Below, one piece after another: positions 1-64,000 of a stretch of 64,000 nt of DNA. The position numbers were made by a program, and so were the translations under genes. Where the stretch lies: NCBI GenBank assembly GCA_020161395.1, contig JAIUOE010000003.1, positions 372,001 through 436,000 on the forward strand, given 5' to 3'. Under the pieces are notes generated by a model that made no database searches, was not told the origin of the DNA, and saw only the letters and a program-made list of their open reading frames with translations. Position 1 is the first letter of the stretch, and each line of letters starts with the position of its first letter. This stretch comes from Bacteroidota bacterium. GTDB taxonomy: Bacteria > Bacteroidota > Ignavibacteria > Ignavibacteriales > Ignavibacteriaceae.

Positions 1-28
1 TTTCTTTATTCCAATTAAAATATTTCAT
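1..28 (-). CDS. Partial CDS start, possibly BrnT-family toxin
   Basis: A minus-strand ATG at 28 opens a frame that reads MKYFNWNKE before leaving the window. This resembles the usual N-terminus of BrnT-type RelE-fold toxins (MKxFxWDxEKN), but nine codons are too few for certainty. The ATG lies only a few bases below a strong promoter-like box (32-62), so the message would be leaderless or nearly so, and no Shine-Dalgarno sequence is visible. It could also be chance. The bases left of the window would settle it. Confidence 0.35.
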
Positions 29-31
29 GTG

Positions 32-62
32 CAAATTTACAAAATGGTGTGCCTTTTGTCAA
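32..62 (-). promoter_or_regulatory. Bacteroidota-type promoter, TTG-N20-TAAATTTG
   Basis: On the minus strand TTG (62-60) is followed after 20 bases by TAAATTTG (39-32) and a C. This fits the Bacteroidota primary sigma factor consensus (TTTG/TTG, about 19 bases, TAnnTTTG). It points left at the partial ATG at 28. Confidence 0.55.
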
Positions 63-107
63 CACGATAATTGATGTTTTTAATTTACTGTATCTTAAGA
101 AATTGCC

Positions 108-405
108 CCAATGGCGACATGCGGGAAGAAAACGGTATGGACTATTATCTATGAACTATGAGCTGAACTGAACTTTGAGTTTCGGAAAAGGAGCGACAAT
201 CGTCTCGATTGTCCGGGCGACAATATTTAATAATCAGAGGGAATTTTTCTTTTTTCATGGGGTTGAAACCCCATGCTATTGATTTTTGATTGATTGCGTA
301 AAATCAATTTCCAAATCAACACGCCTTGGCGTGTGGCATGTTCGTAGAAAAATCACCATCCCCCCAATACGATTTCCCTCGAAGAGGGATTGATGTTCGT
401 AGAAA
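108..405 (-). repeat. Composite palindromic intergenic repeat, copy A
   Basis: This 300-base stretch is the reverse complement of modules also found near 3480-3960 and 28240-28530. Reading on the minus strand: CTACGAACAT plus a small hairpin (405-371), CTACGAACATG plus a CACACGCC..GGCGTGT hairpin (347-321), an A/T-rich stretch shared with copy B (322-289), a perfect 9-bp hairpin CATGGGGTT/AACCCCATG (275-256), and the 19-base palindrome GACAATCGAGACGATTGTC (213-195). I see no gene in it. Confidence 0.8.
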
Positions 406-444
406 ACGGGTAATCTCCCCCTCACGAAAAAGCATTCTTTCTAT

Positions 445-717
445 TTATGTACCAAACCTGTCATGTTTATGATTCTGATATACGATTCTTTCCAACAAAT
501 CAATATTTTTTCTTTGTAGTACCATAATCAAATTAGCGAGGGATGTAACAGCACCAAAAACAGCTAAAACAAAATAAGCAATTGCACGACTGCTGGAAAT
601 TACTGTGTCGCGGTCCAAACTCTTAAAGCCCAGGTAGACAAATACAATTGCTCCAATTCAAAATATAACTGAAATCAGGTATTGAGCATCAATGATATCA
701 TTTGATTGACTTTTCAT
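445..717 (-). pseudogene. Small two-helix membrane protein, interrupted by in-frame TGA
   Basis: From an ATG at 717, preceded by the good ribosome site AGAAGGAA, the frame encodes about 90 residues: MKSQSNDIIDAQYLISVIF, stop (TGA at 660-658), IGAIVFVYLGFKSLDRD, a second hydrophobic stretch AIAYFVLAVFGAVTSLANLI, then LQRKNIDLLERIVYQNHKHD and TAA. The TGA sits inside what reads as the first membrane helix and would be a plausible Trp (TGG) after one base change. It is therefore a recent nonsense mutation, a sequencing error or a UGA read as Trp; I favour the first two. Family unknown. It lies 25 bases below the kinase remnant and may have been co-transcribed with it. Confidence 0.5.
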
Positions 718-742
718 AAAAATATTTCCTTCTGTTTTGTTT

Positions 743-1672
743 TCAAATTTTGAAATTTAATTTAGCTACAGGACTTCCATTACCAAATTCCCTGTCATCA
801 TTCCCCATTACAAATGTACCGCCTTCCGTAAGGATCATCTTCTCAGGAACTTTATTATTACCCAAAAATGAAATTCCAAAAATAGTTCCGACTATACCTA
901 CAGCGACTGCTGCAACTCCTAACGCATACTTCCATTTGTTGTAACTCTTATTAAGGGCATCTGCTATCTTAGTTACAGGGAGATGTACAGCTTTGGATTC
1001 AGATTTGTTTGTCTCCACAGCTGCTGATTTTTCCAGCTCTGGCTTTTCTATAATTGGTGAAACAGATTCCGCTTTTTCCTGAGAAGTGATTGCACCACTG
1101 TTTTCCAACCTTTCCAGTTCCCTCAGCATCTCATTTGCATTTGCGAACCTTTGACTTTTATCCTTATTGATTGCTTTCATTACAAAATTTGACAGGGCAT
1201 CAGATATTCCGGGATTAAAATGTGTTGGTGCAGGCAATTCTCCGTTCACCATGAAATCGTAAACTGCTATAGGAGTTTTGGTTGTCGCACCGAAAAAAGG
1301 AGTTTTACCCGATAGCATCTCATAAAGTGTCATGCCAAGGCTGTATGCATCAGTTCTTGGGTCCACTCGACCCGGGTCTACCATCTGCTCCGGACTCATG
1401 AAAAAAAGTCTTCTATTTACTTCTGTTCCATCACTCCAGTTCGTGTAAAGTGTCTCTGGGATACCAAAATCTGTTATCTTAATCAGACCATTACGGGTAA
1501 CGAGTATATTCATGGGATTGATGAGACGGTGGATTAGTGGAGTGTCCTGATTGTGTGCGAATGATATCCCATCAAGAATCTGTTTGAAGAGGGTGATTGC
1601 TCTTTCCGAGTCTAAACCACCGCTCTCTTTTTTGTTAAAGACTTCATGACTGAGTGATTTCTTTAAACATGA
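743..1672 (-). pseudogene. Remnant of a Ser/Thr kinase-FGE fusion, truncated at both ends
   Basis: The frame is open from the TGA at 1675-1673 to 743. It starts inside a protein-kinase C-lobe (helix E, ITLFKQILDGISFAHNQ), continues through the catalytic loop IHRLINPMNILV, the magnesium motif TDFG and the activation-segment end MSPEQ, then helix F (DAYSLGMTLYEMLSGKTPF). The N-lobe (P-loop, Lys, helix C) is absent. The catalytic loop reads HRL..N where active kinases have HRD..K, so catalysis would be lost. After a linker and one membrane helix (YALGVAAVAVGIVGTIFGISF) comes MILTEGGTFVMGNDDREF, the typical opening of a formylglycine-generating-enzyme/sulfatase-modifying (SUMF1-like) domain, which stops about 20 residues later. 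The ancestor was probably a transmembrane kinase with an extracytoplasmic FGE-like sensor. An ATG at 1513 could still express a C-lobe fragment. Confidence 0.75.
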
Positions 1673-1707
1673 TCACTTAGACATATCTTCTTCTGTATTA
1701 ATTGGAT

Positions 1708-1733
1708 GAGAAGGAGCATATTGGCTCCTTCTC
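1708..1733. repeat. Perfect 10-bp inverted repeat between kinase remnant and lipoprotein
   Basis: GAGAAGGAGC (1708-1717) and GCTCCTTCTC (1724-1733) form a perfect stem with a 6-base loop. Neither strand has a T-run on the 3' side (the T-run lies 5' of the stem on the minus strand), so it is not a canonical terminator. It sits at the point where the kinase sequence is cut off and may mark a deletion or insertion junction. Confidence 0.5.
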
Positions 1734-1752
1734 GTAAAAAAAATCCCTGTAT

Positions 1753-2949
1753 CTATATCAAAAAACAGCTTTTATAGATATCCCGAATCTCCTTTTTATA
1801 CGATTCAAACTGTTCGCTTAGTTTTTTCGCTAATTCGTCTTTTTTATTTGCCAATTTCTGAATTTCCTGCTCTTCGGTTCTGTTAAAACCATCGAGTGCC
1901 GGTATCAAAGTGGCCGCCCTGTTATTCTGATATTGTGCATGTAAAATTTCGCTGTTTTTATAAGCCTGCCACCTTTTGATGGCCTCGGGTTTTACCTCGG
2001 AATAGGTATTCCATTCTTGGGAAAATCCACCAAACTCTTCCTTGACTGTCACATTCTGTGTGCCCGTTTTTTGCACAGGGAGAGTAAAGCTCCCTTTTGT
2101 TGTGTAGGAAGTATAACTTGTATACAGAAGAGCACGATAGGTTTGACCAGGGACAATAATCTCATAAGAATCGTTTCTATTCTTTCCAACGATATAGCCT
2201 GTTAAATAAAAAGCCTCCGACGGTACATCATCACGATCGAAAGTTTCAGGTTTTGGATTTCGTGTATTCCAATCAGCCTCGAAATCGTTGCGTTTATTTG
2301 AATAAAATTTCTTGATGGAGTCCGACAACTGCGAGATATAAACTCCATCTACATACGAGCTGAAACCATCTTTGGAATTATCAGAAAGATTTATAGTTTC
2401 ATGAATCAGGAACTGCATTCTTGAAGAAAGTGAGTCATCAATTTTGAGGCTGTTCACTAAGAAATCAACAGCTATTCCAGACATTTTATAATCATCTTTT
2501 TCAATTTCTCGAATAAAGACGGTTCTAAATTTTTCAGCCATTAATTTCCTGTCACCATAAGTCATGACAGATCTAAATTGTTCAAAAAAAGCGGGCTTTG
2601 AGCCAGTTTTTACTGTGTGGAAATAATAAATCATCATCGAATCTACAGATTCAAACGGTTTTTTATTATTGTAATACGATTCAACTGCATTCACGACCAG
2701 GTTTTTAGGCTTCTCTTTACGGATCATGGTCTCAAGAAATTTTTTGCCGTCAGTCAAATCCTTTGAAATCAACAGGTTGATTGCAAATTTGACCAGATCA
2801 CTTTTAATGCTATCTCCCTGGTTATCCGAAATGAATTCGATCAGTCCCTGTGTATCTTTTTCATTAGCCATTGACTGTAAATCATTTTGGTTCTTTGAGC
2901 AACCTGAGAACAGGATTAAAACCAATAACAATGGAATAACTATCTTCAT
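1753..2949 (-). CDS. Lipoprotein of unknown function (398 aa)
   Basis: Family not recognised. Starting at the ATG at 2949 (after GGGAGAGAAGTACA), the protein has a clear lipoprotein signal, MKIVIPLLLVLILFSGCSKN, with the lipobox FSGC, so it should be lipid-anchored in the envelope. The frame stays open for 29 codons further upstream, but those codons encode no sensible signal sequence and cross the structured element at 2982-3062, so I reject that start. The mature part is charged and largely helical, with a C-terminal coiled-coil-like segment (EEQEIQKLANKKDELAKKLSEQFESYKKEIRD). It stands alone between a kinase remnant and a repeat cluster. Confidence 0.7.
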   Translation of the reverse strand: MKIVIPLLLVLILFSGCSKNQNDLQSMANEKDTQGLIEFISDNQGDSIKSDLVKFAINLLISKDLTDGKKFLETMIRKEKPKNLVVNAVESYYNNKKPFESVDSMMIYYFHTVKTGSKPAFFEQFRSVMTYGDRKLMAEKFRTVFIREIEKDDYKMSGIAVDFLVNSLKIDDSLSSRMQFLIHETINLSDNSKDGFSSYVDGVYISQLSDSIKKFYSNKRNDFEADWNTRNPKPETFDRDDVPSEAFYLTGYIVGKNRNDSYEIIVPGQTYRALLYTSYTSYTTKGSFTLPVQKTGTQNVTVKEEFGGFSQEWNTYSEVKPEAIKRWQAYKNSEILHAQYQNNRAATLIPALDGFNRTEEQEIQKLANKKDELAKKLSEQFESYKKEIRDIYKSCFLI

Positions 2950-2981
2950 TGTACTTCTCTCCCGAAAATTTTTATAAAACA

Positions 2982-3062
2982 AAAAAAACGGAAACCCACA
3001 TTTAACCAAGCACCTCGGCTTATCATGCCTTGGCAATGACTAAAAGTCAGTTTCCGTTTTTA
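2982..3062 (-). ncRNA. Structured element: three-way-junction RNA or small MITE
   Basis: On the minus strand an outer stem AAAACGGAAAC (3060-3050) pairs perfectly with GTTTCCGTTTT (2995-2985). Inside are a perfect TGACT/AGTCA hairpin and a second stem CCAAG(G)CAT/GTGCTTGG with one bulge. The outer stem's 3' strand is followed by a run of T about 35 bases above the lipoprotein ATG. It could be a 5'-UTR attenuator or riboswitch-like element, a short RNA with terminator, or a MITE with 11-bp terminal inverted repeats. It matches no riboswitch class I know. Confidence 0.35.
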
Positions 3063-3110
3063 ATCTCGAAAAAGATTACCCGTGACGCTTCTTAAAAATT
3101 GAAATCAACA

Positions 3111-3130
3111 ATTGTCTTCCCAAGGACAAT
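3111..3130. repeat. Small inverted repeat upstream of the lipoprotein gene
   Basis: ATTGTC (3111-3116) and GACAAT (3125-3130) flank an 8-base spacer. It could be an operator or the loop of a leader hairpin; nothing else supports a function. Confidence 0.25.
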
Positions 3131-3335
3131 TTGTGATAGAGCGGTCAATCAATAGAAATTACTCTATAAGAATTCCTTTTTTTATTGACGGTAAAAATAG
3201 GAATAGCATCTTTTTCCACAAAGAACTTTTTTCTTTTTTTTTCAATGGAATTTGGTAATTGAAAAAGAAAGTCGAGAGGTGAGAGGATGGTCTTGATGGA
3301 AATGGTGTCAGGTTCAATGTTGGTATGTATTATTA

Positions 3336-3480
3336 TCTGCCCATATGTCGCCGCAAGGGCTCTCTTGGAGATGGTCGCCGGAGTTCTACCCATATGTTGC
3401 CGCAAGGGCTCTTTTGGTTTGGTTGCCGGAGTTCTACCCATATGTCGCCACAGGGGCTGTTTTTGTATCAGGTGATGCAT
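3336..3480 (+). repeat. Tandem 48-50 bp repeats with TCTACCCATATGTCGCC core (first block)
   Basis: Copies of TCT(A/G)CCCATATG followed by TCGCCGCAAGGGCT or a close variant begin at 3336, 3385 and 3433, about 48-49 bases apart. They create a fortuitous minus-strand ORF (3145-3480) with the repeated peptide HMGRTPAT, which I do not regard as a gene. A second block lies at 3948-4125. Confidence 0.8.
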
Positions 3481-3483
3481 TTT

Positions 3484-3540
3484 TCTACGAACATGTCACA
3501 CGCCCAGGCGTGTTTTGGTGGTATTTGGATTCATTGATTT
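3484..3540 (+). repeat. CTACGAACATG module with CACACGCC/GGCGTGT hairpin
   Basis: CTACGAACATG (3484-3494) is followed by CACACGCCCAGGCGTG, an inverted repeat. The same unit recurs at 3756, 28385, 28443 and 28501, and reversed at 347-321. Confidence 0.75.
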
Positions 3541-3755
3541 CTACGAACATGTAACCCCGCTTCGGGGGTATTAATGGTTTATCCGATTTCTTGCTACGAA
3601 CATGTAACCCCGCTTCGGGGGTATTAATGGTTTATCCGATTTCTTGCTACGAACATGTAACCCCGCTTCGAGGGTATTTATGGTTTATTCGATTTCTTGC
3701 TACGAACATGTAACCCCGCTTCGGGGGAAATGGTATTGGGGGAATGATGGGTTTT
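3541..3755 (+). repeat. 53-bp tandem direct repeat, four copies
   Basis: Near-identical units begin with CTACGAACATG at 3541, 3594, 3647 and 3700, exactly 53 bases apart; the fourth runs into a diverged tail ending at 3755. Each unit has a short hairpin, CCCCGCTTCGGGGG (CCCCGCTTCGAGGG in the third copy). The units repeat over their whole length with no unique spacers, so this is not CRISPR. Confidence 0.9.
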
Positions 3756-3947
3756 CTACGAACATGTCACACGCCCAAGCGTGTTGATTTGGAAATTGAT
3801 TTTACGCAATCAATAAAAAACAATAGTCCCGAGAATCGGGAGGTTTCAAACCCATGATTTCAAAAAAACGATCCCCCTGTCATTCCATAATGTTTGCCGG
3901 CAGGACAATCGAGACGATTGTCGCTCCTTTTCTGAAGTTTAATGTTT
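3756..3947 (+). repeat. Composite palindromic intergenic repeat, copy B
   Basis: Contains, in order: CTACGAACATG plus hairpin (3756-3786), the A/T-rich piece shared with copy A (about 3781-3813), a CCCGA/TCGGG hairpin (3828-3840), and the palindrome GACAATCGAGACGATTGTC (3904-3922) followed by GCTCC. Order and spacing match copy A read backwards. Confidence 0.8.
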
Positions 3948-4125
3948 CTTCCCATATGCCGCAAGAAGGGCTCCTTTGGAGATGGTCACCAGGTTTCTAC
4001 CCATATGTCGCCCGGAGGGCTTTTTGAAGGTGGGGTGCCTGATTTTCTACCCATATTTCGCCACAAGGGCTGTTCTACGCGTTCATCCGTTTAATCTGCG
4101 TGCATCTGCGTCTTCTACCCATACA
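3948..4125 (+). repeat. CCCATATG repeat block (second) and ATCTGCGTGCATCTGCGTC phrase
   Basis: CCCATATG-type units lie near 3951, 3996 and 4046 with a degenerate copy near 4113. Between 4078 and 4112 is a phrase built from TTCATCCGTTTAATCTGCG and ATCTGCGTC that recurs near 28541-28582. Confidence 0.65.
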
Positions 4126-4149
4126 TGACCCAATCCGGGGCCAAAATCA

Positions 4150-4230
4150 TCCCCTCTGTGTTCTCTGTGTGCTCTGTGGTTTCTTCCTGCCTTTGCGAAC
4201 TTTGCGAACTTTGCGGTTTATTTGTGCAAT
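4150..4230 (+). repeat. CTCTGTGTTCTCTGTG / TTTGCGAACTTTGCG phrase
   Basis: Short internally repetitive sequence: CTCTGTGTTCTCTGTGTGCTC followed by CCTTTGCGAACTTTGCG and a second GAACTTTGCG. I recall very similar phrases in intergenic DNA of many unrelated bacteria, but cannot name a family. No gene. Confidence 0.5.
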
Positions 4231-4234
4231 AAAA

Positions 4235-4265
4235 AAAAGAGCAATCTGATTGAGACTGCTCTTTT
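4235..4265 (-). terminator. Rho-independent terminator of the 4313-4768 gene
   Basis: AAAAGAGCA (minus strand, 4265-4257) pairs with TGCTCTTTT (4243-4235) around a 13-base loop and is followed by more T on the minus strand. It lies 48 bases below the stop of the lipoprotein gene and closes the unit that includes the ABC exporter. Confidence 0.85.
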
Positions 4266-4312
4266 GGGATGGTAAGTGTTTTTCCCTATGGAATACTGCG
4301 GGAAGGGAGTAT

Positions 4313-4768
4313 TTATTTTACATATTCTTCGATGGTGTACCAGGGATCGATGTATTTGGTGTCGGTTGCAACTTTTCCAGGGTAGAATGTGAGTTTTCCG
4401 TTATCGTTGAAGACTACGAATGTGAGTCTGTGAGCCCAACCGTTGTTTTCGCCGGAGATGGTTGCCACGACATTGTATGAATTTGTAACATCAGGTGACG
4501 GATATGATCTATCGATGACAAACGATTTGGGATAGTAAGTATTCACCATGTATTCAGAAGGATTGATACCTGCTGCTTTGATGTAAGATGGTGAGATGAA
4601 ATCCATCAGGTTTGCCGGTCTGTTTTCGGCTGTCATGAATTGGAGGAATTCAGTAACTTTTGCTACTGATTTTCCCTGCAGGTCTCCACCGCTTTCCTGT
4701 GTGGAACCACATCCTGCAAAAAAGAAAATTACTGCTGCAAGTCCGAACAATGATATTGTCTTTCTCAT
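4313..4768 (-). CDS. Small lipoprotein of unknown function (151 aa)
   Basis: Family not recognised. The N-terminus MRKTISLFGLAAVIFFFAGCGS is a lipoprotein signal with lipobox FAGC and a Gly after the Cys. The mature 130 residues have alternating beta-like stretches (SYNVVATISGENNGWAHRLTFVVFNDNGKL) and read like a small DUF4878/NTF2-like stress lipoprotein, though I cannot confirm that. It lies 37 bases below the ABC exporter and just before a terminator, so it is the last gene of that unit. Confidence 0.7.
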   Translation of the reverse strand: MRKTISLFGLAAVIFFFAGCGSTQESGGDLQGKSVAKVTEFLQFMTAENRPANLMDFISPSYIKAAGINPSEYMVNTYYPKSFVIDRSYPSPDVTNSYNVVATISGENNGWAHRLTFVVFNDNGKLTFYPGKVATDTKYIDPWYTIEEYVK

Positions 4769-4805
4769 TTGGCTACCTCATTATTGATTTTTTGATTGAT
4801 TAAAA

Positions 4806-6665
4806 TTATTTATCACGAAACTGCATTTCATACAGTTTTTTGTAGAGACCGCCCTGTTCAAGGAGTGAATTGTGGGTACCCGACTGCACCACTTTTCCTG
4901 CCTGGAGGACGAGAATTTTATCGGCATTTTGAATAGTGGAAAGGCGGTGAGCGATAACCACTACAGTTCTGCTTGTCATAAGATTATCGAGAGCCTCCTG
5001 AACGAGTTTTTCCGATTCGTTGTCGAGAGCACTGGTTGCTTCATCAAAAATCATAATATCAGGATTTTTCAGAAGTGCTCTTGCTATTGCGATCCTCTGT
5101 CTTTGACCACCTGAAAGCTTTACTCCCCTTTCCCCTATTTCGGTGTCGTATCCATTTGGCATTTCAGAGATAAAGTTGTGAGCATTTGCAATTTTTGCAG
5201 CCTCATAAATTTTTTCTTCGCTGAAATCTTTGCTTCCGTAGCAGATATTGTTTTTGATCGAGTCGTTAAAAAGTATTATCTCCTGGGTAACGATACCGAT
5301 AAACTTACGCAGGTCCTCCATTTTAACATCACGAATATCGTGACCGTCAAATTTTATTGTACCTGAGGTGACATCATAAAATCTGGGTATCAGATCGACG
5401 AGGGTTGATTTTCCTCCGCCGCTGGGACCAACGAGCGCCACCACTTCCCCTTTTTTGATGGTAAAATTGATATCTTCGAGCACCATTTCACCCGGTTCAT
5501 CGGGATAAGCGAATCCGACATTTTCGAATGTGATATCGGAATTAAACTCTTTTACTTCCTGAGCATCCGGTTTGTTCACGATATCGGGATTTGTATCGAT
5601 GATGTCGAAAATTCTGGCTCCTGCGGCGGACGATTCCTGAATTCTGTTGTTCACGCTGCTGAGCTCCTTGATGGGAGGAATCAACTGAAAAATTGCAAAG
5701 AGAAAGCCGAGGAACTCGCTCGCCTTAATCTGGTTGGTGCTAAGCACCAATGTACCGCCATAATAAATGATTACAACGCCGACCATAACGCTGAGGGTTT
5801 CGCTGATTGGTGAGGAGAGATTTCTGATTCTGGTAATCCTGAGTACCATCCGGAGATAGCCTTCGGTCTCTTTTCTGAATTTTTGATTTTCGTAGTTTTC
5901 GGTGCCAAATGCCTTGACAATCTTCACACCCGATATGGTTTCCTGAATCACGCTGGTGATGTCGGCGATTTTTTCCTGAATCTGGGTACTGTACTTGCGG
6001 AGTTTAATTCCTATCCATGAGATAATACCCGCACTAAAAGGGAGTGTAATCAGTGAGATAAGAGTGAGTTGCCAGCTAATACTTATCGCAATTCCGAGAA
6101 AGACGATAATTGAAAGTGGCTCCCGAATCAAGTTTAGGAATGTAGCTGATACGCTGTTTTGTACTGCTGTAACATCATTCACAATAATTGAGATGAGGTT
6201 TCCCACGCGTTCACTTTTGAAGTAGCTGATAGGCAACTTATGCAACTGCTCGTAGGCATCATCCCGAAGGTCTCTTACAATCCCCTGTTCGACAAAATTG
6301 AGAAAATATGCCTGCATGTAACCGGCGACATTTTTCAGGATAAAAGCCAGAAAGATTATAATGCATATTTTAAACAAGGCATCAGTTTTTCCTCCCGAGA
6401 AGATAAAACTTTGAAACCATGCCGAGGCAGATTCCTTGAATGAAACAATAAAATCAGGGAGAAATGATGAACCAACATTCTGAGTCGCATTATTTGAAAC
6501 TGCAGTGGTGGATTGGGATGCATTGAACAGAGTATCGAGAAGCGGAATAGAGAGATATACTGATGCACCGTTAAGCAAAGCATAGATGATGGTGCAAAAT
6601 ATTGAGAGAAGGAGGAATTTCCAGTATTTGGACGAGTATTTCAGAAGACGGTAGTAAGTGCTCAC
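4806..6665 (-). CDS. MsbA-like ABC exporter, half-transporter (619 aa)
   Basis: A type IV ABC exporter: an N-terminal membrane domain (helices within residues 15-330, with a longer than usual loop at 45-95) followed by an ATPase domain. Walker A is GPSGGGKST (413-421), the signature is LSGGQRQ (517-523), Walker B is IMIFDEATSALD (537-548) and the switch His is in VVVIAHRLST. Homodimers of such proteins flip lipid A (MsbA) or export lipids, peptides or drugs; with no substrate gene beside it, lipid flipping is likely but inferred. Translation begins at GTG 6665, eight bases below the preceding lipoprotein gene, pointing to co-transcription. Confidence 0.9.
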   Translation of the reverse strand: MSTYYRLLKYSSKYWKFLLLSIFCTIIYALLNGASVYLSIPLLDTLFNASQSTTAVSNNATQNVGSSFLPDFIVSFKESASAWFQSFIFSGGKTDALFKICIIIFLAFILKNVAGYMQAYFLNFVEQGIVRDLRDDAYEQLHKLPISYFKSERVGNLISIIVNDVTAVQNSVSATFLNLIREPLSIIVFLGIAISISWQLTLISLITLPFSAGIISWIGIKLRKYSTQIQEKIADITSVIQETISGVKIVKAFGTENYENQKFRKETEGYLRMVLRITRIRNLSSPISETLSVMVGVVIIYYGGTLVLSTNQIKASEFLGFLFAIFQLIPPIKELSSVNNRIQESSAAGARIFDIIDTNPDIVNKPDAQEVKEFNSDITFENVGFAYPDEPGEMVLEDINFTIKKGEVVALVGPSGGGKSTLVDLIPRFYDVTSGTIKFDGHDIRDVKMEDLRKFIGIVTQEIILFNDSIKNNICYGSKDFSEEKIYEAAKIANAHNFISEMPNGYDTEIGERGVKLSGGQRQRIAIARALLKNPDIMIFDEATSALDNESEKLVQEALDNLMTSRTVVVIAHRLSTIQNADKILVLQAGKVVQSGTHNSLLEQGGLYKKLYEMQFRDK

Positions 6666-6673
6666 AACATTCT

Positions 6674-7642
6674 TTAGTAAAATGGTAAAAAGCGGATACT
6701 GCAGCCATTTTTCATTTTTATTCTGCGAATATCAGTTAATTTTTTCAAATCATATACTCGCACGAGCCTGATTTGATTTTCAAGATCATCGAAAATGAGA
6801 TAGTCTTTTTTGACAGCAAAATTCCTGTAACCCTGACCCGAGAATTTGGCGACATAGTCCATTTTTTTAAGAGAATAAATCATCAAAGTGGAGGAAGTGT
6901 CCCGGTCTGTTTTATGGACATCGAGATTTGAAGTAAGCATGATGAGGGTTTCCTTGTCAGGAGTCCAGTAGATTCTGTCCACATTCTGGTCAGTTGAAAG
7001 GATCATTTTGCCGACGGTGTCTTTGGCATCGGAAAGAAAAATCTGATTCGATTTCCCTTTTACCACCGAGACTATTCTTGTGCTGTCGGGGGAGACATTA
7101 TTGACCTTGATGGCAGGAACCTCGGGAATTTCCCCCTGCATCAATTCATATTTTTCCTTGGCTTTATCGACGATTCTTCCGGTGCTGTCGATGATATAGT
7201 TATCCTTGTAAATTCTTTGATTAACGAGTTCCAGGTGATAGAGGACAAGATTGAGGGTATTTCCATCGAGACTGTTGGCAAAAATCTTCGAGACTTTGGG
7301 AGACCCGAGGATGTTCCTGATGCCACTTGAATTATGGCTGAATACTCTGATGCTGTCGATGTAGCCTTCGAGCTTGTTATAACTGTTACCTGTGATGAAA
7401 AAGTAATTACCTCTTTCGCCTGTACCCGTAATAAGGAATGGAGTATAGGCAGCCAAAGGAGCAAAGACGACCGTTTCTCCGGAGAGGAGATCGTGTACAA
7501 AAATCTTTTTTCCCGTTCCATCATCTCCGACAACAGGAATCGATTCTTCTTTCAGAAGGGGTGAAGCCGGTTGTTCCTCCGTGCAGGAGAAGAAGCAGGA
7601 CGCAAAAACGAGGATAAAGAGAGCGAGAGAAAGTTTTTTCAT
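6674..7642 (-). CDS. Lipoprotein, probable beta-propeller fold (322 aa)
   Basis: MKKLSLALFILVFASCFFSCTEEQ is a lipoprotein signal with the likely lipidated Cys at position 20. The rest is made of short repeated beta-rich segments (GKKIFVHDLLSGETVVF, DRIYWTPDKETLIML, LMIYSLKKMDYVAKF), which suggests a beta-propeller similar to 6-bladed NHL/TolB-like proteins that bind proteins or ligands in the periplasm. Family not firmly recognised. A promoter-like TATGTTTG box lies at 7721-7714; the ABC exporter follows after 8 bases. Confidence 0.65.
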   Translation of the reverse strand: MKKLSLALFILVFASCFFSCTEEQPASPLLKEESIPVVGDDGTGKKIFVHDLLSGETVVFAPLAAYTPFLITGTGERGNYFFITGNSYNKLEGYIDSIRVFSHNSSGIRNILGSPKVSKIFANSLDGNTLNLVLYHLELVNQRIYKDNYIIDSTGRIVDKAKEKYELMQGEIPEVPAIKVNNVSPDSTRIVSVVKGKSNQIFLSDAKDTVGKMILSTDQNVDRIYWTPDKETLIMLTSNLDVHKTDRDTSSTLMIYSLKKMDYVAKFSGQGYRNFAVKKDYLIFDDLENQIRLVRVYDLKKLTDIRRIKMKNGCSIRFLPFY

Positions 7643-7713
7643 TGATTAAATCTTTGTTGGCAGATAGCGGCTTCGCACTTGATTTTTAGCTTAAAAAGAG
7701 AAATTCTTTCATG

Positions 7714-7721
7714 CAAACATA
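7714..7721 (-). promoter_or_regulatory. TATGTTTG box (-7-like) above the 6674-7642 gene
   Basis: TATGTTTGC on the minus strand matches the Bacteroidota -7 consensus TAnnTTTG. It is 72 bases above the ATG at 7642. No convincing -33 TTG is present at 19 bases, so this is a half-site call. Confidence 0.35.
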
Positions 7722-7758
7722 ACAATTCCGCTTTAAAAATCCCGACAGGAAAAAGGAG

Positions 7759-8676
7759 TCATCCCCTCGGGTGGAACTGGTGCACCACTTCCCTGATGTA
7801 TGTAATATCGATGTGTGTATAGATTTGGGTTACAGAGATGTCGGTATGTCCGAGCATTTCCTGAACGGCTCTGATGTTAGCTCCCCCTTCGATAAGATGT
7901 GTAGCGAAGGAATGGCGAAATATGTGGGGATAAACTCTTTTTGAGAGACCTGCGAGTTCGGCATACTCCTTGATGATTTTCCAGATGCCCATTCTGGTCA
8001 AAGCACCGCCGAGTTTGGAATTAAGAAAAAGGTAAGTGCCGCTCCCCGGTTTTGCGAGTACGGTTCTGCCGAGGAGGAGATATTTTTTCAGGGCATTGAG
8101 AGCGGGAGTTCCGATGGGGACAAATCGTTCCTTACTCCCCTTCCCGAAGACCCTTATCATTTCCTCATCGATGAAGATGTCGCTCTTTTTCATTCCGGCA
8201 AGTTCTGAGACTCTGATCCCACAGGCGTACAAAACTTCGATGATTGCCCTGTCTCTTAATCCGACGGGGGTTTCCTCATCGGTCTGAGCGATTAAGAGTT
8301 CTATTTCCTGAGGAGTGAGAACTTCGGGGAGTTTTCTTTTAATTCGTGGTGGCTTCAGTCGTGCCAGAGGACTTTTTTTGATATATTCGGAGACGACGAG
8401 GAAAGAGAAAAATCCTTTCAGGGACGAATGAAATCGTGCGAGAGACAAGCCCGAGAGCCCCGAAGCGGTAAGTGATGCAAAAAATTCTCTTGCGTGATCA
8501 GCAGTAATTTCCGAAAGATCGCCAATATTTTCCTCTCTTACGAAGTCGAGAAAAGAGTTGATATCTCGTTGGTAGGCTTCGAGGGAGTTGGCAGCGAGAT
8601 TTCTTTCGACTCTCAGTTCCGTGAGGTAATCGAAAAGGAACTGATCGAGCCAGTCGCGTTTATGAGCTTTTTTCAA
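7759..8676 (-). CDS. xerD: Tyrosine recombinase XerD
   Basis: A 305-residue site-specific recombinase that resolves chromosome dimers at dif with a partner. The N-terminal SAM-like core-binding domain covers about residues 10-95 and the catalytic domain about 115-300. All catalytic residues are visible: R155 (GIRVSEL), K179 (GKGSKE), H251 and R254 (HIFRH), H277 (GHTD) and Y286 (IYTH). The C-terminal VHQFHPRG resembles XerD more than XerC. No ATG exists at the N-terminus; the TTG at 8676 is preceded by AGGAAAAAC and overlaps the end of the PgpH-like gene by 17 bases, so the two are translationally close. No dif site was identified nearby. Confidence 0.9.
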   Translation of the reverse strand: MKKAHKRDWLDQFLFDYLTELRVERNLAANSLEAYQRDINSFLDFVREENIGDLSEITADHAREFFASLTASGLSGLSLARFHSSLKGFFSFLVVSEYIKKSPLARLKPPRIKRKLPEVLTPQEIELLIAQTDEETPVGLRDRAIIEVLYACGIRVSELAGMKKSDIFIDEEMIRVFGKGSKERFVPIGTPALNALKKYLLLGRTVLAKPGSGTYLFLNSKLGGALTRMGIWKIIKEYAELAGLSKRVYPHIFRHSFATHLIEGGANIRAVQEMLGHTDISVTQIYTHIDITYIREVVHQFHPRG

Positions 8677-10819
8677 GTTTTTCCTGCTCAGGATATCTCA
8701 TCCTGGCGTGTTTTGTGGTCATCAGAGTGTTGAAGAAGACTTTCTTTATCTCCTCCACTTCCGAAAGAGTTACAGCAGCTTCATCGAGTTCTTTTTCCTG
8801 CAGGGTCTGGTTGATCAGATTGTTGATAAGATTCTCGAGTGTCTGGGGATCAGGCGTTGTGATACTTCTTGAAGCGGATTCGCATTTGTCTGCGAGCATC
8901 AAAATAGCCTGTTCGCGGGTATGCGGTTTGGGACCGAGATACCTGTAGTCATCTTTGTTCACATTTTCCTTGCCGTATTTGTGGACGGCTTTGTCATAGA
9001 AAATCCTGATGAGCCCTTTGCCATGGTGGGTTGGTATAAACTCGATTATTTCCTGCGGGAGGTTGTATTTTTTTCCGAGTTCCATCCCTTGGAGCACATG
9101 ATCCCGGATAACTTTCACACTGGTTTCGGGCGAAAGTTCGTTATGCGGGTTGTGTCCATCCCCCTGATTTTCGATAAAATAGTAAGGTGAGATCATTTTA
9201 CCGATGTCGTGATAGAGTGCTCCGACGCTGACAAGTAGTGTATCTGCACCGATTCTTTCCGCTGCACTCTCGGCCAGTCTTGCTACCGCCTGTGAATGGT
9301 AGAAAGTACCGGGTGAGGCATGGTTCAGTTCCTTAAGAAGAGGGTGATCGGTACTCGAAAGTTCAACGAGTGTAAGGTCTGTCGTAATTTTGAAAGTCCG
9401 TTCGAAGAACCTTAGCAGCGTATAAGTAAGCATCGGACAGATGAGGGCATTGATTCCTGAGAAAAGGATATCGTTAAGGAGTTTTGACCAGTTGCCAAGA
9501 CTCTCTAAAGAAAGGAAGAGATTACCTGCGAGGTAGCCAAGGAAGATGAAAATCATTCCCCGATAGGTTTGTTGCCTGTTTTTGATATCTCTAACAGAAT
9601 AAACGGCAAAGGAGCCGGCGATAATGTTCAGAATCACCAATGAATAGTCGTTACCTCTCAGACCTGCGGCAATCAAAGAGATGATGAGGGTGGAGTAAAG
9701 CCCTACCCTTGAATCGAACATGATAGTGGTCAGAAGAGAAATCATTGGGATAATAATCAGCAACTGCTGAGAGCCACCGATATTAATGGTGTTTATGTAA
9801 AATGTGAGAAACGAGATAGCAAGAAAGAGGACGGAGAAGATGGTAAGTTTTGTATTGTCCTCAAAAATGGTTTTTCTAAAATGGAAAAGAAAAGCCCCGA
9901 GTAGAAGCAAAATAACGGCAATATGGAGAAATTTTCCTGAAAACTGTCTAATTCTTTCCAATGGATTCAGGTCTTCAACCCGGGCGGATTTGTAGGAGTC
10001 GAGTTTAACCTTAATTTCAGGTGTAATTCTCTCATGTTTGCCGACGATTCTTTCATTCAGAACCACAATACCTGAGTTTCTGCTGACCCTGTTTTTAGCG
10101 ATTTCGGTGAATTCCCTCGTGAGTTCACTGCTGTAAACGAGGTTGGGAATGAACAAGTCGAGAGCAATTTCATCATAAGCTGCACTTTTCACCGAATCCT
10201 TGAACGATTCGAATACATTTCGGGTGATCAGGGTTTTGGCACCCTTGTTATCTATAAAGTCAAGTTTCTTTTTGTGATACTGAAAATTCCCTTTCCTGAT
10301 GGCGAGAGTGTCTTTCGATATCTGATCGTGATCGAGGCTCAGGGTTCCGATGGCGGAAGTTTTTAGAAGAATGTCCTCGATGATGTCGAGCGATGAGTAG
10401 AGGTCTGATGCTTTGTTCCCGGTGGAGTCGATGAAACTTTTCAAGAAATTCCGGGTTGGTTCGGTAAATTTGGAAATACAGGGATCTGATTCGAAAAGGG
10501 AGGGATTAACAAATGCCCGCTCGAGTGCCTTTCGGAGAGATTTAACTGTATCCCTGGTGAGGCTGTCGGCTGGAATCAGAACAAATACCTGAAAAACAGA
10601 TTTTATTGCACTGTCGACTTCGGCAGCATAGACTTTGTCATCCTTGAGGATTGGGAAACTTTTATCGGCAATTAAATCTTCATTAAGCCAGATATTCCCG
10701 ACAGCCGACTGCACATCGACGACCTCTGCCTTAGGGAAAAGCATGGCTATAACTGCTGATGTAATCACCCAGAGTAAAATTTTTACACGGGTGCTCGATT
10801 TAATTTTTTCGTAAGTCAC
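8660..10819 (-). CDS. 7TM-HD phosphodiesterase, PgpH family (c-di-AMP hydrolase)
   Basis: A 719-residue membrane protein with an N-terminal helix (13-28), an extracytoplasmic 7TMR-HDED domain (about 35-290), seven membrane helices (about 297-475) and a cytoplasmic HD phosphohydrolase domain. The first metal His is in FYHSQAV (508) and the HD pair in ALYHDIGK (537-538); further conserved motifs are HNPHNELSPETS and PTHHG. PgpH-type proteins cleave cyclic di-AMP to pApA, linking this nucleotide to cell-wall and osmotic control. No diadenylate cyclase gene is in the window. The start is GTG at 10819, nine bases below the HAD phosphatase gene. Confidence 0.9.
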   Translation of the reverse strand: MTYEKIKSSTRVKILLWVITSAVIAMLFPKAEVVDVQSAVGNIWLNEDLIADKSFPILKDDKVYAAEVDSAIKSVFQVFVLIPADSLTRDTVKSLRKALERAFVNPSLFESDPCISKFTEPTRNFLKSFIDSTGNKASDLYSSLDIIEDILLKTSAIGTLSLDHDQISKDTLAIRKGNFQYHKKKLDFIDNKGAKTLITRNVFESFKDSVKSAAYDEIALDLFIPNLVYSSELTREFTEIAKNRVSRNSGIVVLNERIVGKHERITPEIKVKLDSYKSARVEDLNPLERIRQFSGKFLHIAVILLLLGAFLFHFRKTIFEDNTKLTIFSVLFLAISFLTFYINTINIGGSQQLLIIIPMISLLTTIMFDSRVGLYSTLIISLIAAGLRGNDYSLVILNIIAGSFAVYSVRDIKNRQQTYRGMIFIFLGYLAGNLFLSLESLGNWSKLLNDILFSGINALICPMLTYTLLRFFERTFKITTDLTLVELSSTDHPLLKELNHASPGTFYHSQAVARLAESAAERIGADTLLVSVGALYHDIGKMISPYYFIENQGDGHNPHNELSPETSVKVIRDHVLQGMELGKKYNLPQEIIEFIPTHHGKGLIRIFYDKAVHKYGKENVNKDDYRYLGPKPHTREQAILMLADKCESASRSITTPDPQTLENLINNLINQTLQEKELDEAAVTLSEVEEIKKVFFNTLMTTKHARMRYPEQEKLEKSS

Positions 10820-10827
10820 AAAAGATT

Positions 10828-11655
10828 TTATTTCTGTTTGTAAATTCTTTCGAGAAGTTCTCCAACACCGTCTTCATCGTTACTGAATTCCAGTTTCAGG
10901 TCTGAAAGATATTTTATTTCCGGAACTGCATTGGTCAGTGAAACTTTAAGAGCTTTGGTTTTGAAAAGCGCAACATCGTTATACCAGTCGCCGATAACAA
11001 TTGTGTCTTTTATCGAGATACCAAGTTTTTTATTAAGATATGTTAGAGCAGAAGCCTTGGAAACATCATCTTTTTTAACTTCGAGATAATACTGGTAGTG
11101 AGACTGGCTTTTTGAATAAGTCAATTTTAAACCAAAGGAATACGGGAAAGAGAAATGCTTTTTAATCTCCTGGAAAGAATGACGGTTTTCGCCGACATAA
11201 ACGAGTTCGATTACTTCGTCAGAGATGTTTCTGTAGTCATCGACGCACCTGAAACGGGCACCAAATCTGTCAATCAGTTGAAGTGTCGCTTCATTATGTT
11301 CCGTGTAAAGGACTTCGGAATCGGTGCACATAACCATTTTCACAAGATGCTTCTCAGAAAGCTCAATCCCCTTTTTCACTTTCGAATCTTTGAGACAAAT
11401 CTTTCTGAGAACCCTGCCTGATGGATATTCCATGATGACAGCACCATCTGAACAGATCATAATACCTTCGAGGCTCATTTCTTTTGCATAACCTTCAAGA
11501 GCCGTACTCATTCTTCCGCTGGCGAAGGTGACCAGAATCCCTTTTTCTTTTAACAGTTTCGAATATTTTAGACTCTTTTCACCGATTGAACCGTCACTTC
11601 TGAGTAAGGTGCCGTCCAGGTCAAGTAAAACGAGTTTTATATTGCTTAAATTCAT
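10828..11655 (-). CDS. HAD-superfamily phosphatase, Cof type (275 aa)
   Basis: A Cof/YbiV-like HAD hydrolase. Motif I is LLDLDGTLL (nucleophile and acid Asp), the motif II region is VTFASGR, motif III is the Lys in YLEVKKDDVSKASAL and motif IV is VIGDWYNDVALF, with a C2-type cap between. Members remove phosphate from sugar phosphates, FMN, PLP or similar; the substrate cannot be read from the sequence. The ATG shares its A with the TAA of the upstream symporter gene (TAATG), so translation is probably coupled. Confidence 0.85.
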   Translation of the reverse strand: MNLSNIKLVLLDLDGTLLRSDGSIGEKSLKYSKLLKEKGILVTFASGRMSTALEGYAKEMSLEGIMICSDGAVIMEYPSGRVLRKICLKDSKVKKGIELSEKHLVKMVMCTDSEVLYTEHNEATLQLIDRFGARFRCVDDYRNISDEVIELVYVGENRHSFQEIKKHFSFPYSFGLKLTYSKSQSHYQYYLEVKKDDVSKASALTYLNKKLGISIKDTIVIGDWYNDVALFKTKALKVSLTNAVPEIKYLSDLKLEFSNDEDGVGELLERIYKQK

Positions 11656-13409
11656 TAAATCCTGTTTTCTGTTGAAGAGAACATTTTATTCAGGGCGAAG
11701 ACCACTCCGCCGATTGCAAATATAATAAAAATTGAGTAAATAAGCGTATTAGCCAGGTCACCAAATATCAAACTTCCGCTGCCAAAAAGGAGTGAGTAGA
11801 TCAGCACGACGCCTGCGAACCAGCCGAGGAACTGATATTTCAGCACACCTTTTTCGAGCGGAAGTCCACTCTTTACTCTGACGGGTTCCCACAATTTACC
11901 TCCCGGTCTTATTTTTTTATAGAAACTAAGGAGTATTTCGTCGGGCTCGGGTTTTGTCAGAAAAGTAACAACAAGCCATACAAGAGTGGTTCCGATGACG
12001 AGGACATAAAGGCTGTCGGGGAATGGGATTCCAAGATATCTGACAACGGGAAGGAGAATAAAAGGAGCAGCCATTCCGGAGATTTCACTCCATGCGTTGA
12101 TTCTCCACCAGTACCACCGCATGATCAGTACAAGTCCCAGTCCGGCACCACACTCAATGATAAACTCCCACGCACCTGATATTCTGTCGATATATAAAGT
12201 GACGACAGCGGAGACGAGCATTAGCAAAATGGTTACAAATTTTGATGCGAAAACATACTGTTTTTCAGTTTTGCCGGGTTTCATGAATCTTCTGTAGAGA
12301 TCATTGACGAGGTATGAAGTACCCCAGTTGAGCTGCGTGGCGACCGTGCTCATGTAGGCGGCAAAAAAGGCAGCGAGCATGAGCCCCTTGAGACCTGCCG
12401 GCATAAAGTCGTTGATCAGCTTGATATAACCGAGTTTTGAAGTTTCGCTCGTAAGCTCGGGATAGAGCACAACTGATGCGAGAGCTGCGAGGATCCAGGG
12501 CCAGGGACGAAGGGCATAGTGAGCACCCTGGAAAAATAGGGTCGCCAGAATCGAGTGTTTTTCATTTTTGGCAGACATCATTCTTTGGGCTACATATCCC
12601 CCGCCACCGGGTTCAGATCCCGGATACCAGGAAGCCCACCATTGAATGCCTATGAAGGCAAAAAATGAGAAGAGTGTGAGAGAAAAGACCCTTCCTCCGG
12701 TTTCGGGTGACGAAGCGAGATTCGGGAAGAACTCGAAAGCCTGTGCAGGGAGTTTTTCCTTTAATCCGCTGATTCCACCAATTTGCTCGGAACTGATAAC
12801 GATAACGGCAAGCACGATGCAGGCTGTCATTGCGAGAATAAATTGAAAAGCATCGGTTACCACCACACCCCACAAACCGGAGAGAGCGGAATAGACAGCC
12901 ACGAGTCCCATACAGAGGAAGACATAAATGATGACATCCTCTTTTGGAATTCCGAAAATGCCGGTAAGGACAGCAATCATTGCACTGTTGACCCAGCCGA
13001 TTATTATGACATTCATGAACAAACCGAGATAAACTGATTTGAAGCCTCTCAGGAACTTTGCAGGTTTTCCCGCATATCTGATTTCAGCAAACTCGACTTC
13101 GGTAAGAATGCCAGCCCTCCTCCAGAGTTTTGCGAAGAAAAAGACGGTGAGGATGCCGCCAAAGGCGAAGTTCCACCAGACCCAGTTTCCCGAAATACCG
13201 TTGTTCCATACAAGCTCTGTTACAGCAAGAGGTGTATCAGCAGCAAAGGTGGTAGCAACCATGGAGAGACCGGCGAGGTACCAGGGGAGATTTCTTCCCG
13301 AGAGGAAAAATTCCTCACTGTTTTTGCTGCCTCTTTTGGAGTAAATTAGTGCTATGCCAAGACTTACAACAAAATAGAGTCCAATTATAAACCAGTCTAT
13401 CAGTTCCAT
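11655..13409 (-). CDS. Sodium:solute symporter (584 aa)
   Basis: An SSS-family (LeuT-fold) transporter with about 13-14 hydrophobic segments. It begins MELIDWFIIGLYFVVSLGIALIYS and has the family features GRNLPWYLAGLSMVATTFAADTP near residue 40-62 and WASWYPGSEPGGGGYVAQRM near 260. This larger subtype, common in Bacteroidota, is usually of unknown specificity (sugars, sialic acid or amino acids). The start ATG 13409 has AGGTTGACAG before it. It precedes the HAD phosphatase with a one-base overlap and follows a second, different SSS gene by 43 bases; the phosphatase may act on the transported sugar, which is inference. Confidence 0.88.
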   Translation of the reverse strand: MELIDWFIIGLYFVVSLGIALIYSKRGSKNSEEFFLSGRNLPWYLAGLSMVATTFAADTPLAVTELVWNNGISGNWVWWNFAFGGILTVFFFAKLWRRAGILTEVEFAEIRYAGKPAKFLRGFKSVYLGLFMNVIIIGWVNSAMIAVLTGIFGIPKEDVIIYVFLCMGLVAVYSALSGLWGVVVTDAFQFILAMTACIVLAVIVISSEQIGGISGLKEKLPAQAFEFFPNLASSPETGGRVFSLTLFSFFAFIGIQWWASWYPGSEPGGGGYVAQRMMSAKNEKHSILATLFFQGAHYALRPWPWILAALASVVLYPELTSETSKLGYIKLINDFMPAGLKGLMLAAFFAAYMSTVATQLNWGTSYLVNDLYRRFMKPGKTEKQYVFASKFVTILLMLVSAVVTLYIDRISGAWEFIIECGAGLGLVLIMRWYWWRINAWSEISGMAAPFILLPVVRYLGIPFPDSLYVLVIGTTLVWLVVTFLTKPEPDEILLSFYKKIRPGGKLWEPVRVKSGLPLEKGVLKYQFLGWFAGVVLIYSLLFGSGSLIFGDLANTLIYSIFIIFAIGGVVFALNKMFSSTENRI

Positions 13410-13452
13410 CTGTCAACCTGTAAAGAGTGAAAAAGTTTTATGAGCTTGAATG

Positions 13453-14907
13453 TCATTCGGGTGTGGTTTTCTTCCGTAAAATGGAGGAGATTCCGCCGGC
13501 TATGAGGCAGACAGAAACACCGGTGAGTGTAAACCAGGTCCATGCGTAAAGTTTGAGAGAGACAATAATGGTCATCGCTGCAATTGAAATGAGAAATCCT
13601 GTTATGGCATCCCGCTGATCAGCTCTCCTGTTTACAATTCCGAGGAGGAAGGTGCCAAGCAGTCCGCCAAAGGTAAATGATGCTATACTCAGCGCCACCT
13701 CAACAGCCGCACCTTTGATCTCCATGAAGAAAAAAGCTGAAACAGCAAGAACCGCAGCCCAAACTATTATGAGTCTCTTTGAGAGTTTTAACTGCTGTTC
13801 TTCGGAGAGTTTATTTTTGCCAAACATGCTTGAAATATCATAAAACGAGGAGGAAGCGAGTGAGCTGACAGAACCTGCCAGGGTGGAGAGTGCCGCTGCC
13901 ATAAGTCCCGCCACAAGAATTCCCTTTACACCCGTTGGAAGATCATGAATAATGAAATATGGGAATACCTCGTCCGGTTTGGCGAATTGTCTTCCTTCAA
14001 AAAAGATATAGAGGAGAATTCCGAGGAACAGGAACAAAGCAAACTGAAAAACTATTATAACTCCACTCATGATGACAGATTTTTGGGCGCTCTTTAAATC
14101 ACCTGTAGCAAGGAGTCTTTGGACTACAAGCTGGTCTGTTCCGTGCGATGCCATCGACAGAAAGGCACCTCCAGTTAAACCGGCAAGGAGAGTGTAGGGC
14201 GTTTGGAAAAATTCACTTACACTTTTACCAAATCCCAAATTGAAGACATCGAGCTTTTGAGCAATTCCATCTGATGAGAGTTTTGCGAAGACATCTCCCG
14301 GAATTACATAGTAGAGGAATACGGATGAAATTATTGCCCCGCCGATATAAATAAACATTTGAATTGCGTCCACCCAAATGACACCCCTCAATCCTCCTGT
14401 ATAGGTGTAAACAAGAGTAACAGCCACAATGATAAGGATGGCATAGGGATAGTCGATATCGAGGAGGAGTTTTACCGGTATGGCGGTGGCAAAAAGTCTG
14501 ACTCCATCACCTGCAACCCGGGTAAAAATGAAAACAATTGAGGCTGTTGTTCTGGTTTTTTTCCCAAATCTTTCTTCAAGAAAGGCATAGGCGGTAGAGA
14601 GTTCCCCCTTGAAGTAGAGAGGCAGCAAAAGCCGTGCGACGATTATCCTGCCAATGAGATAGCCGAGGGTCACCTGAAGGAAGTTTAGATTTGTAAGGTA
14701 TGCAACACCGGGAATTGAAATAAAAGTGAGGGTGCTTGTTTCGGCTGCCACAATGGAAAAAGTCGCGAGCCACCAGTTTACTTTTTTGTCGCCGAGGAAA
14801 TAGTCTTTTACACTTTTCTGCTCACCACCGATAAACCTGCCCCAAAGTGCGGCAAAAATGAGGTAAACAACAACTATTGCATAATCGATAAAGGAAAAAG
14901 AGTTCAA
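13453..14907 (-). CDS. Sodium:solute symporter, second paralogue (484 aa)
   Basis: Another SSS-family transporter, clearly different from its neighbour. It has about 13 hydrophobic segments, with the family stretch VNWWLATFSIVAAETSTLTF near residue 45-60, and SMASHGTDQLVVQRLLATGD and LMAAALSTLAGSVSSLASSS further on. I place the start at TTG 14907 (NSFSFIDYAIVVVYLIF), six bases after GGGAGA; the frame could also start at TTG 14925. Substrate unknown. It lies between the STAS gene and the larger symporter on the minus strand. Confidence 0.85.
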   Translation of the reverse strand: MNSFSFIDYAIVVVYLIFAALWGRFIGGEQKSVKDYFLGDKKVNWWLATFSIVAAETSTLTFISIPGVAYLTNLNFLQVTLGYLIGRIIVARLLLPLYFKGELSTAYAFLEERFGKKTRTTASIVFIFTRVAGDGVRLFATAIPVKLLLDIDYPYAILIIVAVTLVYTYTGGLRGVIWVDAIQMFIYIGGAIISSVFLYYVIPGDVFAKLSSDGIAQKLDVFNLGFGKSVSEFFQTPYTLLAGLTGGAFLSMASHGTDQLVVQRLLATGDLKSAQKSVIMSGVIIVFQFALFLFLGILLYIFFEGRQFAKPDEVFPYFIIHDLPTGVKGILVAGLMAAALSTLAGSVSSLASSSFYDISSMFGKNKLSEEQQLKLSKRLIIVWAAVLAVSAFFFMEIKGAAVEVALSIASFTFGGLLGTFLLGIVNRRADQRDAITGFLISIAAMTIIVSLKLYAWTWFTLTGVSVCLIAGGISSILRKKTTPE

Positions 14908-14950
14908 TACAAATCTCCCGGGCAACTATGGTGTGCCGGATTTTAGCCCG

Positions 14951-15301
14951 TCAGTGAATCAATTTAAGGTCGTTTAAAGCCTCGTCAATGGTTTTGCTAA
15001 GAGTAAGCACCCTGTCGAGCTTCGTCACTTCGATTAAATTGAGTATCTTTTTAGACGGACAGACAATTCGAAGTCCGCCGTGAACAGAACTTATGAGCCG
15101 GTTGGCAACCAAAAGGGTGCTGAGCCCGCTGCTGTCGCAACTTTCGACATCAGAGAGGTCTATCACCAGTTTTCTTACATTCATGTTTTTCACAAGGTTG
15201 GTAAATTCACCTTTTACGAGACCCGAGATATTGGCATCGAGCCGTCGTTCACTCAATTTTACAACTGAAACCTGGTCGATATGACTGATTGCAAAATTCA
15301 T
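14951..15301 (-). CDS. STAS-domain protein, anti-anti-sigma factor-like (116 aa)
   Basis: A single STAS domain. The motif VESCDSSGLSTLL carries the conserved Ser that a partner HPK-type (GHKL) kinase phosphorylates in SpoIIAA/RsbV-type proteins. These bind an anti-sigma kinase and free a sigma factor, or act in partner-switching control of other targets. No kinase or PP2C phosphatase gene is adjacent, so the partner is encoded elsewhere. It lies between ligA and a symporter gene in the long minus-strand cluster. Confidence 0.85.
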   Translation of the reverse strand: MNFAISHIDQVSVVKLSERRLDANISGLVKGEFTNLVKNMNVRKLVIDLSDVESCDSSGLSTLLVANRLISSVHGGLRIVCPSKKILNLIEVTKLDRVLTLSKTIDEALNDLKLIH

Positions 15302-15363
15302 AGGCAGATTAGTATTGAAATTTCATGGTGAACAAAAAAGGTAAATAACGACTTACAAACATA

Positions 15364-18334
<2,971 letters not shown>

Positions 18335-18347
18335 ATAAATCCTCTAA

Positions 18348-19709
18348 CTATTCTTTTCTTATTAACCTTGCAGAGAATGCACCGTCCATCTTGTCCCTGT
18401 AAGGCAGAGACTGGATGCACCCATTCTCGTCAACAATTCTTTTATCAACATAGTTTGACGCATCATCAAGAGCGAAGTTCGGGTTTTCGAGAAGGAACTT
18501 CGTGATGATCTCGTAATTTTCCTCGGGTTCGATTGTGCAGGTACTGTAAACTACAGCACCACCCGGTTTTACCATCTCACTCGCCTTTTGAAGCAGATCA
18601 GACTGGAGCGGCGTGAGCTTTTTGATATCCAACAGGTCTCTCTTCCATTTGATGTCAGGTTTTTTTGAGAGAGTCCCCAGTCCTGAACAGGGCGCATCGA
18701 GCAAAACGCGATCGAAAAGATCATCTTCGTACTCAAGAGCATCTGCCGTAACGAATTTCACGATAGAGACGCCAAGGCGATCGAGATTTGCCTGCATAAG
18801 TTTTACTCTGCTTTCGAACTTGTCGAGAGAAACAATTTCGCCTGAGTTACTCATTAAATCTGCGATGTAAGCACTTTTGCCTCCGGGAGCCGCACACATG
18901 TCGAGTACTCTCATGCCGGGCTTCACATCCAAAAGGAGACAGGGCATTCCGGTGCTTTCGTCCTGAATGGCAAAATAACCCTCGGCGAAGTATTGCCAGC
19001 TTTGGATATTCGTCAGAATCTGCAGACGATAGAAATCCTTGCTGAAACTGCCAATTGTGTATTTTAAATTCACAGACTGAAGAAGTGACTCAAACTCCTG
19101 CCTGTCGACCTTAAGCTGATTTATTCGCAAGGTCAACACTGGTCTCTCGTTATTCGCATTCATGAGGGCTTCCACATTTTCGCGCCCGTATCTTTCAACC
19201 CATCTTTTGGCAAGCCATGTGGGATGCGAATAGTATGCTGCCAAATAACTGATCAGGTTTTCGTTCGGGTCAGGATAGCGAAGTCCGTTTTTTGACCTGA
19301 TGATGTTTCTTAAGACCGCGTTTGTGATGTCAGCGGGTTTTTGCCCCTGAAGTTTTTTCACAAAATCGACCGCTTCATTGACGATGGCATACTCCGGAAT
19401 CTTGTCGAGAAACATGACCTGATAAAGAGCCACACGAAGAGCATTTTTGAGTACGGGTATCGCTTTTGAAAACTGTCCCTTGTAGAACCCGCTGAGGATC
19501 CAGTCTAGCCTTCCCATCCATCTGACAACTCCATGCACCAGCTCATAAAGCAAAGCCTTGTCCTGCCCTGAAAGATCGGTATGTTTCATTTCGTGGTCGA
19601 GCAACTTGTCGAGATAAGAGTCTGTTCTCTCGATCCTGTCAAGAATTTTGACTGCAGTCCCTCTTACACCTGTATAAAGATCTTTCACTCTGTGTTCTTC
19701 TATTTGCAT
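18348..19709 (-). CDS. rsmB: 16S rRNA (cytosine967-C5)-methyltransferase RsmB
   Basis: A 453-residue enzyme with an N-terminal NusB-like RNA-binding domain (about 10-145) and a C-terminal SAM-dependent Rossmann methyltransferase domain. Motif I is CAAPGGKSAYIA, motif IV is DAPCSGLGTL with one catalytic Cys, and motif VI is STCTIEPEEN with the Cys that attacks C6 of cytosine. Length and motif order match RsmB. It is the first gene of the long run rsmB-rodZ-ligA, with gaps of 13 bases or overlaps. Confidence 0.93.
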   Translation of the reverse strand: MQIEEHRVKDLYTGVRGTAVKILDRIERTDSYLDKLLDHEMKHTDLSGQDKALLYELVHGVVRWMGRLDWILSGFYKGQFSKAIPVLKNALRVALYQVMFLDKIPEYAIVNEAVDFVKKLQGQKPADITNAVLRNIIRSKNGLRYPDPNENLISYLAAYYSHPTWLAKRWVERYGRENVEALMNANNERPVLTLRINQLKVDRQEFESLLQSVNLKYTIGSFSKDFYRLQILTNIQSWQYFAEGYFAIQDESTGMPCLLLDVKPGMRVLDMCAAPGGKSAYIADLMSNSGEIVSLDKFESRVKLMQANLDRLGVSIVKFVTADALEYEDDLFDRVLLDAPCSGLGTLSKKPDIKWKRDLLDIKKLTPLQSDLLQKASEMVKPGGAVVYSTCTIEPEENYEIITKFLLENPNFALDDASNYVDKRIVDENGCIQSLPYRDKMDGAFSARLIRKE

Positions 19710-19798
19710 TTTGTTACTGATTCATGTTTCATTGTTTTCTGCCGGAATAAAGTCTCAATTTAACGACCAATTCATAACTCATAACTAATAAGTCATAA

Positions 19799-21070
19799 TT
19801 AGTATGGAAATCCCATCTTTCTTCTCTGTTTATGAGTAAGATCGAAGACTTTTCTGAAGAGTTTTTCTTCAGTTTCGGAAATAACCCTGTTTCGTCTCTG
19901 TACCACCCTTTTAGCGGTTTCGAGACTTTTTTCGATATCGTAAGTGGTCATCATGTCAGCACCTCCCCACGAAAAACTCGGTATGTATTTCGCCGGGAAC
20001 CCTGCACCGAATATGTTGCTTGAGAAGCCGACTACTGTACCGGTATTGAACATGGTATTAATTGCTGTTTTTGAATGGTCACCCATAATCAGACCGAGGA
20101 ACTGCTGTCCGCTGTCGACCTGCTCGCCGTTAACCATTATTTTTACGGTACCGTAGTTGTTTTTAAGATCACTGTTGTTGGTATCAGCACCAATGTTTAC
20201 CCAGCTTCCGATGTAGGCGTGACCCATAAATCCGGAGTGTTGCTTGTTGGAATAGGGTGAAATGATACTTCCTTCTATCTCACCACCAACTTTGCAGACC
20301 TTACCGACTGTAACACCGTGATAAATTGAGGCACAAGGTTTAACTTTTGTTCCGCGACCGATACATACGGGACCTTCGATCACTGCGTTTGGATAAACGA
20401 TGGCATCAGCATTGATGAAGACAGGTCCGTCAGTGGCATCAATTACTGCTCCGGGCAAAATCCGGGCAGTTTCATGGATGTAAATATTTTCTTTTGCGAG
20501 TAAAACTGCCCCGTCATATACCGTCCCTCTTACTCTGGTTTTCTCGGGGATATTATTAATCTCCATGTAAGCAAAGAAATCGTTAATGATCTCTTTTGGA
20601 TTTGCATGGATAAGATCCCAAATGTAGGTGGCATACTTCACTTCCACCTGTTCAACGGGAATACCGTCAAAATTGGAGAGGGTGATCAAATCATCGAGTC
20701 CCTCTTTTACGCTTTCAAGCTTTTTCCCGGATACTTTTGCAGCGATAATCGTTTCACCGTTTAGATAAAGTCTGTCACCAGGAGCGTCAATTTTGATTAT
20801 TTTAGCGATATCCGGTGGAGCGATAACCCTTCCATTGATGAAAAGACATTCGTCATGCTCAATTTCGTTAACCTTGAATGTCGGATTCTTCAAACCGATG
20901 AACGCCTTAAGATAGCCTCTGGTATGAAAGACTATGTCGACTTCCGGATAAGCCCTTTTTACTTTGTCCCGAAGTGTATGTATCCCACAAAACAGGTTGT
21001 AAGTGGGCCTCGTGAGGATCATCGGTTCAAAATGATCGAAATAGATATCCTCAAAAAGACAAATCTGCAT
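19799..21070 (-). CDS. GlmU-like sugar nucleotidyltransferase/acetyltransferase, Bacteroidota type (423 aa)
   Basis: The N-terminal half is a divergent nucleotidyltransferase-like domain (MQICLFEDIYFDHFEPMILTRPTYNL); the C-terminal half is a left-handed beta-helix of hexapeptide repeats (INADAIVYPNAVIEGPVCIGRGTKVKP). The architecture fits the alternative GlmU family of Bacteroidota, thought to make UDP-GlcNAc from GlcN-1-P for peptidoglycan and lipid A. The usual N-terminal GxGTRM motif of classical GlmU is not visible, so activity is inferred from family resemblance. Upstream is a TATATTGC box (about 21105-21112) also seen above L31 and amt. Confidence 0.75.
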   Translation of the reverse strand: MQICLFEDIYFDHFEPMILTRPTYNLFCGIHTLRDKVKRAYPEVDIVFHTRGYLKAFIGLKNPTFKVNEIEHDECLFINGRVIAPPDIAKIIKIDAPGDRLYLNGETIIAAKVSGKKLESVKEGLDDLITLSNFDGIPVEQVEVKYATYIWDLIHANPKEIINDFFAYMEINNIPEKTRVRGTVYDGAVLLAKENIYIHETARILPGAVIDATDGPVFINADAIVYPNAVIEGPVCIGRGTKVKPCASIYHGVTVGKVCKVGGEIEGSIISPYSNKQHSGFMGHAYIGSWVNIGADTNNSDLKNNYGTVKIMVNGEQVDSGQQFLGLIMGDHSKTAINTMFNTGTVVGFSSNIFGAGFPAKYIPSFSWGGADMMTTYDIEKSLETAKRVVQRRNRVISETEEKLFRKVFDLTHKQRRKMGFPY

Positions 21071-21149
21071 TTTGTTGCTCTACTAAAAGATTCTAATGAT
21101 AATGCAATATAAATAATTAGAGAGAAAGAGTTTAGTGTCAAAACAAAAA

Positions 21150-21177
21150 AAGCTATCCCGAATTTTCAGGATAGCTT
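21150..21177 (-). terminator. Terminator below rpmE (L31)
   Basis: AAGCTATCC (21177-21169 on the minus strand, as complement) pairs with GGATAGCTT (21158-21150) around a 10-base loop, followed by a run of seven T on the minus strand. It separates L31 from the GlmU-like gene. Confidence 0.88.
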
Positions 21178-21198
21178 AATTCAAAAACCTAAACGGGC

Positions 21199-21450
21199 TT
21201 AGTTCCCTGGTTTTGAGTACTTTCTCATAAACTTCTCTACTCTACCGGCGGTATCAAGAAGTTTCTGCTTACCGGTAAAGAACGGATGTGAACCACTGGA
21301 AATCTCAAGCCTAACTAGCGGATAAGTATTTCCATCTTCCCATACGATTGTTTCAGTGGCTTTTATGGTTGATTTCGACAAAACTGCGAACTCACATGAA
21401 AAGTCTTTGAAAACTACCGGCCTATAGTGAGGATGAATGCCTTTTTTCAT
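21199..21450 (-). CDS. rpmE2: 50S ribosomal protein L31 type B
   Basis: An 83-residue protein starting [16 protein letters not shown] with the L31 core [23 protein letters not shown]. It lacks the CxxC zinc ligands of type A L31 (one lone Cys, position 24), so it is the zinc-independent type B form, which many bacteria use under zinc limitation. It is a single-gene unit with its own terminator. A TATATTGC box lies about 40-50 bases above the start. I see no Zur site. Confidence 0.95.
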
Positions 21451-21564
21451 TTTACTCGTGCTTTTAGTTAACGAATTTTACTAAACAGACATGCAATATA
21501 AGTAATTTTTCGTTTGTGATAAAACAATATCTTTTGTTTTTAGAGATTCAAAGTTAACGGGTCA

Positions 21565-22077
21565 TTACGCCGCTGCTGCTGCGTGTCTTTCGTTGAGTCT
21601 GATGATAATGTACCAGGCAAAAACCAGCAGGACGGGAAATTCATCCTTTTGGATGAAGACGGGCTCCACCTTCACCTCTGCCTCCGAGTTGAACCACCCC
21701 TTCATCTCAAATTCCAGAACCTGGGCACCCGAGTCGTTTTTAATGAAATACCTTCTGTTAAAAAATGTGGTACTCAGAGTAAATTTTTGCTCCCCAACCA
21801 AAATTTCACTTGGTTTCAAAAACTTTTCCCTTAGAAAAGCAGCAAGTATCACTCCCGATTTTTTGTCTTTCAACTCCATTCTACTCTTGAACATGCTCGG
21901 TGAAAAAGCTTCAAGTTCATGGTCAAGCAGTTTTATATCAGCCGAAGTGTTGAAAAATTTTGGGAAGCACAACTCCCCCACCTTTTCATTGTCGCTGTAG
22001 AGTTTGTACTCTCTGGAAAAGAACTTCTCTTTTGTCCATCGGATTTTTTTACCGCGAAATTTTTCTGTCAGTGTCAT
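21565..22077 (-). CDS. Hypothetical protein, tubby/LURP-one-like, with C-terminal membrane anchor (170 aa)
   Basis: Family not firmly recognised. Residues 15-140 alternate short beta-strands with charged turns in the style of tubby C-terminal-like/LURP-one-related barrels (FFSREYKLYSDNEKVGEL, FLREKFLKPSEILVGEQKF). A C-terminal hydrophobic stretch, FPVLLVFAWYIIIRL, is followed by NERH and a run of five Ala to the end. The tail would anchor the protein in the membrane with the domain in the cytoplasm. A TATCTTTG promoter-like box lies 34-41 bases above the ATG. Confidence 0.6.
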   Translation of the reverse strand: MTLTEKFRGKKIRWTKEKFFSREYKLYSDNEKVGELCFPKFFNTSADIKLLDHELEAFSPSMFKSRMELKDKKSGVILAAFLREKFLKPSEILVGEQKFTLSTTFFNRRYFIKNDSGAQVLEFEMKGWFNSEAEVKVEPVFIQKDEFPVLLVFAWYIIIRLNERHAAAAA

Positions 22078-22110
22078 TTTTTTACCGGTTAAATGAAAAA
22101 TCTATGGTGA

Positions 22111-22118
22111 CAAAGATA
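22111..22118 (-). promoter_or_regulatory. TATCTTTG box (-7-like) above the 21565-22077 gene
   Basis: TATCTTTG on the minus strand is an exact fit to TAnnTTTG and is placed for a leader of about 30 bases. The -33 side has only a weak TTTTC-like match. Confidence 0.45.
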
Positions 22119-22198
22119 GTTAAATTGTAACAGAAAAGATGGAAATGTGGGGAATGTAGTGAAAGGGGTGAAAAACTTCTTGGAATTCAAAAAGCAGG

Positions 22199-22570
22199 TC
22201 AACTAAACAGAGGTAATTTTCTGATTCGCAATTTATCAGGAGATATCACAAGTATCGAACCATCTGAAATTTCATTGCCGTACTTCAACACCACCTCCAG
22301 AATAGCTCTTATCTGAATCTCAGTACGAGGGGGTATGTGTCTTAAAAGAAGTAGTGAGGGATGATTGAATTTCCAGGATGATAGAATAAAACCAAAATCA
22401 GAGTCTGATGAGATTATCGCATAGTTATTTTGATATGCATAGTTGAATATTTCCTCATCCGTTGAAGATCGCATTCCAAGGCTCTTCACATGAACTGAAT
22501 TGTATCCGTTTTGAGTAAGGTAATCGGCCAGTTTAGGAGAGATGTTATTGTCTATTAAAAATTGCATCAT
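22199..22570 (-). CDS. DUF5615 PIN-like toxin candidate (123 aa)
   Basis: A PIN-like fold protein of the DUF5615 (Mut7-C-like) family: MMQFLIDNNISPKLADYL has the first acidic site (D7), HVKSLGMRSSTDEEIFNYAYQNNYAIISSDSDF the conserved D/E and SSDSDFG, and LLLLRHIPPRTEIQI the C-terminal helix. Such proteins are paired with DUF433 proteins as putative toxin-antitoxin modules; RNase activity is predicted from the fold. It overlaps the DUF433 stop by four bases (ATGA), so the pair is translationally coupled. An ATG at 22567 is an equal start. Confidence 0.8.
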   Translation of the reverse strand: MMQFLIDNNISPKLADYLTQNGYNSVHVKSLGMRSSTDEEIFNYAYQNNYAIISSDSDFGFILSSWKFNHPSLLLLRHIPPRTEIQIRAILEVVLKYGNEISDGSILVISPDKLRIRKLPLFS

Positions 22571-22794
22571 CCGGCCAAAGGAAATTCTCTGGTTCTGAAA
22601 TATTCAGATGCATATTTTAATACAGCCTTAATATCTTCCGGTTCGAGTTCATCGTGTTGTTCAATAATTTCTTTGGTTTCGTATCCTTCTGCAAGAAGAG
22701 CAAGAATGGTAGCCACCGGCATTCTCAAATTTCGCACACAGGGGACACCATCCATAATTTTTGGATTTACGGTTATTCTGTCTTTTAATTCCAT
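22567..22794 (-). CDS. DUF433 antitoxin candidate (75 aa)
   Basis: A small winged-helix-like DUF433 protein: MELKDRITVNPKIMDGVPCVRNLRMPV shows the family pattern (R-I-T-x-N/D-P-x-x-x-x-G-x-P-x-x-R-x-x-R-x-P-V), followed by ILALLAEGYETKEIIEQH. I choose the ATG at 22794 because GAGGAAAAA precedes it and the result has the usual family length; the frame extends to a GTG at 22863 with 23 extra residues that look unrelated. Presumed DNA-binding antitoxin that represses the pair. It is first in the two-gene unit. Confidence 0.8.
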   Translation of the reverse strand: MELKDRITVNPKIMDGVPCVRNLRMPVATILALLAEGYETKEIIEQHDELEPEDIKAVLKYASEYFRTREFPLAG

Positions 22795-22868
22795 TTTTTC
22801 CTCAAGATATGCTGCTAATTTACTAAAAATTTCGAAAGTTGTTTGGTATATAATTCCATCCACAAAAT

Positions 22869-22900
22869 AAAAAAAGCTCCCGATTTCTCAGGAGCTTTGG
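22869..22900 (-). terminator. Terminator below the 1109-aa T9SS protein gene
   Basis: AAAGCTCC (minus strand 22898-22891) pairs with GGAGCTTT (22880-22873) over the loop TGAGAAATCG, followed by T-rich sequence. The stem-loop is identical to the one at 26543-26566. It also lies just above the toxin-antitoxin gene pair. Confidence 0.85.
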
Positions 22901-22939
22901 AAATATTTTTACCTGTTCTTGGCTGGTTGAACTATTTAA

Positions 22940-23000
22940 TCCTTTTTCTAAAAACAAGTTTCCGTGAAATCTGTGTTAAATCCGTGAAATCTGTGTAACT
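22940..23000 (-). repeat. TTTCCGTGAAATCTGTGTTAA phrase below T9SS gene
   Basis: Between the stop of the T9SS gene and its terminator, the plus strand reads AAGTTTCCGTGAAATCTGTG followed by ATCCGTGAAATCTGTGTAAC. A shorter relative, AGTTTCCGTGGAATCCGTGG, lies in the same position below the second T9SS gene (about 26625-26645). Confidence 0.5.
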
Positions 23001-23012
23001 ATCAAAATTCCC

Positions 23013-26000
23013 TTACTTCATCAGCAACATTTTCTTTACGGAAACATAGTCACCGGCAGCAAGTTTATAAATATAAAAACCTGAAGCTAGTTCGTTTCCT
23101 ACGAACTTAAGATCATAGTATCTGCCTGCCTCAGCAATTCCGTCGAAGAGAACTGCCACTTCGGCACCAAGGGAGTTGTAAACTTTGAGTGTTGCTTTCG
23201 TATCCTCTTTGAACGCGAATCTGATCGAAGTTTCAGGATTAAACGGATTTGGATAATTCTGCTCCAGCACGAATCCGTTCGGAAGATTGTCAACAAGCAC
23301 TTCGACAACCGGACTGTACTCAAACTGCCCGTCGTTGTCGATTTGCTTCAGTCTGTAGGAAATTTTTCCGGTGCCAGCAGGTTTGTCAGGGAAGCTGTAA
23401 TATTTCGGTGAGTTCGACATTCCGTAACCTTCAACGAATCCGACTTTCGTCCATTCGGAATTGGAATATTTTCGTTCCACCTCGAAACCGTAGTTATTCA
23501 TTTCGGTTTTTGTTTCCCAGTCGAGAAGAACAGTGCCGCCGGAAACTTTAGCATTGAAGGAGGAGAGTTCGACAGGGAGGGCAGAAGGCTCCCCACCAGT
23601 AAATTGGGAAAATGAAGTCTGACTCGAAACGGTGAGGGTATTAGCAGTCGCATCGAGAGTTGTTGGCAAAACAGTCCAGAGCGTACCGTTGAATTTTCCC
23701 ATCACTAAGGAAGATTCCTGTGTTGGTTCACTCACATCTTCATCCAAATAATTAAGAGTGAGGTCATAATTAATACTTGAATTACCATCCCTGGTAATAT
23801 CCCAATAACGGGTGAGGTAGAGAGAACCCGGTCCCTTGCTCGGGTGTGGTGCATCTACTACTCTGACACCTATGGTTTCGGTACCGGAATTCAAAATTAC
23901 CTGTGCGGGAGAATATTCAGCTGTTCCTGTTTCATCGCCAATCGGAAAGAGAAGCGTTGAAGGGCCGGTACCGGTAAATTTTAACATCCCTGTTCCGTTG
24001 GTCACAATCATCTGTGTTGCAGAAGGCGTTCCGGAATAAGTTGCACCCGAAGACAACGAAAGATTAAAGTTGGATAAGCGGAGAACTCCCTCATCGAATC
24101 GTAATCTGTTTTGAATGGTTGTGTTTACCCCCAGCTCAACTCCCGCAGGATTCGAAAGAGCGAAGTAAGTGAAAACTGGTGAAGTAGTACCTGAGATTGT
24201 TTGAACTGAGGTACCATCGAAAACTACTTCCCTGGTGTTTGAATTAAATGTTCCATTGTTTGTGAAGTTTCCTTTTACGATCAGGTCTCCGGCATTAGGA
24301 CCATTGATGCCTCCCAACTTAAGAGTCCCGCCGTTCGTGATATTTCCAAACACAGTAAGGGGACGCTCCATCACACTTCCCGTAACTGACATATCCAAAG
24401 CAGAGCCAGCATCAATCGTTAAGTTACCTGCCATTTGACGGGCAGTAGTCGTTCCGGCATTACCGAGATTCAATGTCGTATTATTTGAAATCTGAACATG
24501 ATTCGGGTAACCTGCACCTGATGTGCTGCTCCATTCAAGACTTCTTCCGTAAGTTGTACCTGAATTGTACTTTAGAGTGGATGATGGCCCGTATATCGGG
24601 TAATTTGTCGATAAAAATCCACCCGAACTAATTTGAAGTGTCCCGTTTATCGTAACTCCGGCACCAAGATTAACTCCCCCGCCGATAGTAACATTGTTGA
24701 ATGTGCTTGTGGAATTATTGACTGTTCCTGATCCGGAAAATACAAGTGTTCCGGTTCCTGTTGTTAATGGTGCTGAACCCGTTATAGTAGCACCACTTCC
24801 AAAGGTTATGACACTTGAACCACAGTCGAAAGTTGAGGGTGAGTTAACATTTATATTGTTTGCAACGGAGATATTTGCATTTACTGTAACTGCTGAATTG
24901 TCGCTGACATTAAGCCAGTTAAGATTAAATGTGCCTGTTCCAGATATTTCCTGGGCTGCACCTCCATTGAAATCCACACTTCTCGAGTTGGTGTGAAATG
25001 TTCCGTTATTCACAAGGTTTCCTTTTATCTTTAAGTCGCCACCTGAAGTCTGTGAAAGAGAAAAGGCTTTGCTGCCGTTAATTGTTAGATTGCCATTCAG
25101 CTGTCTATATACATTAGCTAAACTTGCGAAATATACATTCCCTCCATTGATCACGACATTTTGAGGAACACCCTGACCTGATGCGACATTCGCATACCAC
25201 TCAGAAGCAAGTTCGTAATCATTATTGTACTGCAATGTAGAAGTCGCTCCGTATGTTGGAGCATTCACTGATACAAAACCTCCCGAGTTTAGAGCGAGTG
25301 TCCCGTTAATCGTAGAAGCATTTCCAAAATTTACCCCAGAGGAGAGATTTACATTGTTGAAAGGATTGGTACCGGTAAGCGTGAGAGTTGATGACCCGCC
25401 AAAAGAAACAGTACCGCCTGCTGTCATGTCAAGAGTGCCGTTGTTTGTCCAGTTGCCTTCAATCGTAAGTTGACCACTTGAAGTAAAAAGGAGACTCTTC
25501 CCGGAGTTAATTGTAATTTTCCCATGATTGTATGAAATTGCATTATCAACTGTTATATTATGGTTAATAACGATTGTAGAATTGACTACAGGAACTCCGC
25601 CTGTCCAGGTTGAAGGCGAACTCCAGTTTCCATCGCCGGCAGTTGTATATTCGATAAGGTCCTTGTAAATTTTATTTACAAAAAAATCATTAGCCGATCC
25701 TCCCCCGGTATCACCAACAAAAAAATTCACGGCATTGATTGTTGCACCCAATGATGAGAATACAGTGTTATCCAGCCCTGTACCTGCAGAAGCCGAAATT
25801 GAGATGCTACATGAACTTCCTGAACCTTTAACCAATGTAAAAGTTAGAACCGGCTTCGTTGCAGTACTGCCAAACGAAATCCATGTTCCCCCGGAATTGG
25901 TGGAATATTGATAGCCTGATGAATTAATTCGAAAAGTGAAAAGTGCAGACGAACCATTCATGATATCTACCCCACGACTCCCAATCGAAATGGCATCGTA

Positions 26001-26342
26001 AGACATTTGAAAAACAATTCTTTCATTTTCTCTCAAAGCAGTAAATGATATTTTTGCATTTTCGTACCCGGAACTCGACCAAATACCGAAAGATTTTGTG
26101 GGCGAGTTAAGTCCGGAATTGTGGGCAGATCCTAAAAAGACACCACCACTTCCGGAAATTTGCCAGGCGTTAAACCCGCTGTTGGTTGTAAAACTGCCAT
26201 TGGCAAAAGTGGAATAATTATCAGCACTATCCGTAGCAATATGGTTATAGCCCTGTCCATTCACACTTATGAAAGCAGCAAAAAGGAAGAGAATAAGAAA
26301 ATTCAACGAATTACGATTATAGCATAGCATTGCAATCACCAT
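23013..26342 (-). CDS. T9SS cargo: large beta-helix/adhesin-like surface protein (1109 aa)
   Basis: Signal peptide near the N-terminus (NSLNFLILFLFAAFISVNGQ), a lectin-like N-terminal region (about 35-220), then about 500 residues of imperfect repeats rich in Gly, Ser, Thr and Asn (such as NGTLQISSGGFLSTNYPIYG and NVTIGGGVNLGAGVTINGTL), typical of right-handed beta-helix or autotransporter-like passengers. A fibronectin-like segment starting LPVELSSFNAKVSGG precedes the type A T9SS sorting domain (NGFVLEQNYPNPFNPETSIRF to YVSVKKMLLMK). It should cross the outer membrane through T9SS and be released or anchored after C-terminal cleavage. An internal ATG at 26330 is an alternative start. Confidence 0.85.
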   Translation of the reverse strand: MVIAMLCYNRNSLNFLILFLFAAFISVNGQGYNHIATDSADNYSTFANGSFTTNSGFNAWQISGSGGVFLGSAHNSGLNSPTKSFGIWSSSGYENAKISFTALRENERIVFQMSYDAISIGSRGVDIMNGSSALFTFRINSSGYQYSTNSGGTWISFGSTATKPVLTFTLVKGSGSSCSISISASAGTGLDNTVFSSLGATINAVNFFVGDTGGGSANDFFVNKIYKDLIEYTTAGDGNWSSPSTWTGGVPVVNSTIVINHNITVDNAISYNHGKITINSGKSLLFTSSGQLTIEGNWTNNGTLDMTAGGTVSFGGSSTLTLTGTNPFNNVNLSSGVNFGNASTINGTLALNSGGFVSVNAPTYGATSTLQYNNDYELASEWYANVASGQGVPQNVVINGGNVYFASLANVYRQLNGNLTINGSKAFSLSQTSGGDLKIKGNLVNNGTFHTNSRSVDFNGGAAQEISGTGTFNLNWLNVSDNSAVTVNANISVANNINVNSPSTFDCGSSVITFGSGATITGSAPLTTGTGTLVFSGSGTVNNSTSTFNNVTIGGGVNLGAGVTINGTLQISSGGFLSTNYPIYGPSSTLKYNSGTTYGRSLEWSSTSGAGYPNHVQISNNTTLNLGNAGTTTARQMAGNLTIDAGSALDMSVTGSVMERPLTVFGNITNGGTLKLGGINGPNAGDLIVKGNFTNNGTFNSNTREVVFDGTSVQTISGTTSPVFTYFALSNPAGVELGVNTTIQNRLRFDEGVLRLSNFNLSLSSGATYSGTPSATQMIVTNGTGMLKFTGTGPSTLLFPIGDETGTAEYSPAQVILNSGTETIGVRVVDAPHPSKGPGSLYLTRYWDITRDGNSSINYDLTLNYLDEDVSEPTQESSLVMGKFNGTLWTVLPTTLDATANTLTVSSQTSFSQFTGGEPSALPVELSSFNAKVSGGTVLLDWETKTEMNNYGFEVERKYSNSEWTKVGFVEGYGMSNSPKYYSFPDKPAGTGKISYRLKQIDNDGQFEYSPVVEVLVDNLPNGFVLEQNYPNPFNPETSIRFAFKEDTKATLKVYNSLGAEVAVLFDGIAEAGRYYDLKFVGNELASGFYIYKLAAGDYVSVKKMLLMK

Positions 26343-26658
26343 CGGTCACTTGTTGTGGATTAATAAACTAATCAATAATGCGTCCGCAGATAGCGGAGCA
26401 GGATTAATAACTGCTTGTTATTTGTTTTCGAAGCATTTATGTGAGGGGAATTGGATAAATGCTATAATGTTAAATGCAAGATAGTAAAATTTGGTTCAAT
26501 ATGTCAAGAACTATTTTACAAATGTGAAGTGTATCATAAAAAAAGCTCCCGATTTCTCAGGAGCTTAAAAATTATTACCGGTTTTAAGTTAAATGGTCGA
26601 ATTAACTCTTTTCTTAATACAAGTTTCCGTGGAATCCGTGGAACCGTTAAAATTTATA
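26343..26658. other. Intergenic region between the two T9SS genes
   Basis: A 316-base gap with no gene. From right to left it holds the TTTCCGTGG phrase and terminator of the second T9SS gene, an A/T-rich stretch with a promoter-like TATCTTGC (about 26473-26480, minus strand) preceded at 21 bases by TTG, and a short GCAGATAGCGG-containing sequence (26384-26400) with a relative at 7660-7672. Confidence 0.5.
26543..26566 (-). terminator. Terminator below the 424-aa T9SS protein gene
   Basis: AAGCTCC and GGAGCTT flank the same 10-base loop as the terminator at 22869-22900, followed by T on the minus strand. Confidence 0.85.
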
Positions 26659-27933
26659 TTACTTCATCAGCAACATTTTCTTAACAGAAACATAATCGCC
26701 GGCAACAAGTTTATAAATGTAGAAACCGGAAGCGAGTTCTCCGCTGCCAAATTTCACATCATAGTATCTGCCTGCTTCGGCTGTTCCGTCAAAGAGAGTA
26801 GCAACTTCGGCACCAAGTGAGTTGTAAACCTTTAGTGTTGCTTTAGTATCTTCCTTCAGTGCGAACCTTATCGAGGTCTCCGGATTGAACGGATTTGGAT
26901 AATTCTGTTCCAGAACAAAACCGTTTGGAAGATTGTCAACCAGCACTTCAACTATCGGGCTGTATTCATACTTTCCGTCGTTGTCTATTTGTTTCAGTCT
27001 GTATGAAATTTTTCCAGTACCAGTTGGTTTGTCAGAGAAGCTGTAGAACTTCGGAGAATTGGTCGAGCCATAACCCTCAACAAAGCCGATTTTATTCCAA
27101 TCCGTCAAAGCGGATTTTCTCTCAACTTCGAAACCATAGTTGTTAATCTCGGTTGCGGTTTCCCATTTCAAATCAACAATGCCATTTCGGATTGCAGCGT
27201 TGAATGAGGTCAGTTCGACAGGGAGAGATTGCTCAGACCAAGCGGTAGATGGTGTAACACCACTTCCAGTACTTGGATAATAAATATATTTGTCCAAGAG
27301 TTGGTTGGTTGACCCTGTAGGATTTGAAATAGGGAATGTTGACCAAATATAATTCCCACTGGCATTATTAGTCCAGAATGAAATTCCCAATGGGGCCGAT
27401 GCCCCAGGTGTGAAACCTAAATCTGACCACGGAATCCTGATCCTGATTTCACCCCCGGTACCGGAAAAAACTACTTGTGAATTTGTGCCATCGTCTCCAC
27501 CCGTTCTTGAAACAAATACCCAATTACCAGAATTGACTGACCACCTTTCATATGCGTTGCCATTTGTGGTAGGTACTCCTCCGAAGGATGAATTATTTTC
27601 ATAATATAAATAGTAGTCAAATTTTTGCTGATTACCGCTGCTAAAAGTTGCTCCCTGTATCCCACTTAAACTTCCATTCGATCCATGAGGATCTGTATCA
27701 AAAGCAACATAGTACATATCTGATGAATAATTTGTGTTGCCTCCCGTCCAGCCAACATAGATATATGTACCATCCCAAGCAATATAATATGTGCAATTGT
27801 TATCTGTTCCCAGAGTGTAAGAAGCTCCAAAAGCGGAAGCATTATTCGTAGCTCCATCCATAGTCACAGTTTTTGGTGTTTGCCCAAACACACTCCACCC
27901 GCACAATATTAAAATTGTAATCAACTTTTTCAT
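26659..27933 (-). CDS. T9SS cargo with DOMON/CBM9-like N-terminal domain (424 aa)
   Basis: The signal peptide MKKLITILILCGWSVFGQ is followed by a beta-sandwich-like domain (about 20-235: TVTMDGATNNASAFGASY, YYIAWDGTYIYVGWTG, EIRIRIPWSDLGF) resembling DOMON/CBM9-type domains found in substrate-binding surface proteins. Then comes the same fibronectin-like plus type A T9SS sorting module as in the neighbouring gene (LPVELTSFNAA to VSVKKMLLMK), nearly identical over the last 170 residues. The start is ATG 27933, seven bases after GGAGGA; the ATG at 27939 is too close to it. Ligand unknown. Confidence 0.85.
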   Translation of the reverse strand: MKKLITILILCGWSVFGQTPKTVTMDGATNNASAFGASYTLGTDNNCTYYIAWDGTYIYVGWTGGNTNYSSDMYYVAFDTDPHGSNGSLSGIQGATFSSGNQQKFDYYLYYENNSSFGGVPTTNGNAYERWSVNSGNWVFVSRTGGDDGTNSQVVFSGTGGEIRIRIPWSDLGFTPGASAPLGISFWTNNASGNYIWSTFPISNPTGSTNQLLDKYIYYPSTGSGVTPSTAWSEQSLPVELTSFNAAIRNGIVDLKWETATEINNYGFEVERKSALTDWNKIGFVEGYGSTNSPKFYSFSDKPTGTGKISYRLKQIDNDGKYEYSPIVEVLVDNLPNGFVLEQNYPNPFNPETSIRFALKEDTKATLKVYNSLGAEVATLFDGTAEAGRYYDVKFGSGELASGFYIYKLVAGDYVSVKKMLLMK

Positions 27934-27999
27934 AAACATTCCTCCGAAGAGTTTTGATTAAACATATGTATTTCTATTTTCTCTAAAACCTCACTGATA

Positions 28000-28240
28000 A
28001 TTAATCCTCACATTAGCTAAACCTTGCGGCACAAAGTGTATAATAAAATGCATTTTTTACCACAATACAATTTACGAATATCTTTAAATTAAATCCAAAT
28101 ATTTTTAATAAATTACCAAAATAAATTGCTATTTTGGGCTCCTGTGATGAATTTCACTGGCATTTACGAGGTTTCTGGGATAAAACATCCCCCTCCGAAT
28201 GAATTCGAAGACTAGTAGTTCACGGCGAAACAGAAAAACC
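28000..28240. other. A/T-rich intergenic region above the T9SS gene
   Basis: Part of the 810-base gap between 27934 and 28746. It has no credible ORF. It probably holds the promoter of the 424-aa T9SS gene; a TACACTTTG (minus strand, near 28037-28045) is one base longer than a -7 consensus box. Confidence 0.35.
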
Positions 28241-28585
28241 TACAGTCCCGATAATCGGGAGGTTTTAACCACATGAAAATAATAACAATCAATCCCCCGG
28301 ATAATTACATAATGTTTGTCGGTTGGACAATCGAGACGATTGTCGCTCCTTCTCATTTTTTTTTAGGGATTTGTCGCCGTTTTCCTACGAACATGCCACA
28401 CGCCCAGGCGTGTTCTGGTGGAATTGGGAATGATTGTTTTTCCTACGAACATGCCACACGCCCGGGCGTGTTCTGGTGGAGTTGGGAATAATTGTTTTTC
28501 CTACGAACATGCCACACGCCTGGGCGTGTTGATTTAGCGAATATCTGTGTTCATCTAATTAATCTGCGTGTATCTGCGTCCCCTA
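28240..28585 (+). repeat. Composite palindromic intergenic repeat, copy C, with 58-bp tandem units
   Basis: In order: the hairpin CCCGATAATCGGG (28247-28259), the palindrome GACAATCGAGACGATTGTC (28326-28344) followed by GCTCC, then three CTACGAACATG units with CACACGCC/GGCGTGT-type hairpins at 28385, 28443 and 28501, exactly 58 bases apart, and an ATCTGTGTTCATCT / ATCTGCGTC phrase (28545-28582). The same modules make up copies A and B. Confidence 0.85.
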
Positions 28586-28639
28586 AAAAGGTGTCATCAG
28601 ATGGGTTCGATGAAATCATGAATTCCGGTTAAAATAAAA

Positions 28640-28663
28640 AAAGCTGCCATTTCTGACAGCTTT
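28640..28663 (-). terminator. Terminator of the envelope operon
   Basis: AAAGCTGTC pairs with GGCAGCTTT (one G-U pair) around a 6-base loop, followed by T-rich minus-strand sequence. It lies about 80 bases below the stop of the 1066-aa Omp85-like gene and probably ends the transcript that starts at lpxC. Confidence 0.85.
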
Positions 28664-28746
28664 AAAATAACTCAACAATAAAATTTCATACTTCAAACTT
28701 CTGACTTCAAACCTGATTTCAGTTCATACTTCACAGCTAATAGCTG

Positions 28747-31700
28747 TTAAAAGTCTGTCCCGAGGGAAAAATAGAAAATCGGTTTACTGAAGCCGTCAAC
28801 ATTGTAAGCCCAGGCGAGATCGAACCTCAGGAGGAAGTAGAGAAAATATGTTCTCAAGCCAAAGCCGGTACCCATAAGCAGATCTTTGGTTATGGTGTTC
28901 CCTTTTTCATCTTTGGTGAAGAGACGGAGCTGCTCATTGTTCGTCCAAGCAGCACCTGCGTCAAAGAAGATGGTACCCATTATGTTGCTGAAGAAGAGAG
29001 GCAGACCACCTGTGATAAGGTATCTTATGAATGGAAAACGAAGTTCCACATTCATAAGTCCGTATTTGGTGCCCACCACTTCGGCATAGTTGTAACCGCG
29101 CATCGGAAGTGCAGTGGAGAGAAACACAAAATCGCTCGGAGAGTCGAGAGGAAGTCTTCCCGTTGACCAGTCACGGTTTATCCAGTTTTCCGTACCACCG
29201 ATAAAGAAGCGCTGTGGATTTGTACCCCAGGAATAGCCAAAGGAACCTCTGACAGCCAATGAATAGTCACCCCAGAATCTAAGATATTCACGATAATCTC
29301 CCAGAACGGAGTAAAAACCATATTTATCAGCCTGGATTATCGGGTTTGCCATAAATTCGAAGCGGTATCTTGTTCCGTCAATTGGAGCGGTGTAACCAAA
29401 AATAGTGTTGTCGTGTACAAAAGCAATGGATGGGACAAGAAAGGTATTTTCCCTCTGTGGCTCAAGAGTGTTGTCAAGATTTGTCTGTGTTGCGTTTGTA
29501 ACTCCGAGGCTAAGATCAAGTCTGTAGAATCTGTTCAGGGGATAGCTCGCAGAAATAACCGCTCCATAATTCCTGAATCTAAAGAAATTCAGGAAATTCC
29601 CTCTCTGCTGATAGATAAATCTTGCAGTGTGGAATGCAGACACACCTATATCCCACCTTCCCTTCAAGTAATAGTAAGCCAGACCGTAATCGCTGTTCTT
29701 AAGATCAATCTGAAGTGAAGTGAAGCCAATCAGTTTATGATCACCGAGCACATCGCTAAAGGAAAGCACCGTTGTTCCCAGCAGTCCGTAATATGTGCTG
29801 TAACCCGCATTTGCATACACCAGATCGGGTGAAAAATTGACTTTATATTTTCTTATTTTGAAATCGCCGTCATCTTCCAGCCTGTCAGGAAGTAAAAACT
29901 CGAGGTTGGGCAGTTTGGTCGTATCTTTTACTTTTGGAGCGTTATCGCCGAATGCAATTGTGGAATAGTCAATCAGTACAGAATCACCATAAGCTTTCAC
30001 AGTATCGCCAAAAACACCTGTAAACACTTCAACCTTTGTTTCAGAGGAATCCTTGTCGAGGGCATCGGGTTTTTCCTGTTCAAATTTCTTTACTTTATAA
30101 GTCGTATCAAACGGATTGGTGCCATTTCCACCCTTGAACTTGCTTCCTCCATTTACCAGTTCATTCATGTAATCTGTAAACGGAATTGAATCTTTATCGA
30201 TGGAAAGACCGAATGGATTATTTACCGTGAAAATATTGTACGAAGCTTTGTACATGGCATTCATGGCAAGTTTTTTTCCGTCATAGGAAGTGCTGATCTG
30301 GTCGAGACCGTTCAGGGAATTGGTAACGGGAGTAGGTTTATTTGTCGGTTTCCAGTCAGCATTTGGCTTTATTTTATAGATGTTGTTTATTCCGTTATAG
30401 TCAGAGATGAAGAGTACTTCGTCACCCGATTGTGAAGGAAGTGGATATTTTTCATCACTTAACGGATAATCTGTAAGCCTTCTGATTGCTCTGGTTTCGA
30501 CTTCAATTTCGTATATGTCCATCTGACTGTAATCGTGACGGTACATTTCATATCCCTCAAGTTTACTCTTTGCTTCAGTGAGAGTGTCGCGATCTGAGGA
30601 GAAATAGACCTTTTTACCATCGTAAGACCATCTTGGATCTGAATCGGAAAAAATGTCATTCGACAGATTTTCGATCTTTCCTGACTCAAAATCATAGATA
30701 TAGATATCCGATGTGTGGTAATTTTGAGCTGCGAAAACGAGTCTCTTGCCATCCTTTGACCAGTCAACTGTTTCTATTCCGGGGAATCTTACAGGCACGC
30801 TGACCGCATCACCACTTTCAGCATCAACTATAAAAATGGCGTCTTCAGCACCGCTTTTTGCCGAAATTGCGATCTTTTTTCCATCAGGTGACCACGAGAT
30901 TCCGGGAGTAAGAATATTCAACTCTTCAAAATCGACGGTTCTGTTACCCTTTACAAGTCTTTTTATTTCCTTACCTGTGTTTGCATCCATAAGATAGACA
31001 TCGAAGAAATAATCCTTGTTCGAGATATAAACGATCTTGTCACCCTGCGGAGAAATTGCAGGAGAGATATTATAAGAGGAGTTGTCCTTTTTTGGATCGG
31101 TCAGCCTTTTTGCAAACTCATCAGGGTCTTTGCGGTTGGTGATATCGGGCCAGAACACCCTCTTTATATCTTTCTTCCATCTCTCGCTTAATTCGTCAAC
31201 TGTCAGACCGATGGAAGCTTTCATTCCCTGATCTACTCCACCTTTTCCCTTTACATTCATCACAAGTTCGGCAACCTTTTCTCTGCCGTACTTTTTAGCG
31301 ATGTAATAGAAAACCGCCTGTCCACCTCTGTAAGCAAAGTAGCCGTCGAGATTTTTGATATCGGGAAGATACTCATTGATAGCCGCATCCCTGATAAACT
31401 GATCAGTGTTGGTATCCCAGCCGAGTGAAAGATACTCCGCAAGCCCCTCCGAGAACCACAAAGGAAGATTTACTGCTGAATTGCTGGAGATAATATTTTG
31501 AAGTGCACCTCCGTAAAACATGTCATTCATTACACCGTGAACCAGTTCATGGTGGATTACATGTCTGAACATTTTGTAGTTACCGGAGAAAGGAAGAACG
31601 ATCCTGTTCTTGAAGAGTTCTGTGAAACCACCTGTTCCCTCTCCAAGATAGGAATCGATTACATTCGTTTCCTGAAATTCATTCTGTGAGTCGTAAAGAA

Positions 31701-31947
31701 TTACGCTGATTCTCTTCTGAATCGTATAATTCAAAGAGGAATGAATCTGAGCCAGTGCATCCTCAATTGCTGTAGCAGCAAACTCCGCAATATTTTTCCC
31801 TTCCATGGTAAAATATATATCGAAGTGTTTTGTCTGAATGTAGTACCAGTCGTAGTCTTTGTATTGAACTTTATTCCTGCCAAACTGCCCGAAAGACTGT
31901 GAAATGATTACCACAACAAAAACAAAAAATAACGCCGCTTTTCTCAT
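28747..31947 (-). CDS. Metallopeptidase-PD40 propeller-Omp85-like barrel fusion (1066 aa)
   Basis: Signal peptide (1-20). Residues about 30-260 form a gluzincin-like (peptidase MA) domain with HHELVHG giving the zinc site (H133, E134, H137) and WFSEGLAEYLS giving the third ligand E167. Residues about 270-600 hold TolB/PD40 propeller repeats (GISWSPDGKKIAISAKSG, DPRWSYDGKKVYFSSDRD). Residues about 690-1066 are beta-rich with PMRGYNYAEVVGTKYGL and end in FYFSLGTDF, as in Omp85/BamA barrels (conserved RGY loop, terminal Phe). It should sit in the outer membrane with the propeller and peptidase in the periplasm. It lies 24 bases below rnr and in the same run as tamB, so it may be the barrel partner of TamB; that role is inference. 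Automatic annotation would call it TolB-like. Confidence 0.85.
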   Translation of the reverse strand: MRKAALFFVFVVVIISQSFGQFGRNKVQYKDYDWYYIQTKHFDIYFTMEGKNIAEFAATAIEDALAQIHSSLNYTIQKRISVILYDSQNEFQETNVIDSYLGEGTGGFTELFKNRIVLPFSGNYKMFRHVIHHELVHGVMNDMFYGGALQNIISSNSAVNLPLWFSEGLAEYLSLGWDTNTDQFIRDAAINEYLPDIKNLDGYFAYRGGQAVFYYIAKKYGREKVAELVMNVKGKGGVDQGMKASIGLTVDELSERWKKDIKRVFWPDITNRKDPDEFAKRLTDPKKDNSSYNISPAISPQGDKIVYISNKDYFFDVYLMDANTGKEIKRLVKGNRTVDFEELNILTPGISWSPDGKKIAISAKSGAEDAIFIVDAESGDAVSVPVRFPGIETVDWSKDGKRLVFAAQNYHTSDIYIYDFESGKIENLSNDIFSDSDPRWSYDGKKVYFSSDRDTLTEAKSKLEGYEMYRHDYSQMDIYEIEVETRAIRRLTDYPLSDEKYPLPSQSGDEVLFISDYNGINNIYKIKPNADWKPTNKPTPVTNSLNGLDQISTSYDGKKLAMNAMYKASYNIFTVNNPFGLSIDKDSIPFTDYMNELVNGGSKFKGGNGTNPFDTTYKVKKFEQEKPDALDKDSSETKVEVFTGVFGDTVKAYGDSVLIDYSTIAFGDNAPKVKDTTKLPNLEFLLPDRLEDDGDFKIRKYKVNFSPDLVYANAGYSTYYGLLGTTVLSFSDVLGDHKLIGFTSLQIDLKNSDYGLAYYYLKGRWDIGVSAFHTARFIYQQRGNFLNFFRFRNYGAVISASYPLNRFYRLDLSLGVTNATQTNLDNTLEPQRENTFLVPSIAFVHDNTIFGYTAPIDGTRYRFEFMANPIIQADKYGFYSVLGDYREYLRFWGDYSLAVRGSFGYSWGTNPQRFFIGGTENWINRDWSTGRLPLDSPSDFVFLSTALPMRGYNYAEVVGTKYGLMNVELRFPFIRYLITGGLPLFFSNIMGTIFFDAGAAWTNNEQLRLFTKDEKGNTITKDLLMGTGFGLRTYFLYFLLRFDLAWAYNVDGFSKPIFYFSLGTDF

Positions 31948-31971
31948 CTTTTCTGCCTCGAATAAAAATCA

Positions 31972-34080
31972 TTAAGCAATTGTAAAATCAACATTTGACC
32001 TCTCGGGATTCACCCGGATAAGTTTGGTTCTCAGTTTGTCGCCAAGTCTGTAAACCCTGCCGCTTCTCTCACCGCGGAGACAATAATTCTTCTCCTCAAA
32101 AGTGAAGTAGTCTCCTTCGATGTCGCGGACATGCACCAAACCTTCTGCAAGAGAATCTGCAAGTTTAACAAAAAATCCAAAACTTGTCACACCTGAAATT
32201 ATTCCGTCAAATTCTTCTCCCACAAGTGGAGTAAGGTACTCGATGTATTTCTTTCTTACCGACAGTCTTTCTGCTTCCACAGCAGTTCTTTCGGTTAGTG
32301 AAATGTGAGCGCAGATGCCTCTTAATTCAGTCTCATTGTATAGAATCTTCCCTTTCGTGGAAGCATGGTGGAAAAGGATTCTGTGAACAAGCAAATCGGC
32401 ATATCTTCTGATCGGCGAAGTAAAATGTGAATAATACCCGAATCCCAGACCGTAGTGTCCGATATTGTCGGTGGAATAAATCGCTTTAGCCATGGTTCTG
32501 ATTGAAAGCTCGCTCACGAGCACTTCTTCTTCTTTTTGCTTCACTGCCTCCATAAGAGCATTGAACTGCTGAGGAGTCGGAGAATCAGAAAAATTGACCA
32601 AAAATCCGAGTGATTTCACAAATCTTGCGAATTCTCTCATCTTCTCTTTGTCCGGCTTGTCATGAATTCTGTAAACAAACGGTACAACCTCGGTTTCGCT
32701 TTTGCTCTTGTTTACATGTTCAGAAACGATTTTGTTGGCAAGCAACATGAACTCTTCGATCATTTTGTTGCTGTCCTTCATCTCTTTTCGTTTTACACCG
32801 AGCACTTCACCCTCGGCACCGATAAGAAATTTCACTTCATCGGTCGCAAAGTCGATACTCCCCGCTTTCATCCTCTTTGACCGAAGAGTTTTGGCTATTT
32901 TGTTCAATATGGTGATTTCGGAAGCGAGGTCTCCTGTACCCGTCTCGATTACCTGTTGTGCTTCCTCATAAGAAAATCTTCTTTTACTGTTTATGACAGT
33001 TTTGGCAATTCTGTAGTTTAAAACTTTCCCGCGCGAGGTCATTTCAACCACTACCGAATATGTTAACCTGTCCCTATATGGGACCAGGGAACAAATACCG
33101 TTTGAAAGCTCCTCGGGTAACATCGGAATAACAGCTCCAACAAGATAGACACTGTTTCCTCTTTCTAGGGCTTCCTTGTCGAGAGAGGTTCCGGGTCTGA
33201 CATAATGGCTTACATCTGCGATATGGATACCGATTTCATAATTGCCGTTTTCAAGGGTTTCGATCGAGAGAGCATCGTCAAAATCCTTTGCATCTTCCGG
33301 ATCAATGGTGAAAACATTTTTGTTCCTGAAGTCTTCCCTTTTCGCAGTTTCCTCTTCCGGCACTTCTTCGGAGAAAGACCTTGCCTCTTCAAAAGTCTTT
33401 TTGGCAAATTTGAAAGGCAGGTTATATTCACGGGCGATTGTGATGACATCAACATCCACACCTTCCCCTTTACCCACCACCTCGACAACTTTTGCCTCCG
33501 GATTGATCTTCGGGTTACTCCAGTTGATCTCTCCGACAAATACCCTGTCACCCGGTAAAGCCCCGTTAAGGTCGGCTTCAGGGATGTAGATGTTCCTGTG
33601 AATTTCGGGGATATCCGGTTTCAGTATGTAAAACGAACCTTCTTTTGATATGATTCCCGAAATTTCATGCCATTTTCTTTCCACAACTGAAACAATCTGT
33701 CCCGTCATGAGTACCCGGTTTCTTCCTTTGAGTTCCTTCGCAGCAACTGAAAGTTCAACCGTGTCACCATGAAAAGCCGTATTGAAGTAACGGGAGGAGA
33801 TGTAATATCCACCACCCTGCACCCGGTCCTTGAAAACGAAACCCGAGCCGTCCTTTTGGATATTGAATTCACCCTTCACAGTCTTGTCCTGTGTCCTGGG
33901 CATATATTTGAATCTTTTTCCGTCGCGGACAAGAAATCCTTCTTCACTTAGCTGGTGAAGAAAGGCTTTCATTGCCTCATATTCCTGTTCGGTGAATATA
34001 TCGAGGTGTTTTGCCAGTTGCTTTGCCTTTACAGGCGTGTTTGCATTCCTTTGAAAGTATGCTTTGATCTTGTTTTTCAT
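31972..34080 (-). CDS. rnr: Ribonuclease R
   Basis: A 702-residue 3'-5' exoribonuclease that degrades structured RNA. An N-terminal winged-helix region (1-60) and cold-shock domains (about 70-225) precede the RNB catalytic domain with the metal-binding Asp cluster in IDPEDAKDFDDALSIE, and ADVSHYVRPGTSLDKEA; a C-terminal S1 domain (about 615-700, EEFDGIISGVTSFGFFVKL) ends the protein. Length is near the usual 700-800. The ATG shares its A with the tamB stop (TAATG). Confidence 0.95.
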   Translation of the reverse strand: MKNKIKAYFQRNANTPVKAKQLAKHLDIFTEQEYEAMKAFLHQLSEEGFLVRDGKRFKYMPRTQDKTVKGEFNIQKDGSGFVFKDRVQGGGYYISSRYFNTAFHGDTVELSVAAKELKGRNRVLMTGQIVSVVERKWHEISGIISKEGSFYILKPDIPEIHRNIYIPEADLNGALPGDRVFVGEINWSNPKINPEAKVVEVVGKGEGVDVDVITIAREYNLPFKFAKKTFEEARSFSEEVPEEETAKREDFRNKNVFTIDPEDAKDFDDALSIETLENGNYEIGIHIADVSHYVRPGTSLDKEALERGNSVYLVGAVIPMLPEELSNGICSLVPYRDRLTYSVVVEMTSRGKVLNYRIAKTVINSKRRFSYEEAQQVIETGTGDLASEITILNKIAKTLRSKRMKAGSIDFATDEVKFLIGAEGEVLGVKRKEMKDSNKMIEEFMLLANKIVSEHVNKSKSETEVVPFVYRIHDKPDKEKMREFARFVKSLGFLVNFSDSPTPQQFNALMEAVKQKEEEVLVSELSIRTMAKAIYSTDNIGHYGLGFGYYSHFTSPIRRYADLLVHRILFHHASTKGKILYNETELRGICAHISLTERTAVEAERLSVRKKYIEYLTPLVGEEFDGIISGVTSFGFFVKLADSLAEGLVHVRDIEGDYFTFEEKNYCLRGERSGRVYRLGDKLRTKLIRVNPERSNVDFTIA

Positions 34081-37000
34081 TAAAACTCTATTTTGTATTT
34101 TAGACCCATTTCATTGATCATCGTGTTGTTTGATGATCCTTCGCCTATCGACTCCCGTCTTTCAATCCTGATAAGGAAATTTTTTATCACGGGAATCTCA
34201 AACCTGAATGTGGCTGCAGAAAGGTCCTGGAAAACATTGGTGGTACCACCAAATGAATATTTAATTGTGGATATCTGCCCGGAAAGATTGAACTTTGTTT
34301 GATTTCCGGCAGCCCTGACCTCGAGTGATTTTACATAATCACCAAGATAACTTGATAACAGCCCTCCTAATAATGAACCGGCAAGTGAAGTGGCGGTTCC
34401 CTGTATTGTGTTTATTTGCCCTTCGGCACTTGATTTATCCGCTTCTGTCAAATCTGATTTGAACTTCCCTGTAAGAATAAACCAGACTGCGTCTGCTTTG
34501 TCATACTGGGGTGATGGAACTGCATTCTTTATATTATCCTCACCTACATAGACAGCAATGTTGTCTGTTTCCTTTGCAAACTTTGTAGAGAGTTCGTCCA
34601 TACTTCCCTTAAGTTTCAGTTTTACCTGAACCGGCTGCTCATTGCTGCTACCCTTGGAAGAGAAAACATAGTAGGAATTGTAGTTCGCAACGATATCGAG
34701 ATAAGGATTAAAAATTTCCTTTTCGAATCTCAAAGTACCCAATGCTGCGAATGTTTTAAGATTTAAAAATTCAAGTGTCGATTCTTCAGATACTTTTAAC
34801 TCACCCTGAACATTTTCGAACCCGCCGAGTTTTTCATAGTTCAGTTCTCCCTCGAGGTAGGTGGTGAGTTTCTGATTTGCCTCCTGTGAGAGGATCATCG
34901 TCATCTTCGAGTTCTTCGACATTGTTATTTTGATTTGATACTCGAGATTAAAAGGTGTTTGCTTCACCCCGGCGATAGCGGAATCTTTGTATTGCCTGTC
35001 ATCCTCGAGAAAAGAAAGGAAAGTGGAATCGAGCACCCCGCCGGTATAATCATAATTCATATACTTGTAAATGTAATTGTCACCGGCGTTTGAAACCCCG
35101 CTCTGAGTGGGAGGAATAGTAAGGTCTGTTTTATCGAGATTTATCGAAGCTTTTACAAAGTAGTTGTTCCTGTTAATGTTAAGTACAATATCCTCATTGG
35201 TTGAGACCACAAGTTTACCGAAAATCGGGAATTCCTTTGTCGGCTTCTTACTGTCCATTACCGTAAGATTGCCACCAAGCCTTATTTGTCCCGACTTTAG
35301 TTCATAACCTGTAAGGTGAAGTGAACCCGTACCTGTTATTTTTCCGTAGAAATCGAGATTGCCTTCATTGGTGACAGCAAGTTTTTCAATGGTGAGGGTG
35401 GAATCATTCAAAACAACCCCTGCCTCGAGACCGTAAATCAGATTGGTCATTGCCACTCTGAACAAGCCGCCCTCAATTTCTGCAGTTCCATTCTTGGAAA
35501 GGTTGGGGTAGTATCCTGAAATTCTGATCTGAGAACGGAATAAACCTGTCAGTTCTTTCACATTCGGAATAAAACCGTTGAGAGCACTAAGTGAGAAGTT
35601 TTTCGCATCTATTCGCAAATCTGTAAGTTTATCCTTAACAAAATCAAATTTCGAATCCGCAAAGGATATCCTGTATGGTATCACCCCTGTCACAGCAAGA
35701 AGCGAGTCATCCCCCTCTGTTTTACCGGAATAAAAATAGCCTGTGGGACGAATTTCCTCATTTTCGTAAACAGCAGAGAATTTCAACTTTCCGAGCGTTT
35801 GCTTTTGGTACTTTATCGCATCTATCCGGAAATCGGAGTGGATCACAGGCGACTCGAAACCTCCTCTTGCACGAACAGCAAATTTGATATCTGCATCCAC
35901 AGGTTGTGCAATCGGTTGTTTTAAGATATCACTCATAATCTCGTGAAGAGAGATGTTCTCGATTTTTGCATCTGCCATCAGCGAATCTTTATCAAGTCTT
36001 GCGTCAAGACTTACAATCTGCCTTTGACCAATTCCCAAAGAAAAATTCTTGACAAAAAGGGCATCATTACTGAAAGAAATGACTGTATTTGCCATATTCT
36101 CGAGTTTATATCCCTTATAGTCTATTTTGGTCTCATACATATCCAATTCGAGAGAATCTTTCATGAAATCGACCACCAGGGCTATCCGGGCTTTGACCAT
36201 CTCATTGTAATTCACATCCAGGCGTTCGAGATCGAGTATCGATTTGTCGAGAGAAACTACAAGTTCGGTATTCGAAAGGGTATCGGCTCTACCCCTCTCA
36301 ATCATAAAAATCTTTTTTGTCGTGCTCTGTATGGAACCCTTGATACTCCCGATCTGAATCTCATTTGAAGGGTGTGAAAGTTTTATCTTTGAATTCGAAC
36401 CCCACAATATCAAAGTACTGGATGAATCAGAAGCACGCAAACGAAGAAGATCAAGATCGTTATTCAATGAAAACAAAACTTTCGTAGTATCCAGCACAAT
36501 CAGCCCGGAAAGAGAACCTTGAATATCAAAGGTTCGAAGTTTCAGAAACCTTTTTAAGGGTCCTAAATCCTTAACCTGAAGTGAATAAGAGAGAGAGTCA
36601 TTGGACTTTACACTAAATCCCCTGTTTGTGGGAATGGGGGCTTTAGCATTTGCGACAGCCGCTGAATCCTCGAAGAAATCGGGGTAGTAGTTGGAAAGAA
36701 TTTTTGAGAGGTCTGCAAACAAATTTGTCGATTCTGTCCCCAGATTAGTCCCGAGAGTGGCATAACTGAACCTCCCTGCTGTGGACATGGTGAAGAGGTT
36801 CGAAGTTATAAAAATATCCTTTTGCATATCGGGTGTTGCCGTCAGTTTGATATTGGCATCTATCTCACCGAGGGAATCCCCTTTTATCTTTGTATCAAGA
36901 AGATTAAGATTTGCATTCAGCACCATGTCGTCGGGATTGAGACCTTTTCCCTCTGCATCGAAAGTAAAATTGATTGATGAATTTTCCATCGAATTGCCCG

Positions 37001-38609
37001 CAAAATACTCCAGGTCAATATTCCTGAAAGTGGAACTGATCGAGTAAGACGGACTCTTAAGGTCAGACATGTCCAAATCACCTTTTATCTCACCCTGCTG
37101 TGCACCCGGTAAACTGGCTGAGAGTTGAAAGCCGATTTTGCCGTTGTTTCCTTTGGTTTTTACAGTAAAACGATCAAAGAAATATTTCCCGATCGTTGAC
37201 TGATCACCGTCAAAATCAAGTTCGAACTCGGCATTTTCAGGATTGAAACCATGACCTCTGGCTCTTATTTTCGATGTAAGATTAAAAGGCAGGTTCACAT
37301 ATTTGCTTATGTCAAGTTTTTCTGTTCTCGCATCCACTTCATAGTAAGGTGCCGCTTTCGAGAAGTCGAATTTATAACTGCCACTGATATTTCCTGCAGG
37401 CGATCTGAGCCCCATGCCACCCGAAAATGTAAGAGGTGATCCGATGAACCCGAGACTGTCGATCTGAATTGAAGGAAAATCGAGATATTTTTGGAGCTGC
37501 AATGAAGGCATTAATGTGTGTATATCACCAGGTGTTAGCACTGAATTTTTTATACTCGCAGTCATTCTTAATTTGTCAAAATCCATCAAATTAAGAAGCG
37601 TCCCGGTTAACGACAGGTCGGTTTTCAAAGTCTTAAGTTTTAGCTTTGCAATCTTTGTATTAACCAGATCCCCGGACGCAGCCAGATCTATCTCCATCGC
37701 ACCCTTCATGAAGTCGAAACCTGCGATCAAAGACGAAATGTCATCAAAATGAAACGGGGCACAAACGAGATCCATCTCGAAATTTGCTTTTTTCAGAGAA
37801 TCGGTTGTAAAATTATTAAAAACATTCAGCTCATCCGTCTTGTAGTTGAGAGTTATCTCACTTTTCCTGGTGACTACTTTAAGATCACCGACATTTATGC
37901 TCCTGCCGGCAAGTTTCAATTCCCCCGACAACGATATTTCAGGTGTATTCAATAAATTGGGCTCAAGATGGAATTTTTTGATCTTTACATCGTATCCGTT
38001 TTTCGCAATATCCACACTTAAATCGTCCAATTTTATATCGATGTTCAGTAGTCTTAAATCATCGTAATTGAGAGAAGTGTATTCCTCTGTTGAAGAAAGT
38101 TTGTCCCACTTTCGATATAAAATTGAGGAGTTGGTCAACTCTATTGTGCCGGCTTTAATAACAAAAGGAAATGGCTTTGAAACGGTATCGATCTCTTTTT
38201 TTTCGGAAGGTTTGGGGAGTATCTTCACAAGATTCAATACACCGTTCGAATCAACTACAAGATTTGCGTGAAGCCCGTCTATCGCCAATTTATCGGCATT
38301 TAATCTGTCGCTCAAAAATTCCAGCAGTTTGGGATACACTTCCAATCGCTTTATGAAAAGTATTTCCGTATTGGCGGAATCTGCAATCCTGATATCATTT
38401 ATCATCAGTGAGGTGACAATTGTTCCTTCTATTGTGCCTATAGTGATTTTCCCGCGGAAAGTTTCGTTGAGGATGGTTGTAACTTTATCTTTAACGATGG
38501 AACGGAACAAGGATGTCTGCGAGAAAACCAGAATTGCGGTCACCAGCATCAACAGGAAGTAGAGTGTACCTCTTGTATATTTAAGGATGTATGCCGGTAT
38601 TCGCTTCAT
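34080..38609 (-). CDS. tamB: TamB-like translocation/assembly module protein (1509 aa)
   Basis: An AsmA/TamB-superfamily protein: one N-terminal membrane helix (about 15-32, LYFLLMLVTAILVFSQ), a very long repeated beta-strand region forming a hydrophobic taco-like groove (residues 40-1050), and a C-terminal DUF490/TamB domain (about 1060-1509, ending LKYKIEF). These proteins span the periplasm and help deliver outer-membrane proteins or carry phospholipids. The family usually works with an Omp85-family barrel (TamA or TamL). The candidate partner here is the barrel protein two genes downstream. It overlaps rnr by one base and lies four bases below rfaE2. Confidence 0.9.
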   Translation of the reverse strand: MKRIPAYILKYTRGTLYFLLMLVTAILVFSQTSLFRSIVKDKVTTILNETFRGKITIGTIEGTIVTSLMINDIRIADSANTEILFIKRLEVYPKLLEFLSDRLNADKLAIDGLHANLVVDSNGVLNLVKILPKPSEKKEIDTVSKPFPFVIKAGTIELTNSSILYRKWDKLSSTEEYTSLNYDDLRLLNIDIKLDDLSVDIAKNGYDVKIKKFHLEPNLLNTPEISLSGELKLAGRSINVGDLKVVTRKSEITLNYKTDELNVFNNFTTDSLKKANFEMDLVCAPFHFDDISSLIAGFDFMKGAMEIDLAASGDLVNTKIAKLKLKTLKTDLSLTGTLLNLMDFDKLRMTASIKNSVLTPGDIHTLMPSLQLQKYLDFPSIQIDSLGFIGSPLTFSGGMGLRSPAGNISGSYKFDFSKAAPYYEVDARTEKLDISKYVNLPFNLTSKIRARGHGFNPENAEFELDFDGDQSTIGKYFFDRFTVKTKGNNGKIGFQLSASLPGAQQGEIKGDLDMSDLKSPSYSISSTFRNIDLEYFAGNSMENSSINFTFDAEGKGLNPDDMVLNANLNLLDTKIKGDSLGEIDANIKLTATPDMQKDIFITSNLFTMSTAGRFSYATLGTNLGTESTNLFADLSKILSNYYPDFFEDSAAVANAKAPIPTNRGFSVKSNDSLSYSLQVKDLGPLKRFLKLRTFDIQGSLSGLIVLDTTKVLFSLNNDLDLLRLRASDSSSTLILWGSNSKIKLSHPSNEIQIGSIKGSIQSTTKKIFMIERGRADTLSNTELVVSLDKSILDLERLDVNYNEMVKARIALVVDFMKDSLELDMYETKIDYKGYKLENMANTVISFSNDALFVKNFSLGIGQRQIVSLDARLDKDSLMADAKIENISLHEIMSDILKQPIAQPVDADIKFAVRARGGFESPVIHSDFRIDAIKYQKQTLGKLKFSAVYENEEIRPTGYFYSGKTEGDDSLLAVTGVIPYRISFADSKFDFVKDKLTDLRIDAKNFSLSALNGFIPNVKELTGLFRSQIRISGYYPNLSKNGTAEIEGGLFRVAMTNLIYGLEAGVVLNDSTLTIEKLAVTNEGNLDFYGKITGTGSLHLTGYELKSGQIRLGGNLTVMDSKKPTKEFPIFGKLVVSTNEDIVLNINRNNYFVKASINLDKTDLTIPPTQSGVSNAGDNYIYKYMNYDYTGGVLDSTFLSFLEDDRQYKDSAIAGVKQTPFNLEYQIKITMSKNSKMTMILSQEANQKLTTYLEGELNYEKLGGFENVQGELKVSEESTLEFLNLKTFAALGTLRFEKEIFNPYLDIVANYNSYYVFSSKGSSNEQPVQVKLKLKGSMDELSTKFAKETDNIAVYVGEDNIKNAVPSPQYDKADAVWFILTGKFKSDLTEADKSSAEGQINTIQGTATSLAGSLLGGLLSSYLGDYVKSLEVRAAGNQTKFNLSGQISTIKYSFGGTTNVFQDLSAATFRFEIPVIKNFLIRIERRESIGEGSSNNTMINEMGLKYKIEF

Positions 38610-38613
38610 GCTT

Positions 38614-39093
38614 TTATCCGCCGTATTTCTGCAGTATCAATTCGATTATACTCGTTGTTGAACGGGATGTGACAAAAGGAATGTTGGTGGTTACTCCCCC
38701 GTTTGCTTCAACTATGTCCTTGCCCACAATGTTGTCGAGAGACCAGTCACCCCCTTTTACAAGTATATCAGGCACCAGAGTTTTGATCAACTCAAACGGA
38801 GTATCTTCATTAAATATTGTTACAAAATCGACAGGTTTCAGATTTGCCATTGCAAATGCTCTTTCATCCTGAGGAAGCAGGGGTCTTTTGTCCCCTTTTA
38901 TTCTTCTCATCGACTCATCTGAATTCAGACCAACAACGAGAATATCGCCCAAAGCTTTCGCTTTTGTTAAATAATCGATATGTCCTTTGTGAATCAGATC
39001 AAAACAGCCGTTCGTGAAAACAACTTTCTTACCCGTCTTCCGAAATTCATTACGAAGTGCTGAGAGTTCGTCCCAGTTGTATAAATATTTCAT
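38614..39093 (-). CDS. rfaE2: D-glycero-beta-D-manno-heptose 1-phosphate adenylyltransferase
   Basis: A 159-residue nucleotidyltransferase: TNGCFDLIHKGHIDYL has the HxGH motif, followed by VVGLNSDESMRRIKGDKRPLLPQDER, the pattern of RfaE domain II. It adenylylates heptose 1-phosphate in the ADP-heptose pathway for LPS core. In many bacteria it is fused to the kinase; here it is a separate gene overlapping rfaE1 by four bases (ATGA). Confidence 0.93.
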   Translation of the reverse strand: MKYLYNWDELSALRNEFRKTGKKVVFTNGCFDLIHKGHIDYLTKAKALGDILVVGLNSDESMRRIKGDKRPLLPQDERAFAMANLKPVDFVTIFNEDTPFELIKTLVPDILVKGGDWSLDNIVGKDIVEANGGVTTNIPFVTSRSTTSIIELILQKYGG

Positions 39094-40085
39094 CGTCTCC
39101 CCTCAATGATGGTTTCGAACAGGTTATCTATTTCGACAGGCACAATACCGACCTCTTCACAGACGATACCTGCAGCATAATTTGCTATAAAACATGCTTC
39201 ATAAATATCCGCTCCGGCACTTAATGCGAGGGTAAGAGTTGAGATTACCGTATCACCTGCACCCGAAACATCCGCAACTTTCCGTGCTTTAGTGGGCATC
39301 ATTTTTGGTTCGTTCTTTTTGTTAAACACAGCTATACCATCTTCTCCCAGCGTCAGGAGGATGTTTTCAGCTTCAAGTTTCTCCAGGAGAATCTCTCCTG
39401 CTTTCAGAGCATCATTTATCGTTTTGATTCTGAACCCCAGAATGTCACTTGCTTCTTTCCGGTTTGGTTTGAAAACAGTAACCCCCTTGTACATAAAAAA
39501 GTTATGAAATTTGGGATCAACTGTAACCAGTTTCCGCCTGTTATTACAGAGTTCAATCACTCTACTGATCAGGGAAGCTGTAAGGACACCTTTGTTGTAG
39601 TCCTGAAGAATGACTGCATCAATCTGATCAATATTGTTTTCCAACAGATTAAAGAGACGGTTCTCAGTCTCCTCACCTATATCGTCCTTGCTCTCACTGT
39701 CGATTCTTACAACATGCTGTGACCCGGCTATCACTCTTGTCTTCAATGTAGTGGGTCTTTGTGTGTCCACAACCAGCCCGCCTGACTTAATGTTCAGTCC
39801 CGAGAGAAGGCTCTTAAATATCCCTCCGGCGCGGTCATCTCCGATTATTCCGAGAGGAAAAGGCTCTGCATTCAGATGAAGAATGTTGTTAGCACAGTTG
39901 GCAGCTCCACCAAATCTGTAAAATTCGTTCTCCACATCAACAACAGGCACCGGTGCTTCAGGTGAAATTCTCTTCGCACCGCCCATAATGTATCCATCGA
40001 GCATCATATCGCCAATAATGGCGATTTTCCTCCCCGAAAAGGAGTTTTTTAATTGAATTAATCTTTCGTTTTCTACCTTAATCAT
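39090..40085 (-). CDS. rfaE1: D-glycero-beta-D-manno-heptose-7-phosphate kinase
   Basis: A 331-residue PfkB-family sugar kinase: GDMMLDGYIMGGAKRISPEAPVPV is the RfaE substrate motif, FGGAANCANNI binds sugar, and ADVSGAGDTVISTL is the PfkB anion-hole motif with the catalytic Asp. It phosphorylates heptose 7-phosphate at C1. Translation of rfaE2 overlaps its stop. No gmhA, gmhB or waaD is in the window, so the rest of the pathway is encoded elsewhere. Confidence 0.93.
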   Translation of the reverse strand: MIKVENERLIQLKNSFSGRKIAIIGDMMLDGYIMGGAKRISPEAPVPVVDVENEFYRFGGAANCANNILHLNAEPFPLGIIGDDRAGGIFKSLLSGLNIKSGGLVVDTQRPTTLKTRVIAGSQHVVRIDSESKDDIGEETENRLFNLLENNIDQIDAVILQDYNKGVLTASLISRVIELCNNRRKLVTVDPKFHNFFMYKGVTVFKPNRKEASDILGFRIKTINDALKAGEILLEKLEAENILLTLGEDGIAVFNKKNEPKMMPTKARKVADVSGAGDTVISTLTLALSAGADIYEACFIANYAAGIVCEEVGIVPVEIDNLFETIIEGRR

Positions 40086-40108
40086 TCTCTGGTCTCTAAA
40101 TCAAATTT

Positions 40109-41230
40109 TTATTTTTTATTCCCCTTTTTTGCAACACCACCCCAGGTACCGAGAGGGTTACTCAGATCTATCCTCCACAGTCCGTTCTCGGAAGCCAGCC
40201 AGATGTACCGTTTATCGAATTCCATCGCAAAAAAGCTGTTTGCCGGGATATTAAGATCGCCGGGATTGCTCGAGATTATTTTGGTACTGTTTCTGTCGAT
40301 TATCGTGATTCCTCTACCGTACTCTTTTTTGATATCAGTATCGAACTCATATACCGCCGCCCAGATTGTGTTCCCGACTTTAATCATCGAATAGACACCA
40401 TTTCCGGGCAAGCCTGAACGGTTGTCAAGTTTGTCCCATTTCGCCATCCGGTTAAATCGGTAAATACCGCCAACATTAAAATCGGGCATTTCGGGAGACC
40501 GGAAATCCTGATTCCCAAACCAGATAAACTCCTTGTCGAAGAGGATTGAATTGACAGAAACCCTCATTCCTTCTGAGCGGAAGGCTCCGTCTTTATTCGA
40601 GATGAATTCACATTTACCTGTCTCAAATTCACCATCAGCTTTGTCGAATTTATAGAGTCCACCTTCGGTCACAATCCAGACATACCTGTCATTTTCGATG
40701 AAAAAGCGTTTTACATTGTTTGTGGCAGTCTCACTACCTCTGGCGAGATTGAAGTCTTCGTACTTTTGTCTCTTGACATTGAGTATCGAGAGGTTAATAA
40801 ATCTCCCTATCCACAAAAGTCCTGTTGATTTGTCATATTTCAAACCTCTAATCCAGTTGCCGTATTCGCCACCTTCGGCAAATTTTCTCTTCTTCCATGA
40901 GTCTTTTTTCTTGTCATAGATGAGGAGTCCATCGCTGGTTCCTGCCCAGACAAAATCCTCATTCGCCTCAATGCAGTCGATAAGGCGGTCTTTAACTCCT
41001 TTTTCACCGTCTGCCATTGAAATCAACTGATTCGATGAAGCTTCATACCTGAAAATTCCATTTCCGTATGTCGCGAGCCAGAAGTCATTACCATCTCTCA
41101 CGAAAGCCGTAACTTTGGCACCACCGGCAATCTGAAAGAAATCAGGAGGGGAAGCAAGAACCGTCAGGCTCACTAATAATAAAACCGTTAAAATTCTTTT
41201 AATCTGCACCTTGTTAATAACTCTCCGCAT
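40109..41230 (-). CDS. Secreted beta-propeller protein, two-component-regulator propeller type (373 aa)
   Basis: An N-terminal signal-like helix (about 12-27, ILTVLLLVSLTVLASP) precedes repeated propeller blades (DDFWLATYGNGIFRYEASSN, EDFVWAGTSDGLLIYDKKKD, DRYVWIVTEGGLYKFDKADG, RYIWLASENGLWRIDLSN) like those in the sensor part of hybrid two-component proteins, but with no kinase domain attached. It is probably a periplasmic binding or assembly protein. Its ATG overlaps the panB end by 17 bases; rfaE1 follows after 23 bases. Confidence 0.75.
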   Translation of the reverse strand: MRRVINKVQIKRILTVLLLVSLTVLASPPDFFQIAGGAKVTAFVRDGNDFWLATYGNGIFRYEASSNQLISMADGEKGVKDRLIDCIEANEDFVWAGTSDGLLIYDKKKDSWKKRKFAEGGEYGNWIRGLKYDKSTGLLWIGRFINLSILNVKRQKYEDFNLARGSETATNNVKRFFIENDRYVWIVTEGGLYKFDKADGEFETGKCEFISNKDGAFRSEGMRVSVNSILFDKEFIWFGNQDFRSPEMPDFNVGGIYRFNRMAKWDKLDNRSGLPGNGVYSMIKVGNTIWAAVYEFDTDIKKEYGRGITIIDRNSTKIISSNPGDLNIPANSFFAMEFDKRYIWLASENGLWRIDLSNPLGTWGGVAKKGNKK

Positions 41231-42029
41231 CTGTTGGGAAATGACTCTCTCTTACATCCTCGATGTAGTTCTTGAACGCACCATTGAGGACATCCGCGAG
41301 ATTTGCGTAATATCGGAGGAATTTGGGGTGGAACTCCTTGTTGAGCCCAAGCATGTCGGGTGTTACAAGTATCTGCCCGTCGCAGTAAGGACCGGCACCA
41401 ATTCCAATCGTGGGTATGGAAACACTTTCAGTCACTTTTTTGGCAAGTACTTTGGGTATTTTTTCGAGAACGATTGAAAAAGCTCCGGCTTCTTCCAAAA
41501 TTTTGGCATCCGATAGAATTTCAGCAGCTTCCTCTTCCTCGGTTCCTCTTTGTTTATAGCTTCCGAACTTGTGAATGCTTTGAGGTGTAAGCCCGAGATG
41601 CCCCATTACGGGGATGCCATTCTCGGTAATTTTCCTGATTGTTTCTGCTACCCTTTTCCCGCCCTCAATTTTTACACCGCCAGCCGGAGTTTCCTTAAGA
41701 ATTCTACCTGCATTCCTGAATGCCTCATCCACGCTCAACTGGTATGACATAAAAGGCATATCGCAAATAAGCATCGACCGCGTGATCCCTTTTGCAACAG
41801 CTTTAGTGTGATATATCATCTCATCCATCGTTACTGGAAGTGTAGTCTCATTCCCCTGAAAAACATTCCCAAGAGAATCACCGACGAGAATCAGATCGAT
41901 TCCCGCCTCATCGAGAAGCTTTGCTGTTATAAAATCATATGCAGTAAGAGCAGCTATCTTTTTATTTTCCTTTTTCATCAGACTGAGTGTCTTTGTGGAA
42001 ACCCGCTGAAATTTTCCAAATGTGCTCAT
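41214..42029 (-). CDS. panB: 3-methyl-2-oxobutanoate hydroxymethyltransferase PanB
   Basis: A 271-residue TIM-barrel enzyme that adds a hydroxymethyl group from methylene-THF to alpha-ketoisovalerate, the first committed step of pantothenate (CoA) synthesis. Visible motifs are ALTAYDFITAKLLDEAGID, LVGDSLGNV (metal Asp), GVKIEGG and GIGAGPYCDGQILV. No panC or panD is nearby. It lies inside the envelope block, 8 bases below the lipoate ligase homologue. Confidence 0.95.
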   Translation of the reverse strand: MSTFGKFQRVSTKTLSLMKKENKKIAALTAYDFITAKLLDEAGIDLILVGDSLGNVFQGNETTLPVTMDEMIYHTKAVAKGITRSMLICDMPFMSYQLSVDEAFRNAGRILKETPAGGVKIEGGKRVAETIRKITENGIPVMGHLGLTPQSIHKFGSYKQRGTEEEEAAEILSDAKILEEAGAFSIVLEKIPKVLAKKVTESVSIPTIGIGAGPYCDGQILVTPDMLGLNKEFHPKFLRYYANLADVLNGAFKNYIEDVRESHFPTDAESY

Positions 42030-42037
42030 GTAGTCTC

Positions 42038-42790
42038 TTAAACTTTCTTTTCAATTACCAATTCTTCAAAATCGATGGAAAATCTGTCTCGAAAACCTTG
42101 TATTATCGAGAACTTCAACTTTTCCATATCCACTTCTTCACCTGTGATACTTTTGATATCCGAAGTTTTTTCGTTCAAAAGCATCTTCAGATTCTCCTTT
42201 TCAAACAGATCGATATTAAGATAATCAACTATCTTTTTATGAAAACTTCCTGTATTTATCGATCCGTGCTGAAGGATTACATCACCGGTTTTTCGTTGTG
42301 CACTTCCTATCAGTTTCCTGCCATCCATTTTTACTTCAGATTTGGAAGGGACAGAGAAGCAGGCAGCACTCTCAGACGAGCGGTAGTGCTCCTTAAAATT
42401 TACTTCTTCACTTGAGAGCCCGGCTCCCCCGAGTCTTTGATCATACTCTGCTAGACCGAAAAGAAGTGCCTCGTTTATCGCATTGTAGGCGTCCTTCGGA
42501 GAGATATTCAGTTTGTTCAATATAACTGAATAAGTCAACTCTTCCGAATGAAAAACAGCCCTCCCCCCCGTGGGCCTTCGAACCCAGTCATACCCGTCAC
42601 GGTGGAGTGCTTCTTTATTTAGACTCTCCTCAGACTGATTTGCCCCGAGGGAAATGCAATACGGATTCCATTCGTACAACCGGAGACACATCGAACCTTC
42701 CTTGCTCCCGGAGGCAAGTTGAACATCAAAGTCCATATTGAACCTTCCGGGCGAGGCAACGGTATCTATGTAATATCCTTTTACAGACAT
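42038..42790 (-). CDS. Lipoate-protein ligase A family protein (250 aa)
   Basis: A BPL/LplA-fold protein: VRRPTGGRAVFHSEELTYSV is the family's RRxxGGxxVxH signature and MDGRKLIGSAQRKTGDVILQHG has the catalytic Lys region (KLIGSAQ). It attaches lipoate or octanoate to E2/GcvH proteins, or acts as an octanoyltransferase; which one cannot be decided by eye. I choose the ATG at 42790 over a GTG at 42799. Sixteen bases separate it from lpxA. Confidence 0.82.
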   Translation of the reverse strand: MSVKGYYIDTVASPGRFNMDFDVQLASGSKEGSMCLRLYEWNPYCISLGANQSEESLNKEALHRDGYDWVRRPTGGRAVFHSEELTYSVILNKLNISPKDAYNAINEALLFGLAEYDQRLGGAGLSSEEVNFKEHYRSSESAACFSVPSKSEVKMDGRKLIGSAQRKTGDVILQHGSINTGSFHKKIVDYLNIDLFEKENLKMLLNEKTSDIKSITGEEVDMEKLKFSIIQGFRDRFSIDFEELVIEKKV

Positions 42791-42806
42791 GCGATTCACA
42801 AGCTGA

Positions 42807-43580
42807 TTATCTGATCAATCCCCTTGTGCTGCGGGAGATAAAATCAAGAATTTCTGCAGCAAATTTGTCGTCCGCAAACTTCTGGTTTATCTGTTCCTTC
42901 GCCTGAGTAAGATTCAGATGCGACTGATAAATCAGTTCATAAATCTTTTTTATTCTCATTATTTCGTCATTCGTAAAGCCGCGTCTTCTGAGTCCGATCA
43001 GATTGAGTCCTTCGTATTTGAGGGGCTCATGTCCGGCAAGAATATATGGCGGAACATCCTGCACAACTCTGAATCCGCCTCCGATCATACAATGTTTACC
43101 AATTTTGCAGAATTGATGAACGGGTGTGCAACCGCCAATAATTGTATAATCCTCAATGGTTGCGTGACCGCCGACCTGAACAGTGTTTGCAAGAATAACA
43201 TTATTGCCGATTCTGCAATCGTGAGCAACATGAGAGTAAGCCATCAGCAAACAGTTTTCACCGATTGAGGTCAGGCGTGTCTCTACTGTACCCCGGTGAA
43301 GCGTAACAAATTCATGTATTGTGGTACCACTTCCTACTACGGTATGCGACTCTTCGCCGGCATACTTCAAATCCTGTGGGGCATGTGAAATTGATGCACC
43401 CTGATAAATGGTGACATTCGAACCGATTCTCGCTCCATTGTAGAGACATGCATGGGGACCGATTTTTGAATTTTCACCAATCTCGACATCTGCTTCAATA
43501 AATGCGAAAGGACCGATTACGACACCCTCGCCTATTCTGGCTTTCGGATCGACGACTGCGGTTTTATGTATCTCAGGCAT
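42807..43580 (-). CDS. lpxA: UDP-N-acetylglucosamine acyltransferase LpxA
   Basis: A 257-residue acyltransferase with a left-handed beta-helix of hexapeptide repeats (DPKARIGEGVVIGPFAFIEADVEIG) and an alpha-helical C-terminal domain. The catalytic His lies in LLMAYSHVAHDCRIG, with family landmarks GCTPVHQFCKIG and LNLIGLRRRGF. It starts lipid A synthesis by moving a hydroxyacyl chain from ACP to UDP-GlcNAc. It overlaps the lpxC/fabZ end by eight bases. Confidence 0.96.
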   Translation of the reverse strand: MPEIHKTAVVDPKARIGEGVVIGPFAFIEADVEIGENSKIGPHACLYNGARIGSNVTIYQGASISHAPQDLKYAGEESHTVVGSGTTIHEFVTLHRGTVETRLTSIGENCLLMAYSHVAHDCRIGNNVILANTVQVGGHATIEDYTIIGGCTPVHQFCKIGKHCMIGGGFRVVQDVPPYILAGHEPLKYEGLNLIGLRRRGFTNDEIMRIKKIYELIYQSHLNLTQAKEQINQKFADDKFAAEILDFISRSTRGLIR

Positions 43581-44979
43581 GGCTCACCCTGTCAACTATT
43601 GCTGCCGTAAAATCAGCTTCGGCTACAAGGGCACCTTCGACAAAAATCTCACCGCGCATTATTACAAATTTTCTTCTCATTTCTTTCATCTCTACTTCAA
43701 TCCGAAGAACATCTCCGGGGATTACTGTTCTCCTGAATTTGGCATTGTTTATTTGCATAAAATAGGCGTTCTTTTCTTCAGGATTTCCGATCGAATTCAG
43801 CAGCAACAACCCGCCGGTTTGTGCCATCGCCTCAATCAACAACACTCCCGGCATTATTGGATTCCCCGGGAAGTGGCCGTTAAAAAAAGGTTCGTTTATG
43901 GAAACGCATTTCAATCCTGTGATCTTCTTCTCCATTTCCATGCTGATAATTCTGTCCACAAGAAGGAAGGGATATCTGTGCGGAAGTATCTTTGTGATAG
44001 CGTTTATATCAAAAACAATGCCCTGTTTACTGGCATGTTGATATTTCTTCACAAGTTTTTTCTGCTGATACATTTTCCGGATCATTTTAGCGAATTCCAC
44101 ATTCGCTTTGTGACCGGGTCTCGCAGCAAGAATCTGAGCCTTTATCGGAACGCCTATAAGCGCGAGATCACCAATAAGGTCGAGCAGTTTATGCCTTACC
44201 GGTTCATTTTTGAATCTGAATGACTTATTGTTAAGTATTCCGGTTTCACCCAAAACGAACTTTTCCTCGATTCCCAGCTTCTCACCAAGTTTATCGAGTT
44301 CATCCACTTCCAGATCCTTGTCCACAATCACAACAGCATTCTCGAGGTCGCCTCCCTTAATCAAACCCTGATTAGCAAGCATTTCAACTTCACTCAAAAA
44401 GCAGAAAGTACGGGAAGGGGCGAACTCACTCACGAATTCCTTCTCCAGGTCAAAAAGTCCGGAGTGCTGACTCCCGAGTGCAGGATTCTGATAGTCGACC
44501 ATCACCGTGATGCGATAATTATCGAGAGGGAGTGCCACAATATCCACTCCTCTGTCTTCTTCGTGGTAGGTAACCGTCTGATCGATTATAAGGTAATCTT
44601 TTGGGGCTTCCTGCTCTACAAATCCAGCTGCCACAAGTTTTTCGACATAGGGAAGAGAACTTCCGTCCCCGATTGGAGGTTCGATACCGTCGAGCTCTAT
44701 CTTGAGATTATCAATTTGCAGACCGTAAACGGCAGCCATCACATGCTCAACGGTGTGGACTTTTGCCTCTCCGATTCCGATGGTAGTTCCCCGGGAGATA
44801 TCCACAACATAATCCACCACAGCAGGTATTTCAGGATTTCCTCCCAAATCGGTTCTTATAAATCTTACCCCGTAATTCTCCGGAGCAGGTTTAAATGTCA
44901 TTTTGCATTCATGTCCGGTATGTATCCCGATACCGCTCATCGAAACTTCTTTTGCTATTGTGCGTTGTTTTATTAACAT
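43573..44979 (-). CDS. lpxC: Bifunctional LpxC (UDP-acyl-GlcN deacetylase) and FabZ dehydratase
   Basis: A 468-residue fusion. Residues 1-300 are LpxC: zinc ligands HTVEHVM and VRHKLLDLIGD, plus the start GIGIHTGHECKMTF. Residues about 318-468 are FabZ: LPHRYPFLLVDRI, the catalytic His in NGHFPGNPIMPGVLLIEAMAQ with its Glu. It carries out the committed step of lipid A synthesis and the beta-hydroxyacyl-ACP dehydration that competes for the same hydroxyacyl pool. The fusion is characteristic of the Bacteroidota/Chlorobiota group. AAAGGAACAA precedes the ATG. It is the first gene of the envelope block. Confidence 0.96.
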   Translation of the reverse strand: MLIKQRTIAKEVSMSGIGIHTGHECKMTFKPAPENYGVRFIRTDLGGNPEIPAVVDYVVDISRGTTIGIGEAKVHTVEHVMAAVYGLQIDNLKIELDGIEPPIGDGSSLPYVEKLVAAGFVEQEAPKDYLIIDQTVTYHEEDRGVDIVALPLDNYRITVMVDYQNPALGSQHSGLFDLEKEFVSEFAPSRTFCFLSEVEMLANQGLIKGGDLENAVVIVDKDLEVDELDKLGEKLGIEEKFVLGETGILNNKSFRFKNEPVRHKLLDLIGDLALIGVPIKAQILAARPGHKANVEFAKMIRKMYQQKKLVKKYQHASKQGIVFDINAITKILPHRYPFLLVDRIISMEMEKKITGLKCVSINEPFFNGHFPGNPIMPGVLLIEAMAQTGGLLLLNSIGNPEEKNAYFMQINNAKFRRTVIPGDVLRIEVEMKEMRRKFVIMRGEIFVEGALVAEADFTAAIVDRVSHA

Positions 44980-45114
44980 TTGTTCCTTTGGATAGAATTA
45001 TGCCAATTTGTTAAAGTGTAAAAAATAAACATAAAATTTACGCAATTATTATTAAATATTGATTAAATCTTCAAAAACTGCCTGATAGACAACCGGTTAA
45101 ATCTGCCGAAATAC

Positions 45115-45798
45115 TCATTTTTTACGGTTATCCACCATCAAAACGAACTCCCCTTTGAGGTTTTTTTTCGTCACTTCCTCGAGCAGTTTCCCCGCACTCC
45201 CTCTGATAATCCTTTCTGAAGGTTGTGTCAGATCGAATGCCAGTACGGTTTCTGCACCTCTTCCAAAATTGTCCACAATCTCTCTCGCAATATTCTTTAA
45301 TCTGTAAGGTGTCTCGAGAAAGACAATCAACTCGTTTAACCTCGTCAATCTTTTTAATTCTTTCACCCTGAGATCTTTTTTTACAGGCAACCAGCCGTAA
45401 TAATAAAACTTTTCTGCGTGAAGTGCTGACACACTGAGAGCTGTGGTAAGAGATGAGGCACCGGGTACAGGAACTGCCTCAACACCAAATGCGAGAAGAT
45501 TATCGAGCAGATGGTGCCCCGGGTCGGCAAACATAGGCGTTCCACAATCGGAGATCAAAGCCGCACTTTCGCCATTTATCAGTCTTTCCACGATCAGAGG
45601 AGTATTCTCCGCCTCGTCGTGTTCATTAAGAGTCACGAGTTCCTTCCTGATCTCCAACTTGCTTAAAAGTCGACGGGCATCTTTCAGATCTTCACAGATA
45701 ATAAAATCAACCGATTGAAGCACTTTTATCGCACGGAGGGTAATATCTTCGAAATTACCAATGGGGGTTGCGGTAACGAATAAAGTACCGGGCATCAT
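45115..45798 (-). CDS. rsmI: 16S rRNA (cytidine1402-2'-O)-methyltransferase RsmI
   Basis: A 227-residue tetrapyrrole-methylase-fold enzyme: VTATPIGNFEDITLRAIKVL, LISDCGTPMFADPGHHLL and VPVPGASSLTTALSVSALHAEKFYYYG-type motifs (read as VPVPGASSLTTAL and FYYYGWLPVKK) are the RsmI landmarks. It methylates the ribose of C1402 in the decoding centre. It overlaps the upstream 85-residue ORF by four bases. It lacks the C-terminal extension of longer RsmI proteins. Confidence 0.93.
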   Translation of the reverse strand: MMPGTLFVTATPIGNFEDITLRAIKVLQSVDFIICEDLKDARRLLSKLEIRKELVTLNEHDEAENTPLIVERLINGESAALISDCGTPMFADPGHHLLDNLLAFGVEAVPVPGASSLTTALSVSALHAEKFYYYGWLPVKKDLRVKELKRLTRLNELIVFLETPYRLKNIAREIVDNFGRGAETVLAFDLTQPSERIIRGSAGKLLEEVTKKNLKGEFVLMVDNRKK

Positions 45799-46052
45799 TT
45801 GTCCTGTAAATGAGGTGGTCTGAAGCCTCTGTAGATGTCAAATTTCGGAATGTATTCAATGATATTAAATGATTTATCGCGAATGGTTCCCCCACTAGGG
45901 TAATAATAGTAGGTCTCAACCTCACCTGTTTCCATCGTGGCAGGTCTTCCATTCATCGTATAGAATTGAAGCCTGTAAAATCCGCCTTCATATTGCGAAT
46001 TTGTGAGTTGTATCAAAAAGTTTTCTTCAGAAAATACTAAATTATCGCTCAT
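45795..46052 (-). CDS. Hypothetical protein (85 aa), coupled to rsmI
   Basis: Family not recognised. From ATG 46052 it encodes a small soluble beta-rich protein (NFLIQLTNSQYEGGFYRLQFYT, EVETYYYYPSGG) with many aromatic residues and no signal or membrane segment. The first in-frame codon, TTG 46055, is a worse start. Its stop overlaps rsmI by four bases, and a TATCTTTGC promoter-like box lies 44 bases above, so the pair probably forms one transcript. Confidence 0.7.
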   Translation of the reverse strand: MSDNLVFSEENFLIQLTNSQYEGGFYRLQFYTMNGRPATMETGEVETYYYYPSGGTIRDKSFNIIEYIPKFDIYRGFRPPHLQDK

Positions 46053-46095
46053 CAATTTTTTCTTTAATTAATTGAATTTTATGATTATTTTAGTG

Positions 46096-46103
46096 CAAAG
46101 ATA
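46096..46103 (-). promoter_or_regulatory. TATCTTTG box (-7-like) above the 85-aa ORF and rsmI
   Basis: TATCTTTGC on the minus strand is an exact TAnnTTTG match. The sequence 19 bases upstream (GTGG) is only a weak -33 element. Confidence 0.45.
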
Positions 46104-46130
46104 CTAATGAATTATTGTATCACCACACAT

Positions 46131-46161
46131 TTTGTCCATTCACCTTTTATATATATCATTT
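46131..46161 (+). promoter_or_regulatory. Possible promoter of the hybrid histidine kinase
   Basis: TTTTG (to 46134) is followed after 19 bases by TATCATTT (46154-46161), a partial match to TAnnTTTG. The ATG at 46169 would then be almost at the transcript start. Confidence 0.3.
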
Positions 46162-46168
46162 AAATTAA

Positions 46169-48262
46169 ATGTTGAGTTCCATTACCGAAATAATGACCGG
46201 TGGAAGCAGTGATTCCGAAATCCGGTCGCTGATTACAGCCCTTCCGCTGATGGTAATAGCTACCGACAGTGAAGGAATCTTTGTCGAATGGAATTATGAA
46301 TGCGAAAGGGTGACAGGCTACAACTCCTCCGAAATGATCGGTAATCCCGATCCTAGCAAAATCCTCTTCCCTGATCTCGAATACTTGAAACTGCTGCAAA
46401 CCTTCTGGCAGGAAAATTCGGGAAACTACCAGAACCAGGTCTGGAAAATACACTGTAAGAACGGTTGTCAAAAAGCCATAAGCTGGTCAAATATTTCGAA
46501 GAAATACCCCGTTGTAGGATGGTCCTCCTGGGCGATTGGAATAGATATTTCAGAATTGAAGGAATTCTCTGAGAAACTTGAAAAAAGTGAAGATAAAATA
46601 AAGGATGTTGCCAAGATTTCCGAAACGCTTCTTACCGAACCTGATTTTGAGACGGGAATTCAAAAAGCTTTCGAGATTCTGGAGAAATCAGCGGGTGCCG
46701 ACAGAATATATATTTTTGAAAATGAAACCGACCCCGAAACGGGGGAAGTTTTCATGAGTCAGAGCTATGAATGGGCGCGGGGCGGTATCAGCATTCAGAT
46801 TGACAACCCCTTGTTACAGAAACTGCCCTACAATAATTCCTTCCCCCGCTGGAAGGAAAAGATGTCCGTAAAAGAAAGCATCAACGGACTGATTAAAGAC
46901 TTCCCCGCAACGGAAAGGGCATATCTGGCTCCCCGTGGAATTCTCTCAATTCTGGCTGTACCGATTTGTTTCAATGACCAGTGGTGGGGTTTCATCGGTT
47001 TCGATAACTGTACGGAAGAAAGAGTTTACTCGGCTGCAGAAGAGTCGATGCTTAAAACTGCCGCAGTAGCCATCGGTGGTGCAATTCAAAGAGAAACCAC
47101 CACGAGACAACTGCTGGCAGCAAAAACCAAAGCCGAGGAGATGAACAGGCTCAAATCCAACTTCCTCGCCAATATGTCGCATGAACTTCGAACTCCCCTC
47201 ATCGGTGTTCTGGGTTTTGCCGAAATTCTGAAGGAGGAAATTCAGGATCAGTACCATAAAAAACTGGCTGAAAACATCTTTTCCGCCGGGCAGCGCCTTA
47301 GTGACTCACTCAGCCTTATCCTCGATCTCTCAAGAATTGAAGCTGATAAACTTACACTCAACCTGGAGCTGGTGGACATTACCGAAGTAATCTCTGAAAG
47401 TATCTCCTACCTCGAATCTGATGCCGGCAACAAAGGACTCTACATTAAAACCACTTTCCCTGAGACGGTTCCACTTCTAAAATCTGATAGAAGAATGTTG
47501 CTTACCATTGTGGACAACCTGCTCAGTAATGCAATAAAGTTTACAAAGACAGGTGGTGTTCATTTTATCATCACAATCGAAAAAGGAATAAATCTCAGGA
47601 AAATGAACCTGATGATCCGTGACACCGGCATCGGAATTTCTCCCGAATTTCAGCAGCTAGTCTTTGATGAATTCAGACAGGTATCGGAGGGTCTCACCCG
47701 CTCCTTCGAGGGTGTGGGACTCGGTTTGACTATTGTCAAAAAATTCACAGAAAAGCTCGGTGGACAGGTAGAGATGAACAGTCAACCCGGTGCAGGAACC
47801 ACTTTTACCATTTCATTTCCTGTGAGTCTCGACGCAGGTATTTCTCCTGAACCGGATGCCTCCGAGGTCCATTTTTCACTTCCACCCTGGATATCAGGTG
47901 AAAAAAAGCGGATCTTACTTATCAATCAGGACATCATGTCGCAGACCCTTGTCAGAGTGTTCACAAAGAGTTTTGCCGAGATTCTGATCGCTTACGATAC
48001 CACTCAGGCGGTTGAATTCGCATCCACTAAAAAAATTGATATTGTACTCCTGGAGATTGACTCCGTGAATACATCCTCAGGTTTAAAGGTCATTAAACAT
48101 TTGAGAGAGCAAAAGGAATATAAAAATGTTCCGTTCATAGCTTTCAGTTCGCATGCTGTCTCAGCCCCCGGAAACACCCTGCTTGAAGCCGGTTTCAATG
48201 GCTATATTCCTAAACCTGTCGTCAAAGCTGACTTCCTCAGAATCCTGAAAAAATTCCTTTAG
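46169..48262 (+). CDS. Hybrid histidine kinase, PAS-GAF-HisKA-HATPase-receiver, with degenerate receiver (697 aa)
   Basis: No membrane segment: a soluble sensor kinase. PAS domain (about 15-128), GAF domain (about 150-305), dimerisation/phosphoacceptor domain with H338 in FLANMSHELRTPL, ATPase domain with DNLLSNAIKFT (N box), DTGIGI (485-490), EFRQ and GVGLGLTIVK (515-524), and a C-terminal receiver-like domain (about 580-697). The receiver has E629 (DIVLLEIDS) where the phosphorylated Asp should be and NQD where the acidic pair is expected, though K682 (PKP) is kept. It cannot receive phosphate in the normal way. It sits next to amt on the same strand, which suggests but does not prove a nitrogen-related role. 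Confidence 0.88.
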   Translation: MLSSITEIMTGGSSDSEIRSLITALPLMVIATDSEGIFVEWNYECERVTGYNSSEMIGNPDPSKILFPDLEYLKLLQTFWQENSGNYQNQVWKIHCKNGCQKAISWSNISKKYPVVGWSSWAIGIDISELKEFSEKLEKSEDKIKDVAKISETLLTEPDFETGIQKAFEILEKSAGADRIYIFENETDPETGEVFMSQSYEWARGGISIQIDNPLLQKLPYNNSFPRWKEKMSVKESINGLIKDFPATERAYLAPRGILSILAVPICFNDQWWGFIGFDNCTEERVYSAAEESMLKTAAVAIGGAIQRETTTRQLLAAKTKAEEMNRLKSNFLANMSHELRTPLIGVLGFAEILKEEIQDQYHKKLAENIFSAGQRLSDSLSLILDLSRIEADKLTLNLELVDITEVISESISYLESDAGNKGLYIKTTFPETVPLLKSDRRMLLTIVDNLLSNAIKFTKTGGVHFIITIEKGINLRKMNLMIRDTGIGISPEFQQLVFDEFRQVSEGLTRSFEGVGLGLTIVKKFTEKLGGQVEMNSQPGAGTTFTISFPVSLDAGISPEPDASEVHFSLPPWISGEKKRILLINQDIMSQTLVRVFTKSFAEILIAYDTTQAVEFASTKKIDIVLLEIDSVNTSSGLKVIKHLREQKEYKNVPFIAFSSHAVSAPGNTLLEAGFNGYIPKPVVKADFLRILKKFL

Positions 48263-48324
48263 TCCTCCCCGTCCGTTCCCGATTCCCTTTCCTCCGGCAT
48301 TATTTTTCTGATTGAACAATTTTG

Positions 48325-48343
48325 ATACTTAATATATAAGTAT
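48325..48343 (+). promoter_or_regulatory. Inverted repeat in the amt upstream region
   Basis: ATACTTA-ATATA-TAAGTAT is a perfect 7-bp inverted repeat about 80 bases above the amt ATG. It directly follows TTTTG and overlaps an A/T-rich stretch leading to TATATTGC (48352-48359). It may be an operator over the amt promoter. Confidence 0.35.
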
Positions 48344-48419
48344 ATTTTATTATATTGCCTTATTAATTTATGTTTTAATCGTTTTAACCTTATTTATTTA
48401 GTCATTCAACGGAATTAGC

Positions 48420-49730
48420 ATGAAAAAATTCGGTTTACTCGCTTTTGCAATTCTTATTGTACTCTCTGTCTTAAGTCTTTTTCTGAAAGGCAGTTCCATA
48501 CCCGGTGATACCTCTGCAATAAGTGCCGGTGATACTGCCTGGCTTCTCACAGCAACAGGTCTGGTACTTTTGATGACACCGGGTCTGTCGTTCTTCTACG
48601 GCGGTATGGTGCAAAGCAAGAATGTAATCTCCACAATGTTCCAGAGTTTTATTGCAATGGGAATAATCTCAATTTTATGGGTTGTTGTCGGTTTCAGTCT
48701 TGCTTTCGGAGAGAGTGTACACGGGATAATTGGCAATCCCTTTACTTTTCTTTTCTTCAAAAATGTGGGTGTAACACCAAATCCGGCATTCGCTCCCACA
48801 ATTCCGTTTCTTCTTTTTGCGATGTTTCAGTTGAAGTTTGCAATTATTACACCGGCACTAATTACCGGATCGTTCGCCGAAAGGGTAAGTTTCAAAGCAT
48901 ACCTCCTCTTTATGGTACTTTTTTCACTTTTCATTTATGCTCCTTTGGCACACATGACCTGGCACCCTGACGGAATATTAAGACAGATGGGGGTACTCGA
49001 TTTTGCGGGCGGTACAGTAGTGCATATGTCGGCTGGATATGCTGCACTTGCGGGAGCTTTGATTCTTGGAAGAAGAAAAATTCACATTGAAAACCAAAAA
49101 CATGAACCGGCAAATATCCCCTATGTCCTTCTCGGAACCGGTTTAATCTGGTTTGGCTGGTTTGGATTCAATGCGGGTTCCTCACTGGCAGCTTCGGGAC
49201 AGGCTGTCCTCGCTTTCTCAACCACTAATACCGCATCGGCGGCTGCAGCACTCGCATGGATATTTTTTGATGCCATGATGGGAAGAAAACCCTCTGCCCT
49301 CGGTGCGTGCATAGGAGCTGTGGTGGGACTGGTGGCAATAACCCCCGCTGCGGGATTTGTGACCGTTGGTGAGAGTCTTTTCATCGGAACAATTGCAAGT
49401 GTGATCAGCAACATCGCTGTGTCTTTGAAGTCCAAAACAACTTTGGACGATACCCTCGATGTTTTTCCCTGTCACGGGATCGGAGGGATTACCGGAATGA
49501 TTGCCACAGGAATATTCGCGCAACAGTCAGGACTGATTTACGGAACCACCACTACATTTCTGAATCATCTTATCGCACTGGTGATTGTGTCCGTATTTGC
49601 TTTTGTCGGTTCTGCCCTGCTTTACTATCTCACCAATCTTATAACGCCCCTCCGTGTAAACAAGGAGATGGAGGAAGAAGGACTGGATATCTCGCAGCAT
49701 GGCGAGAGTATCAATCAGTTTGCTGACTAA
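48420..49730 (+). CDS. amt: Ammonium transporter Amt
   Basis: A 436-residue Amt/Rh-family channel with an N-terminal signal-like helix (1-22) and 11 further membrane helices. Motifs include TPGLSFFYGGMVQSKNVIS, the pore region FAGGTVVHMSAGYAAL (first twin His) and FPCHGIGGITGM (second twin His). It conducts ammonium into the cell as a trimer. The C-terminal EGLDISQHGE matches the conserved region that couples to PII proteins, but no glnB/glnK gene is adjacent. It converges with acs, the stop codons overlapping by three or four bases. Confidence 0.95.
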   Translation: MKKFGLLAFAILIVLSVLSLFLKGSSIPGDTSAISAGDTAWLLTATGLVLLMTPGLSFFYGGMVQSKNVISTMFQSFIAMGIISILWVVVGFSLAFGESVHGIIGNPFTFLFFKNVGVTPNPAFAPTIPFLLFAMFQLKFAIITPALITGSFAERVSFKAYLLFMVLFSLFIYAPLAHMTWHPDGILRQMGVLDFAGGTVVHMSAGYAALAGALILGRRKIHIENQKHEPANIPYVLLGTGLIWFGWFGFNAGSSLAASGQAVLAFSTTNTASAAAALAWIFFDAMMGRKPSALGACIGAVVGLVAITPAAGFVTVGESLFIGTIASVISNIAVSLKSKTTLDDTLDVFPCHGIGGITGMIATGIFAQQSGLIYGTTTTFLNHLIALVIVSVFAFVGSALLYYLTNLITPLRVNKEMEEEGLDISQHGESINQFAD

Positions 49731-51700
49731 AATTCTTCCTCAAGTTCACGCAACGATTCGACGGCGGAGATATCTTCTATTGAAGAGAGGTCACCGAGCA
49801 CCACTCCGCCGGCTGCAATCTCCCGAAGAAGCCGTCTGACAATTTTACCGTTTCTGGTTTTGGGAAGTGCCTCAGTAAACCTTATTTCATCGGGTCTTGC
49901 TATATGCCCTATCTCCACCATAACATGATTCCGCATCTCTTCTTTTAGCAGAAGTGAAGGGGAAACATTTTCTTTCAATGTAACAAAAGCAACAATCGAA
50001 TTTCCTTTCAGGTCGTCGGGTCGTCCAACAACCGCAACCTCGGCAACATCTTTATGAGTGTGCAAGGCATTCTCAATTTCGAGAGTGCTTAGTCTGTGTC
50101 CCGAAACAGTCACTACATCATCAACTCTGCCGAGCATCCAAAAGTAACCGTCCTTGTCCTTTCGGGCTCCGTCCCCGGTGAAAAAATCACCACCGAATCC
50201 TGCCCAGTAATCATCCTTGAAGCGTTTTTTGTTTCCGAAAACAGTTCTCGAAATAGAGGGCCAACTGTCCTTAAGCACGAGAAAACCATTTTCACCCGGC
50301 TTTACAGGTTTCCCGTTTTTATCCACTACATCAGCAAGAATTCCGGGAAGGGGAAGTGTAGCCGAACCGGGTTTTAGCGGAGTAACTCCGGGAATCGGAG
50401 CAATCATGAATGATCCTGTTTCTGTTTGCCACCATCCGTCAATTATCGGACACCGTTCCTTGCCTACTGTTTTGTAAAACCAGAACCAAACTTTTGGGTT
50501 CACGGGTTCACCACCCAAAGCAAGGATTCGCAGACTGTCAAGTTTGTATTTATTTACCCAGCCGTCGCCCATTCTCATCAAAGTTTTGACATAGGTGGGT
50601 GCTGTGAAGAAGATTGTCACTTTGTGTTTTTCGATCAATTTCCAGAACCGGTCGGGTTCCGGTGTTGCCACTGCGCCTTCATACATCAGGATGGTTGCAC
50701 CATTCAGAAGCGGGGCGTAAAGCCCGTAGGTATGGCCTGTGGAAAAACCGGCATCGGTTGTGCACCAGTAAATGTCGGTCTCCTGAATATCAAAGATAAG
50801 TTTGAATGTGTAGTATGCGGAAATCATATACCCGGCTGTGGTATGAAGGATTCCCTTTGCTTTTCCGGTAGTGCCGCTTGTAAAAAGAATGAAGAGAGGA
50901 TGCTCGGAGTCGAGCTGGAGGGCATTGCACTCGTCAGACACAGATTCCATCAGCTCATGCCACCAAAAATCCCTCCCGGGCACCATCTTGACAGATGATT
51001 CATGAAGTCTTTTGAAAAGAATTACCGTTTTTACTTCAGGACAACTCTCGAGAGCATTATCGACTGCAGGTTTCAGGTAAATGTTGCTTCCCCGCCTTAC
51101 AGCCAGATCACTTGCAATTACAATTTTAGCTTTCAATTCCCTGATTCTGTCTTTCAAAGCCTCAGCGGAGAATCCGGCAAACACTACGGAATGGATTGCA
51201 CCAATCCTCGCACACGCAAGTAGAGCAATTGCCATCTCAGGCACCATCCCCATGTAGATAATAACCCTGTCACCCTTTTGAACCCCTTTCTGCTTGAGCA
51301 CATTTGCAAATTTTGAAACCTCCCTGTGGAGCTGAAGATATGTCAGGGTTCTTGTTTCTCCCGGTTCTCCTTCCCATATTATGGCAGCTTTATTCCGGGA
51401 ATGTCCGTTTAGATGACGATCAATACAATTGTAACTAAGATTGGTTTTTGCTCCCACAAACCATTTCGATTCATACATCGAACCTTCCCTGACATGACTC
51501 CAGTATTTGAACCAGTGCAGCTCGTCGGCTACACTTCCCCAAAAGGCTTCGGGATTCAGAACCGACTCTTTGTAAAGCTTTTTGTATTCGTCAAGGGTTT
51601 TCACCACTGCCCTTTCACTGAATTCCTTCATAGGGTGGTAAATCTTCTTCAAAGAAGAGTTCATCTTAATGATCCGTTTTGTTTCTCTTTTGTCGTTCAT
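49727..51700 (-). CDS. acs: Acetyl-CoA synthetase
   Basis: A 657-residue AMP-forming ligase that turns acetate, CoA and ATP into acetyl-CoA. Motifs include FTSGTTGKAKGILHTTAGYM (P-loop), DIYWCTTDAGFSTGHTYGLY, GWWQTETGS and the C-terminal KTRNGKIVRRLLR, whose Lys is the usual acetylation site. Full normal length. An alternative start is the Met at residue 13. It likely serves acetate scavenging. Confidence 0.95.
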   Translation of the reverse strand: MNDKRETKRIIKMNSSLKKIYHPMKEFSERAVVKTLDEYKKLYKESVLNPEAFWGSVADELHWFKYWSHVREGSMYESKWFVGAKTNLSYNCIDRHLNGHSRNKAAIIWEGEPGETRTLTYLQLHREVSKFANVLKQKGVQKGDRVIIYMGMVPEMAIALLACARIGAIHSVVFAGFSAEALKDRIRELKAKIVIASDLAVRRGSNIYLKPAVDNALESCPEVKTVILFKRLHESSVKMVPGRDFWWHELMESVSDECNALQLDSEHPLFILFTSGTTGKAKGILHTTAGYMISAYYTFKLIFDIQETDIYWCTTDAGFSTGHTYGLYAPLLNGATILMYEGAVATPEPDRFWKLIEKHKVTIFFTAPTYVKTLMRMGDGWVNKYKLDSLRILALGGEPVNPKVWFWFYKTVGKERCPIIDGWWQTETGSFMIAPIPGVTPLKPGSATLPLPGILADVVDKNGKPVKPGENGFLVLKDSWPSISRTVFGNKKRFKDDYWAGFGGDFFTGDGARKDKDGYFWMLGRVDDVVTVSGHRLSTLEIENALHTHKDVAEVAVVGRPDDLKGNSIVAFVTLKENVSPSLLLKEEMRNHVMVEIGHIARPDEIRFTEALPKTRNGKIVRRLLREIAAGGVVLGDLSSIEDISAVESLRELEEEF

Positions 51701-51761
51701 CTCTGTTTCAATTTAAATTTCATATTGGTTATTCATTCGATCTTAATATGCGGTTATAATT

Positions 51762-52523
51762 TTACTTGCCGAAGAAATATTTCAAGGGGCGTTCAAGCCG
51801 GTTCGCCCAGGCAAGTTCGTTGTGACCTGCACCCCTGTCAAAATAGTAGTCAAAATTATCGCCGATTACATACCCCTTCTGTGCCAGAAGGCAAAACATC
51901 CTCTGCGCATCTTTTTTGCCGTCCTCTCCGCTGTCAAAATATATCTTGACATTTCTTCTCTCCTGTGTCGATTCCAGAATCTTGAAAATCGCATCATCTC
52001 CAAAGTAAAATGAAGAGGACAGACATCCCGCTTTTCCAAAAACATGGGGATATTTCCAAACCATCCTCAGAGAACACAACCCACCCATCGATGACCCCAT
52101 TATGGCTGTGGCTTCCCTGTCGGGTATCGTTCTGAAGTTACTGTCGATAAAATGTTTCAGCTCTTCCACGATGAATTTGAGGTAGTAGTTGCCTTTCTCA
52201 CTTTCACTGTATTCTTCCAGTCTTTCGTGAGTATTATAAATTCCGACTATAATTACTTCCTCAATTGCATTCTGCTTTATTAATCTCGTTGCTGTCTCAT
52301 CCACCTGCCAGTCCTGTCCGGCAAATGATGTGGCAGGATCTATAATATTTTGCCCGTCGTGCATGTATAAAACCGGGTAATATCTGTGTCTGTCTTTTTT
52401 GTATGAAGGTGGAAGCCAGACGAGAAGATCCCGTTCTAATATCGGATAACGGCTTCTAAACTTCCGGTAATAAATCACAGAGCCAACTATTTCCGCTTTG
52501 CCGTTGTTTCTTCTATTAGCCAA
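51762..52523 (-). CDS. Alpha/beta-hydrolase, Fes/esterase-D-like (253 aa)
   Basis: A serine hydrolase of the putative esterase family (as in Fes, IroE, esterase D). YPVLYMHDGQNIIDPATSFAG lies near the oxyanion hole, and AIMGSSMGGLCSLRMVWK is the nucleophile elbow with Ser in GSSMGG. The likely Asp is in FDSGEDGKKD and the His in GAGHNELAWANR. No signal peptide, so it is cytoplasmic. The frame has no ATG near its N-terminus; TTG 52523 directly follows a TAA. The substrate (siderophore ester, polysaccharide acetyl ester or other) is unknown. Confidence 0.8.
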   Translation of the reverse strand: MANRRNNGKAEIVGSVIYYRKFRSRYPILERDLLVWLPPSYKKDRHRYYPVLYMHDGQNIIDPATSFAGQDWQVDETATRLIKQNAIEEVIIVGIYNTHERLEEYSESEKGNYYLKFIVEELKHFIDSNFRTIPDREATAIMGSSMGGLCSLRMVWKYPHVFGKAGCLSSSFYFGDDAIFKILESTQERRNVKIYFDSGEDGKKDAQRMFCLLAQKGYVIGDNFDYYFDRGAGHNELAWANRLERPLKYFFGK

Positions 52524-52700
52524 TCGTTATGATGTTTTTCTTTATTTGTTGATAAATTATTCTTTGGATAGACAAATTAAGAACCTTTGAGATGAAAAAA
52601 AAGGGATTTTAAGCTTTTTCACGATTGTTTTTTAATTTTTTATTTCTCAAATTTAAATTTTCTGATTTTTTTCACTTTTTTGACGAATCGAACCGAGATA

Positions 52701-53456
52701 ATGAGCAAAAACGGTATTTTATGGACTGTGGCTGTTGTAGTGGTAATTGTTTTCAGTCTTGCGCAACCTCTTCTTAAAGGGACACAACCACTTTCAGGCA
52801 CCATTGGAATCGAGGGGAAAAAAATAACCTACCTCTTTCCAAAAGAAATTGAAAGCGGTCAGGATTACCAGTTCCTCATCAGGAATGATAACCCGAAAGT
52901 TACAGGCTACTATATTTATCAAATACAGGGAGCCAAACCGGTAAAAAAAGAATTAACCGCCGGTGAAGGAGAACTTTCAGGAACCATACCGTCGCAGGCT
53001 CCAGGTTCGGTTGTCTCATACTCGGTCTTTTTAAGATATGGTGACAAAGAAACCCAGATTCCATATAAAACCACCCTTCAAACCGGATTCACGGGCAAGG
53101 TGAGCATCATCATTAAGGTTATTTATCCCCTGTTTCTCTTTCTTGGACTGCTTTTTGCATCAAGAAGCGGACTCGAATATTTTAATCCCGCTCCAAAATT
53201 CAAACTCTACACAATTTTTACAACCATCTTCTTCATCTGCTTGGGATTTTTTATCATACCCGTCAAAAACTTCATGTACCTCGCTCCCGCACCGGGAGTT
53301 GTCCCCGGACCAGCTTCCATGTTCACCATGGAAAGTATATTTTACCCGTTGCTCTGGATTTCTGTAAGCATTCTTGTTTTTTTCAGGATAAAACCGGGCG
53401 AGGTGCTTTTGGCAGGTTCACTTTTGACTTTTGCAGGTTATATTTTCCTGGGGTGA
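52701..53456 (+). CDS. Membrane protein of unknown function (251 aa)
   Basis: Not a family I recognise. From ATG 52701 an N-terminal helix (GILWTVAVVVVIVFSLAQPLL) is followed by an extracytoplasmic beta-sandwich-like region of about 110 residues (QDYQFLIRNDNPKVTGYYIYQI) and then four C-terminal hydrophobic helices (IIKVIYPLFLFLGLLFAS, LYTIFTTIFFICLGFFII, and two more). The upstream in-frame TTG at 52680 is less likely. Sensor or transport accessory role possible. The stop lies in a CCCCACC-type hairpin shared with the convergent SpoIID gene. Confidence 0.65.
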   Translation: MSKNGILWTVAVVVVIVFSLAQPLLKGTQPLSGTIGIEGKKITYLFPKEIESGQDYQFLIRNDNPKVTGYYIYQIQGAKPVKKELTAGEGELSGTIPSQAPGSVVSYSVFLRYGDKETQIPYKTTLQTGFTGKVSIIIKVIYPLFLFLGLLFASRSGLEYFNPAPKFKLYTIFTTIFFICLGFFIIPVKNFMYLAPAPGVVPGPASMFTMESIFYPLLWISVSILVFFRIKPGEVLLAGSLLTFAGYIFLG

Positions 53457-53472
53457 GATGTCCCACCCCGGG
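53447..53472. terminator. Hairpin between convergent genes, possible bidirectional terminator
   Basis: CCTGGGGTG (53447-53455) and CACCCCGGG (53464-53472) form a stem with one wobble and an 8-base loop, overlapping the stop of the membrane-protein gene. No T-run follows on either strand, so termination is uncertain. Confidence 0.35.
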
Positions 53473-53484
53473 AACGATGGAATT

Positions 53485-54825
53485 CTAATAAATTTTGACG
53501 AGGTCGACTCCTCTGTAGTAATGGAGGAGGATCTCATCAAACGAGTATCCCTTTTCCGCCATTACTGCGGCTCCAATTTGACAGAGACCCACTCCATGAC
53601 CCCAACCGGCGCCACGAATGAGAAATCCGGAAGGGATGCCATTTTCAACTTTTAGCGGCTGTACGACAAACGCAGACGAATAGAGGTGGGATTCAGAAAG
53701 AGCCCTGCGGATTTCAAGTTCCTTCCCGATTGTTATGGTTTTCTTCGTTCCCTCTATCCTGAGCTTGTATATCCTTCCCGACTCACCTCTTGCAAGGGGT
53801 GTCAACTGCAGGATATCTCCCAGATCGACATTCAATTTTTTCTTCAGTAAATCCTTCAGATTTTGCTGAGAGATTTCGACCTTCCATCTGTAAAAATCCA
53901 CTGTTTCCTGATCGTAATGTAAAAGCACCTGTGAAAGTACAGATTTGTCTTTGGTATTGCAGAACGCCTCCGGCTCACCGAGTATCCATTTACTGGCGTT
54001 CGTCTCATCCTTCAGTTCAGTACTGAACTCATCCGGTTCATACTTGTAGTCGATAACTTTGCTAAGATATGGTACTTCCTTGTTCTCCCATACATAACCA
54101 AAAGCTTCTGAAACACCACCGCACGATTTTGAAAATCTTGCATCGCAGATTTCAGAACCTGACTTAAGAACGAGTCCCTTTGTTTCATCCACTGCCTTGC
54201 TCGCAGCCTCGGTAAAAATCTTAGTTATTCCCTGATACCGCTGGCAATGGTCATCGGCACATACATCAAAATCTTCATGATCCTCCCTGTCGTACCACCG
54301 GACGATTTCCTCGTCACTGATGATTATTCCTTTTTCTTTGCTGCTCAGATTTTTTTTGACATTCGATTGTTCAATCTGCGAAAGAAGCCAGCTCCTCGAT
54401 ATGACAGAATGAGCCTTTAAGAGGGAGACACTGCTTTTGGCACTCATCTCGGAGGATATTACACTTTTAAGGTATTCTTCAATATTGATGATATTGATCG
54501 CACATACTTTATCCCCTTTTCTGAGAAGTTTCAGGGCACCTTTGAAATTTTCCTTTTCTTTCCTCTCCCAGTGGAACTGAACGCCTATTACCACATCCTT
54601 GATCATGAAGTGTTCGGTCTCCGGAGAATTGGGGGTCAGAATGAACGATTCATCTTCAATCAGTTTTTTACCCGCTCCTTCAAGAACAAGTTTACCGTTC
54701 CTCACGACAGCCTGAAATACCCCGCTGAAAAAGTCTTCCTGATTATTTATGTAATAATCGCCGTAACAAGTAAAATTTATAACCGAATCGGTCAGTATTC
54801 CCACACTAATCAGTGGTTCGTCCAT
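53485..54825 (-). CDS. SpoIID/LytB-domain protein (446 aa)
   Basis: A SpoIID-like protein: INIEEYLKSVISSEMSAKSSVSLLKAHSVISRSW carries the catalytic Glu region of peptidoglycan lytic transglycosylases, then SKSCGGVSEAFGYVWEN and the C-terminal GWGHGVGLCQIGAAVMAEKG. SpoIID proteins cut glycan strands after stem peptides are removed. Unusually there is no signal peptide: the start is MDEPLISVGILTDSVINFT, already in the domain's N-terminal part. Either export uses another route, or this subtype acts in the cytoplasm. The organism is not a sporeformer on present evidence. Confidence 0.85.
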   Translation of the reverse strand: MDEPLISVGILTDSVINFTCYGDYYINNQEDFFSGVFQAVVRNGKLVLEGAGKKLIEDESFILTPNSPETEHFMIKDVVIGVQFHWERKEKENFKGALKLLRKGDKVCAINIINIEEYLKSVISSEMSAKSSVSLLKAHSVISRSWLLSQIEQSNVKKNLSSKEKGIIISDEEIVRWYDREDHEDFDVCADDHCQRYQGITKIFTEAASKAVDETKGLVLKSGSEICDARFSKSCGGVSEAFGYVWENKEVPYLSKVIDYKYEPDEFSTELKDETNASKWILGEPEAFCNTKDKSVLSQVLLHYDQETVDFYRWKVEISQQNLKDLLKKKLNVDLGDILQLTPLARGESGRIYKLRIEGTKKTITIGKELEIRRALSESHLYSSAFVVQPLKVENGIPSGFLIRGAGWGHGVGLCQIGAAVMAEKGYSFDEILLHYYRGVDLVKIY

Positions 54826-54853
54826 AAAACAATCCTTACAATGTAAATCGAAA

Positions 54854-54873
54854 TTTGTATTTTAATATACAAA
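54854..54873. promoter_or_regulatory. Inverted repeat between divergent SpoIID-like and arginase-like genes
   Basis: TTTGTAT-N6-ATACAAA, perfect 7-bp arms, lies in the 124-base divergent intergenic region, 29 bases above the SpoIID-like start and 77 above the arginase-like start. It could be an operator for either gene. Confidence 0.35.
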
Positions 54874-54915
54874 ACCGTTCATAAAATTTTAATTATTCAG
54901 TAAAATTATCTTTTA

Positions 54916-54923
54916 TATTTTTG
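54916..54923 (+). promoter_or_regulatory. TATTTTTG box (-7-like) above arginase-like gene
   Basis: TATTTTTG fits TAnnTTTG and lies 27 bases above the ATG at 54950. The -33 side lacks TTG. Confidence 0.3.
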
Positions 54924-54949
54924 TAACTTTCAATCAAAAAGTATTTCCA

Positions 54950-55861
54950 ATGAAGAAAAAAGTCAAGATTATCGGATTCCCTATGGACCTCGGCGCCGGA
55001 CGACGCGGTGTGGATATGGGTCCTTCTGCATTACGGATCGCCAACCTTAACGAAAAGCTGACAGAACTCGGCTATGATGTGGAAGATCACGGCGATATAG
55101 TTATTGAGATCATGGAGACTCAAAAGGTCAAAAATGACAAACTCAAGTATATCGATGAGATTGAAAGGACTTCACTAAAACTTGCAGAACTTGTGGAAGA
55201 AACCCTCGACAACGAAGACTTCCCGCTGTGTATAGGTGGAGATCATTCGATGGCTCTGGGTACTCTGGGAGGAATCTCTGCATACTGCAGAAAAAGAAAC
55301 CTGCGACTGGGAGTGATCTGGATTGATGCTCATGCAGACATGAATACAGATGAGACCACACCTTCAGGAAATATTCACGGGATGTCACTTGCAGCTTCGA
55401 TTGGCTTGGGATCACCGAGGCTGACAGAACTTTACTCCCCTGCTCCCAAGGTGCTCCCGGAAAACGCAGTGATTATCGGAGCACGGAGCATCGACACCGA
55501 GGAAAGACTCAATATCAAAAAAACCGGGATCACGGTTTACACAATGTCAGATATCGATAAACTCGGGATTCACCGCATAACATCAAGAGTATTAAAACAG
55601 TTTAAGAACAAGGTGGATCACATCCATGTCAGTTTCGATGTCGACAGTGTTGAACCGACTGTCGTACCCGGGGTTGGAACACCCGTTCCGGGAGGTTTGA
55701 GCTACAGAGAGGCTCATCTTCTGATGGAAACAATCGCAGAGTGTGGCTGTATGTCGTCTCTCGAAATCACGGAAGTTAATCCAATCCTGGATAATCAGAA
55801 TGCCTCTGCAGTTTTTGCAGTCGATTTAATAGCATCAAGCATGGGAATGAGAATTTTGTAA
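54950..55861 (+). CDS. rocF: Arginase/agmatinase-family ureohydrolase, probably arginase (303 aa)
   Basis: Two-manganese ureohydrolase. All metal ligands are visible: H99 (GGDHS), D126, H128 and D130 (WIDAHADMN) and the two Asp in SFDVDSVEP. Substrate loops TPSGNIHGM (N141, H143) and MGPSALR favour arginase over agmatinase. It would hydrolyse arginine to ornithine and urea. No urease or ornithine genes are beside it. A small membrane-protein gene starts two bases downstream and probably shares the transcript. Confidence 0.9.
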   Translation: MKKKVKIIGFPMDLGAGRRGVDMGPSALRIANLNEKLTELGYDVEDHGDIVIEIMETQKVKNDKLKYIDEIERTSLKLAELVEETLDNEDFPLCIGGDHSMALGTLGGISAYCRKRNLRLGVIWIDAHADMNTDETTPSGNIHGMSLAASIGLGSPRLTELYSPAPKVLPENAVIIGARSIDTEERLNIKKTGITVYTMSDIDKLGIHRITSRVLKQFKNKVDHIHVSFDVDSVEPTVVPGVGTPVPGGLSYREAHLLMETIAECGCMSSLEITEVNPILDNQNASAVFAVDLIASSMGMRIL

Positions 55862-55863
55862 CC

Positions 55864-56403
55864 ATGAACAACATTAAACAATTCATCGCTTTTGTTTTGT
55901 TAATCGGCTCGGTTATGTGGGGCCTCAAGGCATTCAATGTACTCGATATAACATTTCCATTCATCTTCTCGTTTTTATTTATCCTTATAGGGCTGGCAAC
56001 CGTGGTTGTGGTGTTCGGGAAGCATGATATCCCTGCACTTCTGATCGGGACAACAATGTTTTTAATCGGGATTCTAATTTACCTCAATCAGAATTTTTAT
56101 TCCATTCCGTGGGCGGATCTGCTGCTCCCGACTGCAATGTTTATGATTGGGGTGAACCTCATAGTACTCTTCCTGGATAATCCTAAAACTCCGCAGTTTC
56201 TTCTTGTTTCAGCGGTTTTTATTGGCTTCCCCTTCTTCTTCCTAAGCAAGGAAAATTCGATGACTGTAACTTCGATGCTGGAAGCCATTCTGGAAATGGC
56301 ATCGAAATACTGGCTGATAATCTTCCTGGCAGCTATATCAGTGTTTTTTATTCTACTTCAGGGTAATTTCACAAGAAAAGACGACGAAGATCATCTCAGT
56401 TAG
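55864..56403 (+). CDS. Multi-pass membrane protein (179 aa), downstream of arginase
   Basis: Six hydrophobic helices with short loops: IKQFIAFVLLIGSVMWGLKA, ITFPFIFSFLFILIGLATVV, IPALLIGTTMFLIGILIYL and three more up to WLIIFLAAISVFFILLQG, then a charged C-terminus (FTRKDDEDHLS). Family not firmly recognised; the helix pattern is like LiaF/DUF5668-type membrane proteins. It begins two bases below the arginase stop and overlaps the convergent anti-sigma gene by eight bases. Confidence 0.65.
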   Translation: MNNIKQFIAFVLLIGSVMWGLKAFNVLDITFPFIFSFLFILIGLATVVVVFGKHDIPALLIGTTMFLIGILIYLNQNFYSIPWADLLLPTAMFMIGVNLIVLFLDNPKTPQFLLVSAVFIGFPFFFLSKENSMTVTSMLEAILEMASKYWLIIFLAAISVFFILLQGNFTRKDDEDHLS

Positions 56404-57856
56404 CCTGAGCTTTCATTATCAATAATCCACTCATAATGACAGTGTTCGACGGTGTTTCGCTGCCCGTCACATTTTCTTCCGTAAGAATCACTTTGAAGGT
56501 GCCTGTCTGTCCAAGGTCTGGGAGATTATTCAACTCAAAAAATTCGACATTCTGATCGGGGATGTTGATTCCGCCTGCCTTGACATATTTTTCACCTGTC
56601 TGAATCCAGAGTTGAAATCCTTTACCTGAATTGAACGACATTATATTCGAAAATTGAAGGAATCCTTTTCTTTCTTTTACACCATAGAAGAATTTCCCAA
56701 ATGTCTCGGGAAAGTCGTCTGAACCATAAAGATTCACCAGACCGGCGGTTTTAACGGAACTGAAAAAAAGAAGAAGATTCTGGTTCATCACTACCGTGCT
56801 TTTCAGAAGTTCTGTCTTTGCCTGGGCGGTTCCAAGTTCCTTAATCCTGTTGTCAAGTTTTTCTTCAGACGCCTGAATCATTGAAAACATGAAATACACC
56901 ACAATAGCAAAACAGATTACTAAAGTTGCTGTAACGCCCCAAAAAGCCGTGGCAGTGACACTCCCGCTGACATCGATAATATTGCCTCTGAAAGACTTCC
57001 GGTTCTTCACTCCCGGTTCCCGGGTAAGCGGTTCAGGTATCTGATCCTCCGCCATTTCAACCGGCTCTTCCTGAAACTCCTCGCCAAGTTCTTTCTCAAT
57101 CAGTTGTTTTCGTCTGGCTCTCCGCGGACTTATGGGATGAACGGGAGCATCTTCTGCATCAGGTTCATCGATTTTAATATCATAGTACGGCGGCTCAGGT
57201 TCCTGTTGATCCGGTGAGTACAGGGGTTCGACGGGAGCATCCGGTAGTATCTGTTCACGCGAAATATGCGGGAAGAAACCGCTTTCTGCCGCGGCACCTG
57301 TATCCACAGATTCTTCACCCGGTTCATCTCTTTCTGGAGCAGGCCGGTCACCGGCTCCGGGCCTCTCCTGCGGTTCTCCCCCTCTGGCGTTCATTTGGGT
57401 GCTCAATCCCGGTCTTTGGAATCCCGGTTGCCGGTTGAAAGAGGGCCTTGCCTGGTCATTTCGAACGATGCTGTAGGGATCAATCTCCGGTGATTCAATA
57501 AGCTCCTCAACCTTTTTGTTTGCATCTTTCGCTCCGTGATTATCAGATTCTTCAACAAAACTGGTCAGTTTTGTAAAACTGATGGTTTTTCTCTCCGGTG
57601 ACCGTGACGGGCTTGAATTCCCCAGTTCATCTATTCGGGTAAGGATTCTCTCCAATGACTGCTGTGGTGGCTCTTTGGGGTTTATAAACGAAACCAGCAG
57701 AGCTGTCAGGTTCTGATACTCTCCAAGTTCCTGTCTTGCAAAATCTTCATTCGATTCCATGTAGTGGACAAACTCAATGAAATCATCCTTGTCAAGTGCT
57801 CCCAGGGCGAACGCCTGAATCAGGTTTTCAAATTTCTTTTTCTCTTCAGTTGTCAT
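56396..57856 (-). CDS. RskA-like anti-sigma factor with long cytoplasmic linker (486 aa)
   Basis: The N-terminal ~75 residues (LIQAFALGALDKDDFIEFVHYMESNEDF) match the anti-sigma domain of RskA-type proteins. A Pro/Glu-rich linker of about 210 residues follows, then a membrane helix (about 300-325, ATAFWGVTATLVICFAIVVYF) and a periplasmic RskA C-terminal domain (KGFQLWIQTGEKYVKAGG). It would hold the ECF sigma factor encoded just upstream at the membrane until regulated proteolysis. The linker is far longer than usual. Its ATG overlaps the sigma stop by four bases. Confidence 0.85.
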   Translation of the reverse strand: MTTEEKKKFENLIQAFALGALDKDDFIEFVHYMESNEDFARQELGEYQNLTALLVSFINPKEPPQQSLERILTRIDELGNSSPSRSPERKTISFTKLTSFVEESDNHGAKDANKKVEELIESPEIDPYSIVRNDQARPSFNRQPGFQRPGLSTQMNARGGEPQERPGAGDRPAPERDEPGEESVDTGAAAESGFFPHISREQILPDAPVEPLYSPDQQEPEPPYYDIKIDEPDAEDAPVHPISPRRARRKQLIEKELGEEFQEEPVEMAEDQIPEPLTREPGVKNRKSFRGNIIDVSGSVTATAFWGVTATLVICFAIVVYFMFSMIQASEEKLDNRIKELGTAQAKTELLKSTVVMNQNLLLFFSSVKTAGLVNLYGSDDFPETFGKFFYGVKERKGFLQFSNIMSFNSGKGFQLWIQTGEKYVKAGGINIPDQNVEFFELNNLPDLGQTGTFKVILTEENVTGSETPSNTVIMSGLLIMKAQAN

Positions 57857-58416
57857 CCTTCACCATGCAATAAATTGTCTCTTAATGAACCGAGTGCGAT
57901 CCGGATTTTGGAATTCACGGTCTGTATCGGAATATTCAAATTTTTACTGATCTCCGATTGTGTAAATCCATAGTACATTCCAAGATAAATGACATGCTGC
58001 TGAGCCTCCGTCAGCGTCATCAAAGCTTTCTCAATATTTTCACTGATATTCATTCCCATTTCCAAATCAAGCGGATCTATCTGTGAAGAGAGATGTGGCA
58101 CGATAATATAGTTCTCGTAATCATCACTGTAGGGATCCATCGGTGTGGTGTTCCATTTCCGTCTTTTCGTGTCAATGGCTTTATTTCTTGCGAGGGTAAT
58201 AATCCAGCAATATGCGTTCTGCGAATTTACATTATAGAGATGTGCCTTGTTCCAGATAATGAGAAATACCTCTTCGTAGGTGGTATCGGCAAGAGCTTCT
58301 TCTTCAATTATCTTCGTTACAAGAGCATACACAAGTTTATTGTAACGACGGTACAAATCCTTAAAGGCTGCTACATCCTTTTTGGCTACATTCACTAAAA
58401 GTTCGTGGTCACTCAT
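57853..58416 (-). CDS. ECF RNA polymerase sigma factor, SigK-like (187 aa)
   Basis: An ECF sigma factor: sigma-2 region (about 15-85, FKDLYRRYNKLVYALVTKI, NAYCWIITLARNKAIDTKRR) and sigma-4 region (about 125-185, EAQQHVIYLGMYYGFTQSEI and a helix-turn-helix NLNIPIQTVNSKIRIALGSL). It directs RNA polymerase to a stress or envelope regulon of unknown extent. Co-transcribed with its anti-sigma factor from a Bacteroidota-type promoter at 58481-58510. Confidence 0.93.
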   Translation of the reverse strand: MSDHELLVNVAKKDVAAFKDLYRRYNKLVYALVTKIIEEEALADTTYEEVFLIIWNKAHLYNVNSQNAYCWIITLARNKAIDTKRRKWNTTPMDPYSDDYENYIIVPHLSSQIDPLDLEMGMNISENIEKALMTLTEAQQHVIYLGMYYGFTQSEISKNLNIPIQTVNSKIRIALGSLRDNLLHGEG

Positions 58417-58480
58417 TCTTTGTCCATTCTGAATGAATCAATTTTGATCAACTATAACTATTTTACACAATCGTAAAACA

Positions 58481-58510
58481 CAAATTTACCAATTTTCACA
58501 CCCTTGTCAA
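58481..58510 (-). promoter_or_regulatory. Bacteroidota-type promoter of the sigma/anti-sigma operon
   Basis: On the minus strand TTG (58510-58508) is followed after exactly 19 bases by TAAATTTG (58488-58481), both matching the consensus TTG-N19-TAnnTTTG. A transcript from about 58474 would have a 58-base leader. This is the clearest promoter in the window. Confidence 0.65.
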
Positions 58511-58526
58511 CTATTTTTTACACGAT

Positions 58527-59048
58527 ATGAAACTTACACTAAAACCATTCTCAAATGAAATCAAATTATCCGTCACTTTTTCAATAAATCAGGGAAAAAC
58601 CGGACTCGAATGTTCATGGGAGATTACAGGTGATACCTCCACTTTGAGCCTTCCTGTCTATGATTCAAAAGGGCGCAGGCTTTATCTCTGGCTTGATACA
58701 TGCTTCGAATTCTTTCTGAAGTTCGAAGGAAATCCAGATTACTATGAGTTTAATTTTGCTCCTGACAGTTGTTTCAATATTTTCCACCTCGACAGCTATC
58801 GTGCTCCCATAATTGAAACGACTGATTTTACAGTCTCCGGCTTATCCATGGATTTGAGCGATGATCAACTTCAATTCCATGCTCGAATTACTCCCGCTAT
58901 TAAACTCCCGGCAATGAGAGCCAACTTTCTTCCTTCTATGGTAGTTAAGAAAAAAAACGGCGAAATTTCGTTTTGGGCGTCCGATCATTCTGAAAACAAG
59001 CCCGATTTTCATGATGCAGTTACATTTAAAAACGAATTGATTTTTTGA
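58527..59048 (+). CDS. DOMON-like protein (173 aa)
   Basis: A small beta-sandwich protein like the DOMON/CBM9-like proteins that share the pattern LWLDTCFEFFL..YYEFNFAP..F.SYR. Residues 15-45 and 50-90 show it (ECSWEITGDTSTLSLP, RLYLWLDTCFEFFLKFEG, YYEFNFAPDSCFNIFHLDSY). No signal peptide. Ligand (heme or carbohydrate) unknown. It is divergently transcribed from the sigma factor gene. Confidence 0.72.
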   Translation: MKLTLKPFSNEIKLSVTFSINQGKTGLECSWEITGDTSTLSLPVYDSKGRRLYLWLDTCFEFFLKFEGNPDYYEFNFAPDSCFNIFHLDSYRAPIIETTDFTVSGLSMDLSDDQLQFHARITPAIKLPAMRANFLPSMVVKKKNGEISFWASDHSENKPDFHDAVTFKNELIF

Positions 59049-59228
59049 AACTGTATGTTAAATTAAAGGATCAGACAAGTCACTTTAACTTTAATTAATC
59101 TTAATTATTAAATGTCTCTATTTCATGTTTTACTTTAGCATGAATTTAAAAATTTTTACATCTCAATTTTAGCAAATTAATATCAGGTAATAAAAATTCC
59201 TGCCCGAAGATATTTGCGGAAACAAAAA

Positions 59229-59257
59229 AAAAGCTGCCCTGATTCAGGACAGCTTTT
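59229..59257 (-). terminator. Terminator of valS
   Basis: AAAAGCTGTCCTGA pairs with TCAGGGCAGCTTTT (one wobble) and is followed by T on the minus strand. It is 21 bases below the valS stop. Confidence 0.9.
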
Positions 59258-59277
59258 TGATTTTCTGGTGTTTTAAT

Positions 59278-61887
59278 CTATGAAAGATCTGCCAATATCG
59301 CTTCAAGCTTCGAAAGGCTTTCCTCCCAGTCGCGTTTCTTGTTTCTTTCTCTCTCGATAATATCAACGGGAGCACGGGAAACAAACTCCTCGTTCGACAG
59401 CTTTTTGTCAAGTCCGGTCAAGCCGCCTTTGATTCGTTCTATCTCTTTTTCGAGACGGGTTCTTTCAACCTCGATATCTATGAGTCCTTCAAGAGGTACA
59501 TAAATTTCGCAGTCTTTTATCACGGCTGAAGCGCTCTTATGGGGTTTAACTGTATCGTTCCCTGAAAAAATTTCCTCAACCTTTGCCAGTTTTTTTATCA
59601 GATCACCATACAGCGGGTCAAAAACATCCGTTTTTAAGTAGAGTTTTACCGGTTTCGAAGGTGCAATTTTCATTTCGCCTCGAATGTTTCTTACAGCGGT
59701 AATCAAATTCTGCAGGAATTCCATTTGCTTTTCGCCGGCAACATCCACTTTGGTTTCGTCAACTTCAGGGAACTTGGCAACACTGATAGAGTCACCAGTG
59801 TTTCTCGTTTTAATGAGCTGCCAAAGTTCTTCGGTTATGTAAGGCATGAATGGATGAAGAAGTCTCAGTATATTATCAAATATACCAACCGCCTTCTGCG
59901 CCGCATCGGCTTTTACTGCCGGATCGTCACTGTAGAATCTGTTCTTGATTAATTCGATGTACCAGTCGCAGAAATCCGTCCAAATAAAACTGTAAATCAG
60001 TTTAGAGGAGTTCGTCAACTCGAAATCATCAAGGTTTTTATTCAACTCCCTGATAGTGGAATTTAGTCTGGAATTTATCCACTTGTCAACAAAATCTTCG
60101 TTGGCAGGTTTGTAATTCTCATCGTAAACAAATCCATCGGGTGTGTTCATCAAAATAAACCTTCCCGCATTCCAGATTTTGTTTGCGAAGTTTCGACCTA
60201 TCTCACACTTGTCTTCACTGAATCGTACATCCTGTCCAAGCGGGGCAAGAAACATCATCGTAAATCTTAATGCATCTGCTCCATATTTGTCGATTACATC
60301 CAGGGGATCTGGAGAATTCCCGAGAGATTTGCTCATTTTTCTTCCGAGGTCATCTCTTATAACACTCGTAAAATAGACATGCTTAAAGGGGATCTCACCC
60401 TGGAAATAGTAGCCTGCCATGATCATTCTGGCAACCCAGAAGAAAATAATATCAGGAGCTGTAACAAGTGCATCGGTGGGATAATAATATTTTTGCTCTT
60501 CTTCTGTCATAAAGACATCGTGAGCCCAAAGCCAGCTCGAAGCCCAGGTATCAAGTACATCGTTGTCCTGAAGCCAGTTTTCGGGATCGGATGGCGGCAC
60601 TGTATCACAATAGATTTCACCCGTTTCGTTGTGATACCAAACGGGAATTCTGTGTCCCCACCATAACTGCCGGGAAATGCACCAGTCTTTTATATTTGCC
60701 ATCCAGTGTTCATAGGTTTTCACCCAGTGTGGAGGATAAAATTTAATTTCACCTTCACTCACAGCCTTAAGGGCAGGTTTTGCAAGTTCATCCATTTTCA
60801 TGAACCACTGCTCCGACATGTATGGCTCAACCTGAACATTACCCCGTTGCGAGAAACCAATATTGGTTGTATAGTCTTCAGTTTTCACCATGAAACCCTG
60901 TTCTTCGAGCATTTTCACTGCTTTTTTACGGGCTTCATATCTGTCAAGTCCATGGAATTCCACAGGAGCATTGTGATTAAGGGTTGCATCCGGATTGAGA
61001 ATGTTGATGAACTGCAGCTTGTGTCTGAGTCCGACTTCATAATCATTGACATCATGAGCGGGAGTCATCTTAACTGCACCTGTTCCAAATGTGGAATCGA
61101 CATAAGTGTCGGCAATAATCTCAATCTCACGACCTGTCAGCGGCAGAATCAGTTTCTTCCCGATGAAATCTTTGTATCTCTCATCTTCAGGGTTGACTGC
61201 AACAGCGGTATCACCAAACATTGTCTCAGGTCTTGTGGTAGCTACCACAACTTCGCCACTGCCATCCACCATCGGATATCTGATGTGGTACAATTTGATA
61301 TTCATTGTTTGATAGTAAACTTCCTCATCCGAAATGGCGCTTTGTGTTTTTGGATCCCAGTTTACCATTCTGTACCCTCTGTAGATAAGTCCGTCTTTAT
61401 ACAGCTTTACAAATGATTCGATTACTTTACCATAATAATGATCATCCATGGTAAAGCGAAGTCTCTCCCAATCACAGCTTATTCCAAGCTTTTTAAGCTG
61501 GCTGATGATAATTCCGCCGTATTTCTCTTTCCACTCATGGCAATGCTCCAGGAATTTCTCGCGACCTGTATCCTTTTTGGTTATCCCTTGGGAAGCAAGA
61601 TGCGCAACCACTTTTGATTCTGTCGCTATAGATGCATGATCTGTACCCGGTACCCAGCAGGCATTGAATCCCTGCATTCTTTTGTGTCTGATAAGGATGT
61701 CCTGAATTGAATTATTCAAAACATGTCCCAGGTGGAGCATTCCGGTGATATTCGGGGGAGGAATTACGATGGTGTAAGGAGTTTTTGTTTCATCAACCTC
61801 GGATCTGAAAAGTTTGTGGTCTTGCCAGTATTTATACCACTTCGTCTCAACGGGTGACGGACTGTACGCTTTATCTATTTCAATCAT
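59278..61887 (-). CDS. valS: Valyl-tRNA synthetase
   Basis: An 869-residue class I synthetase that charges tRNA-Val with editing of threonine. HIGH-type motif PPPNITGMLHLGHV near residue 40, editing domain (about 170-330), KMSKS motif GRKMSKSLGNSPDPLD near 520, anticodon-binding domain, and a C-terminal coiled-coil arm (last 70 residues, EVERTRLEKEIERIKGG). I place the start at ATG 61887 (MIEIDKAYSPSP) after GGAAAATTG, nine codons inside the longest frame. Confidence 0.95.
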   Translation of the reverse strand: MIEIDKAYSPSPVETKWYKYWQDHKLFRSEVDETKTPYTIVIPPPNITGMLHLGHVLNNSIQDILIRHKRMQGFNACWVPGTDHASIATESKVVAHLASQGITKKDTGREKFLEHCHEWKEKYGGIIISQLKKLGISCDWERLRFTMDDHYYGKVIESFVKLYKDGLIYRGYRMVNWDPKTQSAISDEEVYYQTMNIKLYHIRYPMVDGSGEVVVATTRPETMFGDTAVAVNPEDERYKDFIGKKLILPLTGREIEIIADTYVDSTFGTGAVKMTPAHDVNDYEVGLRHKLQFINILNPDATLNHNAPVEFHGLDRYEARKKAVKMLEEQGFMVKTEDYTTNIGFSQRGNVQVEPYMSEQWFMKMDELAKPALKAVSEGEIKFYPPHWVKTYEHWMANIKDWCISRQLWWGHRIPVWYHNETGEIYCDTVPPSDPENWLQDNDVLDTWASSWLWAHDVFMTEEEQKYYYPTDALVTAPDIIFFWVARMIMAGYYFQGEIPFKHVYFTSVIRDDLGRKMSKSLGNSPDPLDVIDKYGADALRFTMMFLAPLGQDVRFSEDKCEIGRNFANKIWNAGRFILMNTPDGFVYDENYKPANEDFVDKWINSRLNSTIRELNKNLDDFELTNSSKLIYSFIWTDFCDWYIELIKNRFYSDDPAVKADAAQKAVGIFDNILRLLHPFMPYITEELWQLIKTRNTGDSISVAKFPEVDETKVDVAGEKQMEFLQNLITAVRNIRGEMKIAPSKPVKLYLKTDVFDPLYGDLIKKLAKVEEIFSGNDTVKPHKSASAVIKDCEIYVPLEGLIDIEVERTRLEKEIERIKGGLTGLDKKLSNEEFVSRAPVDIIERERNKKRDWEESLSKLEAILADLS

Positions 61888-62048
61888 CAATTTTCCAAAA
61901 ATTATAAAATTCAAACTTTAAATATACGGAAATCAGATTGATGTCAGAGATTGCAAGTTTGATGTCAGAGGTTTGAAACTTAAAGTCTTGCTCTCTTTAG
62001 CATTACAAAAAAATAAATCATAACTAATAACTCATAACTAAATCAAGT

Positions 62049-62822
62049 CTATCTAACTACTTCAATCAGTCTTTCCCTGATCCTGTAGTTTGGCAAAAGA
62101 AGATCAATTTCACTTCCGGCGAGGAACTGAAAAAGGAAATAATCCCCTTCCTTCCTGACAACACCTGTTTCTTCAGCATACCATACCTCACCCGAATAAG
62201 TTAGATTCAGGGGTCCCTGACCCAAATCAGGGATGCTGATTGTAAGGTTGTAACCGACTCTCTCGGCTTTTACACTTCCGGTTACGCCTCTGATGGTATC
62301 GGTTACCGTTACGCTCCCAAGATATGTGGCTGTACAGTTGATAATCGGGATGATAACCACATTAAATTTAAAAGCCGACCAGGTTTGTCCCGAATAAAAC
62401 GGAAGCGACAGTGGAGTTATTTCCCTGTCGATCTGTACGAATGGTTTCAATGTGTCCGGAATGAGACCCGTCACGCCTGTAGTATCCAGATAATAATAAA
62501 GACCCCGTTGGGTTTTACGGACCTTCGACCTTTGAATTACACTTCCACCTGAAAAATAGTCGATTTGATCAATTTGCTGAAAATAGGGGGTACCGGCTGT
62601 TACCTGTTCACTTCCAAAACTGGTGACTTTGGTTCCAATATTAAAATACTGTGATCCGCCCGAAACCGAATCAACAGAATATCTGCTGATTGCTCCGTTG
62701 GGAAGTGGAAAATAATTTTTTACGACAGCAGGAGGCTCCGGTGATACTGAATCTTTACAAGAGGTAAAAATAAACGCCTGAAAAAGGATAACCGGTATTA
62801 GAATTGCTCGTTTAATATTCAT
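62049..62822 (-). CDS. Lipoprotein of unknown function (257 aa)
   Basis: Family not recognised. Signal MNIKRAILIPVILFQAFIFTSCKDS with lipobox FTSC; the lipidated Cys is at about 22. The mature part is beta-rich (RYSVDSVSGGSQYFNIGTK, YSGEVWYAEETGVVRKEGDY) and probably folds as a barrel or sandwich in the envelope. Its ATG overlaps the rdgB stop by four bases. Confidence 0.72.
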   Translation of the reverse strand: MNIKRAILIPVILFQAFIFTSCKDSVSPEPPAVVKNYFPLPNGAISRYSVDSVSGGSQYFNIGTKVTSFGSEQVTAGTPYFQQIDQIDYFSGGSVIQRSKVRKTQRGLYYYLDTTGVTGLIPDTLKPFVQIDREITPLSLPFYSGQTWSAFKFNVVIIPIINCTATYLGSVTVTDTIRGVTGSVKAERVGYNLTISIPDLGQGPLNLTYSGEVWYAEETGVVRKEGDYFLFQFLAGSEIDLLLPNYRIRERLIEVVR

Positions 62823-63409
62823 TTAAAAAGTGCTTCCTTCATTTTTTCCAATGCTTTAAATCTGTGACTAAGTTTATTTTTTGTTTCCATGTTCAGTTCC
62901 GCCATTGTCTCGATAAAACCTTCAGGAACAAAAATTGGATCATATCCAAAACCATTGCTTCCCCTCTTTTCCATTATCAGCTCCCCTTCACACTCTCCCC
63001 GGGTGGTGATTAGTTTCTCTCCGTCATAAAAAGCAAGCACACAAACATATCTTGCCTTGTATGGGGGGGGAAAATTTTTTATCTCACCCAAAACCTTCCT
63101 GAGGTTTTCTTCGTCATCAGCGTTTTCTCCGGCATACCGGGCAGAATAAACCCCGGGAGCCCCGTCAAGGCAGTCAACAGACAACCCGGAATCATCCGCC
63201 AGCGATGGAATCCCTGTCAATTTATACGATTCCTCTGCTTTTATAATCGCATTTTCCTCGAAAGAAGTTCCTGTTTCTTCTATATCAGGAAAACCGTCAA
63301 TGGTATGCACCGAAATAAATTCAAAATCACCGGTCCCAAGAATTGACCGTATTTCCTTGAGCTTCCCTTTATTCTGAGTGGAAACGAATATTTTTTTACC
63401 GGTAGGCAT
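62819..63409 (-). CDS. rdgB: Non-canonical purine NTP pyrophosphatase, RdgB/HAM1 family
   Basis: A 196-residue enzyme that hydrolyses dITP/XTP, keeping damaged purines out of DNA. Motifs FVSTQNKGKLKEI (substrate Lys), IPSLADDSGLSVDCL (metal Asp), GAPGVYSARYAG, FGYDPIFVP and SHRFKALEKM are complete. AGGAG precedes the ATG. It leads a two-gene unit with the lipoprotein. Confidence 0.95.
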   Translation of the reverse strand: MPTGKKIFVSTQNKGKLKEIRSILGTGDFEFISVHTIDGFPDIEETGTSFEENAIIKAEESYKLTGIPSLADDSGLSVDCLDGAPGVYSARYAGENADDEENLRKVLGEIKNFPPPYKARYVCVLAFYDGEKLITTRGECEGELIMEKRGSNGFGYDPIFVPEGFIETMAELNMETKNKLSHRFKALEKMKEALFK

Positions 63410-63432
63410 CGAAATCTCCTGTCGAATTGTTG

Positions 63433-63795
63433 TTATGCTGTTGTGTTTTTTCTTGATTCGAAAACCTGCTCCATAAACTCAAAAGCTGATCTGAGATGCG
63501 GAATGACAATCGATCCACCGACTATCAATGAAACATTAAATGTCTCCATCAGTTCCTCACGGCTTGCACCCTCAATAATGGATCTCTCAATGTGATAATA
63601 AATACAGTCGTTGCATCTCAAAACCATGGAGGCAGAGAGCCCCATCAGCTCCTTCGTCTTGGCATCCAGCGCACCCGGATGATATGCCTTGTTGTCGAGT
63701 GCAAAAAATTTCTTAAAATCACTGAACCCGCTGTTCAATATTTTTTCATTCATTTCGGAACGGTAAGCGTTAAATTCGGTCACTTTGGTTTTCAC
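63433..63795 (-). CDS. Carboxymuconolactone decarboxylase/AhpD-like protein (120 aa)
   Basis: A CMD/AhpD-fold protein: MVLRCNDCIYYHIERSIIEGASREEL has the CxxC(x)xxH redox motif of AhpD-like peroxidase partners. The start is GTG 63795 (KTKVTEFNAYRSEM), seven bases after AAGGAG; the longest frame (GTG 63834) adds 13 residues that cross the Shine-Dalgarno site. It could be an alkylhydroperoxidase partner; no AhpC gene is adjacent. rdgB follows after 23 bases. Confidence 0.82.
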   Translation of the reverse strand: MKTKVTEFNAYRSEMNEKILNSGFSDFKKFFALDNKAYHPGALDAKTKELMGLSASMVLRCNDCIYYHIERSIIEGASREELMETFNVSLIVGGSIVIPHLRSAFEFMEQVFESRKNTTA

Positions 63796-63937
63796 TGTCT
63801 TCTCCTTTTTCCATCTGTCGCAAAATATCGCCACTCAAGAAACAATTTTTATAGTTAATGAAAGATTTATAATTTTTGCCTCTGTAACACAACCTTTTTT
63901 ATTCAAGCCGGGTCTAACCAGTCAGGAAACGGAGGAT

Positions 63938-64000
63938 ATGGTTCAAGACAATTATAATCTGATAAAGATGGCAGCCAAAGGCGACAAGGATGCCTTTGAA
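63938..64000 (+). CDS. Partial CDS, start of ECF-type sigma factor
   Basis: ATG 63938 follows GGAGGAT, a strong ribosome site. The 21 visible residues, MVQDNYNLIKMAAKGDKDAFE, fit the start of a sigma-70-family ECF factor (region 2 opening, LIxxAxxGDxxAFExLY). The gene continues beyond the right edge. It could be another DNA-binding protein, but the GDxxAFE pattern is typical. Confidence 0.7.
   Translation, partial: MVQDNYNLIKMAAKGDKDAFE

Follow-up and report, generated by a model that had tools for sequence, protein, structure and literature searches.

A conserved fusion of a gluzincin-type peptidase, a TolB-like propeller, and an Omp85 barrel encoded beside tamB and rnr in an Ignavibacteriaceae bacterium

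The window, meaning the whole stretch of 64,000 nucleotides that was analyzed, derives from a member of the Bacteroidota and carries a minus-strand gene run that ends with the gene for a peptidase-propeller-Omp85 fusion protein. The genes of this run and the element that follows it are listed below, with the basis of each assignment in parentheses.

28640..28663, minus strand, terminator-like hairpin and T tract directly downstream of the fusion gene (pattern match only)
28747..31947, minus strand, peptidase-propeller-Omp85 fusion gene, 1066 aa, final gene of the run (open reading frame list, Pfam, predicted structure)
31972..34080, minus strand, rnr (RNase R), between tamB and the fusion gene (open reading frames, Pfam, conserved order)
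34080..38609, minus strand, tamB, a probable diverged TamB of 1509 aa (open reading frames, profile search)
38614..39093, minus strand, rfaE2, heptose nucleotidyltransferase-like (preliminary description, sequence, conserved order)
39090..40085, minus strand, rfaE1, heptose kinase-like (preliminary description, sequence, conserved order)
40109..41230, minus strand, gene for a 373-aa protein with a Reg_prop propeller-repeat match, kept in the gene run (Pfam, conserved order)

A preliminary description of this DNA had given the order and spacing of the genes from the fusion gene through rfaE1, and the open reading frame coordinates agree with it: 24 bases separate rnr from the fusion gene, tamB and rnr overlap by 1 base, 4 bases lie between tamB and rfaE2, and rfaE2 and rfaE1 overlap by 4 bases. 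The tamB label itself came into doubt because the Pfam TamB domain (PF04357) has no match in this product or anywhere else in the genome. It was restored by a profile built on TamB sequences that belong to this phylum, which matches residues 1113–1428 of the product with an E value of 5.6e-13. No second TamB was found in the genome when the tamB product was used as the query.

The following parts can be distinguished along the chain of the fusion protein.

31888..31947, minus strand, putative signal peptide region, residues 1–20, without a lipobox Cys (direct sequence reading)
31123..31887, minus strand, gluzincin-type peptidase domain, residues 21–275, with the Peptidase_MA_2 match at 62–262 (Pfam, model)
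31447..31551, minus strand, zinc site, H133-E134-x-x-H137 plus E167 (sequence, ortholog alignment)
30208..31095, minus strand, TolB-like beta-propeller with PD40 repeats, residues 285–580 (Pfam, profile and structure matches)
29878..30150, minus strand, poorly conserved, low-confidence linker, residues 600–690 (model, conservation)
28750..29880, minus strand, Omp85 16-strand beta-barrel, residues 690–1066 (profile, predicted structure)
29092..29100, minus strand, RGY, residues 950–952, in the loop that joins barrel strands 11 and 12 (alignment, model)

The motifs HHELVHG and WFSEGLAEY, the latter including E167, had led to the initial view of a zinc peptidase followed by PD40 propeller repeats, and this view is borne out by Pfam matches to Peptidase_MA_2 (E 1.3e-13) and PD40 (E 4.6e-16). 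Both marks of a gluzincin of the Peptidase MA clan, the HExxH motif and a downstream Glu, are found in the protein. Pfam gave no match to Peptidase_M48 in the fusion protein and none to POTRA up to an E value of 1, and the peptidase and propeller occupy the place where POTRA domains usually sit. The top solved match for the whole chain is TolB. In the alignment of the fusion proteins, the mean majority per region is 0.76 for the peptidase and 0.74 for the barrel versus 0.31 for the linker. Residues H133, E134, H137, and E167 are invariant in all 77 orthologs, which points to strong selection for catalysis.

Members of the Omp85 superfamily carry a (V/L/M)RG(F/Y) signature in the loop preceding strand 12 and end in an aromatic residue. 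The fusion protein has RGY between strands 11 and 12 and a terminal Phe, as the preliminary description had noted, and the Arg of this motif is unchanged in 77 of 77 orthologs. This invariance, together with that of the zinc ligands, argues that the motifs do not occur by chance. An AF2 model of the C-terminal 377 residues, the structure prediction that had been proposed for this region, yielded a 16-strand barrel (pLDDT 88.2, pTM 0.82). With this model as the query, Foldseek ranked TamA first (8us1, E 4.1e-12, TMq 0.60) and BamA next. A profile of the fusion family (A4) matches BamA as well (5or1, E 4.3e-5), and the NCBIfam TamL model matches residues 883–1047 with an E value of 6.6e-9, which is under the curated cut-off of that model. 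Pfam Omp85 (PF01103) has no match in the fusion protein. Despite this miss, the predicted 16-strand barrel and the fold matches to TamA and BamA lead us to reject the idea that the C-terminal region is something other than Omp85. We therefore regard the architecture of gluzincin peptidase, TolB-like propeller, and Omp85 barrel as confirmed, and it is real, ancient, and conserved.

The same genome encodes a paralog of 947 aa (C2, locus L113) that shares the three-domain architecture, retains an intact HELTH...E site, and is 28% identical to the fusion protein across most of its length. It is unlinked to tamB, falls in a separate clade of the tree, and is matched by the Pfam Omp85 model that misses the fusion protein. 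In addition, a sister clade has kept the propeller and barrel and lost the zinc site, indicating that catalysis is not always needed, with the proviso that long branches in the fusion tree leave the placement of this clade uncertain.

To follow the association with tamB, we compared genomes of the host's own phylum. The fusion protein occurs in every order-level relative tested and across much of the phylum. The tamB-rnr-fusion order is intact in 52 of the 52 order-level relatives with readable copies of the three genes, and it recurs in three other families (f10, f19, and f30). The linkage is thus ancient, and a shared envelope role is likely on this basis. However, many families have the two genes apart, with either tamB-rnr lacking the fusion gene or rnr-fusion lacking tamB, and in one family (f24) TamB is present and the fusion protein is not detectable. 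A family that had appeared to carry the fusion protein without TamB (f27) was rejected because PF04357 matches a TamB there, and no such case stands among the families surveyed.

The genome also encodes, at another position, a 668-aa TamL-like Omp85 protein with three POTRA domains (C5; TamL model E 4e-50). This finding answers the earlier call to look for another TamA or TamL and removes the prospect of a genome without one. TamL-like Omp85 proteins are likewise present in 57 of 59 relatives, and the TamL model has matches in 287 of the 296 genomes from this phylum. Found here and in nearly all relatives, the three-POTRA TamL-like protein may well be the main partner of TamB. In Flavobacterium johnsoniae, TamL copurifies with TamB even though the two genes do not share an operon (PMC12045153), so that an unlinked TamL gene is the normal state.

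The preliminary description had interpreted the fusion protein as the Omp85 partner of TamB, which would amount to a TAM carrying its own protease and might exist alongside a TamL-TamB pair. The 16-strand Omp85 barrel and the ancient linkage to tamB have held up, as has the expectation that no TamL-like gene would lie beside a tamB in this genome, but the pairing with TamB is not supported. In its favor are the strict gene order among readable order-level relatives, the status of TamA as the closest solved fold, and the covariation of fusion and TamB distances (r 0.67), which exceeds that of linked control genes. Over all 40 genomes, however, the covariation of TamB with the TamL-like protein is the highest (0.79), and within one family (f1) the three covariations among TamB, TamL-like, and fusion proteins are about equal; distance covariation does not single out a TamB partner. 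Moreover, tamB and the fusion gene are separated by rnr, so their proximity is not by itself evidence of a physical pair. POTRA1 of TamA is required for TamB docking (PMC4525385), whereas the fusion protein has no POTRA domain. Given also the near-universal TamL-like protein, the many unlinked families, and the family with TamB but no detectable fusion protein, pairing with TamB is not established, and we consider it unlikely. A more elaborate arrangement, which we rate as rather unlikely, is that two barrels work with TamB in the early-branching Bacteroidota relatives, one TamL-like and the other a POTRA-less, protease-gated barrel from its own operon, with the zinc peptidase deciding the fate of TamB cargo and a derived clade keeping the architecture after losing catalysis.

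Display or secretion of the peptidase at the cell surface through the barrel has a precedent in the patatin-Omp85 protein PlpD, an enzyme-Omp85 fusion whose enzyme domain is reported to be delivered to the surface (PMC4104836). A patatin-Omp85 protein is present in this genome too, but it keeps a POTRA domain and the fusion protein has none. Passage to the surface would involve a folded peptidase and propeller of about 560 residues, TolB-like propellers are typically periplasmic, and conservation across the order with linkage to housekeeping envelope genes better suits an internal role, making surface display quite improbable. Alternatively, the protein could act mainly as a scaffold whose propeller and barrel tether envelope machines in the manner of TolB/Pal or BamB, with the peptidase secondary or regulatory. 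This proposal draws on the TolB match of the whole chain, on the dead zinc site of the related clade, and on the fact that nothing in the genome scores above the curated TolB cut-off, the fusion protein itself being the top-scoring match. Yet only 2 of the 14 control genomes have a match over the cut-off of the TolB model, so the absence of a strong TolB match says little, and the zinc site is invariant throughout the ortholog clade. We therefore find a predominantly scaffolding function distinctly unlikely.

The reading that we prefer, and to which we assign roughly even chances, is that the fusion protein, a POTRA-less WD40-Omp85-type protein with a conserved peptidase head, takes part in outer-membrane protein assembly or quality control beside TAM. 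It is favored by the Omp85 barrel, the TolB-like propeller, the invariant zinc ligands, the conservation of both peptidase and barrel, the ancient arrangement of the gene with tamB and LPS genes, the occurrence of a TamL-like protein in this genome and nearly all relatives, and the precedent of BepA described below. A signal peptide would direct export of the protein, and the barrel would hold it in the outer membrane, so that the peptidase and propeller would hang in the periplasm at the usual place of POTRA domains. The propeller may be a docking site for partners or substrates, in the manner of TolB and BamB, and the peptidase, near the barrel seam, could trim or degrade outer-membrane proteins whose insertion stalls or that misfold in the process. 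Co-expression with tamB and LPS-precursor genes would make this one envelope-biogenesis operon, with the fusion protein working beside TAM and the separate TamL-like protein serving TamB. Note that we infer the periplasmic orientation, the proteolytic activity and what it acts on, and the role in quality control of outer-membrane proteins. An operon shared with LPS and TamB genes would fit lipid transport or a task connected with LPS just as well, and four M48-type peptidase loci elsewhere in the genome may already cover quality control of the BepA kind.

Several known systems can be compared with the fusion protein. The WD40-Omp85 subfamily comprises POTRA-less Omp85 barrels that follow a TolB-like beta-propeller (Heinz and Lithgow 2014, PMC4104836), and the fusion protein resembles it in this respect, our assignment being made by architecture. 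The zinc-peptidase head and the tamB-rnr linkage are features of the fusion protein that the main text of that paper does not describe, and the 'Metallo' Omp85 subfamily is defined there by PF00149, unlike the peptidase domain here. TamA and TamL share with the fusion protein an Omp85 barrel and, in its gene, a link to tamB, but they have three periplasmic POTRA domains in place of peptidase and propeller, and TamL has an N-terminal lipid anchor, whereas the signal-peptide region of the fusion protein lacks Cys. PlpD likewise places an enzyme domain N-terminal to an Omp85 barrel; its enzyme is a patatin, and the fusion protein carries a different enzyme. The zinc metallopeptidase BepA of Escherichia coli promotes or degrades LptD during LptD assembly on BamA (PMC8423444). 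The fusion protein is similar in having a gluzincin HExxH peptidase that is proposed to police outer-membrane protein assembly beside an Omp85 barrel, but BepA is a periplasmic M48 protein, whereas the peptidase here belongs to Peptidase_MA_2, a different family, and is joined to a barrel.

The insertion or secretion of outer-membrane proteins is the work of Omp85 proteins, and separate periplasmic proteases usually take care of quality control at this step. The catalytically dead sister clade offers a means to tell catalysis and scaffolding apart experimentally. The placement of the gene in the tamB-rnr run singles the fusion protein out as a specific candidate for an additional TAM-associated factor. 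If the quality-control reading is true, a barrel with its own invariant zinc peptidase and propeller would constitute a single-chain device for both assembly and quality control.

All coordinates and motifs that the preliminary description gave for the peptidase-propeller-Omp85 fusion proved correct when re-checked.

28747-31947 (-), fusion gene: 1066 aa, with Peptidase_MA_2 (E 1.3e-13), PD40 repeats (E 4.6e-16), RGY in the C-terminal third and a terminal Phe

The gene lies 24 bases from rnr, which overlaps tamB by 1 base; rfaE2 and tamB are spaced by 4 bases, and rfaE1 and rfaE2 overlap by 4 bases. Because a terminator-like hairpin (pattern match only) occurs downstream of the fusion gene, this gene probably closes the transcription unit as its last member. 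Two large secreted-type proteins encoded downstream (23013-27939, -) have nearly identical C-terminal segments, which resemble type 9 secretion sorting domains.

Because the Pfam Omp85 model does not match the fusion, the barrel was assessed separately by modeling residues 690-1066 with 77 orthologs as input. The model has 16 barrel strands (mean pLDDT 88.2, pTM 0.82) and places RGY in the long loop that joins strand 11 to strand 12, the position of this motif in BamA and TamA. The top solved-fold match is Pseudomonas aeruginosa TamA (E 4.1e-12, TM 0.60 over the query length), followed by BamA, and an independent sequence profile reaches BamA 5or1 (E 4.3e-5). Given these results, the earlier assignment of the C-terminal region as an Omp85 barrel stands. 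In the full-length model, the propeller is best matched by TolB. Across 77 orthologs, 54 of them from the order and 23 drawn from elsewhere in the class and phylum, residues H133, E134, H137 and E167 are unchanged, as is the Arg of RGY. The invariance of the zinc ligands, together with conservation of the peptidase to about the level of the barrel while the linker is not conserved, argues for a putatively active enzyme.

All 59 genomes sampled across 46 genera of the order carry a full-length fusion ortholog, and a second genome collection yielded two named relatives (Ignavibacteriaceae bacterium and Chlorobiota bacterium). Order-level relatives mostly preserve the run lpxC-lpxA-lplA-panB-(373-aa propeller protein)-rfaE1-rfaE2-tamB-rnr-fusion; G014 and G029 depart from it in having no tamB close by. 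The 373-aa protein (40109-41230, -) matches Reg_prop propeller repeats and is kept between panB and rfaE1 in most of these relatives (35-98% identity). The tamB-rnr-fusion order is shared by family f10 within the class, by f19 and f30 outside it, and likely by f4 and f5, where by coordinates the gap from tamB to the fusion is the size of rnr. Families f14, f15 and f16 keep tamB-rnr without the fusion, rnr-fusion stands without tamB in f22 and in a pair of f4 genomes where the break coincides with a contig end, and neither link was found in f6, f7, f9, f11, f13 or f37. From this broad but patchy occurrence, we conclude that the gene order is ancient and has been repeatedly disrupted.

34080-38609 (-), TamB gene: recognized by NCBIfam TamB, DUF748 and a phylum profile

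The N-terminal part of this protein is recognized by NCBIfam TamB (E 2e-11) and DUF748 (8.5e-12), and the Pfam TamB domain (PF04357) has no match to it. A profile built from TamB domains of other phylum families recovers the C-terminal region missed by Pfam (E 5.6e-13), and on this basis the protein is classed as a diverged TamB. Since the Pfam model misses this lineage's TamB altogether, surveys based on PF04357 would count the source genome as lacking TamB.

The preliminary description proposed that the fusion is the Omp85 partner of TamB. Consistent with this, tamB, rnr and the fusion are adjacent, in that order and on the same strand, in 52 of 52 order genomes with all three readable; however, the expected co-occurrence fails in family f24, where TamB is present and the fusion is not detectable. 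Adjacency alone is also no proof of contact, because the RNase R gene intervenes. Moreover, a search for another TamA or TamL among the seven other Omp85-matching loci of the source genome recovered a candidate that speaks against the proposal.

Contig C5, 6163-8169, TamL-like Omp85 (L109): 668 aa, three POTRA domains, between frr and yicC

Its top NCBIfam match is TamL (E 4e-50, 171 bits versus a cut-off of 400), and it has no evident lipobox. The gene sits in an rpsB-tsf-pyrH-frr-(L109)-yicC-gmk run. The protein is found in 57 of 59 order relatives, and TamL model matches occur in 287 of 296 phylum genomes. In Flavobacterium johnsoniae, TamL is recovered with TamB on purification, and Bacteroidota tamL and tamB reportedly do not share an operon (PMC12045153), so a TamL-like gene unlinked to tamB is what would be expected here. 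TamA uses its POTRA1 domain to bind TamB (PMC4525385), and the fusion lacks this domain. With distances of linked control genes removed, distance covariation with TamB across 40 genomes was higher for the TamL-like protein (0.79) than for the fusion (0.67); this leaning is not decisive because values within family f1 are about equal. On these grounds, pairing of the fusion with TamB is possible but unlikely. Genome G303 carries two TamB genes, one (L166) in an rfaE1-rfaE2-tamB-rnr run and the other (L167) tail-to-tail with a TamL-like gene.

Contig C2, 9761-12604, second peptidase-propeller-Omp85 protein (L113): 947 aa, intact HELTH...E

This protein shares architecture and 28% identity with the fusion, and is a paralog present in most order relatives. 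Full-length relatives at greater distance are found both in families that have a canonical TamL and in others. The zinc site is retained in relatives from f20, f32, f39, f40 and f41, and is lost (for example, HHELVH to SYQITR) in six from f23, f32, f34 and f36, in which propeller and barrel matches stay. The latter, probable pseudo-peptidases judging by their motifs, group in the tree as their own clade on long branches; the dead-motif loci are L265, L266, L267, L268, L273, L276 and L280. Contig C1 encodes an 857-aa Omp85 protein (L114, 7853-10426) with no POTRA match and an N-terminal part of ~570 residues matching no Pfam family, and a PlpD-like patatin-POTRA-Omp85 protein (L111, 8400-11132) adjoining hslUV-like genes.

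By domain content, the fusion is neither a TamA nor a TamL. It fits the description of the WD40-Omp85 subfamily (PMC4104836), although the main text of that report does not mention a zinc-peptidase head for this group, and PF00149, the domain used there to define a 'Metallo' subfamily, is distinct from the peptidase of the fusion. Most likely, the fusion is an outer-membrane Omp85 protein with a docking propeller and a trimming peptidase, operating beside a TamL-TamB pair. The propeller would face the periplasm and dock partners or substrates, and the peptidase may trim or remove assembly failures, a logic comparable to that of BepA acting on BamA-bound LptD (PMC8423444).
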